A stretch of DNA of 64,000 bases from the NCBI GenBank assembly GCA_003250355.1, contig QKGS01000057.1:1-64000 (forward strand). Reading direction: 5' to 3'. Shown here one piece after another: positions 1 to 64,000 of the stretch. Every line of letters begins with the position of its first letter. Positions within the stretch are counted from its first letter, which is position 1. The DNA is from Bacteroidota bacterium (GTDB lineage Bacteria; Bacteroidota; Bacteroidia; Bacteroidales; SZUA-534). The notes under the pieces are model-generated. The model ran no database searches and was not told the origin of the DNA. It saw only the letters and a list, made by a program, of their open reading frames with translations. A program made the translations under genes and the position numbers.

Positions 1-1
1 C

Positions 2-850
2 AAAGAGTACAGGGTAAGCGCAAACTACCGCAACCAGTGGCCCCGTTTCGGAAGCCAAATGGCTACAACTGCCGCTGCATTTGACTATAATATGTCGAAG
101 TTTAATAGCGGCATAGGCATACTTGCAATGCACGATGTACTTGGCTCCAGCCATTATGCAAACACTTCGGTTGGTGTAAGCTATTCGTACAACATTCAGG
201 TAAACCGCAAATTGTTTATTCGCCCGGGTATTGCAATGAAATATGGTCAAACAAACATTGACCTTAGTGCCCTTTATTACAGCAGTAACATTGAAATAGG
301 GCAAACTTTTATTCCAAACCTCACTATCGACGGTACTAAAGTGCATATTTTCGATGGTACTGTTTCTGCTCTCTTACTTCACCAGCAATTTTGGCTAGGA
401 ACTACTGTCGACCACCTGTTCAAGCCAAATATCTCATTTAGTAGTTCCGAAAGCAGAACTCCAATGAAAATAACTGCATTTGGGGGTTACAAATTTGCAA
501 AAGCTCAAAGGCTAATATCTACCACAAAGCAAGAGTTTTCAATATCGGCAACATATCGCCACCAGGGGGTGAGCGACCAGCTCGACCTTGGCCTTTATAC
601 TATGTACGATATGTTTATATTCGGTTTGTGGTATCGCAACCTACCATTTATAAAAGAATATAGCCGACAAGATGCCATTGTATTTGTTGCCGGTTTTCAA
701 ATGAACGGAGTGCAAATTGGATATAGCTACGATTTCTCTATTTCAAAGCTTATAACAAGTACCGGAGGTGGTCATGAAGTATCGTTTGTATACGAATTCG
801 ATGTTACTCAAAAGAAAAAGTATCGTTCTATTCCGTGTCCGAAAATGTAA
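2..850 (+). CDS. PorP/SprF family type IX secretion membrane protein (5' truncated by window edge)
   Basis: The frame is open from base 2 to the TAA at 848-850, so the true start lies left of the window; the ATG at 59 is internal. The first codons read YRNQWPRFG (residues 8-16 of the visible part), the conserved motif of PorP/SprF proteins. The remaining 280 residues show alternating aromatic and polar strands of an outer-membrane beta-barrel and end in a typical strand. In the family, PorP/SprF proteins accompany the T9SS and help secrete or anchor adhesins. A second copy lies at 43320-44291. The lipoprotein gene starts 31 nt downstream on the same strand, so the two may be co-transcribed. 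Family is confident; the specific partner is unknown. Confidence 0.88.
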   Translation, partial: KEYRVSANYRNQWPRFGSQMATTAAAFDYNMSKFNSGIGILAMHDVLGSSHYANTSVGVSYSYNIQVNRKLFIRPGIAMKYGQTNIDLSALYYSSNIEIGQTFIPNLTIDGTKVHIFDGTVSALLLHQQFWLGTTVDHLFKPNISFSSSESRTPMKITAFGGYKFAKAQRLISTTKQEFSISATYRHQGVSDQLDLGLYTMYDMFIFGLWYRNLPFIKEYSRQDAIVFVAGFQMNGVQIGYSYDFSISKLITSTGGGHEVSFVYEFDVTQKKKYRSIPCPKM

Positions 851-881
851 TTATATTTACATTTTATTATATTTCATTTTA

Positions 882-2081
882 ATGAGCAAATACTTTTTCT
901 TCTTTTCTCTTATTGCCATTGCTGCTTGTAGTCCTGTAACCAAAAACACCGAACTATTGGTAAATACTCCCAATATTGAAACATCATCAAACGATACTAT
1001 AAAACCCCCAACAGCTAATTTAACGATAAATACAATTAAAGAAGTTCCTCTGAAATTATCGACAATTGAATTACTTCAAAATGAATTAACCGCAATAGAT
1101 AATATAACAGCCAACAATAATTTTATTTTAAATACCGATATTATTTTACGTCTTGGCGATTCAAACCAATATGTTTCTATTCTTAAAAAACGAATATACA
1201 ACCTACCCGACTCTGCAATATCATCAATGAAGTTCGACAACCAACTCGACTCGGCCGTAAAAGCATTCCAATACAAACACGCTCTTTATGCCGATGGCAT
1301 AGTTGGCAAAAACACTTACTACTTCTTAAACCAGAAGGACATTTATTATAAAAATACCCTTAAAGCAAATATTGACAGGCTTAAACTTTCAAATGATACA
1401 ATTGCAAAAAATGGTATTTATATAAATATACCCGAATATACTCTACAGCTTTTCCAAAACGATACCTTGTTATTTGAAACCGAGGTAATAGTTGGAAAAA
1501 AGAAAACCTATACTCCTACCCTCTCTTCTGAAATAAACTACTTAGTATATAACCCTTGCTGGACTGTTCCTAACTCTATTGCAAGCGAAAAAATGCTTCC
1601 AAAACTCCAAAGCGATTCTATGTATTTGCAAAACCGAAATATGTTTATTTGTCAAAATGGTATTGAAGTAAACCCCTGCGACATTGATTTTTCCCAATAC
1701 TCTCAATCGAATTTTCCTTTCAAAATATTTCAACGCACAGGAACCGACAATGCTCTGGGTAAAGTTAAATTCATGTTCGACAACAAATACTCCATATACC
1801 TGCACGATACCCCTTCTAAAAACTTATTTTACAAACAAGATAGAGCATTCAGCCATGGCTGCATAAGAGTAAACAATGCTCTAAGCCTTGCTCAAACCTT
1901 ATTGAACAATGATAAAAAAAGCATTGTAAATACTCAACACTACCTAAATCTAGGCTATCCGGTAAAAGTATTTTTAAACCATCCTATACCTATAACTATA
2001 ACATACTATACTTGTACTGTCGATTCAAACAATATTATTATTTACCATAAAGACATTTACAACCTCGACAAACAGAAATAG
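882..2081 (+). CDS. L,D-transpeptidase lipoprotein with peptidoglycan-binding domain (YcbB-like)
   Basis: This 399-residue protein probably cross-links peptidoglycan from the periplasm. I chose the ATG at 882 because it opens a short hydrophobic lipoprotein signal ending in IAAC at about residue 16; the upstream in-frame start at 768 would run through the end of the preceding gene. A peptidoglycan-binding-1 type domain lies near residues 85-150 (LRLGD, then FQYKHALYADGIVG). The YkuD catalytic motif is SHGCIRVNNA, with His325, Cys327 and Arg329. The order lipobox, PG-binding domain and C-terminal YkuD domain resembles YcbB-type enzymes. No residue of the core catalytic motif is missing. Confidence 0.9.
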   Translation: MSKYFFFFSLIAIAACSPVTKNTELLVNTPNIETSSNDTIKPPTANLTINTIKEVPLKLSTIELLQNELTAIDNITANNNFILNTDIILRLGDSNQYVSILKKRIYNLPDSAISSMKFDNQLDSAVKAFQYKHALYADGIVGKNTYYFLNQKDIYYKNTLKANIDRLKLSNDTIAKNGIYINIPEYTLQLFQNDTLLFETEVIVGKKKTYTPTLSSEINYLVYNPCWTVPNSIASEKMLPKLQSDSMYLQNRNMFICQNGIEVNPCDIDFSQYSQSNFPFKIFQRTGTDNALGKVKFMFDNKYSIYLHDTPSKNLFYKQDRAFSHGCIRVNNALSLAQTLLNNDKKSIVNTQHYLNLGYPVKVFLNHPIPITITYYTCTVDSNNIIIYHKDIYNLDKQK

Positions 2082-2170
2082 TTTATCAATTACAATCACA
2101 TCGTGTAGCCTTTAGTAATTTTTTTATCACTATAATGGTAAAATCATAAATATACCTATTCAAGCAACAA

Positions 2171-2203
2171 AAAAAAGCAGCCTCAACCGAAACTGCTTTT
2201 TAT
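2171..2203. terminator. Bidirectional intrinsic terminator between convergent genes
   Basis: An A-rich left arm ending in GCAG (2171-2180) and the complementary CTGCTTTTT (2193-2201) enclose a 12-nt loop. It lies between the stop of the L,D-transpeptidase gene and the stop of the HU-SPOR gene, and each strand ends in a T tract. Confidence 0.7.
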
Positions 2204-2219
2204 TAATCATTATAGTATT

Positions 2220-3251
2220 CTATTTAACTAATATCCATGTCTGGGGATTAACCACTCTCATTTCTTTCCACTCTTCAAGAGCCTCTTCAAAACTATAAAA
2301 TGTTTTGTAGCTAACTGTTTTAAACCCAGTCCTTCTGTTAATTATTTCAGCCGGATATCCTTCGCTCTTTAGTTTATCGCAAAAGTTTTCAGCATTTGAA
2401 GGAACTTCAAAACAACCGGCAACTACATAGTACTTTTTTGCATTAGGGTCAACCTGAGGCTCTTCAACAACAATAGGCGCAGGAATAGTATCAACCGCCA
2501 TTGTATCTTTAGCTATTTCTAACGAATCAACAACAGGAGCAGGTTCCGGAGTTGCTACTTTTACCGGTTCAGACTCTCCTCCTATAACACCGAAAAGGAA
2601 TAATCCACCTACAATTAATCCTATACCTGCAACGGCTGCAATAATAATTAAAACTGTTTTTTTACTGTTATTTGAACTCATGTTACTTGTTGGTTTAGTA
2701 ATACTTACTTTTTTATTAGTAATGCCTGCTGCTGCCTTGGGCTCAGAAGGTATTGGTTGCGATGGTTTGCTTGGAATACTCTTCCCTCCATTTGCCCTGG
2801 GAGGAATTATTGTTTCCGTATTTTTGCTCTCCTCTATTGTTGAGCCTTTTGCTCCTGTATTCTCCTTTTCTTCAGCTTTGCTATTATCAACAGTAGGCTC
2901 TATTGGTGCAGAAACAGATGTAGAAACCTCCGAAACAGACGTTTCAAATTTTATGTTTCCAAAATTATCTTTCGATAAAACACCTACTCCCTCTATTACA
3001 AACTTTCCTTTTTTTGCAAATGTATCCTGTATCTCTTTTACAAACACCTTAATTTTTTCAGTAGCCTCACCCTTAGTTATTTTTTCAGCCCTTATTATTT
3101 CATTAGCTAATAATCCGTCGTTGAATTTCAAAAAATCATTGAATGATATTTGTTTACCTTTAGCAGAAGTTTGCACCATAAAAGCTCCAAAATCGGGAAC
3201 TATTACCCTGCTATTACTCTCTATTAACCCTTTTAAATAATTCTTTATCAT
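2220..3251 (-). CDS. HU-like domain protein with transmembrane segment and C-terminal SPOR domain
   Basis: This 343-residue protein joins an N-terminal HU-type fold (about residues 1-100, with SRVIVPDFGAF and KGKFVIEGVGVL) to a low-complexity Ser/Pro/Lys linker. One membrane span follows near residues 198-222, then an acidic Pro-rich stretch and a SPOR domain (about 271-343, YYVVAGCFEVPSNAENF). SPOR domains bind denuded glycan at septa; HU folds bind DNA, or in this bacteroidal variant perhaps another ligand. The topology puts the HU part in the cytoplasm and SPOR in the periplasm. That suggests a link between nucleoid or envelope and the division site, which is inference. It is divergent from the ROK kinase gene. 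Confidence 0.85.
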   Translation of the reverse strand: MIKNYLKGLIESNSRVIVPDFGAFMVQTSAKGKQISFNDFLKFNDGLLANEIIRAEKITKGEATEKIKVFVKEIQDTFAKKGKFVIEGVGVLSKDNFGNIKFETSVSEVSTSVSAPIEPTVDNSKAEEKENTGAKGSTIEESKNTETIIPPRANGGKSIPSKPSQPIPSEPKAAAGITNKKVSITKPTSNMSSNNSKKTVLIIIAAVAGIGLIVGGLFLFGVIGGESEPVKVATPEPAPVVDSLEIAKDTMAVDTIPAPIVVEEPQVDPNAKKYYVVAGCFEVPSNAENFCDKLKSEGYPAEIINRRTGFKTVSYKTFYSFEEALEEWKEMRVVNPQTWILVK

Positions 3252-3381
3252 ACTGAAATGGTTTTAATATCGGCTAAATTTACAATAAAAATTAAAAATA
3301 AAGTAAAAAATACTCTTTATTATGTTTTTTAGATACTACCGAAAAAGTATTTTAGTACAATAAACACAAAAAACAGATAAA

Positions 3382-4347
3382 ATGAAAATAACAGTAGGAG
3401 TTGATATCGGTGGAACAAACACAGCAATTGGAATAGTAAAAGAAAACGGTGAAGTAATAATAAAGAATTCAATTACCACCGCAACACACGGAAATGCAGA
3501 AAAGTTTATTAAAGAATTGTCCGATGCAATAAAAGCCCTTATTGCTAAAGCAAATGTTACAATAACCGGAATTGGCGTGGGAGCTCCCAATGCAAATTAT
3601 TATAAAGGAACTATTGAGCAGGCTGCAAATTTATCATTCAAGGGGATAATTCCATTTGTCGATATTCTAAAAACCCACTTCCCCGACATTAAGCATATTG
3701 CACTAACAAACGATGCCAATGCCGCAACTATTGGTGAAATGATTTATGGAGGTGCCAAAGGAATGAAAAACTTTGTAATGTATACACTTGGAACCGGTGT
3801 TGGCAGCGGAATTGTTGTAAACGGAGACCTTGTATACGGACACGATGGATTTGCCGGAGAATGTGGCCATATGATGCTTTTTAAAGGCGGACGTTCTTGT
3901 GGTTGTGGCGTACCCGGACACTTAGAAACATACGCATCAGCACCCGGAATGAAACGAACTGCATTTGAGCTTATGGCAAAACACAATGCCTCTGACAGCT
4001 TGCTTGCCAATGACTCATTCAACAGTCTTGATTCAAAAAAAATATATAATGCAGCTATATCCGGCGACAAAATTGCTTTAGAAGTATTTGAGTTAACCGG
4101 CGATTATTTAGCACAAGCTATTGCCGATACTATACATCATGTTCGCCCCGAAGCTGTTTTCTTATTCGGTGGCCCTACTGCTGCCGGCAATTTAATTTTT
4201 AACCCTATTAAAGAAAAACTCGACACCTATTTACTGCCTGTTTTCAAAGGTAAAATAAAAGTACTCCAATCGGAACTTGATATGGGTAACGCAGCTATCT
4301 TGGGTGCTAGTGCGTTGGCATTTAAAGAAATGGTTTCACAACCTTAA
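3382..4347 (+). CDS. ROK family sugar kinase (glucokinase-like)
   Basis: This 321-residue protein probably phosphorylates a hexose in the cytoplasm. It has the N-terminal phosphate-binding loop VGVDIGGTNT (residues 5-14), the ROK substrate motif GFAGECGHM and the zinc-site segment CGCGVPGHLE. In most ROK kinases the last zinc cysteine is GCxE; here it is His, which can still bind zinc. Length fits a single-domain ROK kinase, and there is no N-terminal HTH, so it is not a ROK repressor. The exact sugar cannot be read from the sequence. It stands alone, divergent from the HU-SPOR gene. Confidence 0.9.
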   Translation: MKITVGVDIGGTNTAIGIVKENGEVIIKNSITTATHGNAEKFIKELSDAIKALIAKANVTITGIGVGAPNANYYKGTIEQAANLSFKGIIPFVDILKTHFPDIKHIALTNDANAATIGEMIYGGAKGMKNFVMYTLGTGVGSGIVVNGDLVYGHDGFAGECGHMMLFKGGRSCGCGVPGHLETYASAPGMKRTAFELMAKHNASDSLLANDSFNSLDSKKIYNAAISGDKIALEVFELTGDYLAQAIADTIHHVRPEAVFLFGGPTAAGNLIFNPIKEKLDTYLLPVFKGKIKVLQSELDMGNAAILGASALAFKEMVSQP

Positions 4348-4562
4348 ATATATTTATTATCAGCAAGATACTTATAACTATCGATTCTAATGATTGTTTA
4401 AACCCAAATTCATATATCGTATATTCTAAATTCAATTACTAAGTTCAGTTTTTGTAGCATTTTTCATTGATTAACAATACAACATAATAATAAACGCCCG
4501 ATTACACTTAAAACATACAAACATTAATACAATGTCAATTTTTCCTTCTCTAAAAGGTTAAT

Positions 4563-4570
4563 TAATTTTG
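4563..4570 (+). promoter_or_regulatory. Putative -7 element TAATTTTG
   Basis: This matches the Bacteroidota consensus TAnnTTTG and lies 56 nt before the small hypothetical gene at 4627. No clear -33 TTTG is seen. It is the only recognisable signal in the 279-bp spacer 4348-4626. Confidence 0.45.
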
Positions 4571-4626
4571 TATCTTTAATGAACAAATTATTGTTGCACA
4601 CACATTTATTATAAAACTTTTTAGCT

Positions 4627-5040
4627 ATGAGGCATTTAACAGATAATATAAACAAACACAAGCATTCTATGCAATCGTTTGTTTGGCGCGGGTTAGATTC
4701 CTACTCATATATAAATAACTATATATCTGACGATTCTGAACCCGAAAGAAAGTATGGATGTATTGTATTGGAAAAAGGTATAAGATATTATCCAAGTACA
4801 CCCAAAGAACAACTTTACTTAAAAGTATATAAAGGTATTGTTGTGGTTGAAATAAGCGGATATAGGAAAGTTTTAAAAAAGGGCGACACCGTTAAAATTA
4901 ATAAATTATGGTGTAATGCTAAAATATCAGTTATAACTGATAATGCTGTTATACGTTGGAATAACGACAATTATTTGAATAAATACAAAGATAAAGAGGA
5001 AAACTTGGTGCGAATTGATTTAGTGAAAAATTTGAATTAA
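4627..5040 (+). CDS. Hypothetical protein, possible small beta-barrel (cupin-like)
   Basis: I do not recognise this 137-residue protein. The central part (about residues 45-115) is a run of short beta strands split by Gly/Lys turns (GIVVVEISGY, VLKKGDTVKINK, NAKISVITDNAVIRW), the rhythm of a single cupin or jelly-roll barrel. It lacks a signal peptide and the His-rich metal motif of metal cupins. It has its own -7-like element and a terminator, so it looks like a single-gene unit. The N-terminus (HKHSMQSFVWRG) is polar and without known motifs. Coding is supported by good length, normal composition and flanking signals. Confidence 0.65.
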   Translation: MRHLTDNINKHKHSMQSFVWRGLDSYSYINNYISDDSEPERKYGCIVLEKGIRYYPSTPKEQLYLKVYKGIVVVEISGYRKVLKKGDTVKINKLWCNAKISVITDNAVIRWNNDNYLNKYKDKEENLVRIDLVKNLN

Positions 5041-5048
5041 TAAGGTTA

Positions 5049-5093
5049 TAAAAAAAAGAGGATGTACACTATAAACACCCTCTTTTTTTTGCA
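5049..5093. terminator. Bidirectional intrinsic terminator
   Basis: An A tract followed by GAGGATGT and, after a short loop, ACACCCTC and a T tract form a stem with one mismatch. It separates the convergent small hypothetical gene and the giant T9SS cargo gene. Confidence 0.75.
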
Positions 5094-5103
5094 AAATAAA
5101 TCA

Positions 5104-8100
5104 TTACTGAATTACCACTCTTATAACCTTTACCAAACCTTCGTTTGATATTTGAAGCATATAAATACCTTGCGGTAAGTTTTCGGTTTTAATAGTTTGA
5201 TTAAAAAATCCATTTTCAACTTTGTATTCGTTCGATAGAATCAAATTACCAATAAGATCGGTTAATTCAATACTGAGTGTTCCTTTTAAGATACTCTCTG
5301 ATTGAATAGAAAAAGTTCCGTTATTTGGGTTCGGATACACATCAACATCAAGTGAAGTAAAGCCAACATTTTTGTCGAGACTTGAAATATAATAATTACC
5401 ACCGTTAACTTGCACTTTTTGTCCATCGGCAAGAATACCGCCTTTTGAGGTTGCTATTACTTCAAGATTTGCTCCGCCGCCGTCGGGGAATGGTAGGTAA
5501 ACTACAGAAACAGCTCCACTACTTGATATGTTCTGCTGATCATTCCTACTTAAGCTGATAAATATTTGCTTTTTAGATTCATCAACAGTATAGAAAGTAA
5601 TTAGATCGTTGGCTACATTACCAAGGAATGTCCCATTGAAATTGACAGAAATACCATTCCAGTTTACACCTTCAGCGCCAACAAGTTCAAGTTCATACCC
5701 AACAGCGTATAAATCATTGACTGCCTTGTCGCTAGGTTCTGTCAAAATAGAGCGTACTGTTCTGGTAGTAGCGGCACCTTTTGTCGGCACCTCACCTATC
5801 TCACACGATAGTGTCCATGCTCCGGCTTTAGTGAAATTTTCAGGATATGCAGAATGACTGTATGCAAAGTTATTGCGTATTGCAATAGTATCATCCAAAT
5901 TAATAATACCATCGCCATTACAGTCGCCATGCATATTATTAGTACTATCTGCTTGATAGTTAGCCCAAAGCGTAGCACTCTGCCCTTTCCACACATTCGA
6001 AGCATTTTTACGCACAGGGCCTTCCATACCATAGTTCATTCCAATAGTAAATATATCATAGTGATTGGCTTCAAGGTCATTATTAGCATCGCCTGGCCAC
6101 ACACAGTTATAGGTACAAGTGTCAATAAGCTTGTCTGATATATTTACATTTCGGCAAAATGTTTTTTCACTTCCGCCTGATGAAACTGTTGTAAGACAAA
6201 CAGCGTATGAACCTTTTTGCAAATAACTATGTGCCGGTTTCTTCTCTGCCGAAGTTCCATTATCTCCAAAGTTCCATTTCTGAGAAACTATATCTCCACG
6301 CGATTTATTATTAAAGAAAATAGTATTCTTTGCAGTATCGGCAAAATATGTAAAGAACGCAGAATGTTTATTACTAACATTTCCTACTGCAATAGCCTTA
6401 CATTTAGTATTCTGATAGCCTGCATTATTTACAGTAAGGCACACATTATAATATCCACTTTCTGTATAAACATGAACCGGATTACTCTCTGCAGATGGTT
6501 TAGTGTTATCACCAAAATCCCAATACCATTCAGAAACAGCACCAAGGCTCCTATTTTCAAACTTAACATTCAAGCTTGATATACTGGCATTGCTTGAAAA
6601 TTTAGCAAGTACCGGTTCTGCCGATTTTCCTTCGGGCTTGATATATATCTGTTTTTCTGATGTATGCAATACCGTATCATTAGAATAATTTACAGTAAGA
6701 GAAACATCATAATAACCGGGTTCTGTATAGTTGTGAACCGGATTTTTTATATTCGATTTTAATCCGTCGCCAAAATCCCAACTGTATGCATCGAAGTTAC
6801 CAACTGCTTTTGAGTAGAATTTAACATTACCACTATTGCCTGCAATAAAGTAGAAATCCGATTTACATATCTTCGCATCCGGCTCCAGTACAACCACTTC
6901 TTTCACTATTTCATCAATGCATAAATTTGCTTCATTATAAACCATGTGATACACCTGATAATACCCACCCTCTTTATATGAATGCTTGGTATTTGGTAAT
7001 GTATCATAATTACCATCGCCAAAATCCCAAAAGTAAAATGTTGCTTCTCCTCTACTTTGATCTGAGAATGTTACATCCAAACCTTTTGTTGCAAAACTAA
7101 AGTCTGCTTTACATGAAACTTGTTGTGTTTCTGATATAACTATCTCATCGTAGTATGTATCAATACATTCACTTTTTGAATCGTATGATGTCAATATTAC
7201 TTCATACAATCCCGGTTTTGAATATTTATGCGTAACAACTGAATCAGAGAAACCATATGCTCCATCTCCAAAAAACCAAAAATACTCATCAGCATCGCCG
7301 GTTGAAGTATTTGTAAAACGAACATCATTATCTTTTATGTATGTATTAAACGATGCATTACAGAACGACAGTTCGGGCTTAAATACATATACCACATTGG
7401 TAAAGTAACTCATACAATCGTTATTACTATTATAAGCAGTAAAAGTTACAACATAATAACCCGGCTCATTATATATATGGAATGTATCCTTATCGAATGC
7501 ATAATTACCATCGCCAAAATCCCAAAAGTATTCGGTTGCTTCACCATTCACTATTCCACTAAAATTTACCTCCAAATCTTTGGCAAAATACTTAAACGAT
7601 GCTTTACACGTAGCTACCGCAACATCAAGTACCGAAATAACCTTATGAGTTTCACTAACACATCCGGTTACAGTGTCGAATGTAACTAAATACACATCGT
7701 AGTAATTTGGTTTCTTGTATTTATGTACCGGATTCTTTTCGTTAGAATAATAACCATCACCAAAGTCCCAATGATATTCCGAGATATTGCCGGTTGAACT
7801 ATTTTTAAAGCTAACTGTTTCTTTTTCAACATATGCTTTGAATGCAGCATTACACACCGGCTTACTGTAGTGAGTTATAAAAATAGTCTTCTCAATAGTT
7901 GACATACAATCGCTTATAGAATCAAATGTTGTAAGTTCTACTGTATAAAACCCGGGTTCTGCATATTTATGAACCGGATTCTTTAGTGTCGATTTTTTTC
8001 CATTGCCAAAATTCCAGGAGTAATCTGAAATATTTCCGGCTGTTTTTGCTGTAAATCTGACAGTATCTTTCGATATAAAATAATCGAAATTAGCATTACA

Positions 8101-11100
8101 TACAGCAGTATTTTGTTGCGAAGGAGTTGATGATATTAGTATCATTTTACAATCGTCGGAAACATTGCCGCTTGCCGAATCAAAAACAGTCAGACATACT
8201 TCATAGAAACCGGGATACATATATGTATTGGTATATGTATTCTCAAATGCAAAATTATCGTCTCCAAAACTCCATATTAAATCAGTATATGTGCCTTGCG
8301 ATGTATTAATGAATTTAACTTCATTCACATTAATAAAAAAGTCGAAACTTGCTTTTGCATATGTATTCTGCGAGTTTGGTATCTCTATAAATACTTCTTT
8401 ATGCGACTTTGCAAAACAACCTGTTGTTTTATTGTAAGCCTCAAACTCTACCAAATAATAACCACTTTCAGAATAATTATATGTTACATTTTCCTCAAAT
8501 GATATATTTCCATCGCCAAAAGACCAGAAAAACTCATCGAAAGAATTTGGTGAAGTATTTTCAAACTTAATTGTAGCATTACTTAATTTATTTATAGAAA
8601 ATGCAGCTTTACATATTTCAACATTACCCGTTCCTATCACTTCTATTTCTTTGCAGTGAGAAATATAGTCGCCGGCAATACTATCCTTAGCCGATAAGCA
8701 AACTTCATAATATCCCGGCTCCGGATAAATATGGATTGGAGAATCTTCATCATAGTAAAAACCATCGCCAAATTCCCATGTAAATTCATTCAAATTTGAT
8801 GACGACGTGTTCATAAACCAAACTGTATCACCACTAACTATGTAACTAAAATCAGCAACCTGTCTTTCTAATGTTATATTAATATTCTCCGTTTGATTAG
8901 ATATAGTAAATGTTCCGGTGCTTTTCTTATAACCATAAGCATAAATAGTATAATTGTAATTACCTGCAGTAAGATCATAGAAATAAGCCTTACCACTTAA
9001 ATCAGTTACAGCATAATGGTTATTATCAATCTGTATTTCAACTCCTTCAATATAAAATGTAGAGTCATTTATAATAGTAAACGTTGCAGAATAAACATTT
9101 TCTGTATAGAAATATTTCTCCATTGACTGAACTGAAGCCTGCATAGCAGAAGTTGCAGCGATTCGCTGAACAAATGAATACATTGAACCGGAATATAAAT
9201 TCTCAAATACCGGTGATACTTGCCATGTTGAACCATAGTTAGATGAATATTCATACCCCGGAACAGAAACCAAAGTAATACTATTGGTGGTAGAGTCCTG
9301 AATTGCCGGATCAACAGGAATTGCGTAATTCATTGCTTTATTTACTGCAAATGTTTCATTACTACCTAATGAGCCATTTTCAACAGAACTCGATATTATA
9401 ACTGACAGAGAAAAACCTATATCATCTACTTCTACTATATATGTACTGCTTGTTGCTCCCGATATATTCACACCATTACGTTTCCACTGATAAGAAAGAG
9501 TACCTGTATTGTTCGATGAAACTATTGCCGTAAGTGTATCGTTATACATTACTGTTGTATTAATTGTTACACTTCCGGTTAATGCATTTGCAGGAGCGGC
9601 ATTAGTTAATGCCAATACAGATGCACTTGATTCAGAAGCTAAGTGAGTGTTTGTTTCTACACGGCGCTGATATATGCTGTATTGTGTATTTTCTGCAAGA
9701 CCATTGAATTGAGAAGATAATTGCCACATAATAGTGTCAATAGAATATTCCATTCCTGCAGTTGCTATTACTGAAATACTATTATGTGTAACTATATCAA
9801 TAATTGGTATGGCTGGTTTAGATTGACTTGCTTTCATTACCATATCATTATTGTATACATTTGAGAAATCTTTTTGAATAGTACTTGTTATTTCACACGA
9901 CAAATATTTATTAATGTCGCTTTCCTGAATAACATAGCTATTAGAATTAGCACCTGCAATTGGCATTGACTCTCGCATCCATTGATATTTAAGCGTACCT
10001 GTATTATTAGAAGAGTCAATAACAACAGTTAGTGTTTCGCCAAAAACAGCACTACCTGTAATATTAGCACTAACTATCAAATACTGCGGATATAATTGAA
10101 CAAACTCAGTAAAGTCGGAGTTAAAAACTTCTAAACTATTGCTGTAAAACTCATAACCACCAGCTTCAATAGTATAGCTATGATTACCGGAAGTAACTCC
10201 GTTAAAAATTGCTTTCCCTTCATTATTGGTAAGTATCACTATGGAGTCAAGTATAACCTTTGCTCCTATTATTTTCTCACCCGATTCATTACTCACATTT
10301 AGTGTAAGCTTATATACTTCAGGCGACAAGTAAATAAATGCAACAGTATCGCTATTAGTAACTGTAAATGAGCTTATTTTATTAAAGTATCCATTGGCAA
10401 CAACTTCAAAGTCATAAGTATCGTTTGGCACATACTCAAAAATAATTTTACCCATTTCATCAGAAACACCAGTTGCATTTTCAACATTAAGAACAGTTAA
10501 AATAGCATTTGGAATAGCTAAACTATCTTTAATGCTTAATATATTTATAGTTAGAGTATGGACTCTTTTTAAATAAACATCGTGGTGAACAGGTGCATCA
10601 ACTACAATCATTGAGTCCCGATGTGTATCATAGCCATCTTTTATTACATCGTAATGATATACTCCCGGGGGTGTACTATTTGGCCATATTTTATATCCAT
10701 TAATATCAGTTGTGTCGTATGTTTGAGCATAACTATCCCATATTACAGCATAAGGTATCGGATTATTTGTTTCATAATCGAAAACCTGTATCGATGTAGT
10801 ATACAAAACCATTGGAGTTAGCTCTACCGTAAAGTTATAATCAGAGCCAAAAACTCCGAGCATCACACCATGAAACTCCATAAACCCATCGGCATATATA
10901 TCTACCCAAATAGAATCGGATTCAAAAACCATGGAGTGCACATCGCCGGTAGCATTAGTATATAATAAAGAAACCCCGCTTATGTGAACCTGAGCATTAG
11001 TTATAGGGCTTCCATCTGCTATATTCTTAACTGTAACTGTAAGGTTTACCTGATTTCCGCTAATTGAATCAGGTGACAGATAAACATCAATATCTTGATT

Positions 11101-12372
11101 GGCTCCCCAAAGACTAAAATTACCAAAGTAGTTTTGTAGTCCCGGAGCATATACATTGTAGCTATAGTCCCCTTCCGGCAGATTGTTATAAGTTGCTTTT
11201 CCTAATGAATCGGTATAAATCATTCCATATCCGCCAATATTAATTTGTGCATTAGCTAGTGGATTTGATAAATCATCATATACATTAAAAAAAGCGTTGT
11301 AATAATTTCCGGTTTCCGGCATTAGGTTTATATTAATAGTATTGTTATTACCCCACAAACCAAAGTTTCCATAGAAATTCCGATAACCCGAATAATATAC
11401 CGAATAGTTATAATCACCTTCGGGCAAACCATAAAATGTTGCTAATCCCGAAGAGTCGGTATAATACATTCCATACCCGTCAACATTAACTTGGGCATTA
11501 AAAACAGGCATTCCAACCGAGTCATGTATATAAATATAAGCATTGTAAAACTGGTTTGACAATGAATCGAAAACCATAAGTACAGGATACAAGAATGCAT
11601 TATTGTCTTGAATATTAAGAGTTCCATGAAGAGTATTATATCCGGCTTTATTAATCACATACGGATAATTTCCATTACTTAAACTATCAAACATAACTGT
11701 ACCATCGGCTTGCGTAAGAGCATTATAAAAGCCAAGTATATTTACATCGGCTCCAGTTAACGACACTCCACTATCGTTTTTTACCGTAAAATGTGCATTG
11801 TAGTAATTTGATGTTGGATTCAAAAAAATATCTTTTGAAAGATTATTGTCAGCTACAGTAAAGTTATCGAATAACCCTATATAACCTTTTGCATTAATAT
11901 AAAAGTCGTAATAGCCGTTATACATATTTGGGGCTACAATAGTTCCATTAATATCTGCAATCATTACAACATCACCGCTCATTGATGTTAAAACTGCACC
12001 TTTTATTGGGTTGGTATTGGAATTATCTTTTATGTTTAGCGTAACAATAAAAGGTCCATTTTTAGGAAATAACGTAACATATTCATTAAGGTTGGCCGCT
12101 ACATTTATAATTGAACGATATTCCGGATTATAGTTTTCTGATTCAACCGTATAAAAAAGGGTATCGACAGGAGGTGTAATATAGGTTGCAATTCCTGACA
12201 CATTGGGATAAACAGTGTCGGTGCCAACTATTATCCGAGCATTTTGAACAGGATTATTTACAGAATCATTCAAATGAAATGTTACTGTAACCTGAGCTTT
12301 AGAAGTTAAAGCAACTGCTAGTACAAATGCAATTAAGCAAATTTGCTTTAGTCTTAGGGTAAAATTCTTCAT
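5104..12372 (-). CDS. Giant T9SS-exported multidomain protein: Cna-B-like, Ig-like, 11 PKD, dockerin-like, sorting tail
   Basis: The protein has 2422 residues if it starts at ATG 12372, which opens a clean Sec signal (MKNFTLRLKQICLIAFVLAV, cleavage after TSKA). The upstream in-frame ATG at 12465 adds 31 unlikely residues. In order it has nine Cna-B/carboxypeptidase-regulatory-like modules of about 80 residues (about 25-735), two Ig-like segments with linkers (about 735-1085), a tenth Cna-B-like module (about 1095-1165) and eleven PKD domains (about 1170-2070) with WxFGDG cores. A dockerin-like pair follows (PGDANNDLEANHYDIF, GDCNGDGIINLDDT; about 2087-2170), then a type-A T9SS sorting domain (YPNPNNGTFSI onward, about 2337-2422). 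No enzyme domain is visible. A surface adhesin or structural role is inferred from architecture. Confidence 0.93.
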   Translation of the reverse strand: MKNFTLRLKQICLIAFVLAVALTSKAQVTVTFHLNDSVNNPVQNARIIVGTDTVYPNVSGIATYITPPVDTLFYTVESENYNPEYRSIINVAANLNEYVTLFPKNGPFIVTLNIKDNSNTNPIKGAVLTSMSGDVVMIADINGTIVAPNMYNGYYDFYINAKGYIGLFDNFTVADNNLSKDIFLNPTSNYYNAHFTVKNDSGVSLTGADVNILGFYNALTQADGTVMFDSLSNGNYPYVINKAGYNTLHGTLNIQDNNAFLYPVLMVFDSLSNQFYNAYIYIHDSVGMPVFNAQVNVDGYGMYYTDSSGLATFYGLPEGDYNYSVYYSGYRNFYGNFGLWGNNNTININLMPETGNYYNAFFNVYDDLSNPLANAQINIGGYGMIYTDSLGKATYNNLPEGDYSYNVYAPGLQNYFGNFSLWGANQDIDVYLSPDSISGNQVNLTVTVKNIADGSPITNAQVHISGVSLLYTNATGDVHSMVFESDSIWVDIYADGFMEFHGVMLGVFGSDYNFTVELTPMVLYTTSIQVFDYETNNPIPYAVIWDSYAQTYDTTDINGYKIWPNSTPPGVYHYDVIKDGYDTHRDSMIVVDAPVHHDVYLKRVHTLTINILSIKDSLAIPNAILTVLNVENATGVSDEMGKIIFEYVPNDTYDFEVVANGYFNKISSFTVTNSDTVAFIYLSPEVYKLTLNVSNESGEKIIGAKVILDSIVILTNNEGKAIFNGVTSGNHSYTIEAGGYEFYSNSLEVFNSDFTEFVQLYPQYLIVSANITGSAVFGETLTVVIDSSNNTGTLKYQWMRESMPIAGANSNSYVIQESDINKYLSCEITSTIQKDFSNVYNNDMVMKASQSKPAIPIIDIVTHNSISVIATAGMEYSIDTIMWQLSSQFNGLAENTQYSIYQRRVETNTHLASESSASVLALTNAAPANALTGSVTINTTVMYNDTLTAIVSSNNTGTLSYQWKRNGVNISGATSSTYIVEVDDIGFSLSVIISSSVENGSLGSNETFAVNKAMNYAIPVDPAIQDSTTNSITLVSVPGYEYSSNYGSTWQVSPVFENLYSGSMYSFVQRIAATSAMQASVQSMEKYFYTENVYSATFTIINDSTFYIEGVEIQIDNNHYAVTDLSGKAYFYDLTAGNYNYTIYAYGYKKSTGTFTISNQTENINITLERQVADFSYIVSGDTVWFMNTSSSNLNEFTWEFGDGFYYDEDSPIHIYPEPGYYEVCLSAKDSIAGDYISHCKEIEVIGTGNVEICKAAFSINKLSNATIKFENTSPNSFDEFFWSFGDGNISFEENVTYNYSESGYYLVEFEAYNKTTGCFAKSHKEVFIEIPNSQNTYAKASFDFFINVNEVKFINTSQGTYTDLIWSFGDDNFAFENTYTNTYMYPGFYEVCLTVFDSASGNVSDDCKMILISSTPSQQNTAVCNANFDYFISKDTVRFTAKTAGNISDYSWNFGNGKKSTLKNPVHKYAEPGFYTVELTTFDSISDCMSTIEKTIFITHYSKPVCNAAFKAYVEKETVSFKNSSTGNISEYHWDFGDGYYSNEKNPVHKYKKPNYYDVYLVTFDTVTGCVSETHKVISVLDVAVATCKASFKYFAKDLEVNFSGIVNGEATEYFWDFGDGNYAFDKDTFHIYNEPGYYVVTFTAYNSNNDCMSYFTNVVYVFKPELSFCNASFNTYIKDNDVRFTNTSTGDADEYFWFFGDGAYGFSDSVVTHKYSKPGLYEVILTSYDSKSECIDTYYDEIVISETQQVSCKADFSFATKGLDVTFSDQSRGEATFYFWDFGDGNYDTLPNTKHSYKEGGYYQVYHMVYNEANLCIDEIVKEVVVLEPDAKICKSDFYFIAGNSGNVKFYSKAVGNFDAYSWDFGDGLKSNIKNPVHNYTEPGYYDVSLTVNYSNDTVLHTSEKQIYIKPEGKSAEPVLAKFSSNASISSLNVKFENRSLGAVSEWYWDFGDNTKPSAESNPVHVYTESGYYNVCLTVNNAGYQNTKCKAIAVGNVSNKHSAFFTYFADTAKNTIFFNNKSRGDIVSQKWNFGDNGTSAEKKPAHSYLQKGSYAVCLTTVSSGGSEKTFCRNVNISDKLIDTCTYNCVWPGDANNDLEANHYDIFTIGMNYGMEGPVRKNASNVWKGQSATLWANYQADSTNNMHGDCNGDGIINLDDTIAIRNNFAYSHSAYPENFTKAGAWTLSCEIGEVPTKGAATTRTVRSILTEPSDKAVNDLYAVGYELELVGAEGVNWNGISVNFNGTFLGNVANDLITFYTVDESKKQIFISLSRNDQQNISSSGAVSVVYLPFPDGGGANLEVIATSKGGILADGQKVQVNGGNYYISSLDKNVGFTSLDVDVYPNPNNGTFSIQSESILKGTLSIELTDLIGNLILSNEYKVENGFFNQTIKTENLPQGIYMLQISNEGLVKVIRVVIQ

Positions 12373-12756
12373 AGTAATATTGTTTAGGTTTATAAATACA
12401 TTTTGCATATAAATGTTTAGTCTTTTAAGTTTTATCCTTTTGATAAAAATTAACCGAAATAACATCGCATAAAGATACCGTAAATTATACCCATTTGCTT
12501 TTGTTTTGTTTATGTATATGATATGTTTTAAAACTACTTTGTTTATAACCTACTGACTTTAAAATACAAACAAAAAAAAATATGTTTGTTTAAAAAAATA
12601 GAATTTTCCCCAACAATACAACCCCACTAAAACCCTAATCTACCTACACTTACACACAAGACCCTATCTTATTATTCGTTAAGAAACAAGTATTTACTTT
12701 TCCCGTTAATTTTTATATTTTTGCATTTTCAAAAAAGTAAGATATACCATATAGAT
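12373..12756. other. 384-bp divergent intergenic region
   Basis: This very AT-rich spacer lies between the giant cargo gene and ffh. It holds the ffh -7 element (12716-12723), a one-mismatch -7 candidate for the cargo gene on the minus strand (12470-12477) and a weak 7-bp inverted repeat ACAAACA/TGTTTGT (12566-12572, 12583-12589). I see no gene or RNA in it. Confidence 0.5.
12716..12723 (+). promoter_or_regulatory. Putative -7 element TATTTTTG for ffh
   Basis: It matches TAnnTTTG 33 nt before the chosen ffh start, with TTTA (12693-12696) at a 19-nt spacing in place of TTTG. It also argues against the TTG codon at 12721 as start, since that codon lies inside the element. Confidence 0.5.
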
Positions 12757-14088
12757 ATGTTTGATAATTTAAGCGATAGATTAGAAAAGTCATTTAAGTT
12801 AATTAAAGGACAGGGAAAAATAACAGAAATAAATGTTGCAGAAACCCTTAAAGATGTACGTAGAGCATTACTCGATGCCGATGTTAACTATAAGATAGCC
12901 AAAACATTTACCGATAAGGTTAAAGAAAAAGCTCTTGGACAGGATGTATTAAATTCTGTAAAGCCGGGACAAATGCTGGTGAAAATAGTTCACGATGAGC
13001 TGGCAGAACTTATGGGCGGAAAGGCTACCGATATAAATATTAAAGGTAATCCGGCGATAATATTAATGGCAGGTTTGCAAGGTTCAGGTAAAACTACATT
13101 TACCGGAAAGCTTTCAAATATGCTTAAAAATAAAAAAGGGAGAAACATTCTGATGGTAGCTTGCGACGTTTATCGTCCGGCAGCGATTAATCAGTTGAAA
13201 GTGCTTGGTGAGCAAATAGGCGTTGAGGTATATACTGAACCTGGGAACCAAAATCCGGTTGAAATAGCAAAGGCTGCTATTAAATATGCAAAAACAAAAG
13301 CTTTTGATACTGTAATAGTTGATACTGCCGGTCGTTTGGCTGTTGATGAACAGATGATGAACGAGATATCGGAAGTAAAAAAAGCAATAAACCCACAGGA
13401 AATTCTGTTCGTAGTCGATTCTATGACAGGTCAGGATGCTGTTAATACTGCTAAGGAATTTAACGATAGGTTAGACTTTGACGGGGTAATATTAACAAAA
13501 CTTGATGGTGATACACGCGGCGGTGCTGCTTTATCTATTCGAGAGGTAGTAAATAAACCAATCAAATTTATAGGTACTGGTGAAAAAATGGAGGCACTCG
13601 ACGTGTTCCATCCCGACCGTATGGCCGACCGTATACTTGGAATGGGCGATGTTGTATCGCTTGTTGAAAAAGCTCAAGAACAATTCGATGCTGAAGAGGC
13701 GAGAAAACTTCAGAAAAAAATAGCAAAAAATCAATTTGGATTCGACGATTTCTTATCGCAAATACAGCAGATAAAGAAAATGGGTAACCTTAAAGACCTT
13801 GCCGGTATGATACCGGGAATGGGCAAAGCTTTAAAAAATGTTGATATTGACGATGATGCATTTAAAGGTATTGAGGCCATAATTCACTCCATGACACCTG
13901 GAGAGAGAGACAATCCGGAAATAATAAACGGCTCACGACGCAAGCGTATTGCCAGTGGAAGCGGAACTACAATTCAGGAAGTAAACAGGTTGATAAAACA
14001 ATTTGACGACACCCGTAAAATGATGAAAATGATGAGCGGCGGCAAAGGTAAAAACCTAGCCAAAATGATGGGAGGAATGAGAAGATAA
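12757..14088 (+). CDS. ffh: Signal recognition particle GTPase Ffh (SRP54)
   Basis: This 443-residue protein targets nascent membrane and secreted proteins together with SRP RNA and FtsY. The start at ATG 12757 gives MFDNLSDRLEKSF, the normal family start. The N domain spans about residues 1-85. The G domain has GLQGSGKTTF, the DTAGRL motif and TKLDGDTRGG. The C-terminal M domain is methionine-rich (GMIPGMGK, MTPGERDNPEIING, then MMKMMSGGKGKNLAKMMGGM) and has the SRRKRIASGSG RNA-binding motif. Length and domain order are complete. The SRP RNA is not seen in this window. Confidence 0.98.
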   Translation: MFDNLSDRLEKSFKLIKGQGKITEINVAETLKDVRRALLDADVNYKIAKTFTDKVKEKALGQDVLNSVKPGQMLVKIVHDELAELMGGKATDINIKGNPAIILMAGLQGSGKTTFTGKLSNMLKNKKGRNILMVACDVYRPAAINQLKVLGEQIGVEVYTEPGNQNPVEIAKAAIKYAKTKAFDTVIVDTAGRLAVDEQMMNEISEVKKAINPQEILFVVDSMTGQDAVNTAKEFNDRLDFDGVILTKLDGDTRGGAALSIREVVNKPIKFIGTGEKMEALDVFHPDRMADRILGMGDVVSLVEKAQEQFDAEEARKLQKKIAKNQFGFDDFLSQIQQIKKMGNLKDLAGMIPGMGKALKNVDIDDDAFKGIEAIIHSMTPGERDNPEIINGSRRKRIASGSGTTIQEVNRLIKQFDDTRKMMKMMSGGKGKNLAKMMGGMRR

Positions 14089-14189
14089 GTGTAAAGTAAG
14101 AATACTGTATAACGAATTCTGAATTTTAACATAGAAGTGAATAATCAGGAATCCGAAGTCAGAGGTTATGCTCTGATAATTATTGGACG

Positions 14190-14214
14190 TAAACTTGTAA
14201 CTTGTAACTTACAA
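14190..14214. repeat. Short AACTTGTAACTT repeat tract upstream of folD
   Basis: Two overlapping copies of an AACTTGTAACTT-like unit run up to the folD start. A related tract (15220-15278) lies downstream of folD, so the gene is bracketed by the same simple-repeat family. Confidence 0.5.
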
Positions 14215-14215
14215 C

Positions 14216-15100
14216 ATGGAATTAATAGACGGAAAAAAAATAAACGCCGAAGTAAAGGCTGAAATAGCAAAGGAAGTAGAAAAAATAATTGCAAATGGCG
14301 GCAAACGCCCTAATTTGGCAGTAATACTTATTGGCGAAGATGGCGCAAGTGCAACTTATGTTGGTTCTAAAATCAAAACCTGCCATGAAGTTGGTTTTGA
14401 ATCAACCGATGTAAAGTTTCCCGAGTCTGTTTCTGAGGATGAAGTACTCGCAAAAATTACGGAAATCAACAACAACCCCAATATCGACGGATTAATAGTG
14501 CAATTACCATTACCAAAGCACATTAGCGAACATAAAATTATAGAGGCTATTGATTACAAGAAAGATGTAGATGGTTTCCACCCTGTCAATACCGGTCGTA
14601 TGGCTATGGGATTACCATCTTTTTTACCGGCAACTCCGGCAGGTATTGTTGAGCTATTCCGAAGATATAATATTGATACAGAAGGAAAAAACTGTGTTGT
14701 TCTTGGGCGCAGCAACATTGTAGGAACTCCTATGGGACTACTCATGTCGCGTAAAGCAACACCGGGCAATGCTACTGTAACCATATGCCATAGTCGCACA
14801 AAGAATCTGAAAGAAGTATGTGCTAATGCTGATATACTAATAGCCGCAATAGGTCAGTGTGAATTTGTAACAGCCGATATGGTTAAAGAAGGTGCCGTGG
14901 TAGTTGATGTAGGTATACACAGAGTAAAATCAGATAAAACAAAATCGGGCTGGAAACTGTTGGGCGATGTTAAATTTGACGAAGTAGCTCCTAAGTGCAG
15001 TTATATAACTCCGGTACCCGGTGGCGTAGGTCCAATGACAATTATTAGCTTATTAAAAAATACACTTCTTGCTGCCCAAGGTAAAATATATAGGAAGTAA
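14216..15100 (+). CDS. folD: Bifunctional methylenetetrahydrofolate dehydrogenase / methenyltetrahydrofolate cyclohydrolase
   Basis: This 294-residue cytoplasmic enzyme interconverts 5,10-methylene- and 10-formyl-tetrahydrofolate for purine and formyl-Met synthesis. It carries the folate-site motif [13 protein letters not shown] with the catalytic Lys, the QLPLPKHI motif, the DVDGFHPVN motif and the dinucleotide-binding [11 protein letters not shown]. The C-terminal PGGVGPMTI signature is intact. It sits between ffh and a DEAD-box helicase gene on the same strand, but the 127- and 187-bp spacers on both sides are filled with repeat-like sequence, so a single operon is doubtful. Confidence 0.98.
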
Positions 15101-15113
15101 GCACATTGAAGTA

Positions 15114-15187
15114 CAAATATCGAAGTAGAAAGAGAAATTTCACAACTCAGAAGGCAAATATTGAAGTAGAAAGTGAAAATTACACAA
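15114..15187. repeat. Direct repeat pair, 41-bp period, downstream of folD
   Basis: Copy 1 (15114-15145) and copy 2 (15155-15187) both read CAAATAT(C/T)GAAGTAGAAAG with A-rich ends closing in CACAA. They differ at a few positions. No open frame covers them. They look like decayed non-coding repeats rather than operators. Confidence 0.6.
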
Positions 15188-15219
15188 GACTCCAGACACT
15201 AGATGCCGGACTATTGAAC

Positions 15220-15278
15220 TGTAACACTTGAATCTGAAACTTGAAACTTGTAACCTAAAACTTGCACCCTGAAACATA
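15220..15278. repeat. Degenerate (C/T)TTGAAACTTGTAAC-like tract upstream of the DEAD-box gene
   Basis: Several diverged copies of a unit of about 10 bp (CTTGAATCTGAAA, CTTGAAACTTGTAA, CTTGCACCCTGAAA) run head to tail up to the helicase start at 15288. The tract shares AACTTGTAAC with the tract before folD. Confidence 0.5.
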
Positions 15279-15287
15279 AAACTAATT

Positions 15288-16589
15288 ATGGCAACATTTG
15301 ATGACCTAAACCTGAATACACCTTTAAGAAATGCATTGGCAGATCTTGATTTTATACAACCTACACCTATTCAGGAGAAGGCTTTCCCTGTTGTAAGTTC
15401 AGGCAAAGATGTTATAGGAATAGCACAAACAGGAACAGGCAAAACATTTGCATACCTAATGCCTGTTTTAAAAAAACTTAAATATTCAGAGCAAAAACAT
15501 CCCAGAGTACTAATAGTAGTACCTACACGCGAGCTTGTACTTCAAGTTGCTGGCGAAATAGAAAAACTAACTGCATATATGAATATTAGATATCAGGGAG
15601 TTTTTGGAGGTACAAACATAAAAACTCAATCACAACTGGTATACGACGGTATAGATATACTAGTGGGTACTCCCGGTCGGCTATTTGACCTTGCAATGAT
15701 GGGAACACTGCGCCTAAAATCGGTTCAAACACTAATTATTGACGAAGTAGATGAAATGCTAAGCCTGGGTTTTAAACATCAACTTCTAAGCATATTCGAT
15801 TTATTACCCGAACGAAGACAAAACCTTATGTTCTCTGCTACCCTTTCACAAGAAGTAAGTGAACTTATAGGCGATTATTTTTATGAGCCGGTAAAAGTTG
15901 AGGCAGCATCACATGGCACGCCACTCGATAAAATAAACCAAACTGCATATTATGTTGAAAATTTCAATACCAAATATAATCTTTTCAAGCACTTATTAAA
16001 TAATGAATCGCTTTCAAAAGTTCTTGTATTTGCAAAAAATAAAAAGATTGTAGACCTTATTCATGAAAAAATGACACCTGAGTATGGTGATAAAATAGGG
16101 GCTATCCACTCAAACAAGTCTCAAAACTATCGTATAAATTCACTAAAACGTTTTTCGCAAGGTGAATCGAGAATACTAGTTGCAACCGATGTAGCTGCCC
16201 GTGGTCTCGATATTCATGAAGTAAGCCATGTGGTAAATTTCGATATGCCTGAAAAAGCATCAGATTATATTCACCGTATAGGGCGTACAGGTAGAGCCGA
16301 CAAATATGGAGAAGCAATAACATTTATTACCGAAGAGGAGCAGGAACTACAAATGGAAATTGAATCATTGATGGGTAAACATATTACTATTATTGATTTT
16401 CCTGAAGGGGTAAAAATATCTTCAGTTTTATTACCTTCCGAAATGGTTAATCCGGCCGATAAAAGTTACTATCGCCAAGCTACACTGCGCGATTCTAAAG
16501 GGGCTTATCATGAAAAAAAGGAGGCAAACAGAAAAGAAAATTCAGGATCTCCATCGAAAAAGCGTAAAAAGGGCAAAAAGAAAAAATAA
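15288..16589 (+). CDS. DEAD-box ATP-dependent RNA helicase
   Basis: This 433-residue protein unwinds RNA in ribosome assembly or RNA decay. Motifs in order are the Q motif (FIQPTPIQEKAF), motif I AQTGTGKT (residues 46-53), PTREL, motif II as IIDEVDEM, SAT, ARGLDIHEV and HRIGRTGR. Motif II is DEVD instead of DEAD, keeping the two acidic residues needed for metal and ATP. The C-terminal tail is very basic (SKKRKKGKKKK), likely for RNA binding. Length fits short RhlE/CshA-like helicases. Its own regulation is not evident. Confidence 0.96.
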   Translation: MATFDDLNLNTPLRNALADLDFIQPTPIQEKAFPVVSSGKDVIGIAQTGTGKTFAYLMPVLKKLKYSEQKHPRVLIVVPTRELVLQVAGEIEKLTAYMNIRYQGVFGGTNIKTQSQLVYDGIDILVGTPGRLFDLAMMGTLRLKSVQTLIIDEVDEMLSLGFKHQLLSIFDLLPERRQNLMFSATLSQEVSELIGDYFYEPVKVEAASHGTPLDKINQTAYYVENFNTKYNLFKHLLNNESLSKVLVFAKNKKIVDLIHEKMTPEYGDKIGAIHSNKSQNYRINSLKRFSQGESRILVATDVAARGLDIHEVSHVVNFDMPEKASDYIHRIGRTGRADKYGEAITFITEEEQELQMEIESLMGKHITIIDFPEGVKISSVLLPSEMVNPADKSYYRQATLRDSKGAYHEKKEANRKENSGSPSKKRKKGKKKK

Positions 16590-16707
16590 GACTTATATTC
16601 AACCTCTATTTTTGACCATTCTGTAGTGAATTGTGCTACAAAAAACCAAAAGCATATTATTTGAATATGACATAAATGAGGGTTTAGAAAAACAAACACT
16701 TCACATA

Positions 16708-16720
16708 ATTGTATGACAAT
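16708..16720. promoter_or_regulatory. Small palindrome ATTGT-ATG-ACAAT upstream of metY
   Basis: A 5-bp perfect dyad with a 3-nt centre lies 78 nt before the metY start, next to a TATATTTAG sequence that resembles a -7 element. It could be an operator, but the dyad is short. No SAM riboswitch pattern was recognised in the 208-bp spacer. Confidence 0.25.
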
Positions 16721-16797
16721 GTATATTTAGGAATAACTTTACAATGAGTTTAAAAGTTAATTTCTTAAATTAAACACATAACAATTAATATCATACA

Positions 16798-18099
16798 ATG
16801 AAAAATTATCAGTTTGAAACCTTGCAAATACACGCCGGTGTTGATAAAACAAATCAGGAACAAAACGCAGTTGCAACCCCTATTTACCAAACATCGGGGT
16901 ATAATTTTAACAGTTCGGAACATGCTGCCAATTTATTTGGACTAAAAGAATTTGGCAATATATATTCCCGATTAACCAATCCTACGGTTGAAATGTTTGA
17001 AAAAAGAGTTGCTGCACTTGAAGGAGGTGTAGGGGCTTTAGCAGTATCATCAGGTCATGCCGCACAGTTCATAGCTATCACAAACTTCATGCAGGCAGGC
17101 GACCATTTTGTTGCTAGCGACTCATTGTATGGCGGGTCGTTTATTCAGTTTAAAATTCAGTTCAAAAGATTGGGGATTGATGTAACTTTTGTTGACCAAA
17201 ATGACCCTGAAAATTTTAAAAAAGCTATTAAGAACAACACCAAAGCTATATATATAGAATCATTACCCAACCCCAAACTTAATATTGCCGATTTCGATAA
17301 AATTGCTGCAATAGCAAAAGAAAACGATATTCCACTAATAGTAGACAATACTGTAGGCGGAGCCGGCTACTATTTCAAACCGTTTGAGCATGGCGCAAAT
17401 ATTGTTGTACAATCGGCTACAAAGTGGATTTGCGGACACGGCAGTTCTGTTGGCGGCATTATAGTTGATGGCGGTAATTTTAATTGGGGAAATGGAAAGT
17501 TTCCGCTATTAACAGAACCTTCGGCAAGCTATCATGGAATGAAGTTTTGGGATGTATTTGGTGCCGCAAGTCAATTTGGCAACATAGCCTACATAATTAG
17601 AGCAAGAGTTGAAGGATTACGCGATTTTGGCACAAGCCTTAGCCCGTTCAATGCATTCCTTTTTATCCAAGGACTTGAAACCCTTTCATTACGACTAGAA
17701 CGCCATGCATACAATACTATTGAACTTGCTAAGTGGCTCGAAAAACAGGAATGGGCTACCAACGTAAACTATCCCGGTTTAGAGTCGTCACCTTTTTACA
17801 CTATGGCTCAAAAATATTTTCCAAAAGGAGCCGGAGCAGTATTAACATTCAAACTAAAAGCCGGCAAAGAAGCAGCCGATAAATTAATTGATAACCTTCA
17901 ATTATTGTCGCACGTTGCCAACCTTGGCGATACAAGAACTTTGATCATCCACCCTGCTTCAACCACCCACGAACAACTTTCTGAACAGCAACAAATTGAG
18001 GCCGGAGTTGCTCCCGGAATGCTTAGAATATCGGTAGGTATTGAAAATATTGAAGATATTAAAGAGGATATTGCTGCTGCTGTGGCAAAATTACACTAA
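16798..18099 (+). CDS. metY: O-acetylhomoserine sulfhydrylase (Cys/Met metabolism PLP enzyme)
   Basis: This 433-residue PLP enzyme most likely makes homocysteine from O-acetylhomoserine and sulfide. It starts FETLQIHAGVDKTNQEQNAVATPIYQTSGY, typical of the MetY branch. It has the longer MetY layout (about 430 residues) rather than the roughly 390 of MetB/MetC. SGHAAQF contacts PLP, and SATKWICGHGS places the PLP lysine at Lys209. The C-terminal HPASTTHEQL and PGMLRISVGIE motifs are intact. A methionine gamma-lyase is a less likely alternative. Confidence 0.93.
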   Translation: MKNYQFETLQIHAGVDKTNQEQNAVATPIYQTSGYNFNSSEHAANLFGLKEFGNIYSRLTNPTVEMFEKRVAALEGGVGALAVSSGHAAQFIAITNFMQAGDHFVASDSLYGGSFIQFKIQFKRLGIDVTFVDQNDPENFKKAIKNNTKAIYIESLPNPKLNIADFDKIAAIAKENDIPLIVDNTVGGAGYYFKPFEHGANIVVQSATKWICGHGSSVGGIIVDGGNFNWGNGKFPLLTEPSASYHGMKFWDVFGAASQFGNIAYIIRARVEGLRDFGTSLSPFNAFLFIQGLETLSLRLERHAYNTIELAKWLEKQEWATNVNYPGLESSPFYTMAQKYFPKGAGAVLTFKLKAGKEAADKLIDNLQLLSHVANLGDTRTLIIHPASTTHEQLSEQQQIEAGVAPGMLRISVGIENIEDIKEDIAAAVAKLH

Positions 18100-18668
18100 C
18101 CTGTATTTAAAAACACTATTAGCCGACTAAACCTTAGATTAGCGGTTAATAGTGATAGTATATATATTGGAAATGTTCGAATATGTTTCAGATAATTGTT
18201 ATAAGTTCTATTGGATACTTTCAACTCAATTAATACCCAATCAAGAAACTCTTGTGCCTGATAGTATGAGAACTTATCACACTCAATATTACTATATTTA
18301 GCATTTCTTAAAAATCGTTGAAAGGCTGTTGCAATATTCTTATAAGTTTCAAATGATCTTTTACGTAGAGATGGCTTCTTTAGTTGTAAAACAAAATTAA
18401 CAGCTTCATACACAGTTGTAAACCTTCTCTCTGATTCCTGATAAGGATTCCAACCGCGATTTAACTTTGCATTTAATTTGTTCTTAATCTCATATCCCTT
18501 TTTGCGCCGGCCGTCTTTAGTTTTAATTTTCTGAGAAATAAATACCCTAAATGCCGGGCTTTTATATTTTCCTGTCTCCGGATGCCTATAATTATATTCA
18601 ACATACCATCGTTCCTCAAGATTTGACTTCTCAACCAACTTGGCAAGTTTAAACTTTTCCATGTTCAT
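18096..18668 (-). pseudogene. Truncated tyrosine recombinase (integrase) N-terminal fragment
   Basis: The first about 170 residues match the N-terminal arm and SAM-like core-binding domain of Bacteroidota phage/transposon integrases (KLNRGWNPYQ, LRKRSFETYKNIATAFQRFL, SNRTYNNYLKHIRTF). Homology stops near 18175 and the last about 25 codons (PIYILSLLTANLRF and on) look random. The whole catalytic half with the R-H-R-Y residues is gone, so it cannot recombine DNA. I start it at ATG 18668; an earlier in-frame ATG is at 18695. It sits downstream of the tRNA with anticodon CAT, a usual attachment place for such elements, so it is probably the relic of an integrated element. Confidence 0.8.
18114..18154. 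repeat. 12-bp inverted repeat (one mismatch) after metY
   Basis: CACTATTAGCCG (18114-18125) pairs with CGGTTAATAGTG (18143-18154) across a 17-nt loop. It lies directly behind the metY stop and inside the degenerate 3' end of the integrase fragment. It could be the metY transcript terminator (no T tract) or the end of a mobile element. Confidence 0.5.
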
Positions 18669-18732
18669 ACTTTTTTCGCTCTCCCCAGACCTCAAAAAGT
18701 AACCTTAAAAAGTTTGTATCAGTTTCAGTATC

Positions 18733-18762
18733 AAAAAAAGGGTTTCATGCCCTGAAACCCTT
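18733..18762 (-). terminator. Intrinsic terminator of the tRNA transcript
   Basis: On the minus strand AAGGGTTTCA and TGAAACCCTT form a perfect 10-bp stem with a 5-nt loop, followed by a T tract (18733-18737). It lies 25 nt after the tRNA 3' end. Confidence 0.85.
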
Positions 18763-18787
18763 GATTTAATTAGCTATTCGTAAAACT

Positions 18788-18864
18788 TGGTACCGAGAGG
18801 CAGGGTCGAACTGCCGACCTCATGAGTATGAATCATGCGCTCTAACCAACTGAGCTACCTCGGC
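18788..18864 (-). tRNA. tRNA with anticodon CAT (elongator Met, or Ile2)
   Basis: The minus strand folds into a full 77-nt cloverleaf: acceptor GCCGAGG with TCTCGGT, D-stem GCTC/GAGC, anticodon stem CATGA/TCATG with loop TTCATAC, T-stem GGCAG/CTGCC with TTCGACC, and an encoded CCA end. The acceptor has G-U pairs at both ends. It lacks the initiator hallmarks (unpaired first base, GGG/CCC anticodon stem), so it is elongator Met or lysidine-modified Ile2; the sequence alone does not decide. Confidence 0.93.
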
Positions 18865-18882
18865 GCTTCTCGTTTGCGGGTG

Positions 18883-18890
18883 CAAATATA
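18883..18890 (-). promoter_or_regulatory. -7 element TATATTTG for the tRNA gene
   Basis: A perfect TAnnTTTG on the minus strand lies 18 nt before the tRNA 5' end, leaving a short leader for RNase P processing. A clear -33 TTTG is not seen. Confidence 0.55.
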
Positions 18891-18995
18891 GAAAAAGTTT
18901 TTTTCTAAAAAAACATATTTAGAAAATATTTTTCCAAAGAAAAACAATACATCATTTTTATCTGTTTTTCATTTTTTTAAGTTAATTCTCATTAC

Positions 18996-19003
18996 TATAT
19001 TTG
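18996..19003 (+). promoter_or_regulatory. -7 element TATATTTG for the SiaC-like gene
   Basis: It is a perfect match to TAnnTTTG, 39 nt before the ATG at 19043. Confidence 0.55.
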
Positions 19004-19042
19004 TTTACTATAATGTAATGTTATTCACTAAAATATTGAATA

Positions 19043-19417
19043 ATGAAAGATTTATATATTGAAGGCTCAAGAGTAAAACCTGACTTACACTTTTCTGTTA
19101 GTACCGGGGTATTTAATATTTCGGGACAGTCGCTACCTGAAAATGCCATGGAAGTTTTTGGTCCCGTACTCGACTGGATGGATGAATATTCAAAATCGCC
19201 TTGTCCAAAAACACTGCTTACTTTCAAAATGAAATATTACAACACTGCATCTTCTAAATATTTCTTCACCCTAATAAAAAAGCTTAATTCAATATTTAAA
19301 AATGGAGCCGATGTTGAAGTAGAGTGGTATTATCAAAACGATGATGAAGACATGCTTGATGCCGGAGAATATTTTCAGGGATTAGTTGATATTCCTTTTA
19401 ACTTCATTAGCTATTAA
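19043..19417 (+). CDS. DUF1987 / SiaC-family regulatory phosphoprotein
   Basis: This 124-residue protein matches the DUF1987 (SiaC) pattern: an N-terminal beta segment with GVFNISGQSLPENA, a helix with WMDEYSKSPCPKT, the strand LTFKMKYYNTASSKYF and the acidic end DMLDAGEYFQGLVDIPF. In Pseudomonas, SiaC is phosphorylated by SiaB and dephosphorylated by the PP2C enzyme SiaA, and it controls a diguanylate cyclase. Neither SiaB nor SiaA is adjacent here, so its partner in this genome is unknown. The Ser/Thr run NTASS is a plausible phosphosite. It has its own promoter and faces the MerR gene, whose stop is 8 nt away. Confidence 0.88.
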   Translation: MKDLYIEGSRVKPDLHFSVSTGVFNISGQSLPENAMEVFGPVLDWMDEYSKSPCPKTLLTFKMKYYNTASSKYFFTLIKKLNSIFKNGADVEVEWYYQNDDEDMLDAGEYFQGLVDIPFNFISY

Positions 19418-19425
19418 TCAGCCTA

Positions 19426-19761
19426 TTACAAAGAATCTTTGATTTCTAAAAGCATTGCCTTTATCTCTTCTAACGATTTTACAACTTCAAAATTATTTAT
19501 AGTATCCTCCTTGTTTTCTTTCATCTTTTTCTTAGCGCCATCGAGGGTAAGCCCCTTCTCCTTTACTAAATGATATATAATATAAAAGTTCTCAACATCT
19601 TGTTTTGTAAACAGTCTGTTACCCTTCTTATTTCGATGCGGATCAATAATATCAAACTCTTTTTCCCAATACCTTATAAGTGATGTATTTACATCGAACA
19701 TTTCGGCAACCTCACCTATGGTATAATATAGTTTCTCTATTTTTCTTTCCTTGTATGGCAT
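19426..19761 (-). CDS. MerR family transcriptional regulator
   Basis: This 111-residue protein has an N-terminal winged-helix MerR domain (YYTIGEVAEMFDVNTSLIRYWEKEF, about residues 12-36; then NRLFTKQDVENFYIIYHLVKEKGLTLDGAKKKM). A short C-terminal helix follows, probably for dimerisation. There is no effector domain or metal-binding cysteine, as in the small HTH regulators common in Bacteroidota. It is the last gene of a three-gene minus-strand operon with the M23 peptidase and CapA genes; the gap to the CapA stop is 11 nt. Its targets are unknown. Confidence 0.93.
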   Translation of the reverse strand: MPYKERKIEKLYYTIGEVAEMFDVNTSLIRYWEKEFDIIDPHRNKKGNRLFTKQDVENFYIIYHLVKEKGLTLDGAKKKMKENKEDTINNFEVVKSLEEIKAMLLEIKDSL

Positions 19762-19772
19762 ATCTTTTTTTT

Positions 19773-20843
19773 TTATTCCTTTATGCTAATATCTCCATAT
19801 TCACTAATTTCAAGCTTACATTCCGGGATATCAATTTCTGTTAATGTTTTTATAATCTTAGCTGCCTTAAGCGTTGAGTCTTTATATGTGCCTCCCGAAC
19901 CAAGCTGATGAGCAGAATATATATTTCCCGATATAAATTCCCCTTTATACGAAATCTCAATCCTTACAATTGGAGCTATTCCATTAGGTCCTTTCAAATT
20001 GAAACGACCATATGTACAAAAATTCCCCAAACTATACGCTATAAACCTTCCTTTATACAAATCAATAGCCCTACTAACGTGTGGTCCATGTCCAAAAACA
20101 ACATCAGCACCGGCATCAATCATCTTGCGTGCAAACTCATAAACATTGCCCCTATTCTCGCCATAAAACTCTTCAGCTTCTCGGGTAATATGCTGATGCT
20201 TACTTCCCTCGGCACCTCCATGAAACGTAACTATTACAATATCTGAAATAAGACTAAGACTATCAACCAGTTTTTCAGCATTTTTAATGTCGTGAATACT
20301 CACAGTACCAATATTGGGCGAAAAAGCAGCTACTCCATACCTAACTCCTCCTTTTATAAAGGTAGTAACCGGATACTTTATCCAACCTGCATGATATATA
20401 TTTAAAGAGTCAAGCAAATCGGCTGTAGTTTGCCTGCCCAAATCACCAAAATCGCCCGAGTGATTATTTGCAATTGTCAAAACATCAAAACCATTATTTT
20501 TCAAACAGTATCCATATTCCACCGGCATCCTGAAAGCATAACACACAGTACTGTCTTTGCAACGTTTAACAAGTGGTGCAGTATCAGAAAAACAACCTTC
20601 AAGATTCCCAACAGTTATATCAGCATCAGTTAACCATTCAGTAACATCACTAAACAGAGCATTGCAATCGGTTGGCAGATAACTTAATGAAGGAAAATTT
20701 GTTCCGGGCATTATGTCGCCAACTCCAATTATTGAAATGCTATTTAACTTGTCATCACTAACTCCAATAGTATCTTTTTGAGCAAAAACTACATATGAAA
20801 TAATTGCAAACAATACTGCAATAGCTAATTTAAGGTAATTCAC
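19773..20843 (-). CDS. CapA-family metallophosphatase, secreted
   Basis: This 356-residue protein has a Sec signal (LKLAIAVLFAIISYVVFAQ) and the CapA/PGA-synthesis phosphoesterase motifs GDIMPGTN, ADITVGNLEGCFS, TIANNHSGDFG, TFHGGAEG and GHGPHVSRAIDLY. These place metal-binding Asp, Asn and His residues of the calcineurin-like fold. CapA proteins are tied to poly-gamma-glutamate capsule, but in Bacteroidota many lone copies occur without capB/capC. Here it lies 13 nt behind an M23 endopeptidase gene, so a role in envelope polymer remodelling is a reasonable inference. Confidence 0.92.
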   Translation of the reverse strand: MNYLKLAIAVLFAIISYVVFAQKDTIGVSDDKLNSISIIGVGDIMPGTNFPSLSYLPTDCNALFSDVTEWLTDADITVGNLEGCFSDTAPLVKRCKDSTVCYAFRMPVEYGYCLKNNGFDVLTIANNHSGDFGDLGRQTTADLLDSLNIYHAGWIKYPVTTFIKGGVRYGVAAFSPNIGTVSIHDIKNAEKLVDSLSLISDIVIVTFHGGAEGSKHQHITREAEEFYGENRGNVYEFARKMIDAGADVVFGHGPHVSRAIDLYKGRFIAYSLGNFCTYGRFNLKGPNGIAPIVRIEISYKGEFISGNIYSAHQLGSGGTYKDSTLKAAKIIKTLTEIDIPECKLEISEYGDISIKE

Positions 20844-20856
20844 GTTGGGTATAAAA

Positions 20857-21828
20857 TTAATCGAAACTCATGTTCATACGCTTTGAAACCTCTATCATCT
20901 CTTCGTATTGCTCAGGAGTCATATCATTATAGTAATAATTTACAGGATTCTCCGGATGGTTATTTTTACGGACTTCATAATGTAGATGCGGAGCCGTTGA
21001 CCTGCCTGTATTTCCTACAGTTCCTATTAATTCTCCCCGCTTCACATTCTTACCTGCCTTAACATTTACATCATTTAAGTGGGCATAAAGTGTTTTATAT
21101 CCAAAACCATGATCTATAATTATACGCTTACCAAAACCACCTGTTGTATATCCAGCCATTATCACTTTCCCATCGCCGGTTGCATATACCGGTGTTCCCA
21201 CAGGTGCAGTAAGATCAATCCCCTCGTGCATTTTTCTAGTTCTGTATATTGGATGGATTCTATAACCGTATCCCGATGCAAAACGGGTAAGATTCTTATC
21301 GGAAACCGGACTAATAGCCGGCAATGAAGATAAAAACTCCTCCTTCTCTTTGGCTAATGCTATTACTTCTTCATACGATTGAAACTGTGTATGCATTTTA
21401 TTTGCCAGCATATCAAGCTTTTTCGACGTTTCAACAACAATCTCCGAATTTGAATACTTTTCAAGTTCTTTATACCTGTTTACTCCACCAAAGCCACCTT
21501 CCCTTTCTTCTTCTGAAACAGGCTCAACTCCAAATATTAACCTGTAAATATCGTCATCGCGCTCCTCAATCTGACCCATAACATTTTCCATACGCTCAAG
21601 CTTCTCATTAAGCATATGGTACTGATCGGCAAGTTTCTTATTTTCCCGCTTTTGAGCTCGCTCACCAGGTGTATCAAAAAACAATGAGAATACTAAAAGA
21701 ATTATTACTGCAATAACCGTTATTGCACCAAATTGCTTGACTATTTTGAGAGTTATTTCTTTACGTGAGGGTATTACCTTTTCGTAAGAAAGTCTCGATG
21801 CATCGAATTTATATCGTGATTTCGACAT
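20857..21828 (-). CDS. M23 family peptidoglycan endopeptidase, membrane anchored
   Basis: This 323-residue protein has a cytoplasmic N-tail, one membrane span (about residues 30-50, FGAITVIAVIILLVFSLFF), a coiled-coil stretch (about 58-95) and a C-terminal LytM/M23 domain. The zinc ligands appear in MHEGIDLTAPVGTPV (His and Asp) and HLHYEV (His). The domain is intact, so it may be active, cleaving stem-peptide cross-links, or may activate amidases. It heads the M23-CapA-MerR operon. Divergent alaS starts 109 nt away. Confidence 0.95.
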   Translation of the reverse strand: MSKSRYKFDASRLSYEKVIPSRKEITLKIVKQFGAITVIAVIILLVFSLFFDTPGERAQKRENKKLADQYHMLNEKLERMENVMGQIEERDDDIYRLIFGVEPVSEEEREGGFGGVNRYKELEKYSNSEIVVETSKKLDMLANKMHTQFQSYEEVIALAKEKEEFLSSLPAISPVSDKNLTRFASGYGYRIHPIYRTRKMHEGIDLTAPVGTPVYATGDGKVIMAGYTTGGFGKRIIIDHGFGYKTLYAHLNDVNVKAGKNVKRGELIGTVGNTGRSTAPHLHYEVRKNNHPENPVNYYYNDMTPEQYEEMIEVSKRMNMSFD

Positions 21829-21858
21829 GTTTTTTTCATCTTTTCAACGTAATATCTA

Positions 21859-21866
21859 CAAAAATA
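21859..21866 (-). promoter_or_regulatory. -7 element TATTTTTG for the M23-CapA-MerR operon
   Basis: It is a perfect TAnnTTTG on the minus strand, 31 nt before the M23 start codon. Confidence 0.5.
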
Positions 21867-21936
21867 GCGGAAATAAATTAATTTTACAACCGCTTAAAAT
21901 TAAGCAGCTTAACAAATGATTGATAATCATAATATT

Positions 21937-24555
21937 ATGGATTCCAGAGAGATAAGACAAACTTTTAAAGACTTTTTTGCATCAAAAGAACACGAAATTG
22001 TTGCAAGTGCTCCAATGGTTGTTAAAAACGACCCTACACTTATGTTTACAAACGCTGGAATGAACCAGTTCAAAGATATTTTTTTAGGTACCTCGCCTAT
22101 TAAATATCCTAGAATTGCAAATTCACAAAAATGTCTGCGAGTATCGGGAAAACACAACGACCTTGAAGAAGTTGGTCACGATACCTACCATCATACAATG
22201 TTTGAAATGCTTGGAAACTGGTCGTTTGGCAACTATTTTAAAAAAGAAGCTATTGACTGGGCTTGGGAACTTTTGGTTGATAAATTCGGACTAAATCCTT
22301 CCAACCTTTATGCAACTATTTACCAAGGCGATACTGAAGATGGTGTCGATTTAGACGAAGAGGCTAAAAAATTTTGGAAAAAGTATTTACCTGAAGAGAG
22401 GATAATACTTGGAAATAAAAAAGATAATTTCTGGGAAATGGGAAATGTTGGTCCATGTGGACCATGTAGCGAAATTCACATTGATTTAAGAAGTGATGAT
22501 GAAAAAAAAGCAATACCCGGCGTTAAACTGGTTAATAACGATCACCCTCAGGTAATTGAAATATGGAATCTTGTATTTATACAATACAATAGACGAGCAG
22601 ATGGTAAATTAGAAACTCTTCCACACAAACACGTTGATACAGGAATGGGTTTTGAACGGTTATGTATGGCTCTTCAGGGAAAAACCTCAAACTATGATAC
22701 CGATGTTTTTCAGCCTATAATTAAAGCAATTGGCAAACTTTCAGGCATTAATTACGGTCAAAGCAACGAAACTGATATTGCAATGCGTGTAATTGCCGAC
22801 CACTTACGCACTGTTTGTTTTAGTATTACTGATGGTCAGTTACCTTCAAATAATAAAGCAGGCTATGTAATTCGACGCATACTGCGCCGTGCAGTCCGAT
22901 ATGCATATACTTTCCTGAACCAGTCGGAACCATTTATGCACAAACTGGTTGATTCGCTTATTACAACTATGGGCGATGCTTATCCGGAACTTGAAAGTCA
23001 GAAAGAAATAATTCAAAAAGTTATACTTGAAGAAGAGAATTCATTCCTTAGAACATTAGCTACTGGAATGAGAATGCTTGACCAAATAACTGAAAAAACT
23101 CTATCGGAAAACTACAAAGTTGTAAGCGGTAAAGTAGCATTTGAATTATATGACACATACGGTTTCCCGCTTGACTTAACCGAGTTAATTCTGAAAGAGA
23201 AGAATTTGGTAATTAACCGTCGTGAGTTCGATGAAGAAATGGAACAACAGAAAAACCGTTCGCGTTCCGCTACAACTCTCGAAACCGACGACTGGGTTAC
23301 TATATTGGACAATGACACTCAGGAATTTATTGGCTACGACTATACCGAAGCTGATATAAAAATTACCAAATACCGTAAAATAAAGACCAAAGGCAAAGAA
23401 CTGTACCAACTTGTATTCAATTACACCCCTTTTTATGCCGAAGGTGGAGGTCAGGTTGGTGATACCGGCTTTATTGAGGCAAATGGTAAAAAACTATCAA
23501 TAATTGATGTTAAGAAAGAACACAACCAAGCTGTTCACTTTGTAAAAGAATTGCCCGAAAATATTGAATCCGATTTTAAAGCAGTTGTAAGCAATAATAA
23601 ACGAAGTGCCACAGAAAGCAACCACACAGCTACTCACCTTCTGCACGCCGCCTTGCGCGAAGTGTTAGGAAACCATGTGGAACAAAAAGGCTCGTTGGTT
23701 ACGCCAGAATATCTTCGTTTCGATTTTGCTCATTTCCAAAAACTTACCGACGAAGAAATAGCAAAAACCGAAGCATTAGTTAATCAAAAAATACGCGAAA
23801 ATATTTCACTCGACGAAAAACGTGAAATACCTATGGCTAAAGCCGAAAAACTTGGGGCAATGGCTCTATTCGGCGAAAAATATGGCGATGTTGTTCGTGT
23901 AATAAAATTCGGCGACTCTGTTGAGCTTTGCGGTGGTACGCACGTAAAAGCAACCGGACAAATTGGATTATTTAAAATAAAATCGGAAGGCTCAATTGCT
24001 GCCGGCATACGAAGAATTGAAGCTATTACATCTGACGAAGCTGAAAAATATGTTAACGCTCAAATACAAACATTAAATGAAGTTATTGCTCTAATGAAAA
24101 GCAATAAAAACATTGTTGCAGATGTTGAAAAACTTATAGCTGAAAATCAGTCTTTGACAAAGAAAATTGAAGAACTTAGCCGCGGAGCACTTAAAGATGT
24201 AAAAAACAACTTGAAAAAATCGGTTAAAGAAATTAATGGTGTTAATGTAATTATTGAAACTGTTGATATTGATAATGCTGCAGGAATTAAGGATTTAGCA
24301 TTCCAATTAAAAGGTGAAATTAACAATCTTTTTATGGTGTTAGGAACAATAATTGAAGATAAAGCAAACTTAACAGTAATGATTTCTGATAATTTAACAA
24401 AAGAAAAAGGTTTGAATGCCGGAAATATAATTCGGGAAATAGCTAAAGAAATAAATGGTGGTGGCGGTGGTCAACCTTTTTATGCTACCGCAGGTGGCAA
24501 AAACCCTGACGGTATTGCTGCTGCTCTCGACAAAGCTTTTTCATTTATAAAATAA
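21937..24555 (+). CDS. alaS: Alanine--tRNA ligase
   Basis: This 872-residue enzyme charges tRNA-Ala. I start at ATG 21937 ([22 protein letters not shown]), the normal family start; an in-frame ATG at 21916 would add 7 residues. The N-terminal catalytic domain has [18 protein letters not shown] and RNSQKC-like motif 1 context, and [12 protein letters not shown]. The editing domain carries [11 protein letters not shown] and the zinc cysteine motif ELCGGTHV. The C-terminal oligomerisation domain ends with [19 protein letters not shown]. All domains are intact. It is followed by a strong 14-bp hairpin. Confidence 0.98.
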
Positions 24556-24563
24556 AAAAAGAA

Positions 24564-24598
24564 AGTACTCAGTTCAGTATTTTTCTGAACTGAGTACT
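24564..24598. terminator. Perfect 14-bp hairpin behind alaS
   Basis: AGTACTCAGTTCAG (24564-24577) is perfectly complementary to CTGAACTGAGTACT (24585-24598) with the 7-nt loop TATTTTT. On the plus strand it is not followed by T residues, but on the minus strand a T-rich run follows. It may terminate alaS or protect its 3' end. Confidence 0.65.
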
Positions 24599-24656
24599 CA
24601 AAACAACCAAAACACCAGTTAACCCTGCGCAAAACTCCCGAAAGAAGAATTAATTA

Positions 24657-25196
24657 ATGACCGAAGAGCAATTTGAAATAATATTCAAAAAGAGTTTTAG
24701 CTCACTTACCAACACCGCATATAGCATAGTAAAAGATAAAGATACTGCGCGTGATGTTGCTCAGCAGACATTTATTAAATTGTGGAAAATAAAAGACAAA
24801 ATCAATATTGACGATAATATTAACGCTTACCTTAAACGCGCAGTAATAAACACCGCCATAAACGAACTTGAAAAGTCGAAAAGAATTATTGTCGATGATG
24901 AACTTACTGTATTTAATGCTACTGAAAGTATTGAATCTGAAAAAAAAGAAATTGACACCGATGCTTTAATTAAAATAACACAAAAAGCAATTGCCGAACT
25001 CCCCGAAAAATGTGCTTTAGTCTTTAATCTGAGCCGTTACGAAGGTATGACTAATAAAGAAATTGCCGATTATCTTGAAATAAGCATTAAAGCTGTAGAA
25101 AAACATATAACTAAGGCTATCAAAGAGTTAAAGATTAAACTCCAGCCATATAAACATTTATTACCAATTTTAATATTAATAATGGTAGGGTTTTAG
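24657..25196 (+). CDS. ECF RNA polymerase sigma factor (Bacteroidota FecI-like)
   Basis: This 179-residue protein has sigma region 2 (NTAYSIVKDKDTARDVAQQTFIKLWKIK, about residues 19-46) and region 4 with a helix-turn-helix (LPEKCALVFNLSRYEGMTNKEIADYLEISIKAVEKHI). The C-terminal tail is hydrophobic (LLPILILIMVGF). It matches the Bacteroidota sigma-70 family that works with FecR anti-sigma proteins and STN-type TonB receptors. The FecR gene follows 36 nt later. The likely matching receptor (31180-33726) lies 5 kb away on the opposite strand. Confidence 0.94.
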   Translation: MTEEQFEIIFKKSFSSLTNTAYSIVKDKDTARDVAQQTFIKLWKIKDKINIDDNINAYLKRAVINTAINELEKSKRIIVDDELTVFNATESIESEKKEIDTDALIKITQKAIAELPEKCALVFNLSRYEGMTNKEIADYLEISIKAVEKHITKAIKELKIKLQPYKHLLPILILIMVGF

Positions 25197-25232
25197 TATT
25201 ATAGAATGTTTAGAAAATGAAAATAGGGTAAT

Positions 25233-26192
25233 ATGAACAGCAAACTATATCATATAATAACTAATAAAGCACAAGGAATGGTTCTTTCGCAAGAAGATGA
25301 AACCATTTTGAATGTTTTCCTTAACAACAAGGAAAACCAAGAGCTTTACAACGATATAGTAAGCATATGGAAAGCATCTTCAACAAATGAGCCTCTATTA
25401 TCTTTCGATATTGATTATGAATGGAACACTTTTAGAAAAATAGTTCAGAAAAATGCCAAACATAAGATTCGCAAATTATATATTGTTTCTACTGCCATAG
25501 CGGCAAGCATTGCTATCCTCATTTCACTATTTATTGGCATCAATCATATTGACTCTAATATAATATATACTTCAAATAACGACGTAACTAAAATTACTTT
25601 AGCCGACAATTCTATAATTACTCTTAATAAAAATTCTGTTCTTACTGTTAACAAAAACTTTAATAAAAAGAACAGAAGTATGCAATTATATGGCGAAGCA
25701 TTTTTTAAAGTACAACCAAACTCTCAATTACCTTTTACGGTGCATATTGACAATAAGTTAAAAATTGAAGTAACAGGCACTTCATTTAATGTAAGGAGTT
25801 ACAATTTTGAAACTATTGCCGATGTTCATGTTATATCGGGAACCGTAAGCGTTTTTAACAATAAAAATGAAAGCATAAGGTTAGTAAAAGGAAATAAAGC
25901 TATTTTTAATAAAAATACAGGTACGTTAAAAAAATATGAGTCAAAAAACGACAACATAACTGCATGGCAATCAGGAGAATTTAATTTTGACAGCACATCA
26001 CTATCGGAGCTAAAAGAGAGTATAGAACGTTATTTCAACAAAGAATTGATTTTCCCTTCAGAGTACAACAAATTAAGTTATAGCGGACACTTTTCAAATC
26101 CATCGGCTGACGACTTTGCTCAAACTATTGCTATTTCATTTGGTTGGAATTACTCTGTTAGCGAAAAGCAAATAATCTTTTCCGAAAAATAA
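25233..26192 (+). CDS. FecR-like anti-sigma factor
   Basis: This 319-residue inner-membrane protein has an N-terminal cytoplasmic part for sigma binding, one membrane span (about residues 83-104, IVSTAIAASIAILISLFIGI) and a periplasmic FecR domain (VTKITLADNSIITLNKNSVLTV, then MQLYGEAFFKVQ, VHVISGTVSVFN). A C-terminal DUF4974-like part contains FNFDSTSLSELKESIERYFNKELIF. It transmits a signal from an STN-bearing TonB receptor to the sigma factor encoded just upstream. Confidence 0.94.
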   Translation: MNSKLYHIITNKAQGMVLSQEDETILNVFLNNKENQELYNDIVSIWKASSTNEPLLSFDIDYEWNTFRKIVQKNAKHKIRKLYIVSTAIAASIAILISLFIGINHIDSNIIYTSNNDVTKITLADNSIITLNKNSVLTVNKNFNKKNRSMQLYGEAFFKVQPNSQLPFTVHIDNKLKIEVTGTSFNVRSYNFETIADVHVISGTVSVFNNKNESIRLVKGNKAIFNKNTGTLKKYESKNDNITAWQSGEFNFDSTSLSELKESIERYFNKELIFPSEYNKLSYSGHFSNPSADDFAQTIAISFGWNYSVSEKQIIFSEK

Positions 26193-26217
26193 TTGGAGAA
26201 CTACACTGCTCTCCAAT
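26192..26217 (+). terminator. Stem-loop terminator behind fecR
   Basis: ATTGGAGA and TCTCCAAT form an 8-bp stem with a 10-nt loop directly behind the FecR stop, followed by a T-rich stretch. The nitroreductase gene converges from the other side. Confidence 0.55.
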
Positions 26218-26244
26218 CATAATCTATTTTTTATTCAAAAAAGT

Positions 26245-26781
26245 TTATCTCTGCTTAAAACGATTATTATGTATTTTTTCAAATTTTAAATCAGAGTCGG
26301 TACGTGGATCTTTTTCTTCGTTTTTATATCCAATAGCCAATACTGAAAGCAAATCGAAATGCTCAGGCAAATTCAAATCAGCCCTAAGATTATCTGCCGC
26401 ACTTTTACCGTCGTCAGTTCCGCGCAGGTGCATTTGAACCCAACAACAACCCAACCCAAGGCTCTCTGCTTCAAGCATTATATATGTTGATGCAACCGAC
26501 GCATCCTCAACCCACACATCGTAAATTGAAGTATCAACAGCAACAGCTATTGCCAATGGAGCCCCGGCAACCAAACGTGCGCCATGGGTTTTCGCCTTCG
26601 ATATTTTATCAAGCAACAACTTATCGTCAATAACAATAAATTCGCAGGGATATGTACTCTTTCCCGATGGTGCAAGTAACGCTGCTCTAGTTAATTTATC
26701 AATTTTATCCTGATCAACAAGAGTATCCTTAAATTTTCTAATACTCCTTCTTTTAATAAAAACTTCATTTATATCGGCCAT
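26245..26781 (-). CDS. Nitroreductase family flavoprotein
   Basis: This 178-residue FMN protein starts with the family motif FIKRRSIRKFKDTLVDQDKIDKLTRAALLAPSG (FMN contacts R and K, and the APSG loop). It has LGLGCCWVQMHLRG and LPEHFDLLSVLAIGYKNEEKDPR near the C-terminus. Such proteins reduce nitro groups, quinones or other electrophiles with NAD(P)H; the substrate is unknown. It is a short, single-domain member and has its own promoter. Confidence 0.93.
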   Translation of the reverse strand: MADINEVFIKRRSIRKFKDTLVDQDKIDKLTRAALLAPSGKSTYPCEFIVIDDKLLLDKISKAKTHGARLVAGAPLAIAVAVDTSIYDVWVEDASVASTYIMLEAESLGLGCCWVQMHLRGTDDGKSAADNLRADLNLPEHFDLLSVLAIGYKNEEKDPRTDSDLKFEKIHNNRFKQR

Positions 26782-26797
26782 ATCTTCATTTTTTCAA

Positions 26798-26805
26798 CAA
26801 ATGTA
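26798..26805 (-). promoter_or_regulatory. -7 element TACATTTG for the nitroreductase gene
   Basis: It is a perfect TAnnTTTG on the minus strand 17 nt before the start codon, which implies a very short 5' leader. Confidence 0.45.
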
Positions 26806-26876
26806 CTACTTCTGCCAAACTGATAAAAAGTTATTCACAAAATATAATAGAAGGCTTTACCTTTTTTAATTGATTC

Positions 26877-26884
26877 TATATTTG
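26877..26884 (+). promoter_or_regulatory. -7 element TATATTTG for the DUF4494 gene
   Basis: It is a perfect TAnnTTTG 61 nt before the ATG, with TTTA at 26856-26859 in the place of the -33 TTTG. Confidence 0.5.
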
Positions 26885-26945
26885 CAACACATTATAAAAA
26901 AGAGGCTATTTCCCAACATAATTTTAATACTAAAAAAATAATAAT

Positions 26946-27497
26946 ATGAATAATTGGTTTGAATGTAAAGTTAAATATCAAAAAACAGACGAAAGTGGTA
27001 AAGACAAAATGGTAAGCGAACCTTACTTAATTGACGCTATTTCATTTACCGAAGCAGAAGAGCGTATTCACAAAGAACTTGAACCATATATTACCGGTGA
27101 GTTTTTTGTTACAACTATTAAAATCGCAAACTACTCTGAGCTTATTCCTAATGAAAATGGTGACCGATGGTTTAAGTGCAAAGTAGCATTCATTACTCTA
27201 GACGAAGAAAAGGGAATAGAAAAGAAAAGTAACAGCTACCTGCTTGTTCAGGCAAATAATGTAAAAGAAGCTTATGATAATATTCACAAAGCTTTTGCCG
27301 ATTCTGTAGCCGATTTTGAAATACCTGCAATTCAGGAATCTCCAATATTAGACGTATTTACTTTTTTCAGCAGCAACGAAGATGGAGAACAACTACCAAA
27401 AAACCTAAAACCATTAAACGACGATAAAGCTGAAGATATTGAAAACGACACCCTTGAAGGAGATACTGTTTACAATGCCGACGAAGACGAAGAATAA
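26946..27497 (+). CDS. DUF4494 domain protein
   Basis: This 183-residue cytoplasmic protein is recognised as DUF4494, a family found in Bacteroidota. It holds two similar halves: NWFECKVKYQKTDESGKDKMVSEPYLIDA with FTEAEERIHKEL, and RWFKCKVAFITLDEEKGIEKKSNSYLLVQA with VKEAYDNIHKAF, which suggests internal duplication. The C-terminus is very acidic. No catalytic motif is visible and the function is not known. It is a single-gene unit between a -7 element and a stem-loop at 27511-27544. Confidence 0.88.
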   Translation: MNNWFECKVKYQKTDESGKDKMVSEPYLIDAISFTEAEERIHKELEPYITGEFFVTTIKIANYSELIPNENGDRWFKCKVAFITLDEEKGIEKKSNSYLLVQANNVKEAYDNIHKAFADSVADFEIPAIQESPILDVFTFFSSNEDGEQLPKNLKPLNDDKAEDIENDTLEGDTVYNADEDEE

Positions 27498-27510
27498 AAT
27501 GAAATAATTA

Positions 27511-27544
27511 TTTAGCCTGCTTGCTTTAATTTGCTCAGGCTAAA
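27511..27544 (+). terminator. Stem-loop behind the DUF4494 gene
   Basis: TTTAGCCTG (27511-27519) pairs perfectly with CAGGCTAAA (27536-27544). No T tract follows, so termination strength is uncertain. Confidence 0.5.
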
Positions 27545-27697
27545 TATAACTTCAATTCTATCTCTAATATACTACCATCCAATAGTTGTAAGCAAAATAA
27601 GCTTTATTCTCACGCAACCTCTAAAAAAGAAATAACGTCTTACTGTTGTCTGCTATTATTTATTTAAATTAGCACATATTAATAAAACTTTAACCAA

Positions 27698-30325
27698 ATG
27701 AAAAATACGTTTATGTCACTAAAAACAATCTTTGTAGTATGCCTGGCATTTACAACTTTATTGACAAACGCTCAATCGAAAGAAGAGTGGATAAAGCAAC
27801 AAGAAGCTGAAAGAGAAGCTTTCTACGAAAAAGAAAAGGAAGCATTTAAAAAGTTTGTTCAAGAAAGAGATGAAGCCATAAAAAAAATGGACGAAGAGTT
27901 TAAGGAATTTCTAAAACAAGAATGGGTTAACTATGAGCTTTTTAAAGGTGAAGCCATTGAATCAGAACCAAAACCCGACACAAAGCCGGTATTCAAAGAA
28001 ACACCAACAAAAACTCCGGCGGAATTAAAAATTGAACAACCCGATAAAATAGAGTCTCATGGTGATGCAAAGCCACGATTACCTATACTAACTAAAAGTG
28101 TTCCAGCCGATTATACTGCATCAAATGGTTCTTTTTTGTTTTATGGTGCCAACATTGATTTTAAATACGATTCAAAGTCATTGAAATCATTTCCTTCAAC
28201 TATTAACGAGGAAATAATTAGTTCAAAATGGGAAGAAATGAGCAATACCTACTCTGCAGAACTAATAAATGACCTTAATACACATAAAACAAATATGAAC
28301 CTCAACGACTGGGGTTATTATTTATTAATTAAAAACGCATCGGATAAAATAGCAACCAATGAAAATGGAAGTATTTTCCTCCAATGGTTCTTACTCACAA
28401 AAGCAAATTATAAAGCACGCCTGGCATTTAAAGACTCTAAACTATACTTACTTTTGCCATCATCGAACAACATTTACGGTATGCCGTTCTTTACTTTCGA
28501 TAATCTCAGATACTATCTGATTAACGGTAAAGAAAGCGACATATTTACCTACGACAAAGATTTTCCGGAAGCTCGTGTTATTATGGATTTAAATATATAC
28601 AGTCCAATAAATACAACTGCTAACCTAAAACCTAAACAGGTTTCGTTTGAATACGATGGCAAACCATATAGCTTTGAAATACAGTATAACAAAAATGCTA
28701 TTGACTTTTATAATGATTACCCCTTGGCTGATATTGAAGTTTATTTCGATGCTACTATAACACAGCAAACCAAGGAATCGCTATCAGATAACCTTATGCC
28801 TATTATTAAAGATATGAATGAACAAGAAGCTGCATTATTCTTGCTACGATTTGTTCAAACAGCCTTTGAATATCAAACTGACCAACAGCAATTTGGACAT
28901 GAAAAATTCTTCTTTCCCGATGAACTTTTCCACTACCCCTATTCCGACTGCGAAGACCGTTCTGTATTATTTGCATACCTTACCAAACAGCTTTTGGGGC
29001 TTGATGTTATTGGCTTAAATTACCCCGGCCATATGGCAACAGCAGTAAAGTTTAATGAAGATATTTCCGGTGATTATATTAAATACAAAGGTGATAAATA
29101 TATTGTTTGTGACCCTACTTTTGAAAATGCTCCAATAGGTCAAACCATGCCACAATATGCTGAAGCAAATGCTATTGTAGTAGAATTAAAAACATCGCAC
29201 AATTTACTTGGAGCCGGAAGTAAATACTGGAAATTGGCCAATAAAAAAGGTCTGTATCAGGGAACAAGCGGTAAAAATATTGTATTTGACGAAGAGGGAA
29301 ATGCTTATATGTGCGGATACTTCAATGGTGATATTGACTTTTTTGGTCACACTCTAAATTCAGAGAGTAACAGCAATGATATTTTTGTTGCAAAAATAAA
29401 TCCTGAAGGTGTCGAATTTGCATTTAAAGTAGGAAGTGCCGGTAACGATATTGCATATAATATAACTCTGGGAAAAGATAACTCATTCTATTTCACAGGA
29501 TCATTTAACAAAAACATAAAGTTTGGAGATAAAACACTGTCAGTTAAAAATAACGGTGATATTTTTCTTGCCAAGTGTTCTCGAAATGGAGAACTAATGT
29601 GGGTTAACCAGGCCGGTATAGAACAGCTCGATAGCGTAAACAATATGTTTGTTGCACATTTCGATGAAAACGGGAAAAAAATGTGGACTAGAGCTTATGA
29701 AGAGTCCGAAGATTTCAGCGACTACGGCATTACTGTTGACGAAGCCGGAAAAGCCTTTATCACAGCATCGCTTATAGCTTCGGCAGGTATGGATGTATCA
29801 ACAAAAAACTATAATAGTTATACTGCATTTGACCCTATTGAATCGCTCAAAAAAGAGAACGACCGCTTACTAAAAGAGAATTACGAACCCGGAATTGCAG
29901 GACTTTTTGCAGTTTTATATCTTATAGAGAATGCAGGAACCAGCCTACCCGGAGTTCAGGCACAACAAGCTTTAGACAAGTATAATCCTACTTTTAGCAA
30001 AAACTCTCCCGAAATATATCAAAACATAGGTAAAATAGAATTTATTAGAAATTCACAAGGAATAGTAACTATCAGAACCGATGATGGTGGCGATGTTAAC
30101 TTTTCTTCACTAAGAGTAAAAAACAACTCGAAAATGAAAATATCGATGTATAATAGCGGCAATGCTCAAATTGATGTTTTATCGGGAATTATGGTAGGTA
30201 AAGCTATTATATGGTACGACCTGAACTTTGTAAGACTTTATAAAACTACAGGCGACCTAATGTTCGACTACGATGCTGACCATACTCAAAAGAAAGTTAA
30301 CATGAAAAAAGATATTTTATATTAA
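27698..30325 (+). CDS. Secreted transglutaminase-like protein with SBBP-type propeller repeats
   Basis: This 875-residue protein has a Sec signal (cleavage after LTNAQ), a highly charged helical stretch (about residues 27-75, Glu/Lys/Phe-rich, coiled-coil-like) and a Pro/Lys linker. Its transglutaminase-like papain-fold domain has a visible triad: Cys418 (SDCEDRS), His445 (GHMATAV) and Asp472 (CDPTFENAPIG). After about residue 525 come SBBP-like repeats (GNAYMCGYFNGDIDF, NSFYFTGSFNKNIKFG, KAFITAS), which usually form a beta-propeller. No T9SS tail is visible. The complete triad suggests a cysteine protease or cross-linking enzyme of the envelope; the substrate is unknown. Confidence 0.85.
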   Translation: MKNTFMSLKTIFVVCLAFTTLLTNAQSKEEWIKQQEAEREAFYEKEKEAFKKFVQERDEAIKKMDEEFKEFLKQEWVNYELFKGEAIESEPKPDTKPVFKETPTKTPAELKIEQPDKIESHGDAKPRLPILTKSVPADYTASNGSFLFYGANIDFKYDSKSLKSFPSTINEEIISSKWEEMSNTYSAELINDLNTHKTNMNLNDWGYYLLIKNASDKIATNENGSIFLQWFLLTKANYKARLAFKDSKLYLLLPSSNNIYGMPFFTFDNLRYYLINGKESDIFTYDKDFPEARVIMDLNIYSPINTTANLKPKQVSFEYDGKPYSFEIQYNKNAIDFYNDYPLADIEVYFDATITQQTKESLSDNLMPIIKDMNEQEAALFLLRFVQTAFEYQTDQQQFGHEKFFFPDELFHYPYSDCEDRSVLFAYLTKQLLGLDVIGLNYPGHMATAVKFNEDISGDYIKYKGDKYIVCDPTFENAPIGQTMPQYAEANAIVVELKTSHNLLGAGSKYWKLANKKGLYQGTSGKNIVFDEEGNAYMCGYFNGDIDFFGHTLNSESNSNDIFVAKINPEGVEFAFKVGSAGNDIAYNITLGKDNSFYFTGSFNKNIKFGDKTLSVKNNGDIFLAKCSRNGELMWVNQAGIEQLDSVNNMFVAHFDENGKKMWTRAYEESEDFSDYGITVDEAGKAFITASLIASAGMDVSTKNYNSYTAFDPIESLKKENDRLLKENYEPGIAGLFAVLYLIENAGTSLPGVQAQQALDKYNPTFSKNSPEIYQNIGKIEFIRNSQGIVTIRTDDGGDVNFSSLRVKNNSKMKISMYNSGNAQIDVLSGIMVGKAIIWYDLNFVRLYKTTGDLMFDYDADHTQKKVNMKKDILY

Positions 30326-30353
30326 ATAGCGATTTTAATTATTGCTGAATAAA

Positions 30354-30382
30354 AACAGGTTGTCGCAAAACGGCAACCTGTT
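30354..30382. terminator. Bidirectional terminator between convergent genes
   Basis: AACAGGTTGTCG and CGGCAACCTGTT pair over 12 positions (one G-U) around a 5-nt loop. T-rich sequence follows on the plus strand. It separates the transglutaminase-like gene and the DUF4249 gene. Confidence 0.75.
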
Positions 30383-30383
30383 C

Positions 30384-31175
30384 CTATTTTACTACTATAG
30401 TATCGCTCCATACAGCCGATGCCATAAAGTATCCCAAAGCTCCTGAAACATTCGACGGCGGATTCAACAAAGGTGCCTGAACATTGCCATACAAATTATC
30501 GACTTGCTTATTTAAACCTCTGAAATATTCATATATCTGCTCTGTAATAGAATGAACTTCAACAAGAACAGAATCGCCCGAATTAAATAATTCCGGAATT
30601 ACAAATTCCTGATTATTTTGAACACTAATATCTTCAAACAAGTAAATACTTGAATATGCTTGGCTCTTTACCCCATTAACAGTAAGTTCTACTTTATAGA
30701 AATACTTACTTTTGCTACCTTTCTCGCCATAAAGCACCACATACTCTCCATTCCCTTTTACCCCAATTAATTGACGTATACCTACACTATCGAACAAAGG
30801 AGGTTGCATAATATGATCGGCTGCTCTAATTGTTTTGCCATCATATTCTATATCAATATAGTATTCATTATCTACATTCCCCTGAATAGAAGATGCCATA
30901 TAATACCCATTCCCAATACCGGTCAACTGCTCTTCAAAACCGGTTTCATCGGCAATTACAACCTTAGCACTAACTATTGCTAACGAATTGTTCTCAAATT
31001 TAGGGCTAACAGATTTTGTTATTCGCACAAAATATGGTGGCTTCGCATTGGTAATTCGCCCTTCAACAACCAGTTCAGATTCACTATCTTCATATAAATA
31101 TGTATCGGTTGCCTCAAGACAACCATACCATACAGGAAGCATTACTACAAACAATATTCTACTTACAATTCTCAT
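30384..31175 (-). CDS. DUF4249 lipoprotein, partner of the TonB receptor
   Basis: This 263-residue protein starts at ATG 31175, which opens a lipoprotein signal (RIVSRILFVVMLPVWYGC, lipid Cys near residue 19); the longer frame to 31277 runs back into the receptor gene. It follows the DUF4249 pattern: ELVVEGRITNAKPPYFVRITKS, a beta-rich middle with DETGFEEQLTGIGNGYY, and a C-terminal YFMASAVWSDT. DUF4249 proteins in Bacteroidota sit next to TonB receptors as surface lipoproteins, possibly ligand-binding lids. The gap to the receptor stop is only 4 nt, so the two are co-transcribed. Confidence 0.9.
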   Translation of the reverse strand: MRIVSRILFVVMLPVWYGCLEATDTYLYEDSESELVVEGRITNAKPPYFVRITKSVSPKFENNSLAIVSAKVVIADETGFEEQLTGIGNGYYMASSIQGNVDNEYYIDIEYDGKTIRAADHIMQPPLFDSVGIRQLIGVKGNGEYVVLYGEKGSKSKYFYKVELTVNGVKSQAYSSIYLFEDISVQNNQEFVIPELFNSGDSVLVEVHSITEQIYEYFRGLNKQVDNLYGNVQAPLLNPPSNVSGALGYFMASAVWSDTIVVK

Positions 31176-31179
31176 AGTT

Positions 31180-33726
31180 CTAAAATTCAAATCGGTATGA
31201 AAACGAAGGGACAAATTGATATAAATAAAAATAACTTGGCGACAGTTTTGAATCAAGTATATTCCCATTGGCATCAACTACAGGTGAGTAATAATATACT
31301 CCCAATGGGTTTTTACGGAAGTACACATTATTTACTGAAAAACTCAGATAACTCTTCCATTTAGTTCTTTTATTATGCTTTGCTTCAAAATCGGCACTAA
31401 TATTTAAACTATGATATGTGGGCATTCGTTTAGTATTAATTTTCGATTCATCGAACGTAAGATACACTCTACCATCAATCTCATACTTGCCCGTAGCTGC
31501 CGTATATGGTAATCCTGTACCATATTTCCACATTGCGGCAACCTGCCAACGCTCCGAAAGCTGATAACTTGCCGTAATATTGAAGTTATTCCTTCGCACA
31601 TGCGATGCCGGATATGGCATATTATTATTCAATCCGTTTGTTAGCCACATAACTTTTGAAAAATCGAAAGTTGTAATAACATTTAATCTACTACCTGTAT
31701 ATGAAATAAATAACTCACTACCATAAGCCTCACCTTCTGATTTATATAAAAATTCTCCCGGCTTATCAACTGTAAGTATTCTCATATCTTGTAAGGTTTC
31801 TGTAAGATTATCCATATATCGGTAATACAGTTCTGTCGAAATATTTATAATATCATTAAAATTCTTACTTAATCCTAATGAATAATTATTACTTACCTGT
31901 GGCTTAAAGCCTTTGTTTGCAGGCATCCAACGATTTATAGCAATACCCATCGTACTCAATGGCAGCTGATGTAATGGCTGAACCGGTCTGCTGTAACTAC
32001 ACTTTATAAGCCAATCATTTTGAAAACTATATCCTATATGCAAATGAGGTTCTACAAAGAACTCCTCATAATATTCTTTATTTGAAAATACAGGGTTTGA
32101 TACAAAATACGAACCTCTTACACCTGCATTTATTGCAAATTGCTTAACAGGCAAAAAATGATGTATATAATATATGCTATTAATAAATTGTTGGTCAGGC
32201 ACCGATGTCAATCTGTCTTCATCGTCATTTTGGGTTTCATCAATTATAACATTGGGCAAAAAATGATAAAACACCGATGATACACCAAACTCAGCCTTTC
32301 CCTTATCGGAAATAAGATAACTGAAATCTTGTTTGAATTTCAAATTATTATTATCGGACTGCCAAACTAAATCAGACAAGCTCGATGATATTTCCCTGTT
32401 AGTAATATTTTTACTGAAAATAAGAGATGTGTTCATGAATACTGAACTATTAAAAATATGATTCCATCGCAATGAACCAACATACGTATTGCGCCATATT
32501 TCCTGAAACTGATCAAAAAAATCGTAACTATTGTACCCCGACAAATAAATACGGTTTTTATTATTTAACACATAGTTGAATTTTAGATTGGCATCGTAAA
32601 AATGGAATCGAATTTTACGGGTAACAGAATCGGAAATAAAATGAGGGTAAATATGATTCAAATACGACTGTCGGTACGAAAGCAGAACTGATGATTTATT
32701 GTTTACAACAGGCCCCTCTAACAATGCCCGAGCCGATATTAATCCTACACTCCCTTTAACTTTCCACTCTTCCTTATGTCCATCACGTAACCTAACATCA
32801 ATTAACGATGATAATGCTCCACCTTCACTTACCGGAATATCACTTTTATATACACTTACACTATTTACTACATCGGGATTAAAAACTGAGAAAAAACCAC
32901 CAAAATGGGAAGCATTATACAAGTTTGCTTCATCCATTAAAAATACTGTTTGATCGGTACTGCCTCCTCGTACAAATATACTGCCGGTAGACATTTCGTT
33001 GCTTTGAACACCCGGCATTAACGAAATATTCCTAATTGCATCTTTTTCACAAAACAATCCGGGTATTTGCTGAAGCTGCTTTATATCAATTTTTGCTTTA
33101 TGCATAATATCAGCTTCCAAAAAACGATCGTCTCTGCCTGCTTCTACTTTCACTTCGCCAACACTATACGACACCGGCTTCATATAGAATATCTGCTTTG
33201 TGTCTGAAAAAAGAGTTAAGTCAATTTCCTTATCGGTATATCCAATACATTTTAGCGTAAGCTTATGTTTTCCTTTTGGTAATTTTATAGTAAAATAACC
33301 GTAAGCATTAGTTACTGCTCCTACCCCATTATCAATATTATATAATGTTGCTCCTATTAACACTTCATTAGACCATTCCTCAATAATATACCCCGATAAG
33401 ATAACTTTTTGTTCCTTGATTTCAGTTGCATATATTACTACCTGACCTGCAATGTTTTTATAACCAAAGCCTAATTCTGAAAAATATTTATTCAATAACT
33501 CTTCTAATGTTCCTGAGTAATCGGAAATAAATGGAATTTTATCTTTAAAAAGAATATCATCGTTGTAAGAAAACAAAACTTTATACTTACGATTAATATA
33601 CTTTAATAAATCTTTTTGTGAGTATTCGCCTGCTTTTATGCTAATCTCAGTATCAAGAATATTGTTCTGTGCAGTAACAACAACGGCAAAAATACTAAAA
33701 AACACTATCAGAATACCTCTCAACAT
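31180..33726 (-). CDS. TonB-dependent receptor with N-terminal STN signalling domain
   Basis: This 848-residue outer-membrane receptor has a signal peptide (cleavage near VVTAQ), an STN/secretin-like domain (about residues 25-95, LEELLNKYFSELGFGYKNI), a carboxypeptidase-regulatory-like domain (about 105-190), and a plug (IPGLFCEKDAIRNISLMPGVQSNEMSTGSIFVRGGSTDQTVFLMDE). A 22-strand-type barrel then ends in the aromatic strand PSFSYRFEF. The STN domain normally contacts a FecR anti-sigma protein. It is co-transcribed with the DUF4249 gene. The substrate is unknown; iron complexes or peptides are possibilities. Confidence 0.95.
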   Translation of the reverse strand: MLRGILIVFFSIFAVVVTAQNNILDTEISIKAGEYSQKDLLKYINRKYKVLFSYNDDILFKDKIPFISDYSGTLEELLNKYFSELGFGYKNIAGQVVIYATEIKEQKVILSGYIIEEWSNEVLIGATLYNIDNGVGAVTNAYGYFTIKLPKGKHKLTLKCIGYTDKEIDLTLFSDTKQIFYMKPVSYSVGEVKVEAGRDDRFLEADIMHKAKIDIKQLQQIPGLFCEKDAIRNISLMPGVQSNEMSTGSIFVRGGSTDQTVFLMDEANLYNASHFGGFFSVFNPDVVNSVSVYKSDIPVSEGGALSSLIDVRLRDGHKEEWKVKGSVGLISARALLEGPVVNNKSSVLLSYRQSYLNHIYPHFISDSVTRKIRFHFYDANLKFNYVLNNKNRIYLSGYNSYDFFDQFQEIWRNTYVGSLRWNHIFNSSVFMNTSLIFSKNITNREISSSLSDLVWQSDNNNLKFKQDFSYLISDKGKAEFGVSSVFYHFLPNVIIDETQNDDEDRLTSVPDQQFINSIYYIHHFLPVKQFAINAGVRGSYFVSNPVFSNKEYYEEFFVEPHLHIGYSFQNDWLIKCSYSRPVQPLHQLPLSTMGIAINRWMPANKGFKPQVSNNYSLGLSKNFNDIINISTELYYRYMDNLTETLQDMRILTVDKPGEFLYKSEGEAYGSELFISYTGSRLNVITTFDFSKVMWLTNGLNNNMPYPASHVRRNNFNITASYQLSERWQVAAMWKYGTGLPYTAATGKYEIDGRVYLTFDESKINTKRMPTYHSLNISADFEAKHNKRTKWKSYLSFSVNNVYFRKNPLGVYYYSPVVDANGNILDSKLSPSYFYLYQFVPSFSYRFEF

Positions 33727-33814
33727 TATAAAATCAAAGTGTCATAGGTTAACATTAACTATAAACGCAAAACTATAAACAATATGATTTTTTTCAACTA
33801 TCCTGTTTAATAAA

Positions 33815-34945
33815 TTACGTAAACAATAGCATTTTACCTATTGTAAACCCTGCATTCTTTATTAATTGTGGGGCTTCATTTAATGCTTCTTCTAAATTCA
33901 TAGGCTTATCAATAATTGAATATATTAAATCAAATCCTGCGTTGTAGAGTTCTGTATAGTTATCGCCCAATGTGCCTGCAATAGCAATAACCGGCTTTCC
34001 AAACTTCTTAGCTGTATCAGCTACTCCTTTAGGGGTTTTCCCATATTTAGTCTGAAAATCAATTTTCCCTTCTCCGGTAATTACTATATCGCCCCATTTG
34101 CAATGGCTTGCCAATCCCGATTCTTCTATAACTATCTCTATACCACTTTTTAACTTGCCATTTGCAAAAGCAACAAAACCTGCACCTAACCCACCTGCAG
34201 CACCTGCTCCGGGAAGTTTTTCAACATCTTTATTCAAATACTGCTTTATCTTTTCTGCTAAATGATGCAAACCATTGTCAAGTTCTGCCACCATTTGAGC
34301 ATCAGCCCCTTTTTGTGGAGCGTAAACATAGGCGGCGCCATCTTTACCGGTTAACGGATTATTAACATCGCAAGCAATTATAAATTCAGTTTGGGCAATA
34401 CGTTTATCAACTTCTGACATATCTATTGTCTCAATTAATTGTAATTCGCCACCAACCGGATTTACTTCATCTCCTTTTTTATTCAAAAATCTATAACCAA
34501 TAGCCGATGCCATACCTATACCTCCATCATTTGTAGCACTACCTCCAATACAGCATATTATTCTATTATATCCCCTCTCTATAGCATCAATAACCAATTG
34601 TCCTGTACCATAAGTTGTAGTAAGCCACGGGTTTCTTTCATTTGCACTAAGCAATTCTATACCCGATGCGGTAGCCATTTCTATCACTGCAGTTTTGTTA
34701 TCACCCAAAACCCCATAATATGAATCGACATAATTAAATAAAGGCCCTTTAACTCTGCACTTTACAATTTTACCTCCGGTAGCTGCTACCATTGCCAGTA
34801 CTGTACCCTCACCTCCATCTCCCATAGGTATATTTCTCACTTCAAAATCAGGAGAAACTAATTTCAATCCCTCGGTTAAATACTCACCCACCTTAATACC
34901 CGACAAACAATCTTTAAAAGAATCTGATGCTATTAGTATTTTCAC
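33815..34945 (-). CDS. glxK: Glycerate kinase (GlxK/GarK family)
   Basis: This 376-residue kinase phosphorylates glycerate, feeding it into lower glycolysis. It begins MKILIASDSFKDCLSGIKVGEYLTEGL and has MGDGGEGT, GTGQLVIDAIERGY, CCIGGSATNDGGIGMASAIGYRF, GAAGGLGAGFVAF and ITGEGKIDFQTKYGKTPKGVA, all signatures of the type I (GarK) family. Length is normal. It is a single-gene unit, divergent from the PhoH-like gene. Confidence 0.96.
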   Translation of the reverse strand: MKILIASDSFKDCLSGIKVGEYLTEGLKLVSPDFEVRNIPMGDGGEGTVLAMVAATGGKIVKCRVKGPLFNYVDSYYGVLGDNKTAVIEMATASGIELLSANERNPWLTTTYGTGQLVIDAIERGYNRIICCIGGSATNDGGIGMASAIGYRFLNKKGDEVNPVGGELQLIETIDMSEVDKRIAQTEFIIACDVNNPLTGKDGAAYVYAPQKGADAQMVAELDNGLHHLAEKIKQYLNKDVEKLPGAGAAGGLGAGFVAFANGKLKSGIEIVIEESGLASHCKWGDIVITGEGKIDFQTKYGKTPKGVADTAKKFGKPVIAIAGTLGDNYTELYNAGFDLIYSIIDKPMNLEEALNEAPQLIKNAGFTIGKMLLFT

Positions 34946-35070
34946 TTGATTATATTTTTAATAAAACTAAGTTCAGTTATTAATTTAAAAATGCCAAATA
35001 CTCTAAGGTATATTGGTATAAAATCGTTATATTTAATATACTCTCATTTATTGTTAATAAATAAATGATG

Positions 35071-35097
35071 AAAGATTAAATTCCCGGTTTAATCTTT
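35071..35097. promoter_or_regulatory. Perfect 10-bp hairpin in the PhoH 5' region
   Basis: AAAGATTAAA (35071-35080) pairs with TTTAATCTTT (35088-35097) around the loop TTCCCGG. It ends 38 nt before the start codon at 35135, in the spacer between divergent genes. It may lie in the mRNA leader and affect its stability, or terminate a short transcript. Confidence 0.45.
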
Positions 35098-35134
35098 TAT
35101 AAATTGAGAATGTTTAACATTAAATTTTAAAGCC

Positions 35135-36466
35135 ATGGGTAAATCATCAGCAAAAATATTCATCCTTGATACAAATGTTCTTTTACACGATTTCAGTTGT
35201 ATCTACCATTTTCAAGACAATGATATTGTTATACCAATAGTAGCTCTTGAAGAACTTGACCATTTTAAAAAAGGTAACGACCAAATAAATTACAACGCAA
35301 GAGAGTTTACTCGCGAACTCGACAGTTTGGTTGGTAAAGAAATAACAAGCGATGGCATATCGCTGGGTGAAGGTCGCGGAAAATTATTTATAGCAACAGG
35401 TAAAGCTTTTTCACCTAAACTAAAGGAGTCGTTTGCCGAAAATACTGCTGACCACCGCATTTTAGCAATAGCCGACCATATTAGAAATGAGCATACTAAC
35501 AGAAAAGTTGTTTTAGTTACAAAAGATATAAACCTGAGAGTTAAGGCAAAGTCATTAAGCATAATTGCTGAAGATTATACCACCGACAAGGTTCAGGATA
35601 TGGATACAATTTTCAAAGGCTTTGAAACTATTGAAGATGTTGACATTGAACTTATAAATAAACTATATCAAGAATACGACGGAGTACCTGTTTCTGAATT
35701 TAATTTCAAACAAGAACTTATTGCCAATGAATATTTTATTTTAAAGTCGGGCAATAAGAGTGCTTTAGCTCATTTTAATTCAGAACAACAGACAATAACC
35801 CGAGTGGAAAAGAAAAGGACTTATGGAATAGAACCTCGAAATGCAGAACAGGCATTCTCTATGGATGCTATGCTAAGACCTGAAATATCGCTAATATCGC
35901 TAACAGGAAAGGCCGGCACAGGAAAAACTCTGCTTGCTCTTGCGTCGGCATTACAACAACACAGTATGTACGATCAAATATTCCTTGCTCGCCCAATAGT
36001 GCCTCTTGCTAACCGCGACCTTGGATTTCTGCCCGGCGATGCGAATGAAAAAATTGGTCCATATATGCTCCCATTATTTGATAATTTGGGAGTAATAAAA
36101 CACCAATTTGGTTCAAATAGCAAAGAGGTTATGCGCATAGAAGAAATGCTAAAAGATGAAAGACTTGTAATTACCCCTTTGGCATATATCAGAGGAAGAA
36201 GCTTATCGAACGTGTTTTTTATAATTGATGAGGCTCAAAACTTAACTCCTCATGAAATTAAAACTATAATTACGCGTGCAGGCGAAGGTACTAAAATGGT
36301 TTTTTGTGGTGATATTCACCAAATTGACTCTCCGTATCTCGATACTACATCGAACGGACTATCATATTTAACTGACAAACTAAAAGGTCAAAACCTGTTT
36401 GCTCACATAAACCTGGTAAAAGGTGAACGTAGCCAATTGGCTGAACTCGCAAGTGACTTATTGTAA
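35135..36466 (+). CDS. PIN domain-PhoH ATPase (PhoH2-type)
   Basis: This 443-residue protein joins an N-terminal PIN ribonuclease domain (about residues 8-150, FILDTNVLLHDF, EELDHFKKG, TADHRILAIADHI and VLVTKDINLRVKA) to a C-terminal PhoH ATPase. Walker A is GKAGTGKT near residue 258 and Walker B is VFFIIDEAQNLTPHE. The fusion is the PhoH2 type, described as a sequence-specific RNA unwinding and cleaving enzyme. PIN acidic residues are present (Asp10, Glu37 region, Asp in TKD). A hairpin sits in its 5' region and a strong terminator follows. Confidence 0.95.
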   Translation: MGKSSAKIFILDTNVLLHDFSCIYHFQDNDIVIPIVALEELDHFKKGNDQINYNAREFTRELDSLVGKEITSDGISLGEGRGKLFIATGKAFSPKLKESFAENTADHRILAIADHIRNEHTNRKVVLVTKDINLRVKAKSLSIIAEDYTTDKVQDMDTIFKGFETIEDVDIELINKLYQEYDGVPVSEFNFKQELIANEYFILKSGNKSALAHFNSEQQTITRVEKKRTYGIEPRNAEQAFSMDAMLRPEISLISLTGKAGTGKTLLALASALQQHSMYDQIFLARPIVPLANRDLGFLPGDANEKIGPYMLPLFDNLGVIKHQFGSNSKEVMRIEEMLKDERLVITPLAYIRGRSLSNVFFIIDEAQNLTPHEIKTIITRAGEGTKMVFCGDIHQIDSPYLDTTSNGLSYLTDKLKGQNLFAHINLVKGERSQLAELASDLL

Positions 36467-36490
36467 ATAAACAATACTTCTGAAATAATT

Positions 36491-36518
36491 AAAGCTGCTC
36501 GTAAAAGCAGCTTTTTTT
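36491..36518 (+). terminator. Intrinsic terminator behind the PhoH-like gene
   Basis: AAAGCTGC and GCAGCTTT form an 8-bp stem with an 8-nt loop, followed by a T tract. Confidence 0.85.
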
Positions 36519-36564
36519 GTTTTATGTTTTAATCAATTCTATTGATAAATGCGGCACATTTTAT

Positions 36565-36616
36565 TTTTATCTCTTTCTGAAATGAAGCATAGCGAAATGA
36601 AAGAAAGAGATAAAAG
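36565..36616. repeat. Perfect 14-bp inverted repeat upstream of cvfB-like gene
   Basis: TTTTATCTCTTTCT (36565-36578) and its exact complement AGAAAGAGATAAAA (36603-36616) flank 24 nt that contain GAAATGAA twice. It ends 17 nt before the -7 element of the next gene and follows a separate phoH terminator, so it is not needed as a terminator. An operator or a small repetitive element are the two obvious readings. Confidence 0.6.
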
Positions 36617-36633
36617 ACAAAACTTATTTTAAT

Positions 36634-36641
36634 ATCTTTGC
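36634..36641 (+). promoter_or_regulatory. -7 element TATCTTTG for the cvfB-like gene
   Basis: It is a perfect TAnnTTTG 15 nt before the ATG at 36657, implying a leader of under 10 nt. Confidence 0.5.
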
Positions 36642-36656
36642 ATTTTTAATAATAGT

Positions 36657-37487
36657 ATGGGACAAATAGGAAAATACAATACACTAAAAGTATCAAAAGA
36701 GGTTGATTTTGGGCTTTATCTTTACGATAATGAATATGGAGAAATACTTCTGCCTAAGTCGCAAGTTTCACCATTAACAAAAGTAGGCGATAATATTGAG
36801 GTATTTCTTTATAAAGATTCTGAAGACCGCTTAATTGCAACAAGTAAAGAACCTATTGCTACCGTTGATGAATTTGCTGTACTTAAAGTTAAAAGTGTTG
36901 ATAAAATAGGAGCCTGGCTCGAATGGGGCCTCGACAAAGACTTACTTGCGCCATTCCGTGAGCAAAAACAAGATATGGAAGCCGACAAAAGCTATTTGGT
37001 ATACATTTATCTCGATGACGAAAGCCAAAGAATTGTTGCTTCATCGAAACTCGACAAATACCTAAACAATACTCCTGCGGAATACGAGATAGGCCAAAAA
37101 GTAAATATTCTTATTAGTAACCAAACCGATATTGGCTACATTGCAATAATTAATAACACTCACTCCGGACTTATTTATAAAAATGAAGTGTTCCGGAAAC
37201 TTAGCCGAGGTCAAAAACTTGAAGCATATATTAAGAAGGTTCGAGATGACGATAAAATTGACCTGTCGCTGGAACCTGCCGGATACGAGAAAATTGATTC
37301 TTTTGCAAAAAGTATATTAACCGAACTTAAACAATCTGGTGGATTTTTACCTTTGAACGATAAAAGCCAACCAGACGATATTTATAATGCATTCAAAACC
37401 AGCAAAAAGAACTTCAAAAAAGCAATTGGTTCACTTTACAAGGAAAAACTTATTGCAATTGAAGAAAAAGGAATTAGGTTAATTTAG
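36657..37487 (+). CDS. CvfB-like S1-domain RNA-binding protein
   Basis: This 276-residue protein matches the CvfB/YitL layout: three S1-type OB folds (about residues 1-65, 70-135, 140-205) and a C-terminal winged helix (about 215-276, FKTSKKNFKKAIGSLYKEKLIAIEEKGIRLI). Start and end match the family (IGKYNTLKVSKEVDFGLYLYDNEYGEILLPK). CvfB of Staphylococcus influences virulence gene expression through RNA binding; the role here is unknown. It is a single-gene unit with a very short leader and a strong terminator. Confidence 0.92.
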   Translation: MGQIGKYNTLKVSKEVDFGLYLYDNEYGEILLPKSQVSPLTKVGDNIEVFLYKDSEDRLIATSKEPIATVDEFAVLKVKSVDKIGAWLEWGLDKDLLAPFREQKQDMEADKSYLVYIYLDDESQRIVASSKLDKYLNNTPAEYEIGQKVNILISNQTDIGYIAIINNTHSGLIYKNEVFRKLSRGQKLEAYIKKVRDDDKIDLSLEPAGYEKIDSFAKSILTELKQSGGFLPLNDKSQPDDIYNAFKTSKKNFKKAIGSLYKEKLIAIEEKGIRLI

Positions 37488-37519
37488 AATGAATATCATT
37501 TTGAAAAATAAATAAAAAT

Positions 37520-37553
37520 GGCTGTTTCAATATTCTGAGACAGCCTTTTTTTT
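37520..37553. terminator. Terminator behind the cvfB-like gene
   Basis: GGCTGTTTCA (37520-37529) and TGAGACAGCC (37536-37545) form a 10-bp stem with one G-U pair, followed by a T tract. It separates convergent cvfB-like and lysA genes. Confidence 0.85.
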
Positions 37554-37563
37554 TACAATATTA

Positions 37564-38706
37564 TTATTTACTGTAATATGCTTTCACTCTACTACGCAAA
37601 TTATATTCACTAACCATAACTTCGCCATATGCTCCCGCACTTCTAATGGCTATTAAATCACCTCGTTTAGTTTCCGGCAGCTGTATAGCTTTTCCAAAAC
37701 AATCACTCGATTCACAAATAGGCCCTACTACATCGTATTTTTTAACAGGCAATTCCGATGAAATATTTTCAATTTTATGCTGAGCCTGATAAAGTGCCGG
37801 TCTAATTAACTCGGTCATTCCTGCGTCTACAATTGCAAAATCGGTATTTTTACCGTTTTTCACATACAATACTTTTGTAATAAGCGAACCACACTGTCCA
37901 ACAATAGAACGCCCCAACTCAAAATGCAAACTTTGCTTTGGTCGTAATTCAAGCATTTCGGCAAATAATTTAAAGTATTCTGCAAAATTGGGCATTGGCT
38001 CTTTATCGGGGTTAGTATAATCAATACCTAAACCACCACCAACATTAATATGATCAACAATTATTTGTCGAGCATAAAACCATTGTTGCAATTCATTAAC
38101 CCTCACGCAAAGACCCTTAAACGACTTTAAATCAGTAATTTGAGAGCCAATATGAAAATGCAACCCTATAAGCTTAACAAAATCAAGTTTAGCTAAAGCT
38201 TCAAGTACATTTTCCATATCCCACATATTAATACCAAACTTATTTTCGGCCAAACCGGTGGTAATATATTTATGAGTGGAAGCATCAACATTAGGATTAA
38301 TTCTCAACGCTACATTTGCAATTTTACCTTCCTTCTGAGCAAGCTCATTTATAACTTCAAGCTCTGGTATTGACTCTACATTAAAGCAAAAAATATCATT
38401 CCGCAATGCATTAGTTATCTCATCGTCAGACTTGCCAACTCCTGCATATACTATTTTATCAGATGCAAAGCCTGCTTCAACCGAACGTGCTACTTCATTT
38501 CCACTAACACAATCAGCACCAAAGCCATAACTATGTATTTTCTTTAATATATCAATATTTGCATTAGCTTTTACGGCATAATGTACATTAAAACCATACC
38601 TGTCCGATTCTCGCTTTACTACATCAAGAGTGTTCTCCAAAAGCTGCATATCGTACCAGTAAAATGGTGTTTTAACTGCCGGAAGCACATTTATATCTAT
38701 AGACAT
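37564..38706 (-). CDS. lysA: Diaminopimelate decarboxylase
   Basis: This 380-residue PLP enzyme catalyses the last step of lysine synthesis. The PLP lysine is in NVHYAVKANAN (about residue 47). LGLHFHIGSQITD, HINVGGGLGID, LHFELGRSIVGQCG and PICESSDCFGK give the phosphate site, Gly loop and catalytic Cys. The C-terminal IRSAGAYGEVMVSEYNLR is typical. It lies 11 nt behind lysC, so both form an operon under the leader described at 40112-40171. The rest of the DAP pathway is not in this window. Confidence 0.97.
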   Translation of the reverse strand: MSIDINVLPAVKTPFYWYDMQLLENTLDVVKRESDRYGFNVHYAVKANANIDILKKIHSYGFGADCVSGNEVARSVEAGFASDKIVYAGVGKSDDEITNALRNDIFCFNVESIPELEVINELAQKEGKIANVALRINPNVDASTHKYITTGLAENKFGINMWDMENVLEALAKLDFVKLIGLHFHIGSQITDLKSFKGLCVRVNELQQWFYARQIIVDHINVGGGLGIDYTNPDKEPMPNFAEYFKLFAEMLELRPKQSLHFELGRSIVGQCGSLITKVLYVKNGKNTDFAIVDAGMTELIRPALYQAQHKIENISSELPVKKYDVVGPICESSDCFGKAIQLPETKRGDLIAIRSAGAYGEVMVSEYNLRSRVKAYYSK

Positions 38707-38717
38707 TTTTAGTTCTA

Positions 38718-40034
38718 TTAGTCGTTAAACAATCCTTTGCTCAATGCTACCAAAGCTTCTTTTTTGTCTTTTGCATTTACAAGCATTGATATATTATGAT
38801 TACTACCTCCATATGAAATCATTCTCAAAGGTATATTCTCTAAGGCTTTAAATACTTTTGCAGCAACACCTTTACTCTCGGCAATTAAGTCGCCAACAAT
38901 ACACACTATAACCTGATCGGTATCTACTGTTACCGTTCCATAATTTCCAAGATCTTCAACTATTTCCATAAGTCTTGAAGTATCATCAATAGTAACCGAA
39001 ACACCTACCTCACTTGTTGTAATCATATCGATAGATGTTTTGTATGTTTCAAATATTTCAAATACTTTACGTAAGAAACCATGAGCCATTAACATACGCC
39101 CCGACTTAATTTTAATGGCTGTAATACCATCTTTTGCGGCAATTGCCTTTACTGTTTCCTTCTTTTGGTTTCCCGAAATAAGTGTACCGTAAGCTTCCGG
39201 GTCAAGAGTATTCTTAATTCTTACAGGAATATTCTCTCTTTTGGCCGGCAAAACACAAGTTGGATGTAAAATTTTCGCTCCAAAATATGCAAGTTCGGCA
39301 GCTTCGTCGAACGAAAGTTCAGCTATGGCATGAGTATCTTCAACAACACGCGGGTCGTTTGTATGCACTCCGTCAATATCTGTCCATATCTGAATTTCTT
39401 TAACCATTAGTGCCGCACCTATAATTGAAGCAGAATAATCGGAACCACCTCGCTTTAAATTATCAATCATTCCATTTGCATTTCTACAAATGTATCCCTG
39501 AGTAATAAACAATGGCACATCAGTATGTTCATTTATTAACTTGGTCAGATTCTCCTTTATGTAATTATCATCAGGTTCGCCGAACTTAGTTGTACGCATA
39601 AAATCAAGAGCCGATAATAGTACCGACTTTATTCCTGATTCTTCAAGATGATATTGCATAAAAGCAGTGCTTACCATTTCACCCTGAGCAAGAATCTCTT
39701 TCTCCTCATATTGGGTAAACATATCGAGTGTAAATGAGCGAATATGATTTATATGATTTTTAACTAATTCGGCACCTTTCTTCTTATATTCTTCGGTATT
39801 GAACAATTCTTCAACCGTAACAAGAAACTTAGCTTCTAATGCAGAAATTTTCTTATTAGCACCTTCACTATCCTTCTTGTAAAGATATTCTGAAATTTCT
39901 ACTAACGCATTAGTAGTACCCGACATAGCTGACAGTACAACAAAATTTCTGTTACCATCATTTATAAGCTTTGCCACTTCTTTAATACGCTCAGCACTAC
40001 CTACCGATGTGCCTCCAAATTTTAATACGTACAC
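38718..40034 (-). CDS. lysC: Aspartate kinase (monofunctional)
   Basis: This 438-residue enzyme makes aspartyl phosphate, the first step to lysine, threonine and methionine. I place the start at GTG 40034 (MYVLKFGGTSVGSAERI), which matches the family. The in-frame ATG at 40079 lies in the loop of an intrinsic terminator and would add FFFNN-type residues, so it is an unlikely start. Kinase motifs KFGGTSVG, RGGSDYSASIIGAAL and WTDIDGVHTNDPR are intact. Two ACT regulatory domains follow (about residues 290-435, MITTSEVGVSVTID and MISYGGSNHNISMLV). No homoserine dehydrogenase domain is fused. lysA follows 11 nt later. Confidence 0.95.
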   Translation of the reverse strand: MYVLKFGGTSVGSAERIKEVAKLINDGNRNFVVLSAMSGTTNALVEISEYLYKKDSEGANKKISALEAKFLVTVEELFNTEEYKKKGAELVKNHINHIRSFTLDMFTQYEEKEILAQGEMVSTAFMQYHLEESGIKSVLLSALDFMRTTKFGEPDDNYIKENLTKLINEHTDVPLFITQGYICRNANGMIDNLKRGGSDYSASIIGAALMVKEIQIWTDIDGVHTNDPRVVEDTHAIAELSFDEAAELAYFGAKILHPTCVLPAKRENIPVRIKNTLDPEAYGTLISGNQKKETVKAIAAKDGITAIKIKSGRMLMAHGFLRKVFEIFETYKTSIDMITTSEVGVSVTIDDTSRLMEIVEDLGNYGTVTVDTDQVIVCIVGDLIAESKGVAAKVFKALENIPLRMISYGGSNHNISMLVNAKDKKEALVALSKGLFND

Positions 40035-40055
40035 AGTTAAAAGTTTTAAATTATT

Positions 40056-40086
40056 AAAAAAAAAGCCGGAAACTTTCATTCCCGGC
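40056..40086 (-). terminator. Intrinsic terminator in the lysC leader (attenuator)
   Basis: On the minus strand GCCGGGAA (40086-40079) pairs with TTTCCGGC (40072-40065) over 8 positions, with one G-U pair, around a 6-nt loop, followed by nine T residues (40064-40056). It ends 22 nt before the lysC GTG start. There is no gene upstream that needs it, since murF has its own hairpin, so it fits attenuation of lysC-lysA. Confidence 0.85.
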
Positions 40087-40111
40087 CATGTAATATTATT
40101 TCATATAACAA

Positions 40112-40171
40112 TTAGGGAAGCTGAATATTCACCTTCTTTACCTTCATCTTATATGTTTTTGTTTTCATCAT
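40112..40171 (-). CDS. lysC leader peptide, Lys-rich (19 codons)
   Basis: The minus strand from ATG 40171 to TAA 40112-40114 encodes MMKTKTYKMKVKKVNIQLP. Six of 19 residues are lysine (AAA twice, AAG four times), with two threonines and three methionines, so all three products of the aspartate pathway appear. A second ATG at 40168 may be the start. It lies directly downstream of a consensus promoter and 25 nt before the terminator at 40086. The CTTCCC at the end of the frame (40120-40115) can pair with GGGAA of the terminator stem, giving a simple antiterminator of 5 bp. The pattern is that of a transcription attenuator. Confidence 0.75.
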   Translation of the reverse strand: MMKTKTYKMKVKKVNIQLP

Positions 40172-40181
40172 AATTTCGCAC

Positions 40182-40211
40182 CAAAAATAATTACTTTTTT
40201 TTATATACAAA
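40182..40211 (-). promoter_or_regulatory. Consensus promoter of the lysC leader
   Basis: TTTG (40211-40208) and TATTTTTG (40189-40182) are separated by 18 nt, a full match to TTTG-N(about 19)-TAnnTTTG. Start of transcription would be near 40175, so the leader peptide begins within about 5 nt of the RNA end. Confidence 0.7.
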
Positions 40212-40282
40212 TACCTAATAATATTTTTTATCTCATTGTTTTAGAAAAATAACTGTATAACATAAAATAAATCAGGTTATTC

Positions 40283-40313
40283 TTTGGAAAATAACTCATT
40301 AGTACTATATTTG
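40283..40313 (+). promoter_or_regulatory. Orphan consensus promoter, plus strand
   Basis: TTTG (40283-40286), a 19-nt spacer and TATATTTG (40306-40313) match the Bacteroidota housekeeping promoter exactly. No annotated gene lies downstream on this strand; murF is antisense. A short hairpin RNA follows. Confidence 0.6.
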
Positions 40314-40319
40314 GATATG

Positions 40320-40393
40320 CGACATTTTTGTCGTCATGGTTTTAAGGGTTAATAATACATACGGAAGGGCAACCTTCCGTTTATGTTTAATTA
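40320..40393 (+). ncRNA. Candidate small RNA of about 70 nt between murF and lysC
   Basis: The predicted transcript begins with a hairpin (CGACA-TTTT-TGTCG, 40320-40333), continues through an AU-rich linker and ends with a perfect 8-bp hairpin with a GCAA tetraloop (ACGGAAGG/CCTTCCGT, 40361-40380) and a T-rich tail. It follows the orphan consensus promoter by 6 nt. A small ORF inside (ATG 40336, about 28 codons) is weak. No known RNA family was recognised. Prediction only; the second hairpin may instead serve murF. Confidence 0.45.
40361..40380. terminator. Perfect 8-bp hairpin behind murF
   Basis: ACGGAAGG-GCAA-CCTTCCGT lies 10 bp past the murF stop on the minus strand and has a more T-rich tail on the plus strand. 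It may terminate both murF and the candidate small RNA. Confidence 0.55.
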
Positions 40394-41713
40394 AAGATAA
40401 GCTATTGCATTCTCCAGTTTAATACCTCGCGACCCTTTAATAAGTATATTGTAACCTTTATATTTCTTTTTCGATAAATGTTCAACAAGTTCCTCGGAAG
40501 AATTAAAAAACAACGCCCTATCGTTCTTCAACTCTGCAAAACGAGTCCCAACAAAAATACATTGCTCGGCTCCTGAATTTAAAGCTTGCTCTAATATAAT
40601 ATTATGCTCCGGCTGTTCTACATATCCCAATTCAAGCATATCGCCCAAAATCAACATCTTTGGTGTAAACAACTGTTTTGAAAAACTATCAACCGATACT
40701 TTCATAGAAGTAGGATTAGCATTATAACCATCCATTATCACTTTATTATTTACTGTTTCAATAACCTGCGACCTATTATTATTTGGCACGTAATTTTCTA
40801 TTGCTTCTACAATCTTATCCTTATCTATCCCAAAATTATATCCTACGGCAATTGCTGCCAAAATATTCTCAAAATTATAATCGCCTACCAACTTTGAGTT
40901 TATTTCAACATCAATATCCGATAAGTGATCCTCGTCGTGTTTATCGTGATAATGCCATAATACACTCACATAACTTGATGAATTATTTATCAGTTTCCCC
41001 TGACAATGAGTAAAACCTCTTGTTCCATAATAAATAATACTATGCGGAGGTCTCATTTCTTCAAGGTTTTCATTGTCATAGTTTACAAATGCTAAGCCAT
41101 CGTTTTCATACAAGTAATTATATAATTCAGCCTTTGCCTTTTTTACACCATCAAAAGAACCAAATCCTTCAAGGTGTGCTTTACCTACATTTGTTATTAT
41201 GCCAAAATCAGGAGCTGCAATCTTACACAACTCCGCAATTTCGCCTATATGATTTGCCCCCATTTCTATTACAGCAAAATTATGCTCTTTAGTAACACTA
41301 AGCAGTGTTAATGGAACCCCAATATGATTATTAAGATTTCCCTGTGTATATGCAACATTATACTTCTTTGACAATACTGAAGCAACAAGCTCTTTTGTAG
41401 TTGTTTTCCCATTGGTACCGGTAATTGCTAAAACCGGTATTCCTAATCGTTTTCTATGATATCCGGCAAGACGCTGAAGCATATTCAATGTATCATTTAC
41501 TAAAATATAACGTTCATCAGCAACTACCGACGAGTCGTCAACTACTGCATATGCACATTTCTCCAAAGCCTTTTGGGCATACTTATTACCATCGAAATTA
41601 TCGCCTTTTAATGCAAAAAATATTGACCCCTCTTCGGCCTTTCTACTATCGATACAAATTTTATTATATTCCTTAAACAAGGAATATAATTCGGAAGTGT
41701 TTACCTTATTCAT
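40391..41713 (-). CDS. murF: UDP-N-acetylmuramoyl-tripeptide--D-alanyl-D-alanine ligase
   Basis: This 440-residue ligase adds D-Ala-D-Ala to the UDP-MurNAc-tripeptide, the last cytoplasmic step of the muropeptide. Start at ATG 41713 gives MNKVNTSELYSLFKEYNK; the longer frame to 41737 would run through the terminator of the gene in front. It has the N-terminal substrate domain (CIDSRKAEEGSIFFALKG), the ATP loop ITGTNGKTTTKELV, MGANHIGEIAELC with the metal-binding Glu, VGDYNFENILAAIA and MDGYNANPTSM. Length is normal. It follows gldJ, after a terminator at 41725-41748. Confidence 0.96.
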   Translation of the reverse strand: MNKVNTSELYSLFKEYNKICIDSRKAEEGSIFFALKGDNFDGNKYAQKALEKCAYAVVDDSSVVADERYILVNDTLNMLQRLAGYHRKRLGIPVLAITGTNGKTTTKELVASVLSKKYNVAYTQGNLNNHIGVPLTLLSVTKEHNFAVIEMGANHIGEIAELCKIAAPDFGIITNVGKAHLEGFGSFDGVKKAKAELYNYLYENDGLAFVNYDNENLEEMRPPHSIIYYGTRGFTHCQGKLINNSSSYVSVLWHYHDKHDEDHLSDIDVEINSKLVGDYNFENILAAIAVGYNFGIDKDKIVEAIENYVPNNNRSQVIETVNNKVIMDGYNANPTSMKVSVDSFSKQLFTPKMLILGDMLELGYVEQPEHNIILEQALNSGAEQCIFVGTRFAELKNDRALFFNSSEELVEHLSKKKYKGYNILIKGSRGIKLENAIAYL

Positions 41714-41724
41714 ACATCTATAAA

Positions 41725-41748
41725 AAAAGCCCCACAATAGGGGCTTTT
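41725..41748. terminator. Intrinsic terminator between gldJ and murF
   Basis: AAAAGCCCC and GGGGCTTTT form a 9-bp stem with a 6-nt loop and A/T tracts on both sides. It separates gldJ and murF transcripts, although read-through could link them. Confidence 0.8.
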
Positions 41749-41767
41749 ATATTTTATGTGAGTTTTT

Positions 41768-43252
41768 TTAATGTCCTCTTGAGTCTCCAACACGTATCAT
41801 AGCACAACGGAAACCTAAATCATCTCTACTATCTTCTTCATCTAAGAATCTTCGTGTTCCTGCTCCCATCCAGTAAGTTCTATCTCTCCAAGAACCACCT
41901 TTATATACTCTTGAATGGTCAGTTACTAGCGATGTCATTGTTCCATCGTTTCTGTCGCGACCTGAATTATACATACGCTTAGAGCCGCTCTCTCGCGATG
42001 CATCCTCGTTGCTATAATCTAAACTTGATTCAAAATCACCATCAAGATAGTTTATATTGTCAGAAGTTGAATAGTTAAAACGATCTATTACTTCCTCATC
42101 TTTCACCTCTCTGTATCGTAAACGACCTAAACTATCTTTTTCTGCAACATTACCTTCTTCGTCGCGAACAAGAGTTTTGAATACATTACCACGGAATGGT
42201 CTGAATTCATCGACATCGGCATGACTTAAAGCACGATATACGTCAAGAACCCACTCATTAACATTACCTGCCATACAGTATAAGCCATAATCGTTAGGCC
42301 AGTAAGCATGAACCGGTGCAGTAATATCTGCATTATCGTTAAGAGCACCGGCAACCCCCATCATATCACCTAACCCACGAACGTTGTTGGCTACAATCAT
42401 CCCTTTTTGTCCCTGATTAGGGTTTCTGATACCATCACCTGTCCAAGGATAAATTCTACGCTGATAAACACGCTCATCAACCGATGTTCCAATTAATGCA
42501 AGTGCAGCATATTCCCACTCTGCTTCTGTTGGGAGACGATACTTTGGTAACAAAATACCATCTTCCATTCTAACTTTTCTAAAATCTTTATTTGGATCTA
42601 AATCGGGAATTTCTTCTCCAACTGCACCTTCGTACTGATGAGCTAAATATGCTTCGGTATTAAAGTTTTGATCTCCCATTTGGTTGGGATCCGGCAATAG
42701 AATACCTTTATCAATAAGAATAATTTCATTTACACGGTCGGTACGCCATTGGGTAAAGTCTACAGCCTGACGCCAGTTTACACCAACAACGGGATACTCC
42801 GAATATGCCGGGTGACGGAAATAATATTCAACTAAAGGCTCGTTATAAGCCAGCTTTCTGCGCCATACCAATGTATCGGGCAATGCCTTGCGATAAACCT
42901 CGGGATAATCGATAAACACACGACTAATCCAATATAAATATTCACGATAATCAACGTTTCGAACCTCTGTTTCATCCATATAAAATGATGATACGGTTAC
43001 GTTTCTTGGAACATTATTCCAGTCGTACATTACATCTTGTTCTGTACGCCCCATAGTGAAACTACCACCTTCAACAAATACAAGCCCGGGACCTGTTTCC
43101 TGCTCATAAAAATCGCCCCAATATTCAAAACCTCCAAAATCAGGGTTGTTGTATTCCCATCCGGTTGTCTGAGATGTAGGCGTTGAACATGATGAAACGC
43201 AAACTCCTACTATAGAAATAATTGCGCCTAATGATAATGTTCTGATATTCAT
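41768..43252 (-). CDS. gldJ: Gliding motility/T9SS lipoprotein GldJ (SUMF1-like)
   Basis: This 494-residue lipoprotein has a signal with lipobox VSSC (Cys22) and a formylglycine-generating-enzyme-like (SUMF1) fold: VEGGSFTMGRTEQDVMYDWNN, SFYMDETEVRNVDYREYLYW, YPVVGVNWRQAVDF, KYRLPTEAEWEYAA, AGNVNEWVLDVYR and KGGSWRDRTYWM. The start TGWEYNNPDFGGFEYW and QETGPGLVFVEGG identify GldJ rather than GldK/PorK. GldJ stabilises other gliding and T9SS parts in Flavobacterium. Its neighbours here are sprF-like, porU and porV, which supports the T9SS role. Confidence 0.92.
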   Translation of the reverse strand: MNIRTLSLGAIISIVGVCVSSCSTPTSQTTGWEYNNPDFGGFEYWGDFYEQETGPGLVFVEGGSFTMGRTEQDVMYDWNNVPRNVTVSSFYMDETEVRNVDYREYLYWISRVFIDYPEVYRKALPDTLVWRRKLAYNEPLVEYYFRHPAYSEYPVVGVNWRQAVDFTQWRTDRVNEIILIDKGILLPDPNQMGDQNFNTEAYLAHQYEGAVGEEIPDLDPNKDFRKVRMEDGILLPKYRLPTEAEWEYAALALIGTSVDERVYQRRIYPWTGDGIRNPNQGQKGMIVANNVRGLGDMMGVAGALNDNADITAPVHAYWPNDYGLYCMAGNVNEWVLDVYRALSHADVDEFRPFRGNVFKTLVRDEEGNVAEKDSLGRLRYREVKDEEVIDRFNYSTSDNINYLDGDFESSLDYSNEDASRESGSKRMYNSGRDRNDGTMTSLVTDHSRVYKGGSWRDRTYWMGAGTRRFLDEEDSRDDLGFRCAMIRVGDSRGH

Positions 43253-43319
43253 AATAGTCTTATTTAGTCAATACACTTTAATAACTACAAATATAAAAAA
43301 ATATTACTTGAATCATCAT

Positions 43320-44291
43320 TTATTGTAAAAAAGTAGGGCTTTTTATATTTTTTTTTCCTCCCTTATTCTTTTTATTCCATACCACAGTATATGACAATTC
43401 ATGTGAAGCCATTGGTAAAAACTCACGCTTACCTATGCTCATGTCATAACTATACGTAATTTTATAATTATTGGTTTTAAAACCTAATGAAAAAATAACA
43501 GCATCGAAATCGGGGTTTAAGTTGTGCCTTAACCATACGCCTCCCAATATTTTATTGTACTGAAAATTTGCACCCCAATTTACAAGACTTTGAACACCTG
43601 AAATTTGAATTACCAAATTAGGAGACAATATACGTTGCTGTTTAATCAGTCTCGCGTCAAATTCTTTTAAAAAACCAATATGGGCAGTATATTTCCTGTT
43701 TAAACAAAATACTTCGGAATGCTTCGGATTAAAAATATGATCAACACTAACACCTCCATATAAATATCTGTAAAAGAAAACTGTACCTATGGCAAAATCG
43801 GGGTATGTATTCAATGAACCTAAAGGAATATATTCATATTCTTCAAAATTATACTCACCTCCGTTTCTGTATCGTTGAACGACCCCCGCCTGCAATGCAA
43901 AACTTATAAAAAAATTATGCGTTATCGATGTTTGATATGAATAAGCAAAATCTACCGACGGTAAATTCAACGTACCGGCAACATCGCTTGATAATATAAC
44001 CCCTGCACCACCATTTAATTTTGGAAAATAAGAATCGTAAACCGCCCCATAACACTGATAACCCGACTGCGAAGTTGTCCATTGGTTTCTGTAAAATGAA
44101 TTGAACCTATTTCCTTCATGTACACCCACATATGCCGGATTTAGAAAAACCATATTGGAATAAAACTGCGACAATGCAATATCCTGAGCATTAGCACATA
44201 TACTAACAATAGTTAATAAATATAATGCCGTTATCTTTTTAATATGAAATGATAAAATTATTTTTGTGAAATTATAAATATAACTCAACAT
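43320..44291 (-). CDS. PorP/SprF family type IX secretion membrane protein
   Basis: This 323-residue protein has an N-terminal signal (cleavage after ICANAQ) and starts with the conserved DIALSQFYSNMVFLNPAYVGVHEGNRFNSFYRNQW of PorP/SprF. The rest is an outer-membrane beta-barrel. It lies between gldJ and the divergent porU gene, so it is probably the PorP-like member of this T9SS locus rather than a cargo-specific SprF. The start at 44291 gives a long N-terminus; the internal start MKKI-like region is not clear, so the exact start is uncertain. Confidence 0.93.
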   Translation of the reverse strand: MLSYIYNFTKIILSFHIKKITALYLLTIVSICANAQDIALSQFYSNMVFLNPAYVGVHEGNRFNSFYRNQWTTSQSGYQCYGAVYDSYFPKLNGGAGVILSSDVAGTLNLPSVDFAYSYQTSITHNFFISFALQAGVVQRYRNGGEYNFEEYEYIPLGSLNTYPDFAIGTVFFYRYLYGGVSVDHIFNPKHSEVFCLNRKYTAHIGFLKEFDARLIKQQRILSPNLVIQISGVQSLVNWGANFQYNKILGGVWLRHNLNPDFDAVIFSLGFKTNNYKITYSYDMSIGKREFLPMASHELSYTVVWNKKNKGGKKNIKSPTFLQ

Positions 44292-44378
44292 ATGATTTTA
44301 TTAAACACAATATTGATATATGTGTTATAGTTATATACTAAGTAACGTAGTTATTTAAGAAAACATATATTCGCAACA

Positions 44379-47300
44379 ATGATAAAATATTTCAAAGCCA
44401 TCCTAGCTCTCTGCATCTCTTTATCTTTTTCTTCAATTTATGCAGATACAATACAAATAAACAAAGAAATAGAGTGGCAACATTACAATTCATTAATAGA
44501 AATTGATAATGACAACAATTATCCGTTTGTGAGCTTTATTATTCAAAAGAACATTAATAACATTGATTATTACAAATATACAGAATGCAAATATTTACCG
44601 GCATCAAGCGAAGAGCAAAGTAAATACAAAAGCTTGAAAAACATTAATCTTCAAGAACTAAATATTAAACAATATACAGTAAGAAAAGAAAATGTAATTG
44701 AAATTTCACTCAACCCATTCAGGCTTAACCCAACAACCGGGCAATTGGAGAAGATGCACGAGTTTTCGGTTGATATTGTAACCAAGAAGATAAATAAAAA
44801 AACAAAATCATACACATACCCCGATAATTCCCTATTATCGACCGGCGACTGGTTTAAAATCAGAGTTGATACTACAGGGATTTTTAAACTAACCTACGAA
44901 GATTTAATTTCAATAGGTATTTCCAACCCTGAAAATATAAGAGTATTTGGATATGGAGGAAAACAACTATCATACATTAATGAGGCTGAGTTTTATGATG
45001 ATATGCATGAGAACCCTATATTCATGAGCAAAGGTGATGATGGCATTTTTAATTCGGGCGATTATATATTATTTTTTGGCGAACATACAACCACATGGTA
45101 TTATGATGAGGCATACAAAATGTTTATGCACAACATACATAATTATGCAACACATAGTTTGTATTATCTGACTTCGAGCTTGGGTGCAGGCAAAAGAATT
45201 GAAACTGCACTAGCTGTTAGCGAAAATGAAAACTACACCACCGATACTACCGACACATATTTTACTCATGAAAAGAATTTATTTAACCCTATACAATCGG
45301 GCAGAACCTGGTTTGGAGAAAAACTTGAACGAAATAGTATGTATAATTTCTCTTTCTTTTCTCCAAATGTAATTCCGAATGCGATTTCAAAATTTGCTGT
45401 TCAGTTTGCAAACCAATCATCAACAGCATCGGAAATAGATATTTACATAAACGACAATATTAATGATAATATAAATTTCAGAACAGGGGCTGTTAGTTAC
45501 AGGTGGGGATATATGTATGAAAAACGACTTGCCTTTACTACAAATAATAACACAAACAGCATTGGTTTAAAATACACCAGCAGCAGTTATACTTCGGAAT
45601 GCTACTTAGGTTATGTATGTATGAATACACGAGAGTGGATTTCACTAAATAACTCCCCACAACTAATGTTTCGCGACATTAGTACGGTTGCTCCCGGGCG
45701 TATTACAAAATTCAATATCAGAAACTCGTCAACAAATACTATTGTATGGGATATAACCAATGCTACCGAACCTAAAATAATACAAACAGAGACTAATGGA
45801 GATATAACAAGTTTTAAGTATGAAACATCGGAACTAAAGGAATTTATTGCTTTTAACCAAAGTTCGTATTTCAAACCGTTTTTTTATAGCAATAATAAAG
45901 ACAGAGTAGCAAATCAAAACCTTCATGCAATTAATAATATTGATTACTTAATAGTAACCAACCCGCTATTCATTGATTTTGCTAACGAAATTGCAGATTT
46001 ACACAGAACAAAAGATGGCATGAATGTATTGGTAACAACTCCTGATTTAATATATAACGAATTTTCATCGGGTATGCCTGATGTTAGTGCAATCAGGAAT
46101 TTTTCGAAAATGCTTTATAATAAATCGTCTAATTACAAATACCTGCTTTTATATGGTGATGGTTCATTTGATAACAGACAAAATGTAGCAGGCAACAGTA
46201 ATATGATTCTTACATACCAATCGAAAGAATCGTTATATGAGTTATACAGTTTTACTTCCGATGACTATTACGGCTTACTTGATGAAGGCGAAGGAGAGAA
46301 TTTAGGAAAAATTGACATTGGAATAGGCAGACTACCTGTTCGCACAAAGGCTGATGCCAGAATATTGAATGACAAAATACTATCGTACTCTTCCGGAATA
46401 AACACCGGCAACTGGAATAATAATATATGCTTTGTAGGCGACGATAGCGACGGCAATATTCATATGGCGCAACCCAATGAAATAAGCGAATGGCTATATA
46501 ACAACAAACCAACATACAATGTAAACAAAATATTTTTCGATGCATATCCGCGTATAACAACACCAAGTGGTTTTAGGTATCCTAATGTAACAGAAGCTAT
46601 AAACGATGCTGTTAAAAAAGGGGCTTTAATAATTGACTATGTTGGACATGGTAATAAAAGAAAATTAGCTCACGAAGAAGTTTTGACCGAAACAGAAGTA
46701 AATTCATGGAAAAATTACGACAAACTGAGCATATTTGTAACTGCAAGTTGCGAGGTAGGCCGATTCGACAATTACACAATTACATCGCTTGGAGAATCGT
46801 TCATATTGGCTCCACACGGCGGAGGTGTTGCTGCACTTACCACTACCAGGGTTGTTTACAGTGGCGAAAACCATACCTTGAATACCAATTTTATGCATAA
46901 TGCGTTGAATCCCGAATACAAGCTTGGCGATGTATTGCGACTTGCAAAAAACAATACTTCCGGAGATATTAACAAAAGAAACTTCACTCTTTTGGGTGAT
47001 CCGGCCATGAAACTTGCCGTTCCCGAGCTGAAAGCAAAAATTGAATATATCAACAACTATTATATAACCAATGACTTTAGCCCGGTTGACACACTAAATG
47101 CTTTATCGAAAGCTGTTGTTGCCGGTATTATTACCGACAGGAACGATTCGAAAATAGGAAATACCAACGGAACCATAAATATTACTATTTACGACAAACG
47201 TGACAGTATAGTTTGCTATGGACACACCGATCCTGCATTTTCATTTAAAATGCAAGACAAAATACTATACAACGGACAAGCAAGTGTAAAAAATGGAGAA

Positions 47301-48107
47301 TTTGAATTTGAATTTATTCTACCTAAAGATATTAATTTTAGCCAAGGAACCGGAAAAATTAGCCTTTTTGCCAAAACCGATAAGGGTATTGCCAATGGTT
47401 TTACTTCCGGATTTTCAATAGGTGGCATAAGCACCACTGCCAACGAAGACGATAATGGCCCCGGTATAAAGCTATATATGAACGATACTACTTTTGTAAA
47501 TGGAGGTATTACAAATGAAAACCCTGTGCTTATAGCTCAACTTTCCGACGAATACGGAATAAACACAACCGGAAACGGCATAGGCCATAATATAACCGCT
47601 GTTATTGACAATGATTATTCTAACCCAATAAACCTGAACAGTTTCTATACCGGAAGCCTCGACAAATACAATTGCGGTGATATAAATTACCCTTTTTATA
47701 AATTAAATGCAGGAGAACACACCATTGAGTTTAAAGTATGGGATATTTACAATAACTCATCGACTGAAACTATTAATTTCATGGTAGCTCCTGAAAAAAC
47801 GGTTAAAATAAGCAACCTGCGTAATGCTCCAAACCCGTTTAGCGACGAAACATACTTTATGTTCGACCACAACCAGCCCGATGGCAATAAGGAAATAACT
47901 ATAAGTGTATACAACCTTATGGGTGAAAAGGTATCTGAAATTAAAGCCTCCGACGAAAACAATAACTTTAACATATCGCCTATTCGCTGGAATGGAACCG
48001 ACTTTAAAGGCAATAAGCTACCGCGCGGAATGTATATATATATAGTGGTGTTGCAAAACCCATCAGGCTCAATTGAGACACAAAGTGCAAAAACTTTGAT
48101 TTTTTAA
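44379..48107 (+). CDS. porU: Type IX secretion system sortase PorU
   Basis: This 1242-residue surface protease removes the C-terminal sorting domain of T9SS cargo and links A-LPS to it. It has a signal peptide (IKYFKAILALCISLSFSSIYA), an N-terminal propeptide-like part and a gingipain-type C25 domain with His757 (DYVGHGN) and Cys791 (TASCEVG). A C-terminal Ig-like part and a tail with NAPNPFSDETYFMFDH and PRGMYIYIVVLQ follow, a sorting domain. porV comes 66 nt later. A one-mismatch -7 element (TATATTCG) lies just upstream. This protein would process the 2422-residue cargo at 5.1-12.4 kb. Confidence 0.95.
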   Translation: MIKYFKAILALCISLSFSSIYADTIQINKEIEWQHYNSLIEIDNDNNYPFVSFIIQKNINNIDYYKYTECKYLPASSEEQSKYKSLKNINLQELNIKQYTVRKENVIEISLNPFRLNPTTGQLEKMHEFSVDIVTKKINKKTKSYTYPDNSLLSTGDWFKIRVDTTGIFKLTYEDLISIGISNPENIRVFGYGGKQLSYINEAEFYDDMHENPIFMSKGDDGIFNSGDYILFFGEHTTTWYYDEAYKMFMHNIHNYATHSLYYLTSSLGAGKRIETALAVSENENYTTDTTDTYFTHEKNLFNPIQSGRTWFGEKLERNSMYNFSFFSPNVIPNAISKFAVQFANQSSTASEIDIYINDNINDNINFRTGAVSYRWGYMYEKRLAFTTNNNTNSIGLKYTSSSYTSECYLGYVCMNTREWISLNNSPQLMFRDISTVAPGRITKFNIRNSSTNTIVWDITNATEPKIIQTETNGDITSFKYETSELKEFIAFNQSSYFKPFFYSNNKDRVANQNLHAINNIDYLIVTNPLFIDFANEIADLHRTKDGMNVLVTTPDLIYNEFSSGMPDVSAIRNFSKMLYNKSSNYKYLLLYGDGSFDNRQNVAGNSNMILTYQSKESLYELYSFTSDDYYGLLDEGEGENLGKIDIGIGRLPVRTKADARILNDKILSYSSGINTGNWNNNICFVGDDSDGNIHMAQPNEISEWLYNNKPTYNVNKIFFDAYPRITTPSGFRYPNVTEAINDAVKKGALIIDYVGHGNKRKLAHEEVLTETEVNSWKNYDKLSIFVTASCEVGRFDNYTITSLGESFILAPHGGGVAALTTTRVVYSGENHTLNTNFMHNALNPEYKLGDVLRLAKNNTSGDINKRNFTLLGDPAMKLAVPELKAKIEYINNYYITNDFSPVDTLNALSKAVVAGIITDRNDSKIGNTNGTINITIYDKRDSIVCYGHTDPAFSFKMQDKILYNGQASVKNGEFEFEFILPKDINFSQGTGKISLFAKTDKGIANGFTSGFSIGGISTTANEDDNGPGIKLYMNDTTFVNGGITNENPVLIAQLSDEYGINTTGNGIGHNITAVIDNDYSNPINLNSFYTGSLDKYNCGDINYPFYKLNAGEHTIEFKVWDIYNNSSTETINFMVAPEKTVKISNLRNAPNPFSDETYFMFDHNQPDGNKEITISVYNLMGEKVSEIKASDENNNFNISPIRWNGTDFKGNKLPRGMYIYIVVLQNPSGSIETQSAKTLIF

Positions 48108-48173
48108 TAATAAAAATTAAAAAAATCGGTTTGTTATTTTAAATTCGCATTTTTTAAAAATTTAAAACTAAGT

Positions 48174-49373
48174 ATGAAAAAATTTCATTTAGCTATTCTA
48201 TCAATATTAGCAATTGCAACATTTCAAAACAAAGCTTTATCGCAAACAGAGGTAAATCCGGGACAACTAATTGGGCAAACGAAAGAGCTTAACCCTATTA
48301 CCACATCGGTTCCGTTTCTAATGATTGCCCCCGACTCAAGAGCTGCCGGTATGGGCGATGCAGGGGCTGCCACCTCACCCGATATTAACTCACAACACTG
48401 GAACTCATCGAAATATGTTTTTGCAGAAAAGCCTATGGGTATTTCGTTAACCTATACCCCATGGTTAAAAAACATAGTTAACGATATGAATATTATTTAC
48501 CTGTCGGGGTATTTTCAGTTCGATAACAAGCAAGCATTTGGAGCCAGCTTAAAATATTTTTCAATGGGCGAAATACATTTCAGAAGAGATGCAAGCGACC
48601 CGGGACAGACAGGTAAACCAAATGAATGGGCATTAGATGCTTCTTACAACCGAAAATTGTCTGATAATTTTTCGCTAGGTATAGTTGGCCGGTTTATACT
48701 TTCAGACTTAACTAATAGATATTCTAATTCAACAAGCGAAAAAACTCAAGCAGGTAAATCGGTTGCAATGGATATTAACGGTTTTTACTCATCGGAAGAG
48801 TTCAGGCTTGGAGATTATGATGCTACGTGGGCTGCGGGTTTTAACTTCTCGAACCTTGGGTCAAAGCTTGGTTACTCTGAAGAGTCGAAAAACTTTATAC
48901 CATCAAATATGCGCCTTGGCGGAGCATTGAATATTGAACTTGACAGGTACAACAAAGTTATGATAGCAGGCGATATTAACAAACTGCTTGTACCCACTCC
49001 GGCTCAATATGCGCAAGACACTAACGGCACCCCTTATATAGTAAAGGGTAAAGATTCGAGAGATATAGGTTTATTTAGCGGGGTGTTTCAATCGTTTAAC
49101 GATGCGCCGGGAGGTATGAAAGAAGAGATGCAGGAGATAGCATATTCGGTTGGTGCTGAATACTGGTATGCAAACCAGTTTGCTGCTCGTGTTGGATATT
49201 TTTTCGAAAACATAAATAAAGGTAATCGTAAATACTTGACCTTTGGAGCCAGTTTAAAAATGAATGTATTTGGAATTGATTTTGCATACCTGTTCCCTAC
49301 CGGACAAACAGGTACAAGTCCATTGGCTAATACCTGGAGATTTTCATTACTATGGGATATTCAGCCTGAGTAA
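48174..49373 (+). CDS. porV: Type IX secretion system outer-membrane protein PorV
   Basis: This 399-residue FadL-like beta-barrel (also called LptO) shuttles T9SS cargo from the translocon to PorU. After the signal peptide (cleavage near ALSQ) it reads TSVPFLMIAPDSRAAGMGDAGAATSPDINSQHWNSSKY, the PorV signature. It ends with the strand TWRFSLLWDIQPE. It follows porU in the same orientation, the arrangement known in Porphyromonas. A strong terminator follows. Confidence 0.96.
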   Translation: MKKFHLAILSILAIATFQNKALSQTEVNPGQLIGQTKELNPITTSVPFLMIAPDSRAAGMGDAGAATSPDINSQHWNSSKYVFAEKPMGISLTYTPWLKNIVNDMNIIYLSGYFQFDNKQAFGASLKYFSMGEIHFRRDASDPGQTGKPNEWALDASYNRKLSDNFSLGIVGRFILSDLTNRYSNSTSEKTQAGKSVAMDINGFYSSEEFRLGDYDATWAAGFNFSNLGSKLGYSEESKNFIPSNMRLGGALNIELDRYNKVMIAGDINKLLVPTPAQYAQDTNGTPYIVKGKDSRDIGLFSGVFQSFNDAPGGMKEEMQEIAYSVGAEYWYANQFAARVGYFFENINKGNRKYLTFGASLKMNVFGIDFAYLFPTGQTGTSPLANTWRFSLLWDIQPE

Positions 49374-49429
49374 ACGATTTATTCAATATTTGATACAGAA
49401 TCTACCTATTTTAGAATATTATAAAAAAA

Positions 49430-49462
49430 CAGAGGGTTGGCAAAGCCAACCCTCTGTTTTTT
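49430..49462. terminator. Strong bidirectional terminator between porV and pfk
   Basis: CAGAGGGTTGGC and GCCAACCCTCTG form a perfect 12-bp stem around AAA, flanked by an A tract and a T tract. Confidence 0.9.
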
Positions 49463-50787
49463 TAGTCATTTATCATACTCACCGGCTGTCGGGTAGCTTC
49501 AAGAACATTCCACCACATATCGCCGTGTATATCAATTTTCTTACGTTTCTTAACTGTTTCAGGAATAGGCAATAGTGTAAACTGGTCGTTCCAATACCCA
49601 ACAACAAAATCGGTTTTACCGGCAAGTGCAGCATGTACGGCATTTTGCGCAAGCAGGTTACAAAACTTACTGTCATTAGCATTGGCCGGAGCACTACGGA
49701 TAATATAACTAGGGTCGATATATTTAATAGTATGCGACATATCTTGTTCTGTAAGGTATTCCTTTATTTTTTCTTTTAGGAATAAACCTATATCACTGTG
49801 GATAACATTACCCGATTTGTCGACACGTACCTCTGCATTTTCAAATAAATGTTGGCCTGCACCTTCGGCAACAACAATTACAGCGTGCTGACGGTTTATT
49901 AATCGGGTTTTTAACGATTCTAAAAATCCTTTTGGCCCATAAAGGTCGAAATGCATTTCTGGAACTAAAACAAAATTGGCCTCTTGTATTGAAAGTACGG
50001 CATTGGCAGCAATAAAGCCCGAATCGCGCCCCATAAGTTTTAGCAAAGCTACACCATTATGAGCTCCCTTAGCTTCGTTATGAGCATAGGTAATAAACTC
50101 GTTGGCCTTTGTAAATGCAGTTTCAAAGCCGAAACTCTTTTTCATTAGGTCAATATCGTTATCGATAGTTTTAGGAATACCTGCAATAGATATTTTAAGA
50201 TTACGCCTTGCTACTTCTTCGTGAATTGCATGTGCACCACGTAAAGTTCCGTCGCCACCTATACAAAACAGGATATTAATATTCATCATTTCGAGAGTAT
50301 CAACCATGTGAGCCACATTTTGCATACCGCGCGATGTACCTAGCATTGTACCTCCACTCATATGAATACTATCTACCACATCGGGGTTAAGGTTAATAAC
50401 ATCGTGTCCATAGTCGGAAACCAACCCTTCGTAACCGTACTTGAACCCAACTATGTTTTTAATGCCATATCGGTAATTGAGGTGGTTTACAATACTGCGA
50501 ATAACATCATTCAATCCCGGACATAATCCGCCACAGGTAACAATACCTACTTTGGTTTTTTTGGGGTCGAAGTAAAGTACTTCATGTGGTCCTGCTTTCT
50601 CGAAAGTAATAGGCTCACGATTGTTCTTAAAATTTTCACGATATCGCTTTAGCGACGAGTCGTATATTACTCTGTCATCGTCGTCGATAAATTCGTATAG
50701 TGGTTCTACACCCTCTATTTTGTGCATTAGCGGTGATACTACATTCCCTTTACCCAGGGTCTTCACCTGAAATTGATTTGCGTCCAT
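49462..50787 (-). CDS. pfkA: ATP-dependent 6-phosphofructokinase (long type)
   Basis: This 441-residue enzyme phosphorylates fructose 6-phosphate. The start at ATG 50787 (MDANQFQVKTLGKG) is chosen because the upstream ATG at 50820 lies inside the -7 element. Motifs are GIVTCGGLCPGLNDVIRSIV, GGDGTLRGAH, PKTIDNDIDLMKKSFGFETAF and MGRDSGFIA. Gly in GGDG points to ATP as donor, while Lys in PKTIDND is the residue usual in PPi enzymes. This mix is known in the long ATP-PFK clade of plants and trypanosomes, so ATP is favoured. Length is longer than the roughly 320 residues of classical PfkA. Confidence 0.9.
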   Translation of the reverse strand: MDANQFQVKTLGKGNVVSPLMHKIEGVEPLYEFIDDDDRVIYDSSLKRYRENFKNNREPITFEKAGPHEVLYFDPKKTKVGIVTCGGLCPGLNDVIRSIVNHLNYRYGIKNIVGFKYGYEGLVSDYGHDVINLNPDVVDSIHMSGGTMLGTSRGMQNVAHMVDTLEMMNINILFCIGGDGTLRGAHAIHEEVARRNLKISIAGIPKTIDNDIDLMKKSFGFETAFTKANEFITYAHNEAKGAHNGVALLKLMGRDSGFIAANAVLSIQEANFVLVPEMHFDLYGPKGFLESLKTRLINRQHAVIVVAEGAGQHLFENAEVRVDKSGNVIHSDIGLFLKEKIKEYLTEQDMSHTIKYIDPSYIIRSAPANANDSKFCNLLAQNAVHAALAGKTDFVVGYWNDQFTLLPIPETVKKRKKIDIHGDMWWNVLEATRQPVSMIND

Positions 50788-50817
50788 ATTAATTATGTAA
50801 ATTTTAGTTTGGTGGAG

Positions 50818-50825
50818 CAAAGTTA
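50818..50825 (-). promoter_or_regulatory. -7 element TAACTTTG for pfk
   Basis: It is a perfect TAnnTTTG on the minus strand 31 nt before the ATG at 50787. It overlaps the alternative start codon at 50820 and so helps choose the start. Confidence 0.55.
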
Positions 50826-50909
50826 CAAATTGCCATTAATCGCTTTATACTTTTGGTTTAAAAAAAATGTATTCAAATGCTATTTAGAATGAAACCATTT
50901 AATTTACAC

Positions 50910-52880
50910 CTATTTCAACCCTTTTTTAAAATTAAATGTAGTACCCGATTCTTCTTTCTCCGATTTTTTTAATTTTTGCAATAATCTGTTCAGCAAATTT
51001 TGAGAAGGATTTTCAAAACTCAAATCAATTAAAAACTGGTTAAACCCTTTTGCTTTTAGTTTTGTAGAGTATTGAAACAACGATACCGGATTTTTGGGTA
51101 CTACTACTGTTATTCCGTTTTTCAAATGTCGGTTATACATATTTTTATCATCATCGAAAAAAGTATCGGTTGTTTTAACCGGCTGTCGAGAATAAAATAA
51201 TCGAGGATAATAGTACAACGGTATTATTTGCGATCGGTTGGCCCCGGATAACATATTATCAAATTCATTTTCAAAAGAGCCGATTACCCATTTTGCACCC
51301 TGAGAGTACAAAAATTTTGAGGCTGCATCGTTATAGCAATACACATTTTCATTTGTAATAAAATTCGATTTGATAGAGAGTAATTCTTTTTGCGACAAAT
51401 GACTAAGACTATAATTACAGTACCCTTTTCGCTCTGCATTTGCAATAAATGTGCGATAAAAATCAATGTCAGTTTCGGAAATAAACTGAGGTAATTCGAT
51501 CCATATTTTATATTTGTTTTTTTGTATAAACGGGGTATTTAGTCTAAATTCCTTTAGTTCCTGTTTTGTTAGTAAAAGTATAAGATGGTCAATGTCTTCG
51601 AGCCGTATTTTTCGTAACCATTCCAAATTATTAATGCGCACAAATATTTGTTGTTTCTTTTTTACTTCAAATACTCGAAGTGCCGCAATTGCTTTCTTTT
51701 TCTGATTCAATGGCATTTTATCATTTATAGGCTTAGCACTACCTTTGAGCTTGGCAGGGAACTTTTCATTACCCAAAGCAGCTATAAATATTTCATTGCC
51801 TATATTAATACCTTTAGTATTGGTGTAAATTTCATATTTATGATCCAATTGTTTAAAAGCATCAACTTTAAAAGCAAGTTGTTCCTGGTCGTTTTGGGTT
51901 CTAATACGTAACCGATTCCCTTTTTGTATTTGTACTAAACTTGAAAATAATATTGAACTATCGGTTACTTTTTCAACTGTTCCTATTAATAAGCCTGTAT
52001 TAGGGTTTTCGGATATAGCGTTTGATACTTTTGGGGCATAAAACCACTGTGTTTTGGGTCGGCCCATATCGAAACTCAGCAGCTCTTTTGCCTCTGCTAA
52101 TTTTGAATTATTGTCAATAGCCATACGATATGCTCTTGCTACGGTATAAACGTACTCTCCCGATTTTAATCGCCCTTCAATTTTGAGTGAAGCTACTCCA
52201 AATTTTGTCAATTGCGGAATAAAATCAATAAGCTGATTATCTTTCATACTGAAAGCGAGGGTCTTTTCGTTATTAACCGAAAAAAATCTTCGACATGGCT
52301 GGGCACATAAACCGCGGTTTGCCCCTGCTCCACTCAAATAACTACTAAACGTACACATTCCGGAGAATGAATAACATAAGGCACCATGAACAAACACTTC
52401 AGTTTCTATGGGTGATTTTTTTTGAATTAGTTCCAACTCATTTAGCGTAAGCTCGCGAGCAAGTATAATGCGCTCTATACCCAACTTAGCTGCATGAATG
52501 GCACCTAAAGAGTTATGATGTGCCATTTGAGTACTTCCATGAATTACAAGTTTAGGGAAATGCTTTTTCAGTAAATAATATGTTCCCCAATCTTGAATAA
52601 TAACTGCTGAAATTTTAGTTAGCGACAGAAACCAAAGTGTATCTAACAATTCGTTCAGCTCTTTATTTTTAATTACAGTATTGAGAGTAACGTATACTTT
52701 AGCATTGTAACGTTTTGCTTCATTAATAATTAATAGTAACTGATAGTTGTTAAAATTTGCAGCTCTGCCTCGTGCATTAAATGTTTTTAATCCTAAATAT
52801 ACGGCATTGGCACCACCTTCCATTGCTGCATAAAAAGCTTCTACATTGCCTACGGGCATTAATAATTCCGGTTTCCTCAT
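50910..52880 (-). CDS. U32 family peptidase-like protein (collagenase-like)
   Basis: This 656-residue protein starts with PELLMPVGNVEAFYAAMEGGANAVYLGLKTFNARGRAANF, the U32 TIM-barrel N-terminus, and carries the signature EVFVHGALCYSFSGMCTFSSYLSG (about residues 165-188) and GANRGLCAQPCRRFF. The four cysteines fit an Fe-S or metal site. U32 members include TrhP (tRNA hydroxylation) and RlhA (rRNA hydroxylation), so the protease label may be wrong; prephenate-dependent tRNA/rRNA hydroxylation is a plausible role. A long C-terminal part with a DUF3656-like section follows. Confidence 0.9.
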   Translation of the reverse strand: MRKPELLMPVGNVEAFYAAMEGGANAVYLGLKTFNARGRAANFNNYQLLLIINEAKRYNAKVYVTLNTVIKNKELNELLDTLWFLSLTKISAVIIQDWGTYYLLKKHFPKLVIHGSTQMAHHNSLGAIHAAKLGIERIILARELTLNELELIQKKSPIETEVFVHGALCYSFSGMCTFSSYLSGAGANRGLCAQPCRRFFSVNNEKTLAFSMKDNQLIDFIPQLTKFGVASLKIEGRLKSGEYVYTVARAYRMAIDNNSKLAEAKELLSFDMGRPKTQWFYAPKVSNAISENPNTGLLIGTVEKVTDSSILFSSLVQIQKGNRLRIRTQNDQEQLAFKVDAFKQLDHKYEIYTNTKGINIGNEIFIAALGNEKFPAKLKGSAKPINDKMPLNQKKKAIAALRVFEVKKKQQIFVRINNLEWLRKIRLEDIDHLILLLTKQELKEFRLNTPFIQKNKYKIWIELPQFISETDIDFYRTFIANAERKGYCNYSLSHLSQKELLSIKSNFITNENVYCYNDAASKFLYSQGAKWVIGSFENEFDNMLSGANRSQIIPLYYYPRLFYSRQPVKTTDTFFDDDKNMYNRHLKNGITVVVPKNPVSLFQYSTKLKAKGFNQFLIDLSFENPSQNLLNRLLQKLKKSEKEESGTTFNFKKGLK

Positions 52881-52899
52881 GTTTGAAAATTAGTATGGC

Positions 52900-52907
52900 G
52901 CAAAGGT
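52900..52907 (-). promoter_or_regulatory. -7 element TACCTTTG for the U32 gene
   Basis: It is a perfect TAnnTTTG on the minus strand, 20 nt before the start codon. Confidence 0.5.
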
Positions 52908-53010
52908 AGTTATCTCAATTAAGTAAGGAAAGCCAGAGTATTAAAAAAATAAATTGAGTCTGCTTCCCTTTTTTTATTTTCTTTGCCGTTAAAACATATA
53001 TAAACATATT

Positions 53011-53739
53011 ATGTCACAAATGGTAAAACCATATAGCATAGCAGGAAGTAAGAAGGAACAAGTTGCATCTATGTTCAATAATATAGCAGGGAAGTACGAT
53101 TTTTTGAATCATTTTCTTTCAATGAATATAGACAAGATTTGGCGCAGGAAACTTATTCAAGTAATAAAGAAAAATTCGCCACTGCAAATACTTGACGTAG
53201 CAACAGGTACCGGCGATTTGGCAATTGCTGCCCTAAAATGCAATCCTAATCATATACATGGTATTGATATATCGGAAGGTATGCTTAATGTAGGTATTGA
53301 AAAAATTAGCACAAGAAGGTTAGAAAGCAAAATAACACTTCAGAAAGGAGATGCTGAAAATATACCTTTTGAAAATAATAAATTCGATGCCATAACCGTA
53401 GCTTTTGGGGTTAGGAATTTTGAAAATTTGGAAGCAGGGTTGCAAGAAATGTATAGAGTAACAAAAAATAACGGAATATGTGCAGTGCTTGAATTTACTA
53501 TGCCCGAAAAGTTTCCGGTAAAGCAATTGTATACTTTTTATTTTAAATACATTTTGCCCGTATTGGGAAAGCTGGTTTCAAAGGATCGATCAGCATATAC
53601 CTACTTGCCGGAGTCGGTTAAAGCATTCCCACAATACAATACTTTTGTAAATAAAATGGAGCAAGCCGGATTTGCAAACTGCTCATTTCGAAAGTTAAGT
53701 ATGGGTATAGCGTGCATTTACATAGGTTATAAAAAATAA
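53011..53739 (+). CDS. menG: Demethylmenaquinone methyltransferase
   Basis: This 242-residue SAM-dependent enzyme makes the last step of menaquinone synthesis (UbiE/MenG family). It has SMFNNIAGKYDFLNHFLSM, the SAM loop ILDVATGTGDLAI, GIDISEGMLNVG, GDAENIPFENNKFDAITVAFGVRNF and the C-terminal SMGIACIYIGYKK. An anaerobe would use the menaquinone in fumarate respiration. It is followed by porT 28 nt later, an arrangement I recognise from other Bacteroidota. Confidence 0.95.
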   Translation: MSQMVKPYSIAGSKKEQVASMFNNIAGKYDFLNHFLSMNIDKIWRRKLIQVIKKNSPLQILDVATGTGDLAIAALKCNPNHIHGIDISEGMLNVGIEKISTRRLESKITLQKGDAENIPFENNKFDAITVAFGVRNFENLEAGLQEMYRVTKNNGICAVLEFTMPEKFPVKQLYTFYFKYILPVLGKLVSKDRSAYTYLPESVKAFPQYNTFVNKMEQAGFANCSFRKLSMGIACIYIGYKK

Positions 53740-53767
53740 AACCGCATATTTACCGTTGAATAGAGTA

Positions 53768-54502
53768 ATGAAATCGAAAATAATAATAGCATTAATAGTA
53801 CTGATACCATTTTGTGCATTTTCACAAAAGAAGAAATCGTGGAATAAACCTCTTTACGATGCCAAACCATTTCACTTTGGGTTCACTTTTAACGGAGGAA
53901 TGCTCGACTTTGCAGTAAGCCATGCTTCAGATTTTGGAGCCATAAACCCCGATGGTACATATGTGTTTGATTCAGTTATGACTGTTGAAGGTATTGCGCA
54001 ACCATTACTTGGGGCAGGGGTAGTTGGAGTAATGAAAATAAATGATTATTTCGATTTGCGGTTCTCACCCGGTTTGTCATTTGGTCAGCGCAATATCGAA
54101 TATGTAATGATTCCAGAAAACAGCTCACTTGATACCTTACAAAGCCATACTATGAAAATAGAATCGGCTCTTATTCAGTTTCCTTTGCACCTTAAATACA
54201 GGGCTGAACGCGAAAGCAATTATAAGCCATATATACTTATAGGTATGAATTATACACTCGACCTTGCGGCAAATAAAAAAATTAAAGATGAAGAGAAACC
54301 CAAAATACGTCTTAAAAATAGCGACATTCTTGCCGAAGTAGGTTTTGGAATCGATTACTATTTGCAATATTTTAAATTATCGACAGAGTTACGGTTTTCG
54401 TACGGACTAACAAATATAGTTGTATACGACGGACTCGAACAAACAAGAGTATTCAAGCGTTTGGGAACTAAAATGGTTACTTTTGCAATATTTTTCGAAT
54501 AA
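53768..54502 (+). CDS. porT: Type IX secretion/gliding protein PorT
   Basis: This 244-residue outer-membrane beta-barrel has a signal (KSKIIIALIVLIPFCAFSQ) and the PorT pattern: KPFHFGFTFNGGMLDFAV, FDLRFSPGLSFGQRNIEY, IESALIQFPLHLKYRAERESNYKPYILIGMNY and DILAEVGFGIDYYLQYFKLSTELRFSYGLTN. The start at ATG 53768 gives a clean signal; the frame opens earlier at TTG 53756. PorT is needed for gingipain maturation in Porphyromonas. It follows menG and probably shares its transcript. Confidence 0.88.
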   Translation: MKSKIIIALIVLIPFCAFSQKKKSWNKPLYDAKPFHFGFTFNGGMLDFAVSHASDFGAINPDGTYVFDSVMTVEGIAQPLLGAGVVGVMKINDYFDLRFSPGLSFGQRNIEYVMIPENSSLDTLQSHTMKIESALIQFPLHLKYRAERESNYKPYILIGMNYTLDLAANKKIKDEEKPKIRLKNSDILAEVGFGIDYYLQYFKLSTELRFSYGLTNIVVYDGLEQTRVFKRLGTKMVTFAIFFE

Positions 54503-54549
54503 CTTTTCATTTTATCATTTCACAATTAAATATAGCTTATTTCAATACT

Positions 54550-54557
54550 TATCTTTG
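54550..54557 (+). promoter_or_regulatory. -7 element TATCTTTG for the FAD oxidoreductase gene
   Basis: It is a perfect TAnnTTTG 66 nt before the start codon at 54624. Confidence 0.45.
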
Positions 54558-54623
54558 CATTGAGCTTATGAACTATTTGAAATTTGAACTGTTTTCAAAT
54601 TTTAAACATATGAACAATAGTAT

Positions 54624-56177
54624 ATGCCAACAGAAATAACAATACAGGTTACACCCAAGCAGGCTTCGAACAAAGAATTATATTTACCTGTTGTAGCACA
54701 ACAACTAAAAATACCTCAAAAAAGAATAGCCCATTGTCGTGTAATTGGACGATCGATTGATGCACGAAACCGAAATGTTAAAATAAATCTTCGGCTGTTG
54801 GTTTATATAGATTCATATACTGAAACCACACTCAAATATAACCCTGAGTATAAAAATATTTCAAATTGCGCCCCTGTAATAATTGTAGGGGCGGGTCCGG
54901 CAGGTTTATTTGCAGGTTTAAAATTAGTTGAACTTGGCTTAAAACCTATAATAATAGAGCGAGGTAAAGATGTACATAGTCGCAAGAAAGATATTTCAAA
55001 TATTCATAAAAATGCAGGTATTAACCCCGACTCTAATTACGGATTTGGAGAGGGTGGCGCAGGGACATACTCTGACGGCAAACTATTTACCCGCTCAAAA
55101 AAGAGAGGTAACATTAAAGAAGTACTTCAGATACTTCATTTAAACGGTGCCGATGAAGATATTCTTATTGATGCACATCCGCATATTGGCTCAAATAAAC
55201 TACCCAAAATAATTGAAAACATTCGTGAAACCATAAAGCATTATGGAGGTGAAGTTTATTTTAACACATCGTGTAAGGAGATAATAATTAAAAACAATTC
55301 GGTAAAAGGGATAAAAACTCATGCCGGCGACACAATTGAAGCCAATAATGTGATACTGGCCACAGGACATAGTGCCCGCGATATTTACTATATGCTTAGC
55401 CGCCAAAACATTGCATTAGAGTCGAAGCCTTTTGCTATGGGGGTTCGCATAGAGCATCCACAAGAGCTTATTGACTCTATACAGTATAGCTGTTCTACGC
55501 GCGGACCTTACCTGCCGGCATCTACTTATAGCCTTGTACAACAGGTTAACAACAGGGGTGTTTATTCATTTTGTATGTGTCCGGGTGGAATTATTGTGCC
55601 GGCATCGACATCGGACAGTGAGATGGTTGTAAACGGAATGTCGGCATCGAACCGTAATACTAAATATGCAAACTCGGGTATGGTTGTTGAAATACAACTA
55701 AATGATATAACTATGTTCAATGATTCGGCGCTTCCCGGGCTCGACTTTCAGAAATACTATGAGCAACTCTCTTTTAAAAATGGAGGTGAGGGGCAAATAG
55801 CACCTGCACAGCGAATGGTTGATTTTGCTAACGGTAAAATATCACAGAATTTGCCGGAAACATCGTTCCGTCCGGGAACCCAAATATCGGCTATGCACCA
55901 ATGGATGCCCGATAATATACGACATAGACTACAAGAAGGTTTTAAGGCTTTTGACAAGAAAATGAAAGGTTACTTTACCAACGAAGCTATAATTATAGGT
56001 GTAGAGAGCCGTACTAGTTCTCCTGTTCGTATTCCCCGAGATAAAGAGACATTACAGCATCCACAAATAAAAGGGCTGTACCCATGTGGCGAAGGTGCAG
56101 GCTATGCAGGAGGGATAGTATCGTCGGCAATTGACGGACAGCTATGTGCTCAAAAAATTTTTGAATCAGCCGGATAA
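54624..56177 (+). CDS. FAD-dependent oxidoreductase (COG2509-like)
   Basis: This 517-residue flavoprotein has a short N-terminal domain (about residues 1-85), then the FAD-binding VIIVGAGPAGLFAGLKLVELGLKPIIIERG (about 86-115). YGFGEGGAGTYSDGKLFTR, VILATGHSARDIYYML and YPCGEGAGYAGGIVSSAIDG follow; the last contacts FAD near the C-terminus. This is the COG2509 family of uncharacterised dehydrogenases widespread in anaerobes. The substrate is not known. It has its own -7 element and no obvious operon partner. Confidence 0.9.
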   Translation: MPTEITIQVTPKQASNKELYLPVVAQQLKIPQKRIAHCRVIGRSIDARNRNVKINLRLLVYIDSYTETTLKYNPEYKNISNCAPVIIVGAGPAGLFAGLKLVELGLKPIIIERGKDVHSRKKDISNIHKNAGINPDSNYGFGEGGAGTYSDGKLFTRSKKRGNIKEVLQILHLNGADEDILIDAHPHIGSNKLPKIIENIRETIKHYGGEVYFNTSCKEIIIKNNSVKGIKTHAGDTIEANNVILATGHSARDIYYMLSRQNIALESKPFAMGVRIEHPQELIDSIQYSCSTRGPYLPASTYSLVQQVNNRGVYSFCMCPGGIIVPASTSDSEMVVNGMSASNRNTKYANSGMVVEIQLNDITMFNDSALPGLDFQKYYEQLSFKNGGEGQIAPAQRMVDFANGKISQNLPETSFRPGTQISAMHQWMPDNIRHRLQEGFKAFDKKMKGYFTNEAIIIGVESRTSSPVRIPRDKETLQHPQIKGLYPCGEGAGYAGGIVSSAIDGQLCAQKIFESAG

Positions 56178-56214
56178 TTAATTGCATTCAGACAACCATA
56201 GTTCCATATCAAGT

Positions 56215-56961
56215 TTACGGTCTTCTTATTTCGGCACAAATTAAAGCGGTGGCAATTGAAGCGTTTAGCGATTCTACATTCGAGCTTTCGGGATACGATG
56301 GTATTCTCACTTTATAATTAAGTTGGTTCAACACCTCATTGGAAATACCATTGGCTTCATTTCCAATAACCCATAAACCATTTTTGGGAACATTTGATGT
56401 GTAAATATTTTTTCCATTAAGAACAGTACCAATAATAGGAATACTTTTTTCGGTGGCATTGTTGAATAATGTCTGCAAATTGGTGTATACAACCTTTACT
56501 CTAAATAAAGAGCCCATAGTTGATTGAACTGTTTTTGGATTATATAAATCAACAGTGTCGGGTGAACAAAATATAGTGTCAATTCCAAACCAATCGGCAG
56601 TTCGTATTATTGTTCCCAAGTTTCCGGGGTCGTTAATTGTATCAAGCACCAGGTAAGGTGTGTTTTTTTTAGGAATACAATCATTTGTATTAGGAATATA
56701 AACTACAGCTAAGCTGTTATTCGGATTTTTTAACGAACTGATTTTTTTTAACTCATCGTCTTGAATTGCGGCTATTTCTTCGGCTCTGCTATCATGAATA
56801 TGGAATACATTATTTACATAAAACAAACTCTTAATTCGTAATTCTGATTTCAAAAGTTCCCTAACCATTTTGTCACCTTCAACTATAAAAAGTCCAAGTT
56901 CATTTCTGTACTTTTTTTGCTGAATACTGCGTATTGTTTTTATCTGTTTTTGCGAAAGCAT
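56215..56961 (-). CDS. TrmH/SpoU-family RNA methyltransferase
   Basis: This 248-residue SPOUT enzyme methylates a ribose 2'-O in rRNA or tRNA. It has the N-terminal substrate-binding region (SQKQIKTIRSIQQKKYRNELGLFIVEGDKMVRELL) and the trefoil-knot motifs LDTINDPGNLGTIIRTADWFGID, GLWVIGNEANGISNEVL and RIPSYPESSNVESLNASIATALI. The target nucleotide cannot be read from the sequence. The TamL gene diverges from it, and both have -7 elements in the shared spacer. Confidence 0.94.
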   Translation of the reverse strand: MLSQKQIKTIRSIQQKKYRNELGLFIVEGDKMVRELLKSELRIKSLFYVNNVFHIHDSRAEEIAAIQDDELKKISSLKNPNNSLAVVYIPNTNDCIPKKNTPYLVLDTINDPGNLGTIIRTADWFGIDTIFCSPDTVDLYNPKTVQSTMGSLFRVKVVYTNLQTLFNNATEKSIPIIGTVLNGKNIYTSNVPKNGLWVIGNEANGISNEVLNQLNYKVRIPSYPESSNVESLNASIATALICAEIRRP

Positions 56962-56980
56962 ATATTCCTGTTATTTACTG

Positions 56981-56988
56981 CAAAAGTA
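56981..56988 (-). promoter_or_regulatory. -7 element TACTTTTG for the RNA methyltransferase gene
   Basis: It is a perfect TAnnTTTG on the minus strand 20 nt before the start codon at 56961. Confidence 0.5.
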
Positions 56989-57023
56989 GAAAAGAATCCT
57001 TTTCATTAGTTCATTCCATTATC

Positions 57024-57031
57024 TATATTTG
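57024..57031 (+). promoter_or_regulatory. -7 element TATATTTG for the TamL-like gene
   Basis: It is a perfect TAnnTTTG 24 nt before the ATG at 57055, with TTTC (57001-57004) 19 nt upstream as a near -33 element. Confidence 0.55.
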
Positions 57032-57054
57032 CAACTTCTTCACTAGTACATTCA

Positions 57055-59361
57055 ATGAGCGGTAATAATATATATAAATATTTACTTTTAGCAGTCGGCA
57101 TAATTTTTATTGCAAGTTGTAAACCTACCCGTTGGGTTGGCGAAAATGAATATTTACTCAAAAAGAATAAAGTAATTGTTGACAATAAAGAGATAGATAA
57201 AAAAGAGCTTTCGGGATATATACGTCAAAAATCGAACAGGAGTATATTTTTTATTTTTAAAATAAATTTGGCAGCATACAATTATTCTCAAACCGGCAAA
57301 AAACAAGGGAAATTTAAAAAATGGGTAGAACGTGTAATTGGTGAGCCACCTGCTATTTACGATTCTTTGTTGGTTGAAAAATCGGCAGATCAATTTACTC
57401 AGTATTTAAAAAATAACGCTTACTATTTAAATAAAGTTGATACTCAGGTAAAGCTAAAAAGAAAACGCGCAAGGGTAACATATACTGTAACTTCCGGACC
57501 GGCAATGCCTATCTATAATGTTCATTATACAATTCTTGACTCTTCTATTGCCGGAATAATACTGTCAGATACAATTAATTCTAAAATTAAACCAAACAAA
57601 AAATTCACTTTAAAATCGCTTCAAAAAGAGCGAAAACGAATAACGGAACAACTCAAGGATAGCGGATATTTTTATTTTAACACCGACTATATTCGTTATA
57701 TTGTTGATACATCGGCATATAAGGCTAAAATAGAAATAGAGGTGCAACAAGAATTTGCTCAAGACTCAAACGAAATATATTTTCGTAGAAATCATCAGAA
57801 ATATTATGTAAATAAAATATTCTTTTACCCCGATTTTAACCCACATGAGGCTATTAGAAATCGCAAAACGTATTTCAATACTTTCGATACACTTAACTAT
57901 AACAATTATTACTTTCTATACCCAGGCTACCAAAATATAAAACCTAAAACAATTCTAAAGGCCGAAAGCCTTAGACCCGGAGAGCTTTATAGTTTGTCGA
58001 ATGTTAAGAATACAACTAAATACCTTAATTCATTACACCTTTTTAGGTTAAACAACATTTCATTTGTAAGCGATTTAAAATCAGACAGCTTGCTTAATTG
58101 CCATGTTCAACTAACGCCTTTTACTTACCAGAATTACTCGGTAAGTTTTGAAACCACTAATACCCGCGGAAATATTGGCATTGGAGGTTCTTTCAAATAT
58201 GGACACAAAAATCTTTTCAAAGGAGCAGAACAATTTCAGATTAAACTAAGTGGATCAAACCAGTTTATAACCAAAACAGAAGAGCGTGAGGCATTTAACA
58301 TTCTGGAGTTAAGTGCCGAAGCTACACTTAATATTCCTGCATTCCTTATACCTACGCGAACCGATAATTTTTATAAAAAATACAATCCTAAAACATCATT
58401 TTCAGCATCAACCAACTATCAGCTTCGCCCCGACTTTGATCGCCGGATTTATGCCGTTAGTATGGGATATAACTGGAGTAACGGTTTGAATATTAAAAAC
58501 AATGTTAATGCAATAGACCTTAGTACTGTAAAAGTAATAGGAACCGACAACTTTTATAACGATATAAAAGGGACCTATCTGGAAAATAACTATAAAGATT
58601 ATTTTATTGCAGGTGGAAGATACTCTTTTGTATATCACAACTCGGCCGACAACAGCTTTAGAAACAATATATATATGCGATGGAATGTTGAAATAGCAGG
58701 TAATACTATGTTTTTGTTCGATAAATATATATTCAAAACCGATACAACCGGAGTTGGTTACTTTAATTTATTTGGATTACAATATGCTCAGTTTGCAAAA
58801 AGCGATATCGACTTTCGTTTTTATCAAAAAGTAGGGCAAAACCAAACTATAGTATATCGTACTTATGCCGGCATAGCTCAACCCTACGGAAATGCCAAGG
58901 CTACCCCGTTTATACGCCAGTTTAGTGCCGGAGGAGCTGATGGAATGAGAGCCTGGCAAATAAAAGATTTGGGACCCGGAAGCTATAATGTACCCGATTC
59001 AGTTAATAGTTACCCTAACCAAACCTCAGATATTAAAATTGAGGTAAACGTAGAATACCGATTCGATTTTACTAAAAATTTCAAAGGAGCAGCCTTTGTT
59101 GATATTGGCAATATATGGTCAATAACCGAAGAGGATAGTCGACCGGGAGCAGTTTTTCGTACCGATAGTTTTTACAAACAATTGGCGTTTGGAACCGGAC
59201 TTGGTTTGCGCTACGATATTCAGTTTGCTGTTATAAGGCTCGATGCGGCATTGAAAATGCGTGACCCTTCGCTTCCAAACGAATATTCGTGGATACTATT
59301 TGAACGGCCGTTGGAGTTTAAACATATAAACTGGAACTTTGCTATTGGGTACCCATTCTAG
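57055..59361 (+). CDS. TamL-like outer-membrane lipoprotein (BamA/TamA family)
   Basis: This 768-residue protein starts with a lipoprotein signal (YLLLAVGIIFIASC, lipid Cys near 22), followed by CKPTRWVGENEYLLKKNKV. POTRA-like domains lie between about residues 35 and 380. A BamA-type 16-strand barrel takes the C-terminal half (FIRQFSAGGADGMRAWQIKDLGPG, VEYRFDFTKNFKGAAFVDIGNIW) and ends in the strand INWNFAIGYPF. Lipidated TamA homologues of Bacteroidota are called TamL. No TamB gene follows in this window. It is divergent from the SpoU-type gene. Confidence 0.9.
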   Translation: MSGNNIYKYLLLAVGIIFIASCKPTRWVGENEYLLKKNKVIVDNKEIDKKELSGYIRQKSNRSIFFIFKINLAAYNYSQTGKKQGKFKKWVERVIGEPPAIYDSLLVEKSADQFTQYLKNNAYYLNKVDTQVKLKRKRARVTYTVTSGPAMPIYNVHYTILDSSIAGIILSDTINSKIKPNKKFTLKSLQKERKRITEQLKDSGYFYFNTDYIRYIVDTSAYKAKIEIEVQQEFAQDSNEIYFRRNHQKYYVNKIFFYPDFNPHEAIRNRKTYFNTFDTLNYNNYYFLYPGYQNIKPKTILKAESLRPGELYSLSNVKNTTKYLNSLHLFRLNNISFVSDLKSDSLLNCHVQLTPFTYQNYSVSFETTNTRGNIGIGGSFKYGHKNLFKGAEQFQIKLSGSNQFITKTEEREAFNILELSAEATLNIPAFLIPTRTDNFYKKYNPKTSFSASTNYQLRPDFDRRIYAVSMGYNWSNGLNIKNNVNAIDLSTVKVIGTDNFYNDIKGTYLENNYKDYFIAGGRYSFVYHNSADNSFRNNIYMRWNVEIAGNTMFLFDKYIFKTDTTGVGYFNLFGLQYAQFAKSDIDFRFYQKVGQNQTIVYRTYAGIAQPYGNAKATPFIRQFSAGGADGMRAWQIKDLGPGSYNVPDSVNSYPNQTSDIKIEVNVEYRFDFTKNFKGAAFVDIGNIWSITEEDSRPGAVFRTDSFYKQLAFGTGLGLRYDIQFAVIRLDAALKMRDPSLPNEYSWILFERPLEFKHINWNFAIGYPF

Positions 59362-59371
59362 ATTTACATTA

Positions 59372-60688
59372 CTAAGGCAATGGTATCACAATTTCACGCC
59401 CTGCAACCAAACTCCACTCTTTATCTTTAGCATTAGCTCTTATGATTTTTGATTGATCTACTCCAAACTTTTTAGATATTGAGCTCAAATTATCGCTTAG
59501 CTTAACCTCATAAATAGCAGTTACCGGTATTTCCATCACTGACCCGGCAAGCATTTTCTTTGCTTTATCTCCGTTTATTTCAATTATTTTATCTTGTGAA
59601 ATATTATACCACAAACCAAGTCGGTAAAGGTTTTGCCCTGCCAGTACTTTGTGTTGGTAAATAGTATTACCTGAATTTGTATTCTTTAATGTTGGAACTT
59701 CGTTTTTAGCCTGTGATACTGCTTTTATATCTTCTGCAATATTAACAGTTTCAGAACCTTTGTTAAATTCCGGCTCCGGTTCATTTATAACAACAGAAAC
59801 CGGCTCTGTAACTTCTTTATTTGCAATTATTGTACTTTCCTTAACTTTTGGAGTCTTTATAACTTTTACGTCAACATCGGCAAGTATCTGATAGCCTTTA
59901 AATGCTCCAAAACCCAGAAAAACAGAAGCAACTATAACCAATATCATTGTAAATATTGTTTTTTTTGTTTTTGCTTTTGGTGTCTTTTTTTCTTCCGCTT
60001 CAATAGCTCTGGCTACAATAGTTAGTGTAACATTATCGGAAGCGCCTTTTGTTTTAGCTAAATCAGCAATATTTATAACTTTATGTTCAGGAGCCATATC
60101 TTCATCGGAAATAATATCTTTCACTTCATTTTCCGAAAGTGTATTAAATAAGCCGTCGGTGCATAGTAAGTAACGCATCCCATGTTCAAAATCGAGTGGA
60201 TTCTTTGATACTCCGAATTTAATATCTTTTTGTTTGCCTACTAAACAATATACTTCATTATTTTCAGAGCTAACGTGGTCTTTTGTTAATGCTTTAAGCA
60301 CTCCATTTTTAAACTCATATATACGGCTATTGCCTGCATAGGCATAGTACACCTTGTATTGCGAGCATATAAGAACAGCTGCAGTTGCCCCCATTCCTCT
60401 ATATTTGCTATCTTTTTGCGCCTGCTCATATATGGTATAATTTGCATATACTATAGAATTGGTAAGAGCCTTTTCTATATGCTTATATGATTTATTAAGA
60501 AAGTACTTCTTTATACTCTCTACACACATTTTTGCAGCCAGTGCACCATGCCCCTCATCGCCGCTATGACCATCGCTAACCACAAAAACATGACCATCCA
60601 TTATTGGAAAATCAATTGCAGCATCAGAATTATACTCAATTCCGGTTCCTGCCTGCGAATTGGTTCCAAAAACTAATTTATATCCCAT
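59372..60688 (-). CDS. PP2C-type phosphatase with transmembrane segment and two LysM domains
   Basis: This 438-residue protein has a PP2C fold (residues 1-230) with the metal Asp residues at NSDAA (Asp22), VSDGHSGDEGH (Asp39), LLCTDGL (Asp178) and GASDNVTL (Asp218). The usual GDSR is GNSR. A membrane span (about 244-263, IFTMILVIVASVFLGFGAFKGY), a linker and two LysM repeats (about 345-388 and 393-436) follow. The phosphatase would be cytoplasmic and LysM periplasmic, probably peptidoglycan-binding. It lies 24 nt behind the TM1266-type gene. Confidence 0.92.
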   Translation of the reverse strand: MGYKLVFGTNSQAGTGIEYNSDAAIDFPIMDGHVFVVSDGHSGDEGHGALAAKMCVESIKKYFLNKSYKHIEKALTNSIVYANYTIYEQAQKDSKYRGMGATAAVLICSQYKVYYAYAGNSRIYEFKNGVLKALTKDHVSSENNEVYCLVGKQKDIKFGVSKNPLDFEHGMRYLLCTDGLFNTLSENEVKDIISDEDMAPEHKVINIADLAKTKGASDNVTLTIVARAIEAEEKKTPKAKTKKTIFTMILVIVASVFLGFGAFKGYQILADVDVKVIKTPKVKESTIIANKEVTEPVSVVINEPEPEFNKGSETVNIAEDIKAVSQAKNEVPTLKNTNSGNTIYQHKVLAGQNLYRLGLWYNISQDKIIEINGDKAKKMLAGSVMEIPVTAIYEVKLSDNLSSISKKFGVDQSKIIRANAKDKEWSLVAGREIVIPLP

Positions 60689-60712
60689 GCGTAAAACATA
60701 TTTATTTCGACC

Positions 60713-60961
60713 TTACTTATCACTCTTTAGTACTACCGATTTAATATTAATGCCCGAAATATTGCCAAGCTTACCGGTTAATCCACCTATTGAATCCATT
60801 GAACCTTTAAGCACTAATGAAATTAAACCATGTGAAGCATCGAACAAACGAATGCCCTGCCGGCCAATAATAATATCGGAATATTTTGAAATAATTGAAT
60901 TTACTAGTTCCACCTGCTCTTTATCTTCTATCAGTATTAAAACAGTGCCTATTCTTTCCAT
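60713..60961 (-). CDS. Iron-only hydrogenase system regulator (TM1266 family)
   Basis: This 82-residue protein is chosen to start at ATG 60961 (MERIGTVLILIEDKEQVELVN); an in-frame ATG at 60976 would add 5 residues. It matches the TM1266/NikR-C-like ferredoxin fold: ISKYSDIIIGRQGIRLFDASHGLISLVLKGSMDSIGGLTGKLGNISGINIKSVV. Genes of this family sit next to [FeFe]-hydrogenase maturation or structural genes. Here the [FeFe]-hydrogenase-like gene diverges from it at 61084. The ligand is unknown. Downstream is the PP2C-LysM gene. Confidence 0.88.
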   Translation of the reverse strand: MERIGTVLILIEDKEQVELVNSIISKYSDIIIGRQGIRLFDASHGLISLVLKGSMDSIGGLTGKLGNISGINIKSVVLKSDK

Positions 60962-61083
60962 ATAAGTTGATTGCAATAAAAATGTAAATATATTGTTTAT
61001 GATTAATTAAAACAACTAAGCAGAAACGATACTAAATAAGATTTTTGTAACTTGCAAAGCTCAATAAATACAAGGATTTATAA

Positions 61084-62931
61084 ATGAAACTCATTCATTC
61101 AATAAAAGAGAATTGCACTCAATGCTTTGCTTGTGTAAAAATATGCCCTGCCAAAGCCATAAAAATAGAAGACGGATATGCCCAGGCATCGGAGAGTCGT
61201 TGCGTTGGCTGTGGTCACTGTGTTACTATTTGTTCTACCAAGGCTTTGTACTTTAAACGCTCGGTAACGGCAGTTGAAAAACTCCTTTTGGAAAATGATA
61301 AAGTTATAGCTATATGTGCACCAAGTATAGCCGGTGAGTTTGAAGACATTAGCAGTAGGCGCAATTTTGTGGGAATGATTAAAGCATTAGGCTTTGAATA
61401 TGTGTGCGAAGCAGCATTTGGAGCCGACCTTGTTGGTCATAAATACAAGGAGCTGATAGGCAATTTTAAGGGTAAATACTATATAACTACCAACTGTCCG
61501 GTTGTTCCATATTATGTGGAAAAATATCACCCTAACACTATTCAAAATCTTGCACCTATTGTTACTCCAACAGTTGCTACTGCAATAGCTGCAAGAAATA
61601 GATATGGCAGCGATGCCAAAGTTGTATATATAGGACCATGTACTGCGGCTAAACTCGAAACCGAACGTTTCGAAGGCGATGCTAAGATTGATGAAGTTCT
61701 TACTTTCATTGAACTGCGGGCTATGTTCAAACAATATGAAATAACAGAAAACTCGGTCGAATATTCATTTTTTGACCCTCCGCGAGGAGCTAAAGGGTCA
61801 TTATTTCCTATTAGTGGAGGTTTTTTAGAAGCTGTAAAAATTGATACCGGTTTGCTTAACGGTAGAATTGTTTGTACCGAAGGAAGATATAATTTTATTG
61901 AGGCAATTAAAGAATTTGAGAATTTACATAAATTAAAAAAACACATCGACCTATTCTACTGTGATGGTGGCTGTACCATGGGGCCTGGAACAACTCCGGG
62001 CGGAAAAAAATTCCTGCGTCGCTCTCAGGTAATTGAATTTACAAAAAAACAACTTGAGACACTCGATATATCAGTTTGGGAAAAAGATATTGAAGAAAAT
62101 CTGAAACTAGATTTAAGCCGTAAATACAGACCAGACGATCAGCGAAAACCAATGCCAAAAAAACAAACAGTTCTTGATACTTTAAAAGATTTAGGCAAGG
62201 AAGAAGACTGTCGACGCTTGAATTGCGGTGCTTGCGGATATGAATCGTGTATTGAATTTGCCGTAGCAGTAGATCAAGAGTTGGCAAGCCCTGAAATGTG
62301 TATTTCCAATAGTCGTTCAAAATCACTGCAACAAGATGCCGAATTACGACAACTTAAAGAAGGTGTTGAAGAATTAAATACAAAACTTACCGATACCGAA
62401 AGAAAACTTCTTTTGGAACGAGAAAGTGCTGATGTTGCAAGAAATACAACTCAGCTTATGCTTAATAAAATACCGTCGGGTGTAATTATGATTGATAAAG
62501 ATTTGAAAATAATTCATTCCAACAAACACTTTATTGACCTTCTTGGCGACGATGCCAAAGACATTGCTGATGTAATACCCGGTTTGAAAGGAGCCGACTT
62601 GAAAACACTATTGCCCAATAATTCAATTAATTATTTTAAATATGCTATTGAGCATGACGATGAAATTGAAAACCGCGACATAAAGATAGGCGACAAGCTA
62701 TTAAACCTATCGGTATTCAGTATCAAAAAAGGTAAAATGGCAGGGGCTGTTATACGCGATATGTATTTACCCGAAGTGCAACGCGAAGAAGCACTGGCCA
62801 GAATCACCGATGTAATTGATAAAAATCTGAAAATGGTTCAGAATATTGGATTTCTACTTGGCGAAGGTGCTGCCGACACTGAAAAAATGCTCCGTTCAAT
62901 TATTGACTCTTATAATACAAATAAAAAATAA
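61084..62931 (+). CDS. [FeFe]-hydrogenase-like sensor protein with 2[4Fe-4S], Fe-S and PAS domains
   Basis: This 615-residue protein has two ferredoxin clusters (CTQCFACVKICP, 11-22; CVGCGHCVTICS, 40-51), then an H-cluster domain. The L1 motif is TTNCP (135-139), with Asn137 where catalytic enzymes have the proton-transfer Cys. L2 is GPCTAAKLE (184-192), and L3 is FYCDGGCTMGPG (291-302) with Cys293 and Cys297. The Met residues seen near L2 and L3 in catalytic enzymes are absent. A further Fe-S domain (Cys376, 381, 384, 389, 406), a coiled coil (about 411-450) and a PAS domain (about 455-560) follow. This layout and the loss of the proton path are typical of sensory group C [FeFe]-hydrogenases. 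Its stop overlaps the next start (TAATG). Confidence 0.92.
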   Translation: MKLIHSIKENCTQCFACVKICPAKAIKIEDGYAQASESRCVGCGHCVTICSTKALYFKRSVTAVEKLLLENDKVIAICAPSIAGEFEDISSRRNFVGMIKALGFEYVCEAAFGADLVGHKYKELIGNFKGKYYITTNCPVVPYYVEKYHPNTIQNLAPIVTPTVATAIAARNRYGSDAKVVYIGPCTAAKLETERFEGDAKIDEVLTFIELRAMFKQYEITENSVEYSFFDPPRGAKGSLFPISGGFLEAVKIDTGLLNGRIVCTEGRYNFIEAIKEFENLHKLKKHIDLFYCDGGCTMGPGTTPGGKKFLRRSQVIEFTKKQLETLDISVWEKDIEENLKLDLSRKYRPDDQRKPMPKKQTVLDTLKDLGKEEDCRRLNCGACGYESCIEFAVAVDQELASPEMCISNSRSKSLQQDAELRQLKEGVEELNTKLTDTERKLLLERESADVARNTTQLMLNKIPSGVIMIDKDLKIIHSNKHFIDLLGDDAKDIADVIPGLKGADLKTLLPNNSINYFKYAIEHDDEIENRDIKIGDKLLNLSVFSIKKGKMAGAVIRDMYLPEVQREEALARITDVIDKNLKMVQNIGFLLGEGAADTEKMLRSIIDSYNTNKK

Positions 62932-64000
62932 TGACAGATAATACCGGTTTCTATATTGAAGTACGATGCAGGCAGAAGAACCATGAAGGCGAGCGCATTT
63001 GTGGCGACGTATTCCTTTCTGAAAGAATAAAAGAGGAAAACCGGATTATTGCCGTACTTTCCGATGGTATGGGACACGGTGTAAAAGCTAATATACTAGC
63101 AACACTTACTGCAACTATGGCTCTGAACTTCACAAAGGAGCACAAAGACTTTCATATGATTGCCGAAACTATTATGAATACCCTCCCCATATGTAGTGTG
63201 CGTAAAATAAGCTATTCAACATTTACGATTGTTGATATAAATATTGGCGGAGAGGTTAGTATACTTGAATATGATAATCCTTCTACTATTGTTTTAAGAA
63301 ACGGCAAAATATATGAACCTCAATGGCAATGTATGATTCTCAATAGTAAAGAAAATAAAGGCAAGGAGCTAAAAAGTTTCACATTTCGTCCTCAAAAAGA
63401 AGACAGGATAATATTTACTTCCGATGGAATTGCACAGTCGGGGTTAGGGACAAAAATATACCCTTTTGGTTGGGGCAATGATAATCTGAAAAAATATCTT
63501 GCAGAAGTAGTAAGTCATAATCCTACAATTTCGGCAAATAAGCTTGCCCAAAAAGTATTAAATGTTGCTATATCCAACGACAATTACAAACCTAAAGATG
63601 ACACATCTTGCGCTTCAATATATTTTCGGGAACCTCGCAAATTGCTCATTGTTACAGGGCCTCCTTACGAAAAAGTTAAGGATAAAATAATGGCCGATGC
63701 AATAAAAAGTTTCGATGGAAAAAAAATTGTGTGTGGTGCAACTACTGCCGATATTGTTGCTCGCGAACTCGATAAAGAGATAACAGAAGAGCTGCAATTT
63801 TTGGATGAAGATTTGCCTCCGATATCACATATCGACGGTATTGACCTTGTAACTGAGGGTATATTAACTCTAAGCCGTGTTACCGATATGTTACAAAATC
63901 AAGATAACTCATTTGTGCCAGGTAAAGGTGCTGCCGACCAAATAGTTGAACATATTCTTACCAGCGATGAAATACATTTAATAATTGGTACAAGAATAAA
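62931..64000 (+). CDS. SpoIIE-type PP2C phosphatase (3' end beyond window)
   Basis: The frame is open from ATG 62931 to the window end (356 codons seen). The N-terminal 230 residues are a SpoIIE/PP2C phosphatase domain: ERICGDVFL and VLSDGMGHGVKAN give metal Asp residues near 26 and 45, followed by IIFTSDGIAQSG and KPKDDTSCASIYF. A C-terminal part (RKLLIVTGPPYEKVKDKI, then VCGATTADIVARELDKEI) is not recognised. Its ATG overlaps the TAA of the [FeFe] sensor gene, so the two are translationally coupled. It probably transmits the sensor's state by dephosphorylating a target protein. Confidence 0.9.
   Translation, partial: MTDNTGFYIEVRCRQKNHEGERICGDVFLSERIKEENRIIAVLSDGMGHGVKANILATLTATMALNFTKEHKDFHMIAETIMNTLPICSVRKISYSTFTIVDINIGGEVSILEYDNPSTIVLRNGKIYEPQWQCMILNSKENKGKELKSFTFRPQKEDRIIFTSDGIAQSGLGTKIYPFGWGNDNLKKYLAEVVSHNPTISANKLAQKVLNVAISNDNYKPKDDTSCASIYFREPRKLLIVTGPPYEKVKDKIMADAIKSFDGKKIVCGATTADIVARELDKEITEELQFLDEDLPPISHIDGIDLVTEGILTLSRVTDMLQNQDNSFVPGKGAADQIVEHILTSDEIHLIIGTRI

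Follow-up and report, generated by a model that had tools for sequence, protein, structure and literature searches.

Why is the gene pair lysC-lysA of this Bacteroidota genome preceded by a short frame crowded with lysine codons and by a terminator, both lying between a promoter and the first gene? On the strength of the sequence elements described below, we consider the region a probable classical ribosome-mediated transcription attenuator that senses lysine via Lys-tRNA, and we put the probability of this reading at roughly 0.86. The window, by which we mean the whole stretch of 64,000 nt that was analysed, carries the locus on its minus strand with the following features, given in the direction of transcription:

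40391-41737, minus strand: murF (NCBIfam), the upstream neighbour of the leader
40182..40211, minus strand: promoter, TTTG (40211-40208), N18, then TATTTTTG (40189-40182)
40112..40171, minus strand: leader peptide frame, 19 codons, MMKTKTYKMKVKKVNIQLP and stop, with the same position and Lys richness in relatives
40102..40155, minus strand: possible protector or pause stem, CATATAA (40155-40149) with TTATATG (40108-40102), from the minimum-energy fold of the full leader, window only
40115..40119, minus strand: 5' strand of the antiterminator, TTCCC, within the final two codons of the leader frame
40079..40083, minus strand: 3' strand of the antiterminator, GGGAA, shared with the 5' arm of the terminator
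40056..40086, minus strand: intrinsic terminator, GCCGGGAA (40086-40079)/TTTCCGGC (40072-40065) and T9 (40064-40056), with covariation in the family alignment
38718..40034, minus strand: lysC, monofunctional aspartate kinase, GTG start, 438 aa (NCBIfam TIGR00657, 319 bits against a cut-off of 208.7)
37564..38706, minus strand: lysA, diaminopimelate decarboxylase, the next gene on the same strand (NCBIfam TIGR01048, 407 bits against a cut-off of 297.9)

The leader frame reads ATG ATG AAA ACA AAA ACA TAT AAG ATG AAG GTA AAG AAG GTG AAT ATT CAG CTT CCC TAA and contains six Lys, two Thr and three Met among its 19 codons. It begins 10 nt past the promoter box, which is of the Bacteroidota sigma type, and 25 nt separate it from the terminator, whose stem contains one G-U pair and which is the first minus-strand entry in the terminator list for 30000-49999. 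The 7-bp stem CATATAA/TTATATG encloses the later Lys codons together with the antiterminator strand. The original prediction had named the promoter, the 19-codon frame, the 8-bp terminator with nine T residues and the GTG start of lysC, and all of these are borne out with coordinates right within one base; the distance from terminator to GTG, given there as 22 nt, is 21 nt by count from the T run, and the leader stop lies 77 nt from lysC. The same prediction had excluded the ATG at 40079, which sits in the terminator loop, as the start of lysC. The family alignment backs this exclusion, with GTG at the start position in eight of nine members (ATG in the ninth) and an ATG inside the terminator loop in no other row, and the start of lysC is likely to be GTG 40034 rather than ATG 40079 on this comparison. 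Elsewhere in the window, an open frame of 2453 residues (5104-12465, minus strand) carries what we take to be repeats resembling carboxypeptidase and PKD motifs, with a putative sorting signal at its C-terminus.

We propose that RNA polymerase would start a few nucleotides upstream of the leader frame with a ribosome following it. When charged tRNA-Lys is scarce the ribosome would stall on the Lys codons, leaving TTCCC free to pair with GGGAA of the nascent terminator arm, and this pairing would block the terminator and allow lysC-lysA to be transcribed. When lysine is plentiful the ribosome would reach the stop codon and cover TTCCC, the terminator would fold and transcription would end about 21 nt before lysC. 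We infer that the leader frame is translated, that the ribosome stalls on Lys and that termination is regulated. The geometry of this proposal was explored by folding calculations with Lys13 in the ribosomal A site and the ribosome edge 13 nt onward, this distance being the footprint of the ribosome ahead of that site. With the ribosome at Lys13, the predicted fold of the window forms TTCCC-GGGAA around a small AU-rich stem (-9.3 kcal/mol), and with the ribosome at the stop codon the terminator is free to form. The value for upstream pairing of arm 3 is 0.48 with the ribosome at Lys13, 0.01 with the ribosome at the stop and 0.20 without a ribosome. Thus, the predicted fold contains the TTCCC/GGGAA antiterminator that had been proposed from the two complementary strands while the ribosome occupies the last Lys codon, and no longer contains it once the ribosome is at the stop.

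Within the window the promoter pattern alone is without significance (5 matches against 3.4 expected), and so is the pairing strength of the antiterminator, whose core is 5 bp (p=0.16 against shuffled leaders). The combination of a Lys-rich frame with a strong terminator occurs four times in the window and once in total across 20 shuffled windows; the other three cases in the window are found where coding genes end, and two of these belong to the same gene. The significance of the locus therefore comes from conservation in relatives and not from the window alone.

In order to follow this conservation, 20 genomes of the family of the window were surveyed. A promoter, a leader region and a hairpin precede lysC in nine of them, which belong to six genera of the family, and a clearly Lys-rich frame is found in seven of these nine, with five to eight Lys per 19-28 residues. 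The promoter box TANNTTTG with a TTG element 18-19 nt ahead of it is present in 9/9, and the leader frame starts 9-18 nt past the box, or 38 nt past it in the decayed L006. One of the remaining two leaders (L102, genome G006) has three Lys in 31 residues. The other (L006, genome G005) is decayed, the first ATG after the promoter box meeting a stop two codons later, and its terminator is without a long T run; that frame and T tail were lost together is as predicted if the two function jointly. The other eleven genomes of the family form a single genus, the seventh (g7), and none of its ten readable upstream regions has a Lys-rich frame. Alongside this, a hairpin with a T tail (GTTGGG..CGCCCGGC) without a Lys-rich frame was observed before lysC in g7 (L090-L098, L101). 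The alignment of related lysC upstream regions, which had been suggested as a check of the locus, therefore finds the frame and the hairpin conserved, and the proposal was not refuted by non-conservation. The conservation extends over the promoter, the Lys frame, the antiterminator strand, the terminator and the order lysC-lysA, and it fails in one decayed member and in one genus without the frame. At the level of sequence, the parts, their order, their conservation, their complementarity and the geometry in the window are shown.

The pairing of the two alternative structures was examined in the same alignment, in which L006 and L102 were also included. The antiterminator strand of the family, CCCTGA or similar, lies at or next to the leader stop and pairs with TCAGGG of the terminator arm; the register of the window is shifted by one base, TTCCC pairing with GGGAA. 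The cells of this helix are 92% paired, and shifting the partner by one to three columns leaves no more than 54% of them paired; the column-shuffle control is without significance (75-110/500), the strand hardly varying. The terminator of the family shows seven cells with two-sided changes (0/500 shuffles as high) at four of nine pairs (9/500), and no two-sided changes are found in slid versions. One particular G is paired with U in the terminator but with C in the antiterminator in eight of the nine rows, and such an arrangement would tilt the balance towards the antiterminator. A possible 1:2 protector in the family has 65% of its cells paired with covariation no better than in slid versions, and the window has the different 7-bp stem mentioned above. 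A small hairpin within the leader frame (AACAGATT/AATCTGTT in L003; also in L087, L089 and L102) was seen to keep pairing despite base changes in some relatives; it is 67% paired in the family, with covariation of 43/500, and a role as RNA polymerase pause site is possible.

The survey was extended with LysC searches at strict cut-offs over 294 genomes of the order (111 matched) and 395 of the class (156 matched), so that it covers the genomes with a LysC match, the other 183/294 and 239/395 having none under the cut-off. Beyond the listed loci, loci were taken at 60 of 83 places in the order and at 40 of 126 in the class, picked to spread over families, and the best 80 of 171 relatives (named contigs) and the families of three matches were also included. 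After regions below 200 nt and exact copies had been dropped, 244 regions upstream of lysC were usable, among them at least five pairs that count twice (L171/L200, L186/L207, L179/L231, L188/L232 and L143/L213) because distances were taken from codon 2 or codon 1 of lysC, the query having begun at codon 2. A fixed criterion was applied, namely a frame of 9-50 codons with at least four Lys and at least 15% Lys, followed within 60 nt by a terminator lying at most 110 nt from lysC. Such an arrangement is present in 20/244 regions (17 distinct), in 0/244 reverse complements and in 5/2440 shuffles. Four leaders below the criterion (L006, L102, L188 and L190) were added by eye to give the set of 21 leaders, and TANNTTTG is found upstream of 19/21 leader frames at 8-38 nt (all but one at 21 nt or less), compared with 205/4200 shuffled stretches.

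Five other families of the order, and one Vicingaceae contig (L030), have versions of the leader that differ from it. In the family f99 the leaders (MKKMKKYNKQKK...) are present in six of the eight genomes with a lysC match, L198 having none and the region of L199 being truncated. Of the two f49 genomes, one has a leader and the other (L206) is without it. Further matches to the criterion come from f80, f89 and the Vicingaceae contig, and L188 (f80) and L190 (f24) have the same build with a lower share of Lys. Among the regions read from Flavobacteriales, Muribaculaceae, Prevotellaceae and other members of the class, no Lys leader by the criterion was found except L030. In every listed attenuator locus the next gene after lysC is lysA, and the same is true of 136/146 other entries (a few of them second copies); the gene order is thus general and the attenuator is not. 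A single origin of the leaders was considered and rejected, as a tree of 144 LysC proteins (FastTree, with long branches and L102 absent) needs six label changes, at least five of them forced by starred branches. The leaders of f80 and f24 (L179/L231, L188/L232 and L190/L273) were observed to have 39-44 codons rich in Met, Thr and Lys and antiterminators of 7-8 bp.

The 2:3 helix of f99 is 82% paired, compared with at most 58% in slid versions, and three of its pairs are changed on both sides; in column shuffles it is without significance (two-sided pairs 41/500, other measures 71-442/500). In f80 a two-sided change is seen, with CTGCAGGC/GCCTGCAG in one genome and CTGTAGGC/GCCTACAG in the other. 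When the best duplex is compared with that of shuffled whole leaders, p<0.05 is reached in 11/21 leaders, all within f1, f99, f80 and f24, with f49 and f89 being weak, and the best duplexes of L186 (p 0.73) and L192 (p 0.38) are not convincing as antiterminators; the group medians combined over seven groups give P=2.6e-4. Swapping leaders and terminators across groups is marginal (896/20000, P about 0.045), the 42-nt segment used having missed the antiterminator of L190.

A clear drop in upstream pairing from the Lys stall to the stop is predicted in 10/21 leaders (window, L003, L006, L087, L102, L030 and L202-L205), while L004, L005, L007, L089, L171, L201, L186 and L192 give a partial or small contrast, and f80 and f24 (L179, L188 and L190) give none or one at a low level. 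In these last leaders a ribosome at the last Lys codon would itself cover the antiterminator strand, whereas a stall further upstream, at Thr, Met and Lys codons, would leave the strand uncovered. Thus, by this geometry the f80 and f24 families may read more than lysine.

The peptide itself offers the first alternative, in which the nascent leader peptide would arrest the ribosome, as in TnaC, with free lysine or a Pro-stop holding the ribosome at the stop codon. Pro is the final residue in five of the nine family peptides, and several family peptides have KQI..KSV..KK in common, as such an arrest could entail. However, pairing with GGG of the terminator accounts for the terminal CCC, the peptides of f99, f80, f24, f49, f89 and L030 are without a terminal Pro, and the groups have Lys runs in common but no fixed peptide, so we regard arrest by the peptide as improbable.

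A slightly smaller chance is given to the hairpin constitutively ending a transcript that comes from upstream or from the antisense strand, with the Lys frame arising by chance in A-rich DNA and the promoter of lysC lying further downstream. The AT-richness of the leader, the fact that a Lys-rich frame beside a terminator is not very rare (four in the window) and the presence of the g7 hairpin without a Lys frame would fit this explanation. Yet only 21 nt are left between the T run and the GTG, promoter boxes stand upstream of the frame in all nine family members, and murF has a hairpin of its own at 40380-40361, albeit with a weak T tail. The Lys enrichment and the order of the elements are also recurrent, which a plain terminator leaves unexplained. 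The enrichment was measured in a way that is blind to Lys. A terminator close to lysC is present in 55 regions; 25 of these lacked a TANNTTTG before the terminator and were dropped, and in the others the frame was read from the first ATG after the last such box. Repeats were dropped and the g7 rows gave no frame of nine residues. The 19 ORFs of at least nine residues thus obtained contain 108/444 Lys (24%), compared with 27/366 (7%) in 17 control ORFs after TANNTTTG in regions without a terminator, and 18 of the 19 are leaders described here, the remaining one being L061. In the chosen leaders, a set picked partly for Lys and with L201 omitted, Lys makes up 22.7% in frame compared with 9.7% and 10.8% in the other frames.

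The attenuator reading also has to be set against control of the terminator by a lysine riboswitch (L-box), a T-box or an unknown aptamer. The L-box controls lysC by lysine, its aptamer sensing free lysine without ribosomes. For Shewanella, lysC is listed among the L-box targets (PMC2659441). At this locus the best Rfam match below the cut-offs is a weak one to the L20 leader family, with 24.9 bits and an E of 0.0064 when 311 bases are searched. This match lies far under the gathering score of 58.7, the downstream gene is lysC, and we take it as a terminator-like resemblance; moreover, coding sequence takes up half of the leader, which is short. No match above gathering was found at the leader in Rfam (Thr, His and Trp leaders, T-box and RF00168), and the L-box family RF00168 has none in the window or in the 149 genomes of the order that were searched (0/149), with filters that can lose weak matches; the control search gave matches in 4/14 genomes, which are E. 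coli, B. subtilis, T. maritima and L. lactis. A sensor of this kind is therefore very unlikely. An action of the frame on the translation of lysC, by re-initiation or start masking with the hairpin being secondary, is the least credible of all, since 77 nt and a U-tailed terminator separate the leader stop from lysC and L006 lost frame and T tail together, even though such action has been proposed for upstream frames in many phyla, with a Bacteroidetes peak at 11-14 bp from the gene (PMC4833913).

Other genes related to this pathway were looked at in the family. A leader of the lysC type before dapA was found in none of the ten loci inspected out of 20 dapA loci, dapA closely following another gene, and control thus sits on lysC-lysA in this family as far as the inspected loci go. 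A Thr-rich leader ending TTTTTP and stop was read by eye before thrA in the genome of the window (L002, contig C30 of G000), and its stop codon falls within a hairpin formed by CCCCCTAGGGGG. Comparable Thr runs, together with hairpins of the C-run/G-run type, occur in several relatives (L103-L107), and some relatives also have a GTTGTG further downstream with the potential to pair with the Thr codons. Since no T run comes after the thrA hairpin, this leader differs from the lysC one in not being an attenuator with an intrinsic terminator.

The trp, his, thr, ilv and phe leader-peptide attenuators represent classical ribosome-mediated attenuation in Proteobacteria. The lysC leader resembles them in having a frame of cognate codons, a terminator before the gene, an antiterminator near the end of the frame and a logic in which the stall frees the strand; it differs from them in the amino acid, which is lysine, in the Bacteroidota host, in the short antiterminator, in the frame placed 10 nt from the promoter box and in the lack of an Rfam match above gathering. 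The features of an attenuator found here are a cognate-codon frame, a terminator between frame and first gene, a mutually exclusive antiterminator and its predicted codon-dependent freeing and covering, with the limits that the antiterminator is weak in the window and unconvincing in L186 and L192, and that freeing and covering do not hold in f80 and f24 for the last Lys codon. The mechanism itself is textbook, and what sets this case apart is the amino acid (lysine) and the phylum (Bacteroidota).

Leader peptide systems were earlier known only in Proteobacteria and Actinobacteria, Firmicutes then being added, according to PMC2965389. For Actinobacteria, the account in PMC1262725 gives no conserved RNA structures upstream of lysine operons and names the L-box for lysine. 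Within the phylum of the window, strong clues for leader-peptide attenuation before amino-acid operons are described in F. psychrophilum, the main text, supplement aside, naming neither lysine nor threonine (PMC9723704), and leader-peptide attenuation is proposed in B. thetaiotaomicron before a gene of unknown function, lysine and threonine again being unnamed in the main text (PMC7366714). A further likeness is SEP5 of Sinorhizobium meliloti, a short 5'-UTR frame with a cluster of Thr and Lys codons that was proposed as a leader peptide and whose downstream gene is tied by the authors to threonine and lysine synthesis. SEP5 differs in its six Thr and three Lys codons, in the gene, which is that of an aspartate dehydrogenase, and in being conserved only in Sinorhizobium, and the passages on it mention no terminator (PMC10117765). 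PMC1273637 names lysA, but the motif that it gives belongs to speF. The full-text literature searched, which leaves most subscription journals outside its reach, contained no described example of a lysine-specific leader-peptide attenuator.

On a broader scale, the sequences leave the odds about even that several Bacteroidales lineages independently built Lys-tRNA leader attenuators before lysC-lysA, in sampled genomes without a lysine riboswitch, and that the Lys/Thr/Met leaders of f80 and f24 read several end products of the aspartate pathway. A lysine attenuator would fill a gap among the amino acids sensed by leader peptides, and it would place a different sensor on the same gene, lysC, in another lineage than that of the L-box. 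Furthermore, since the mechanism needs ribosome and polymerase in step, the locus would provide a direct test of ribosome-polymerase coupling in Bacteroidota.
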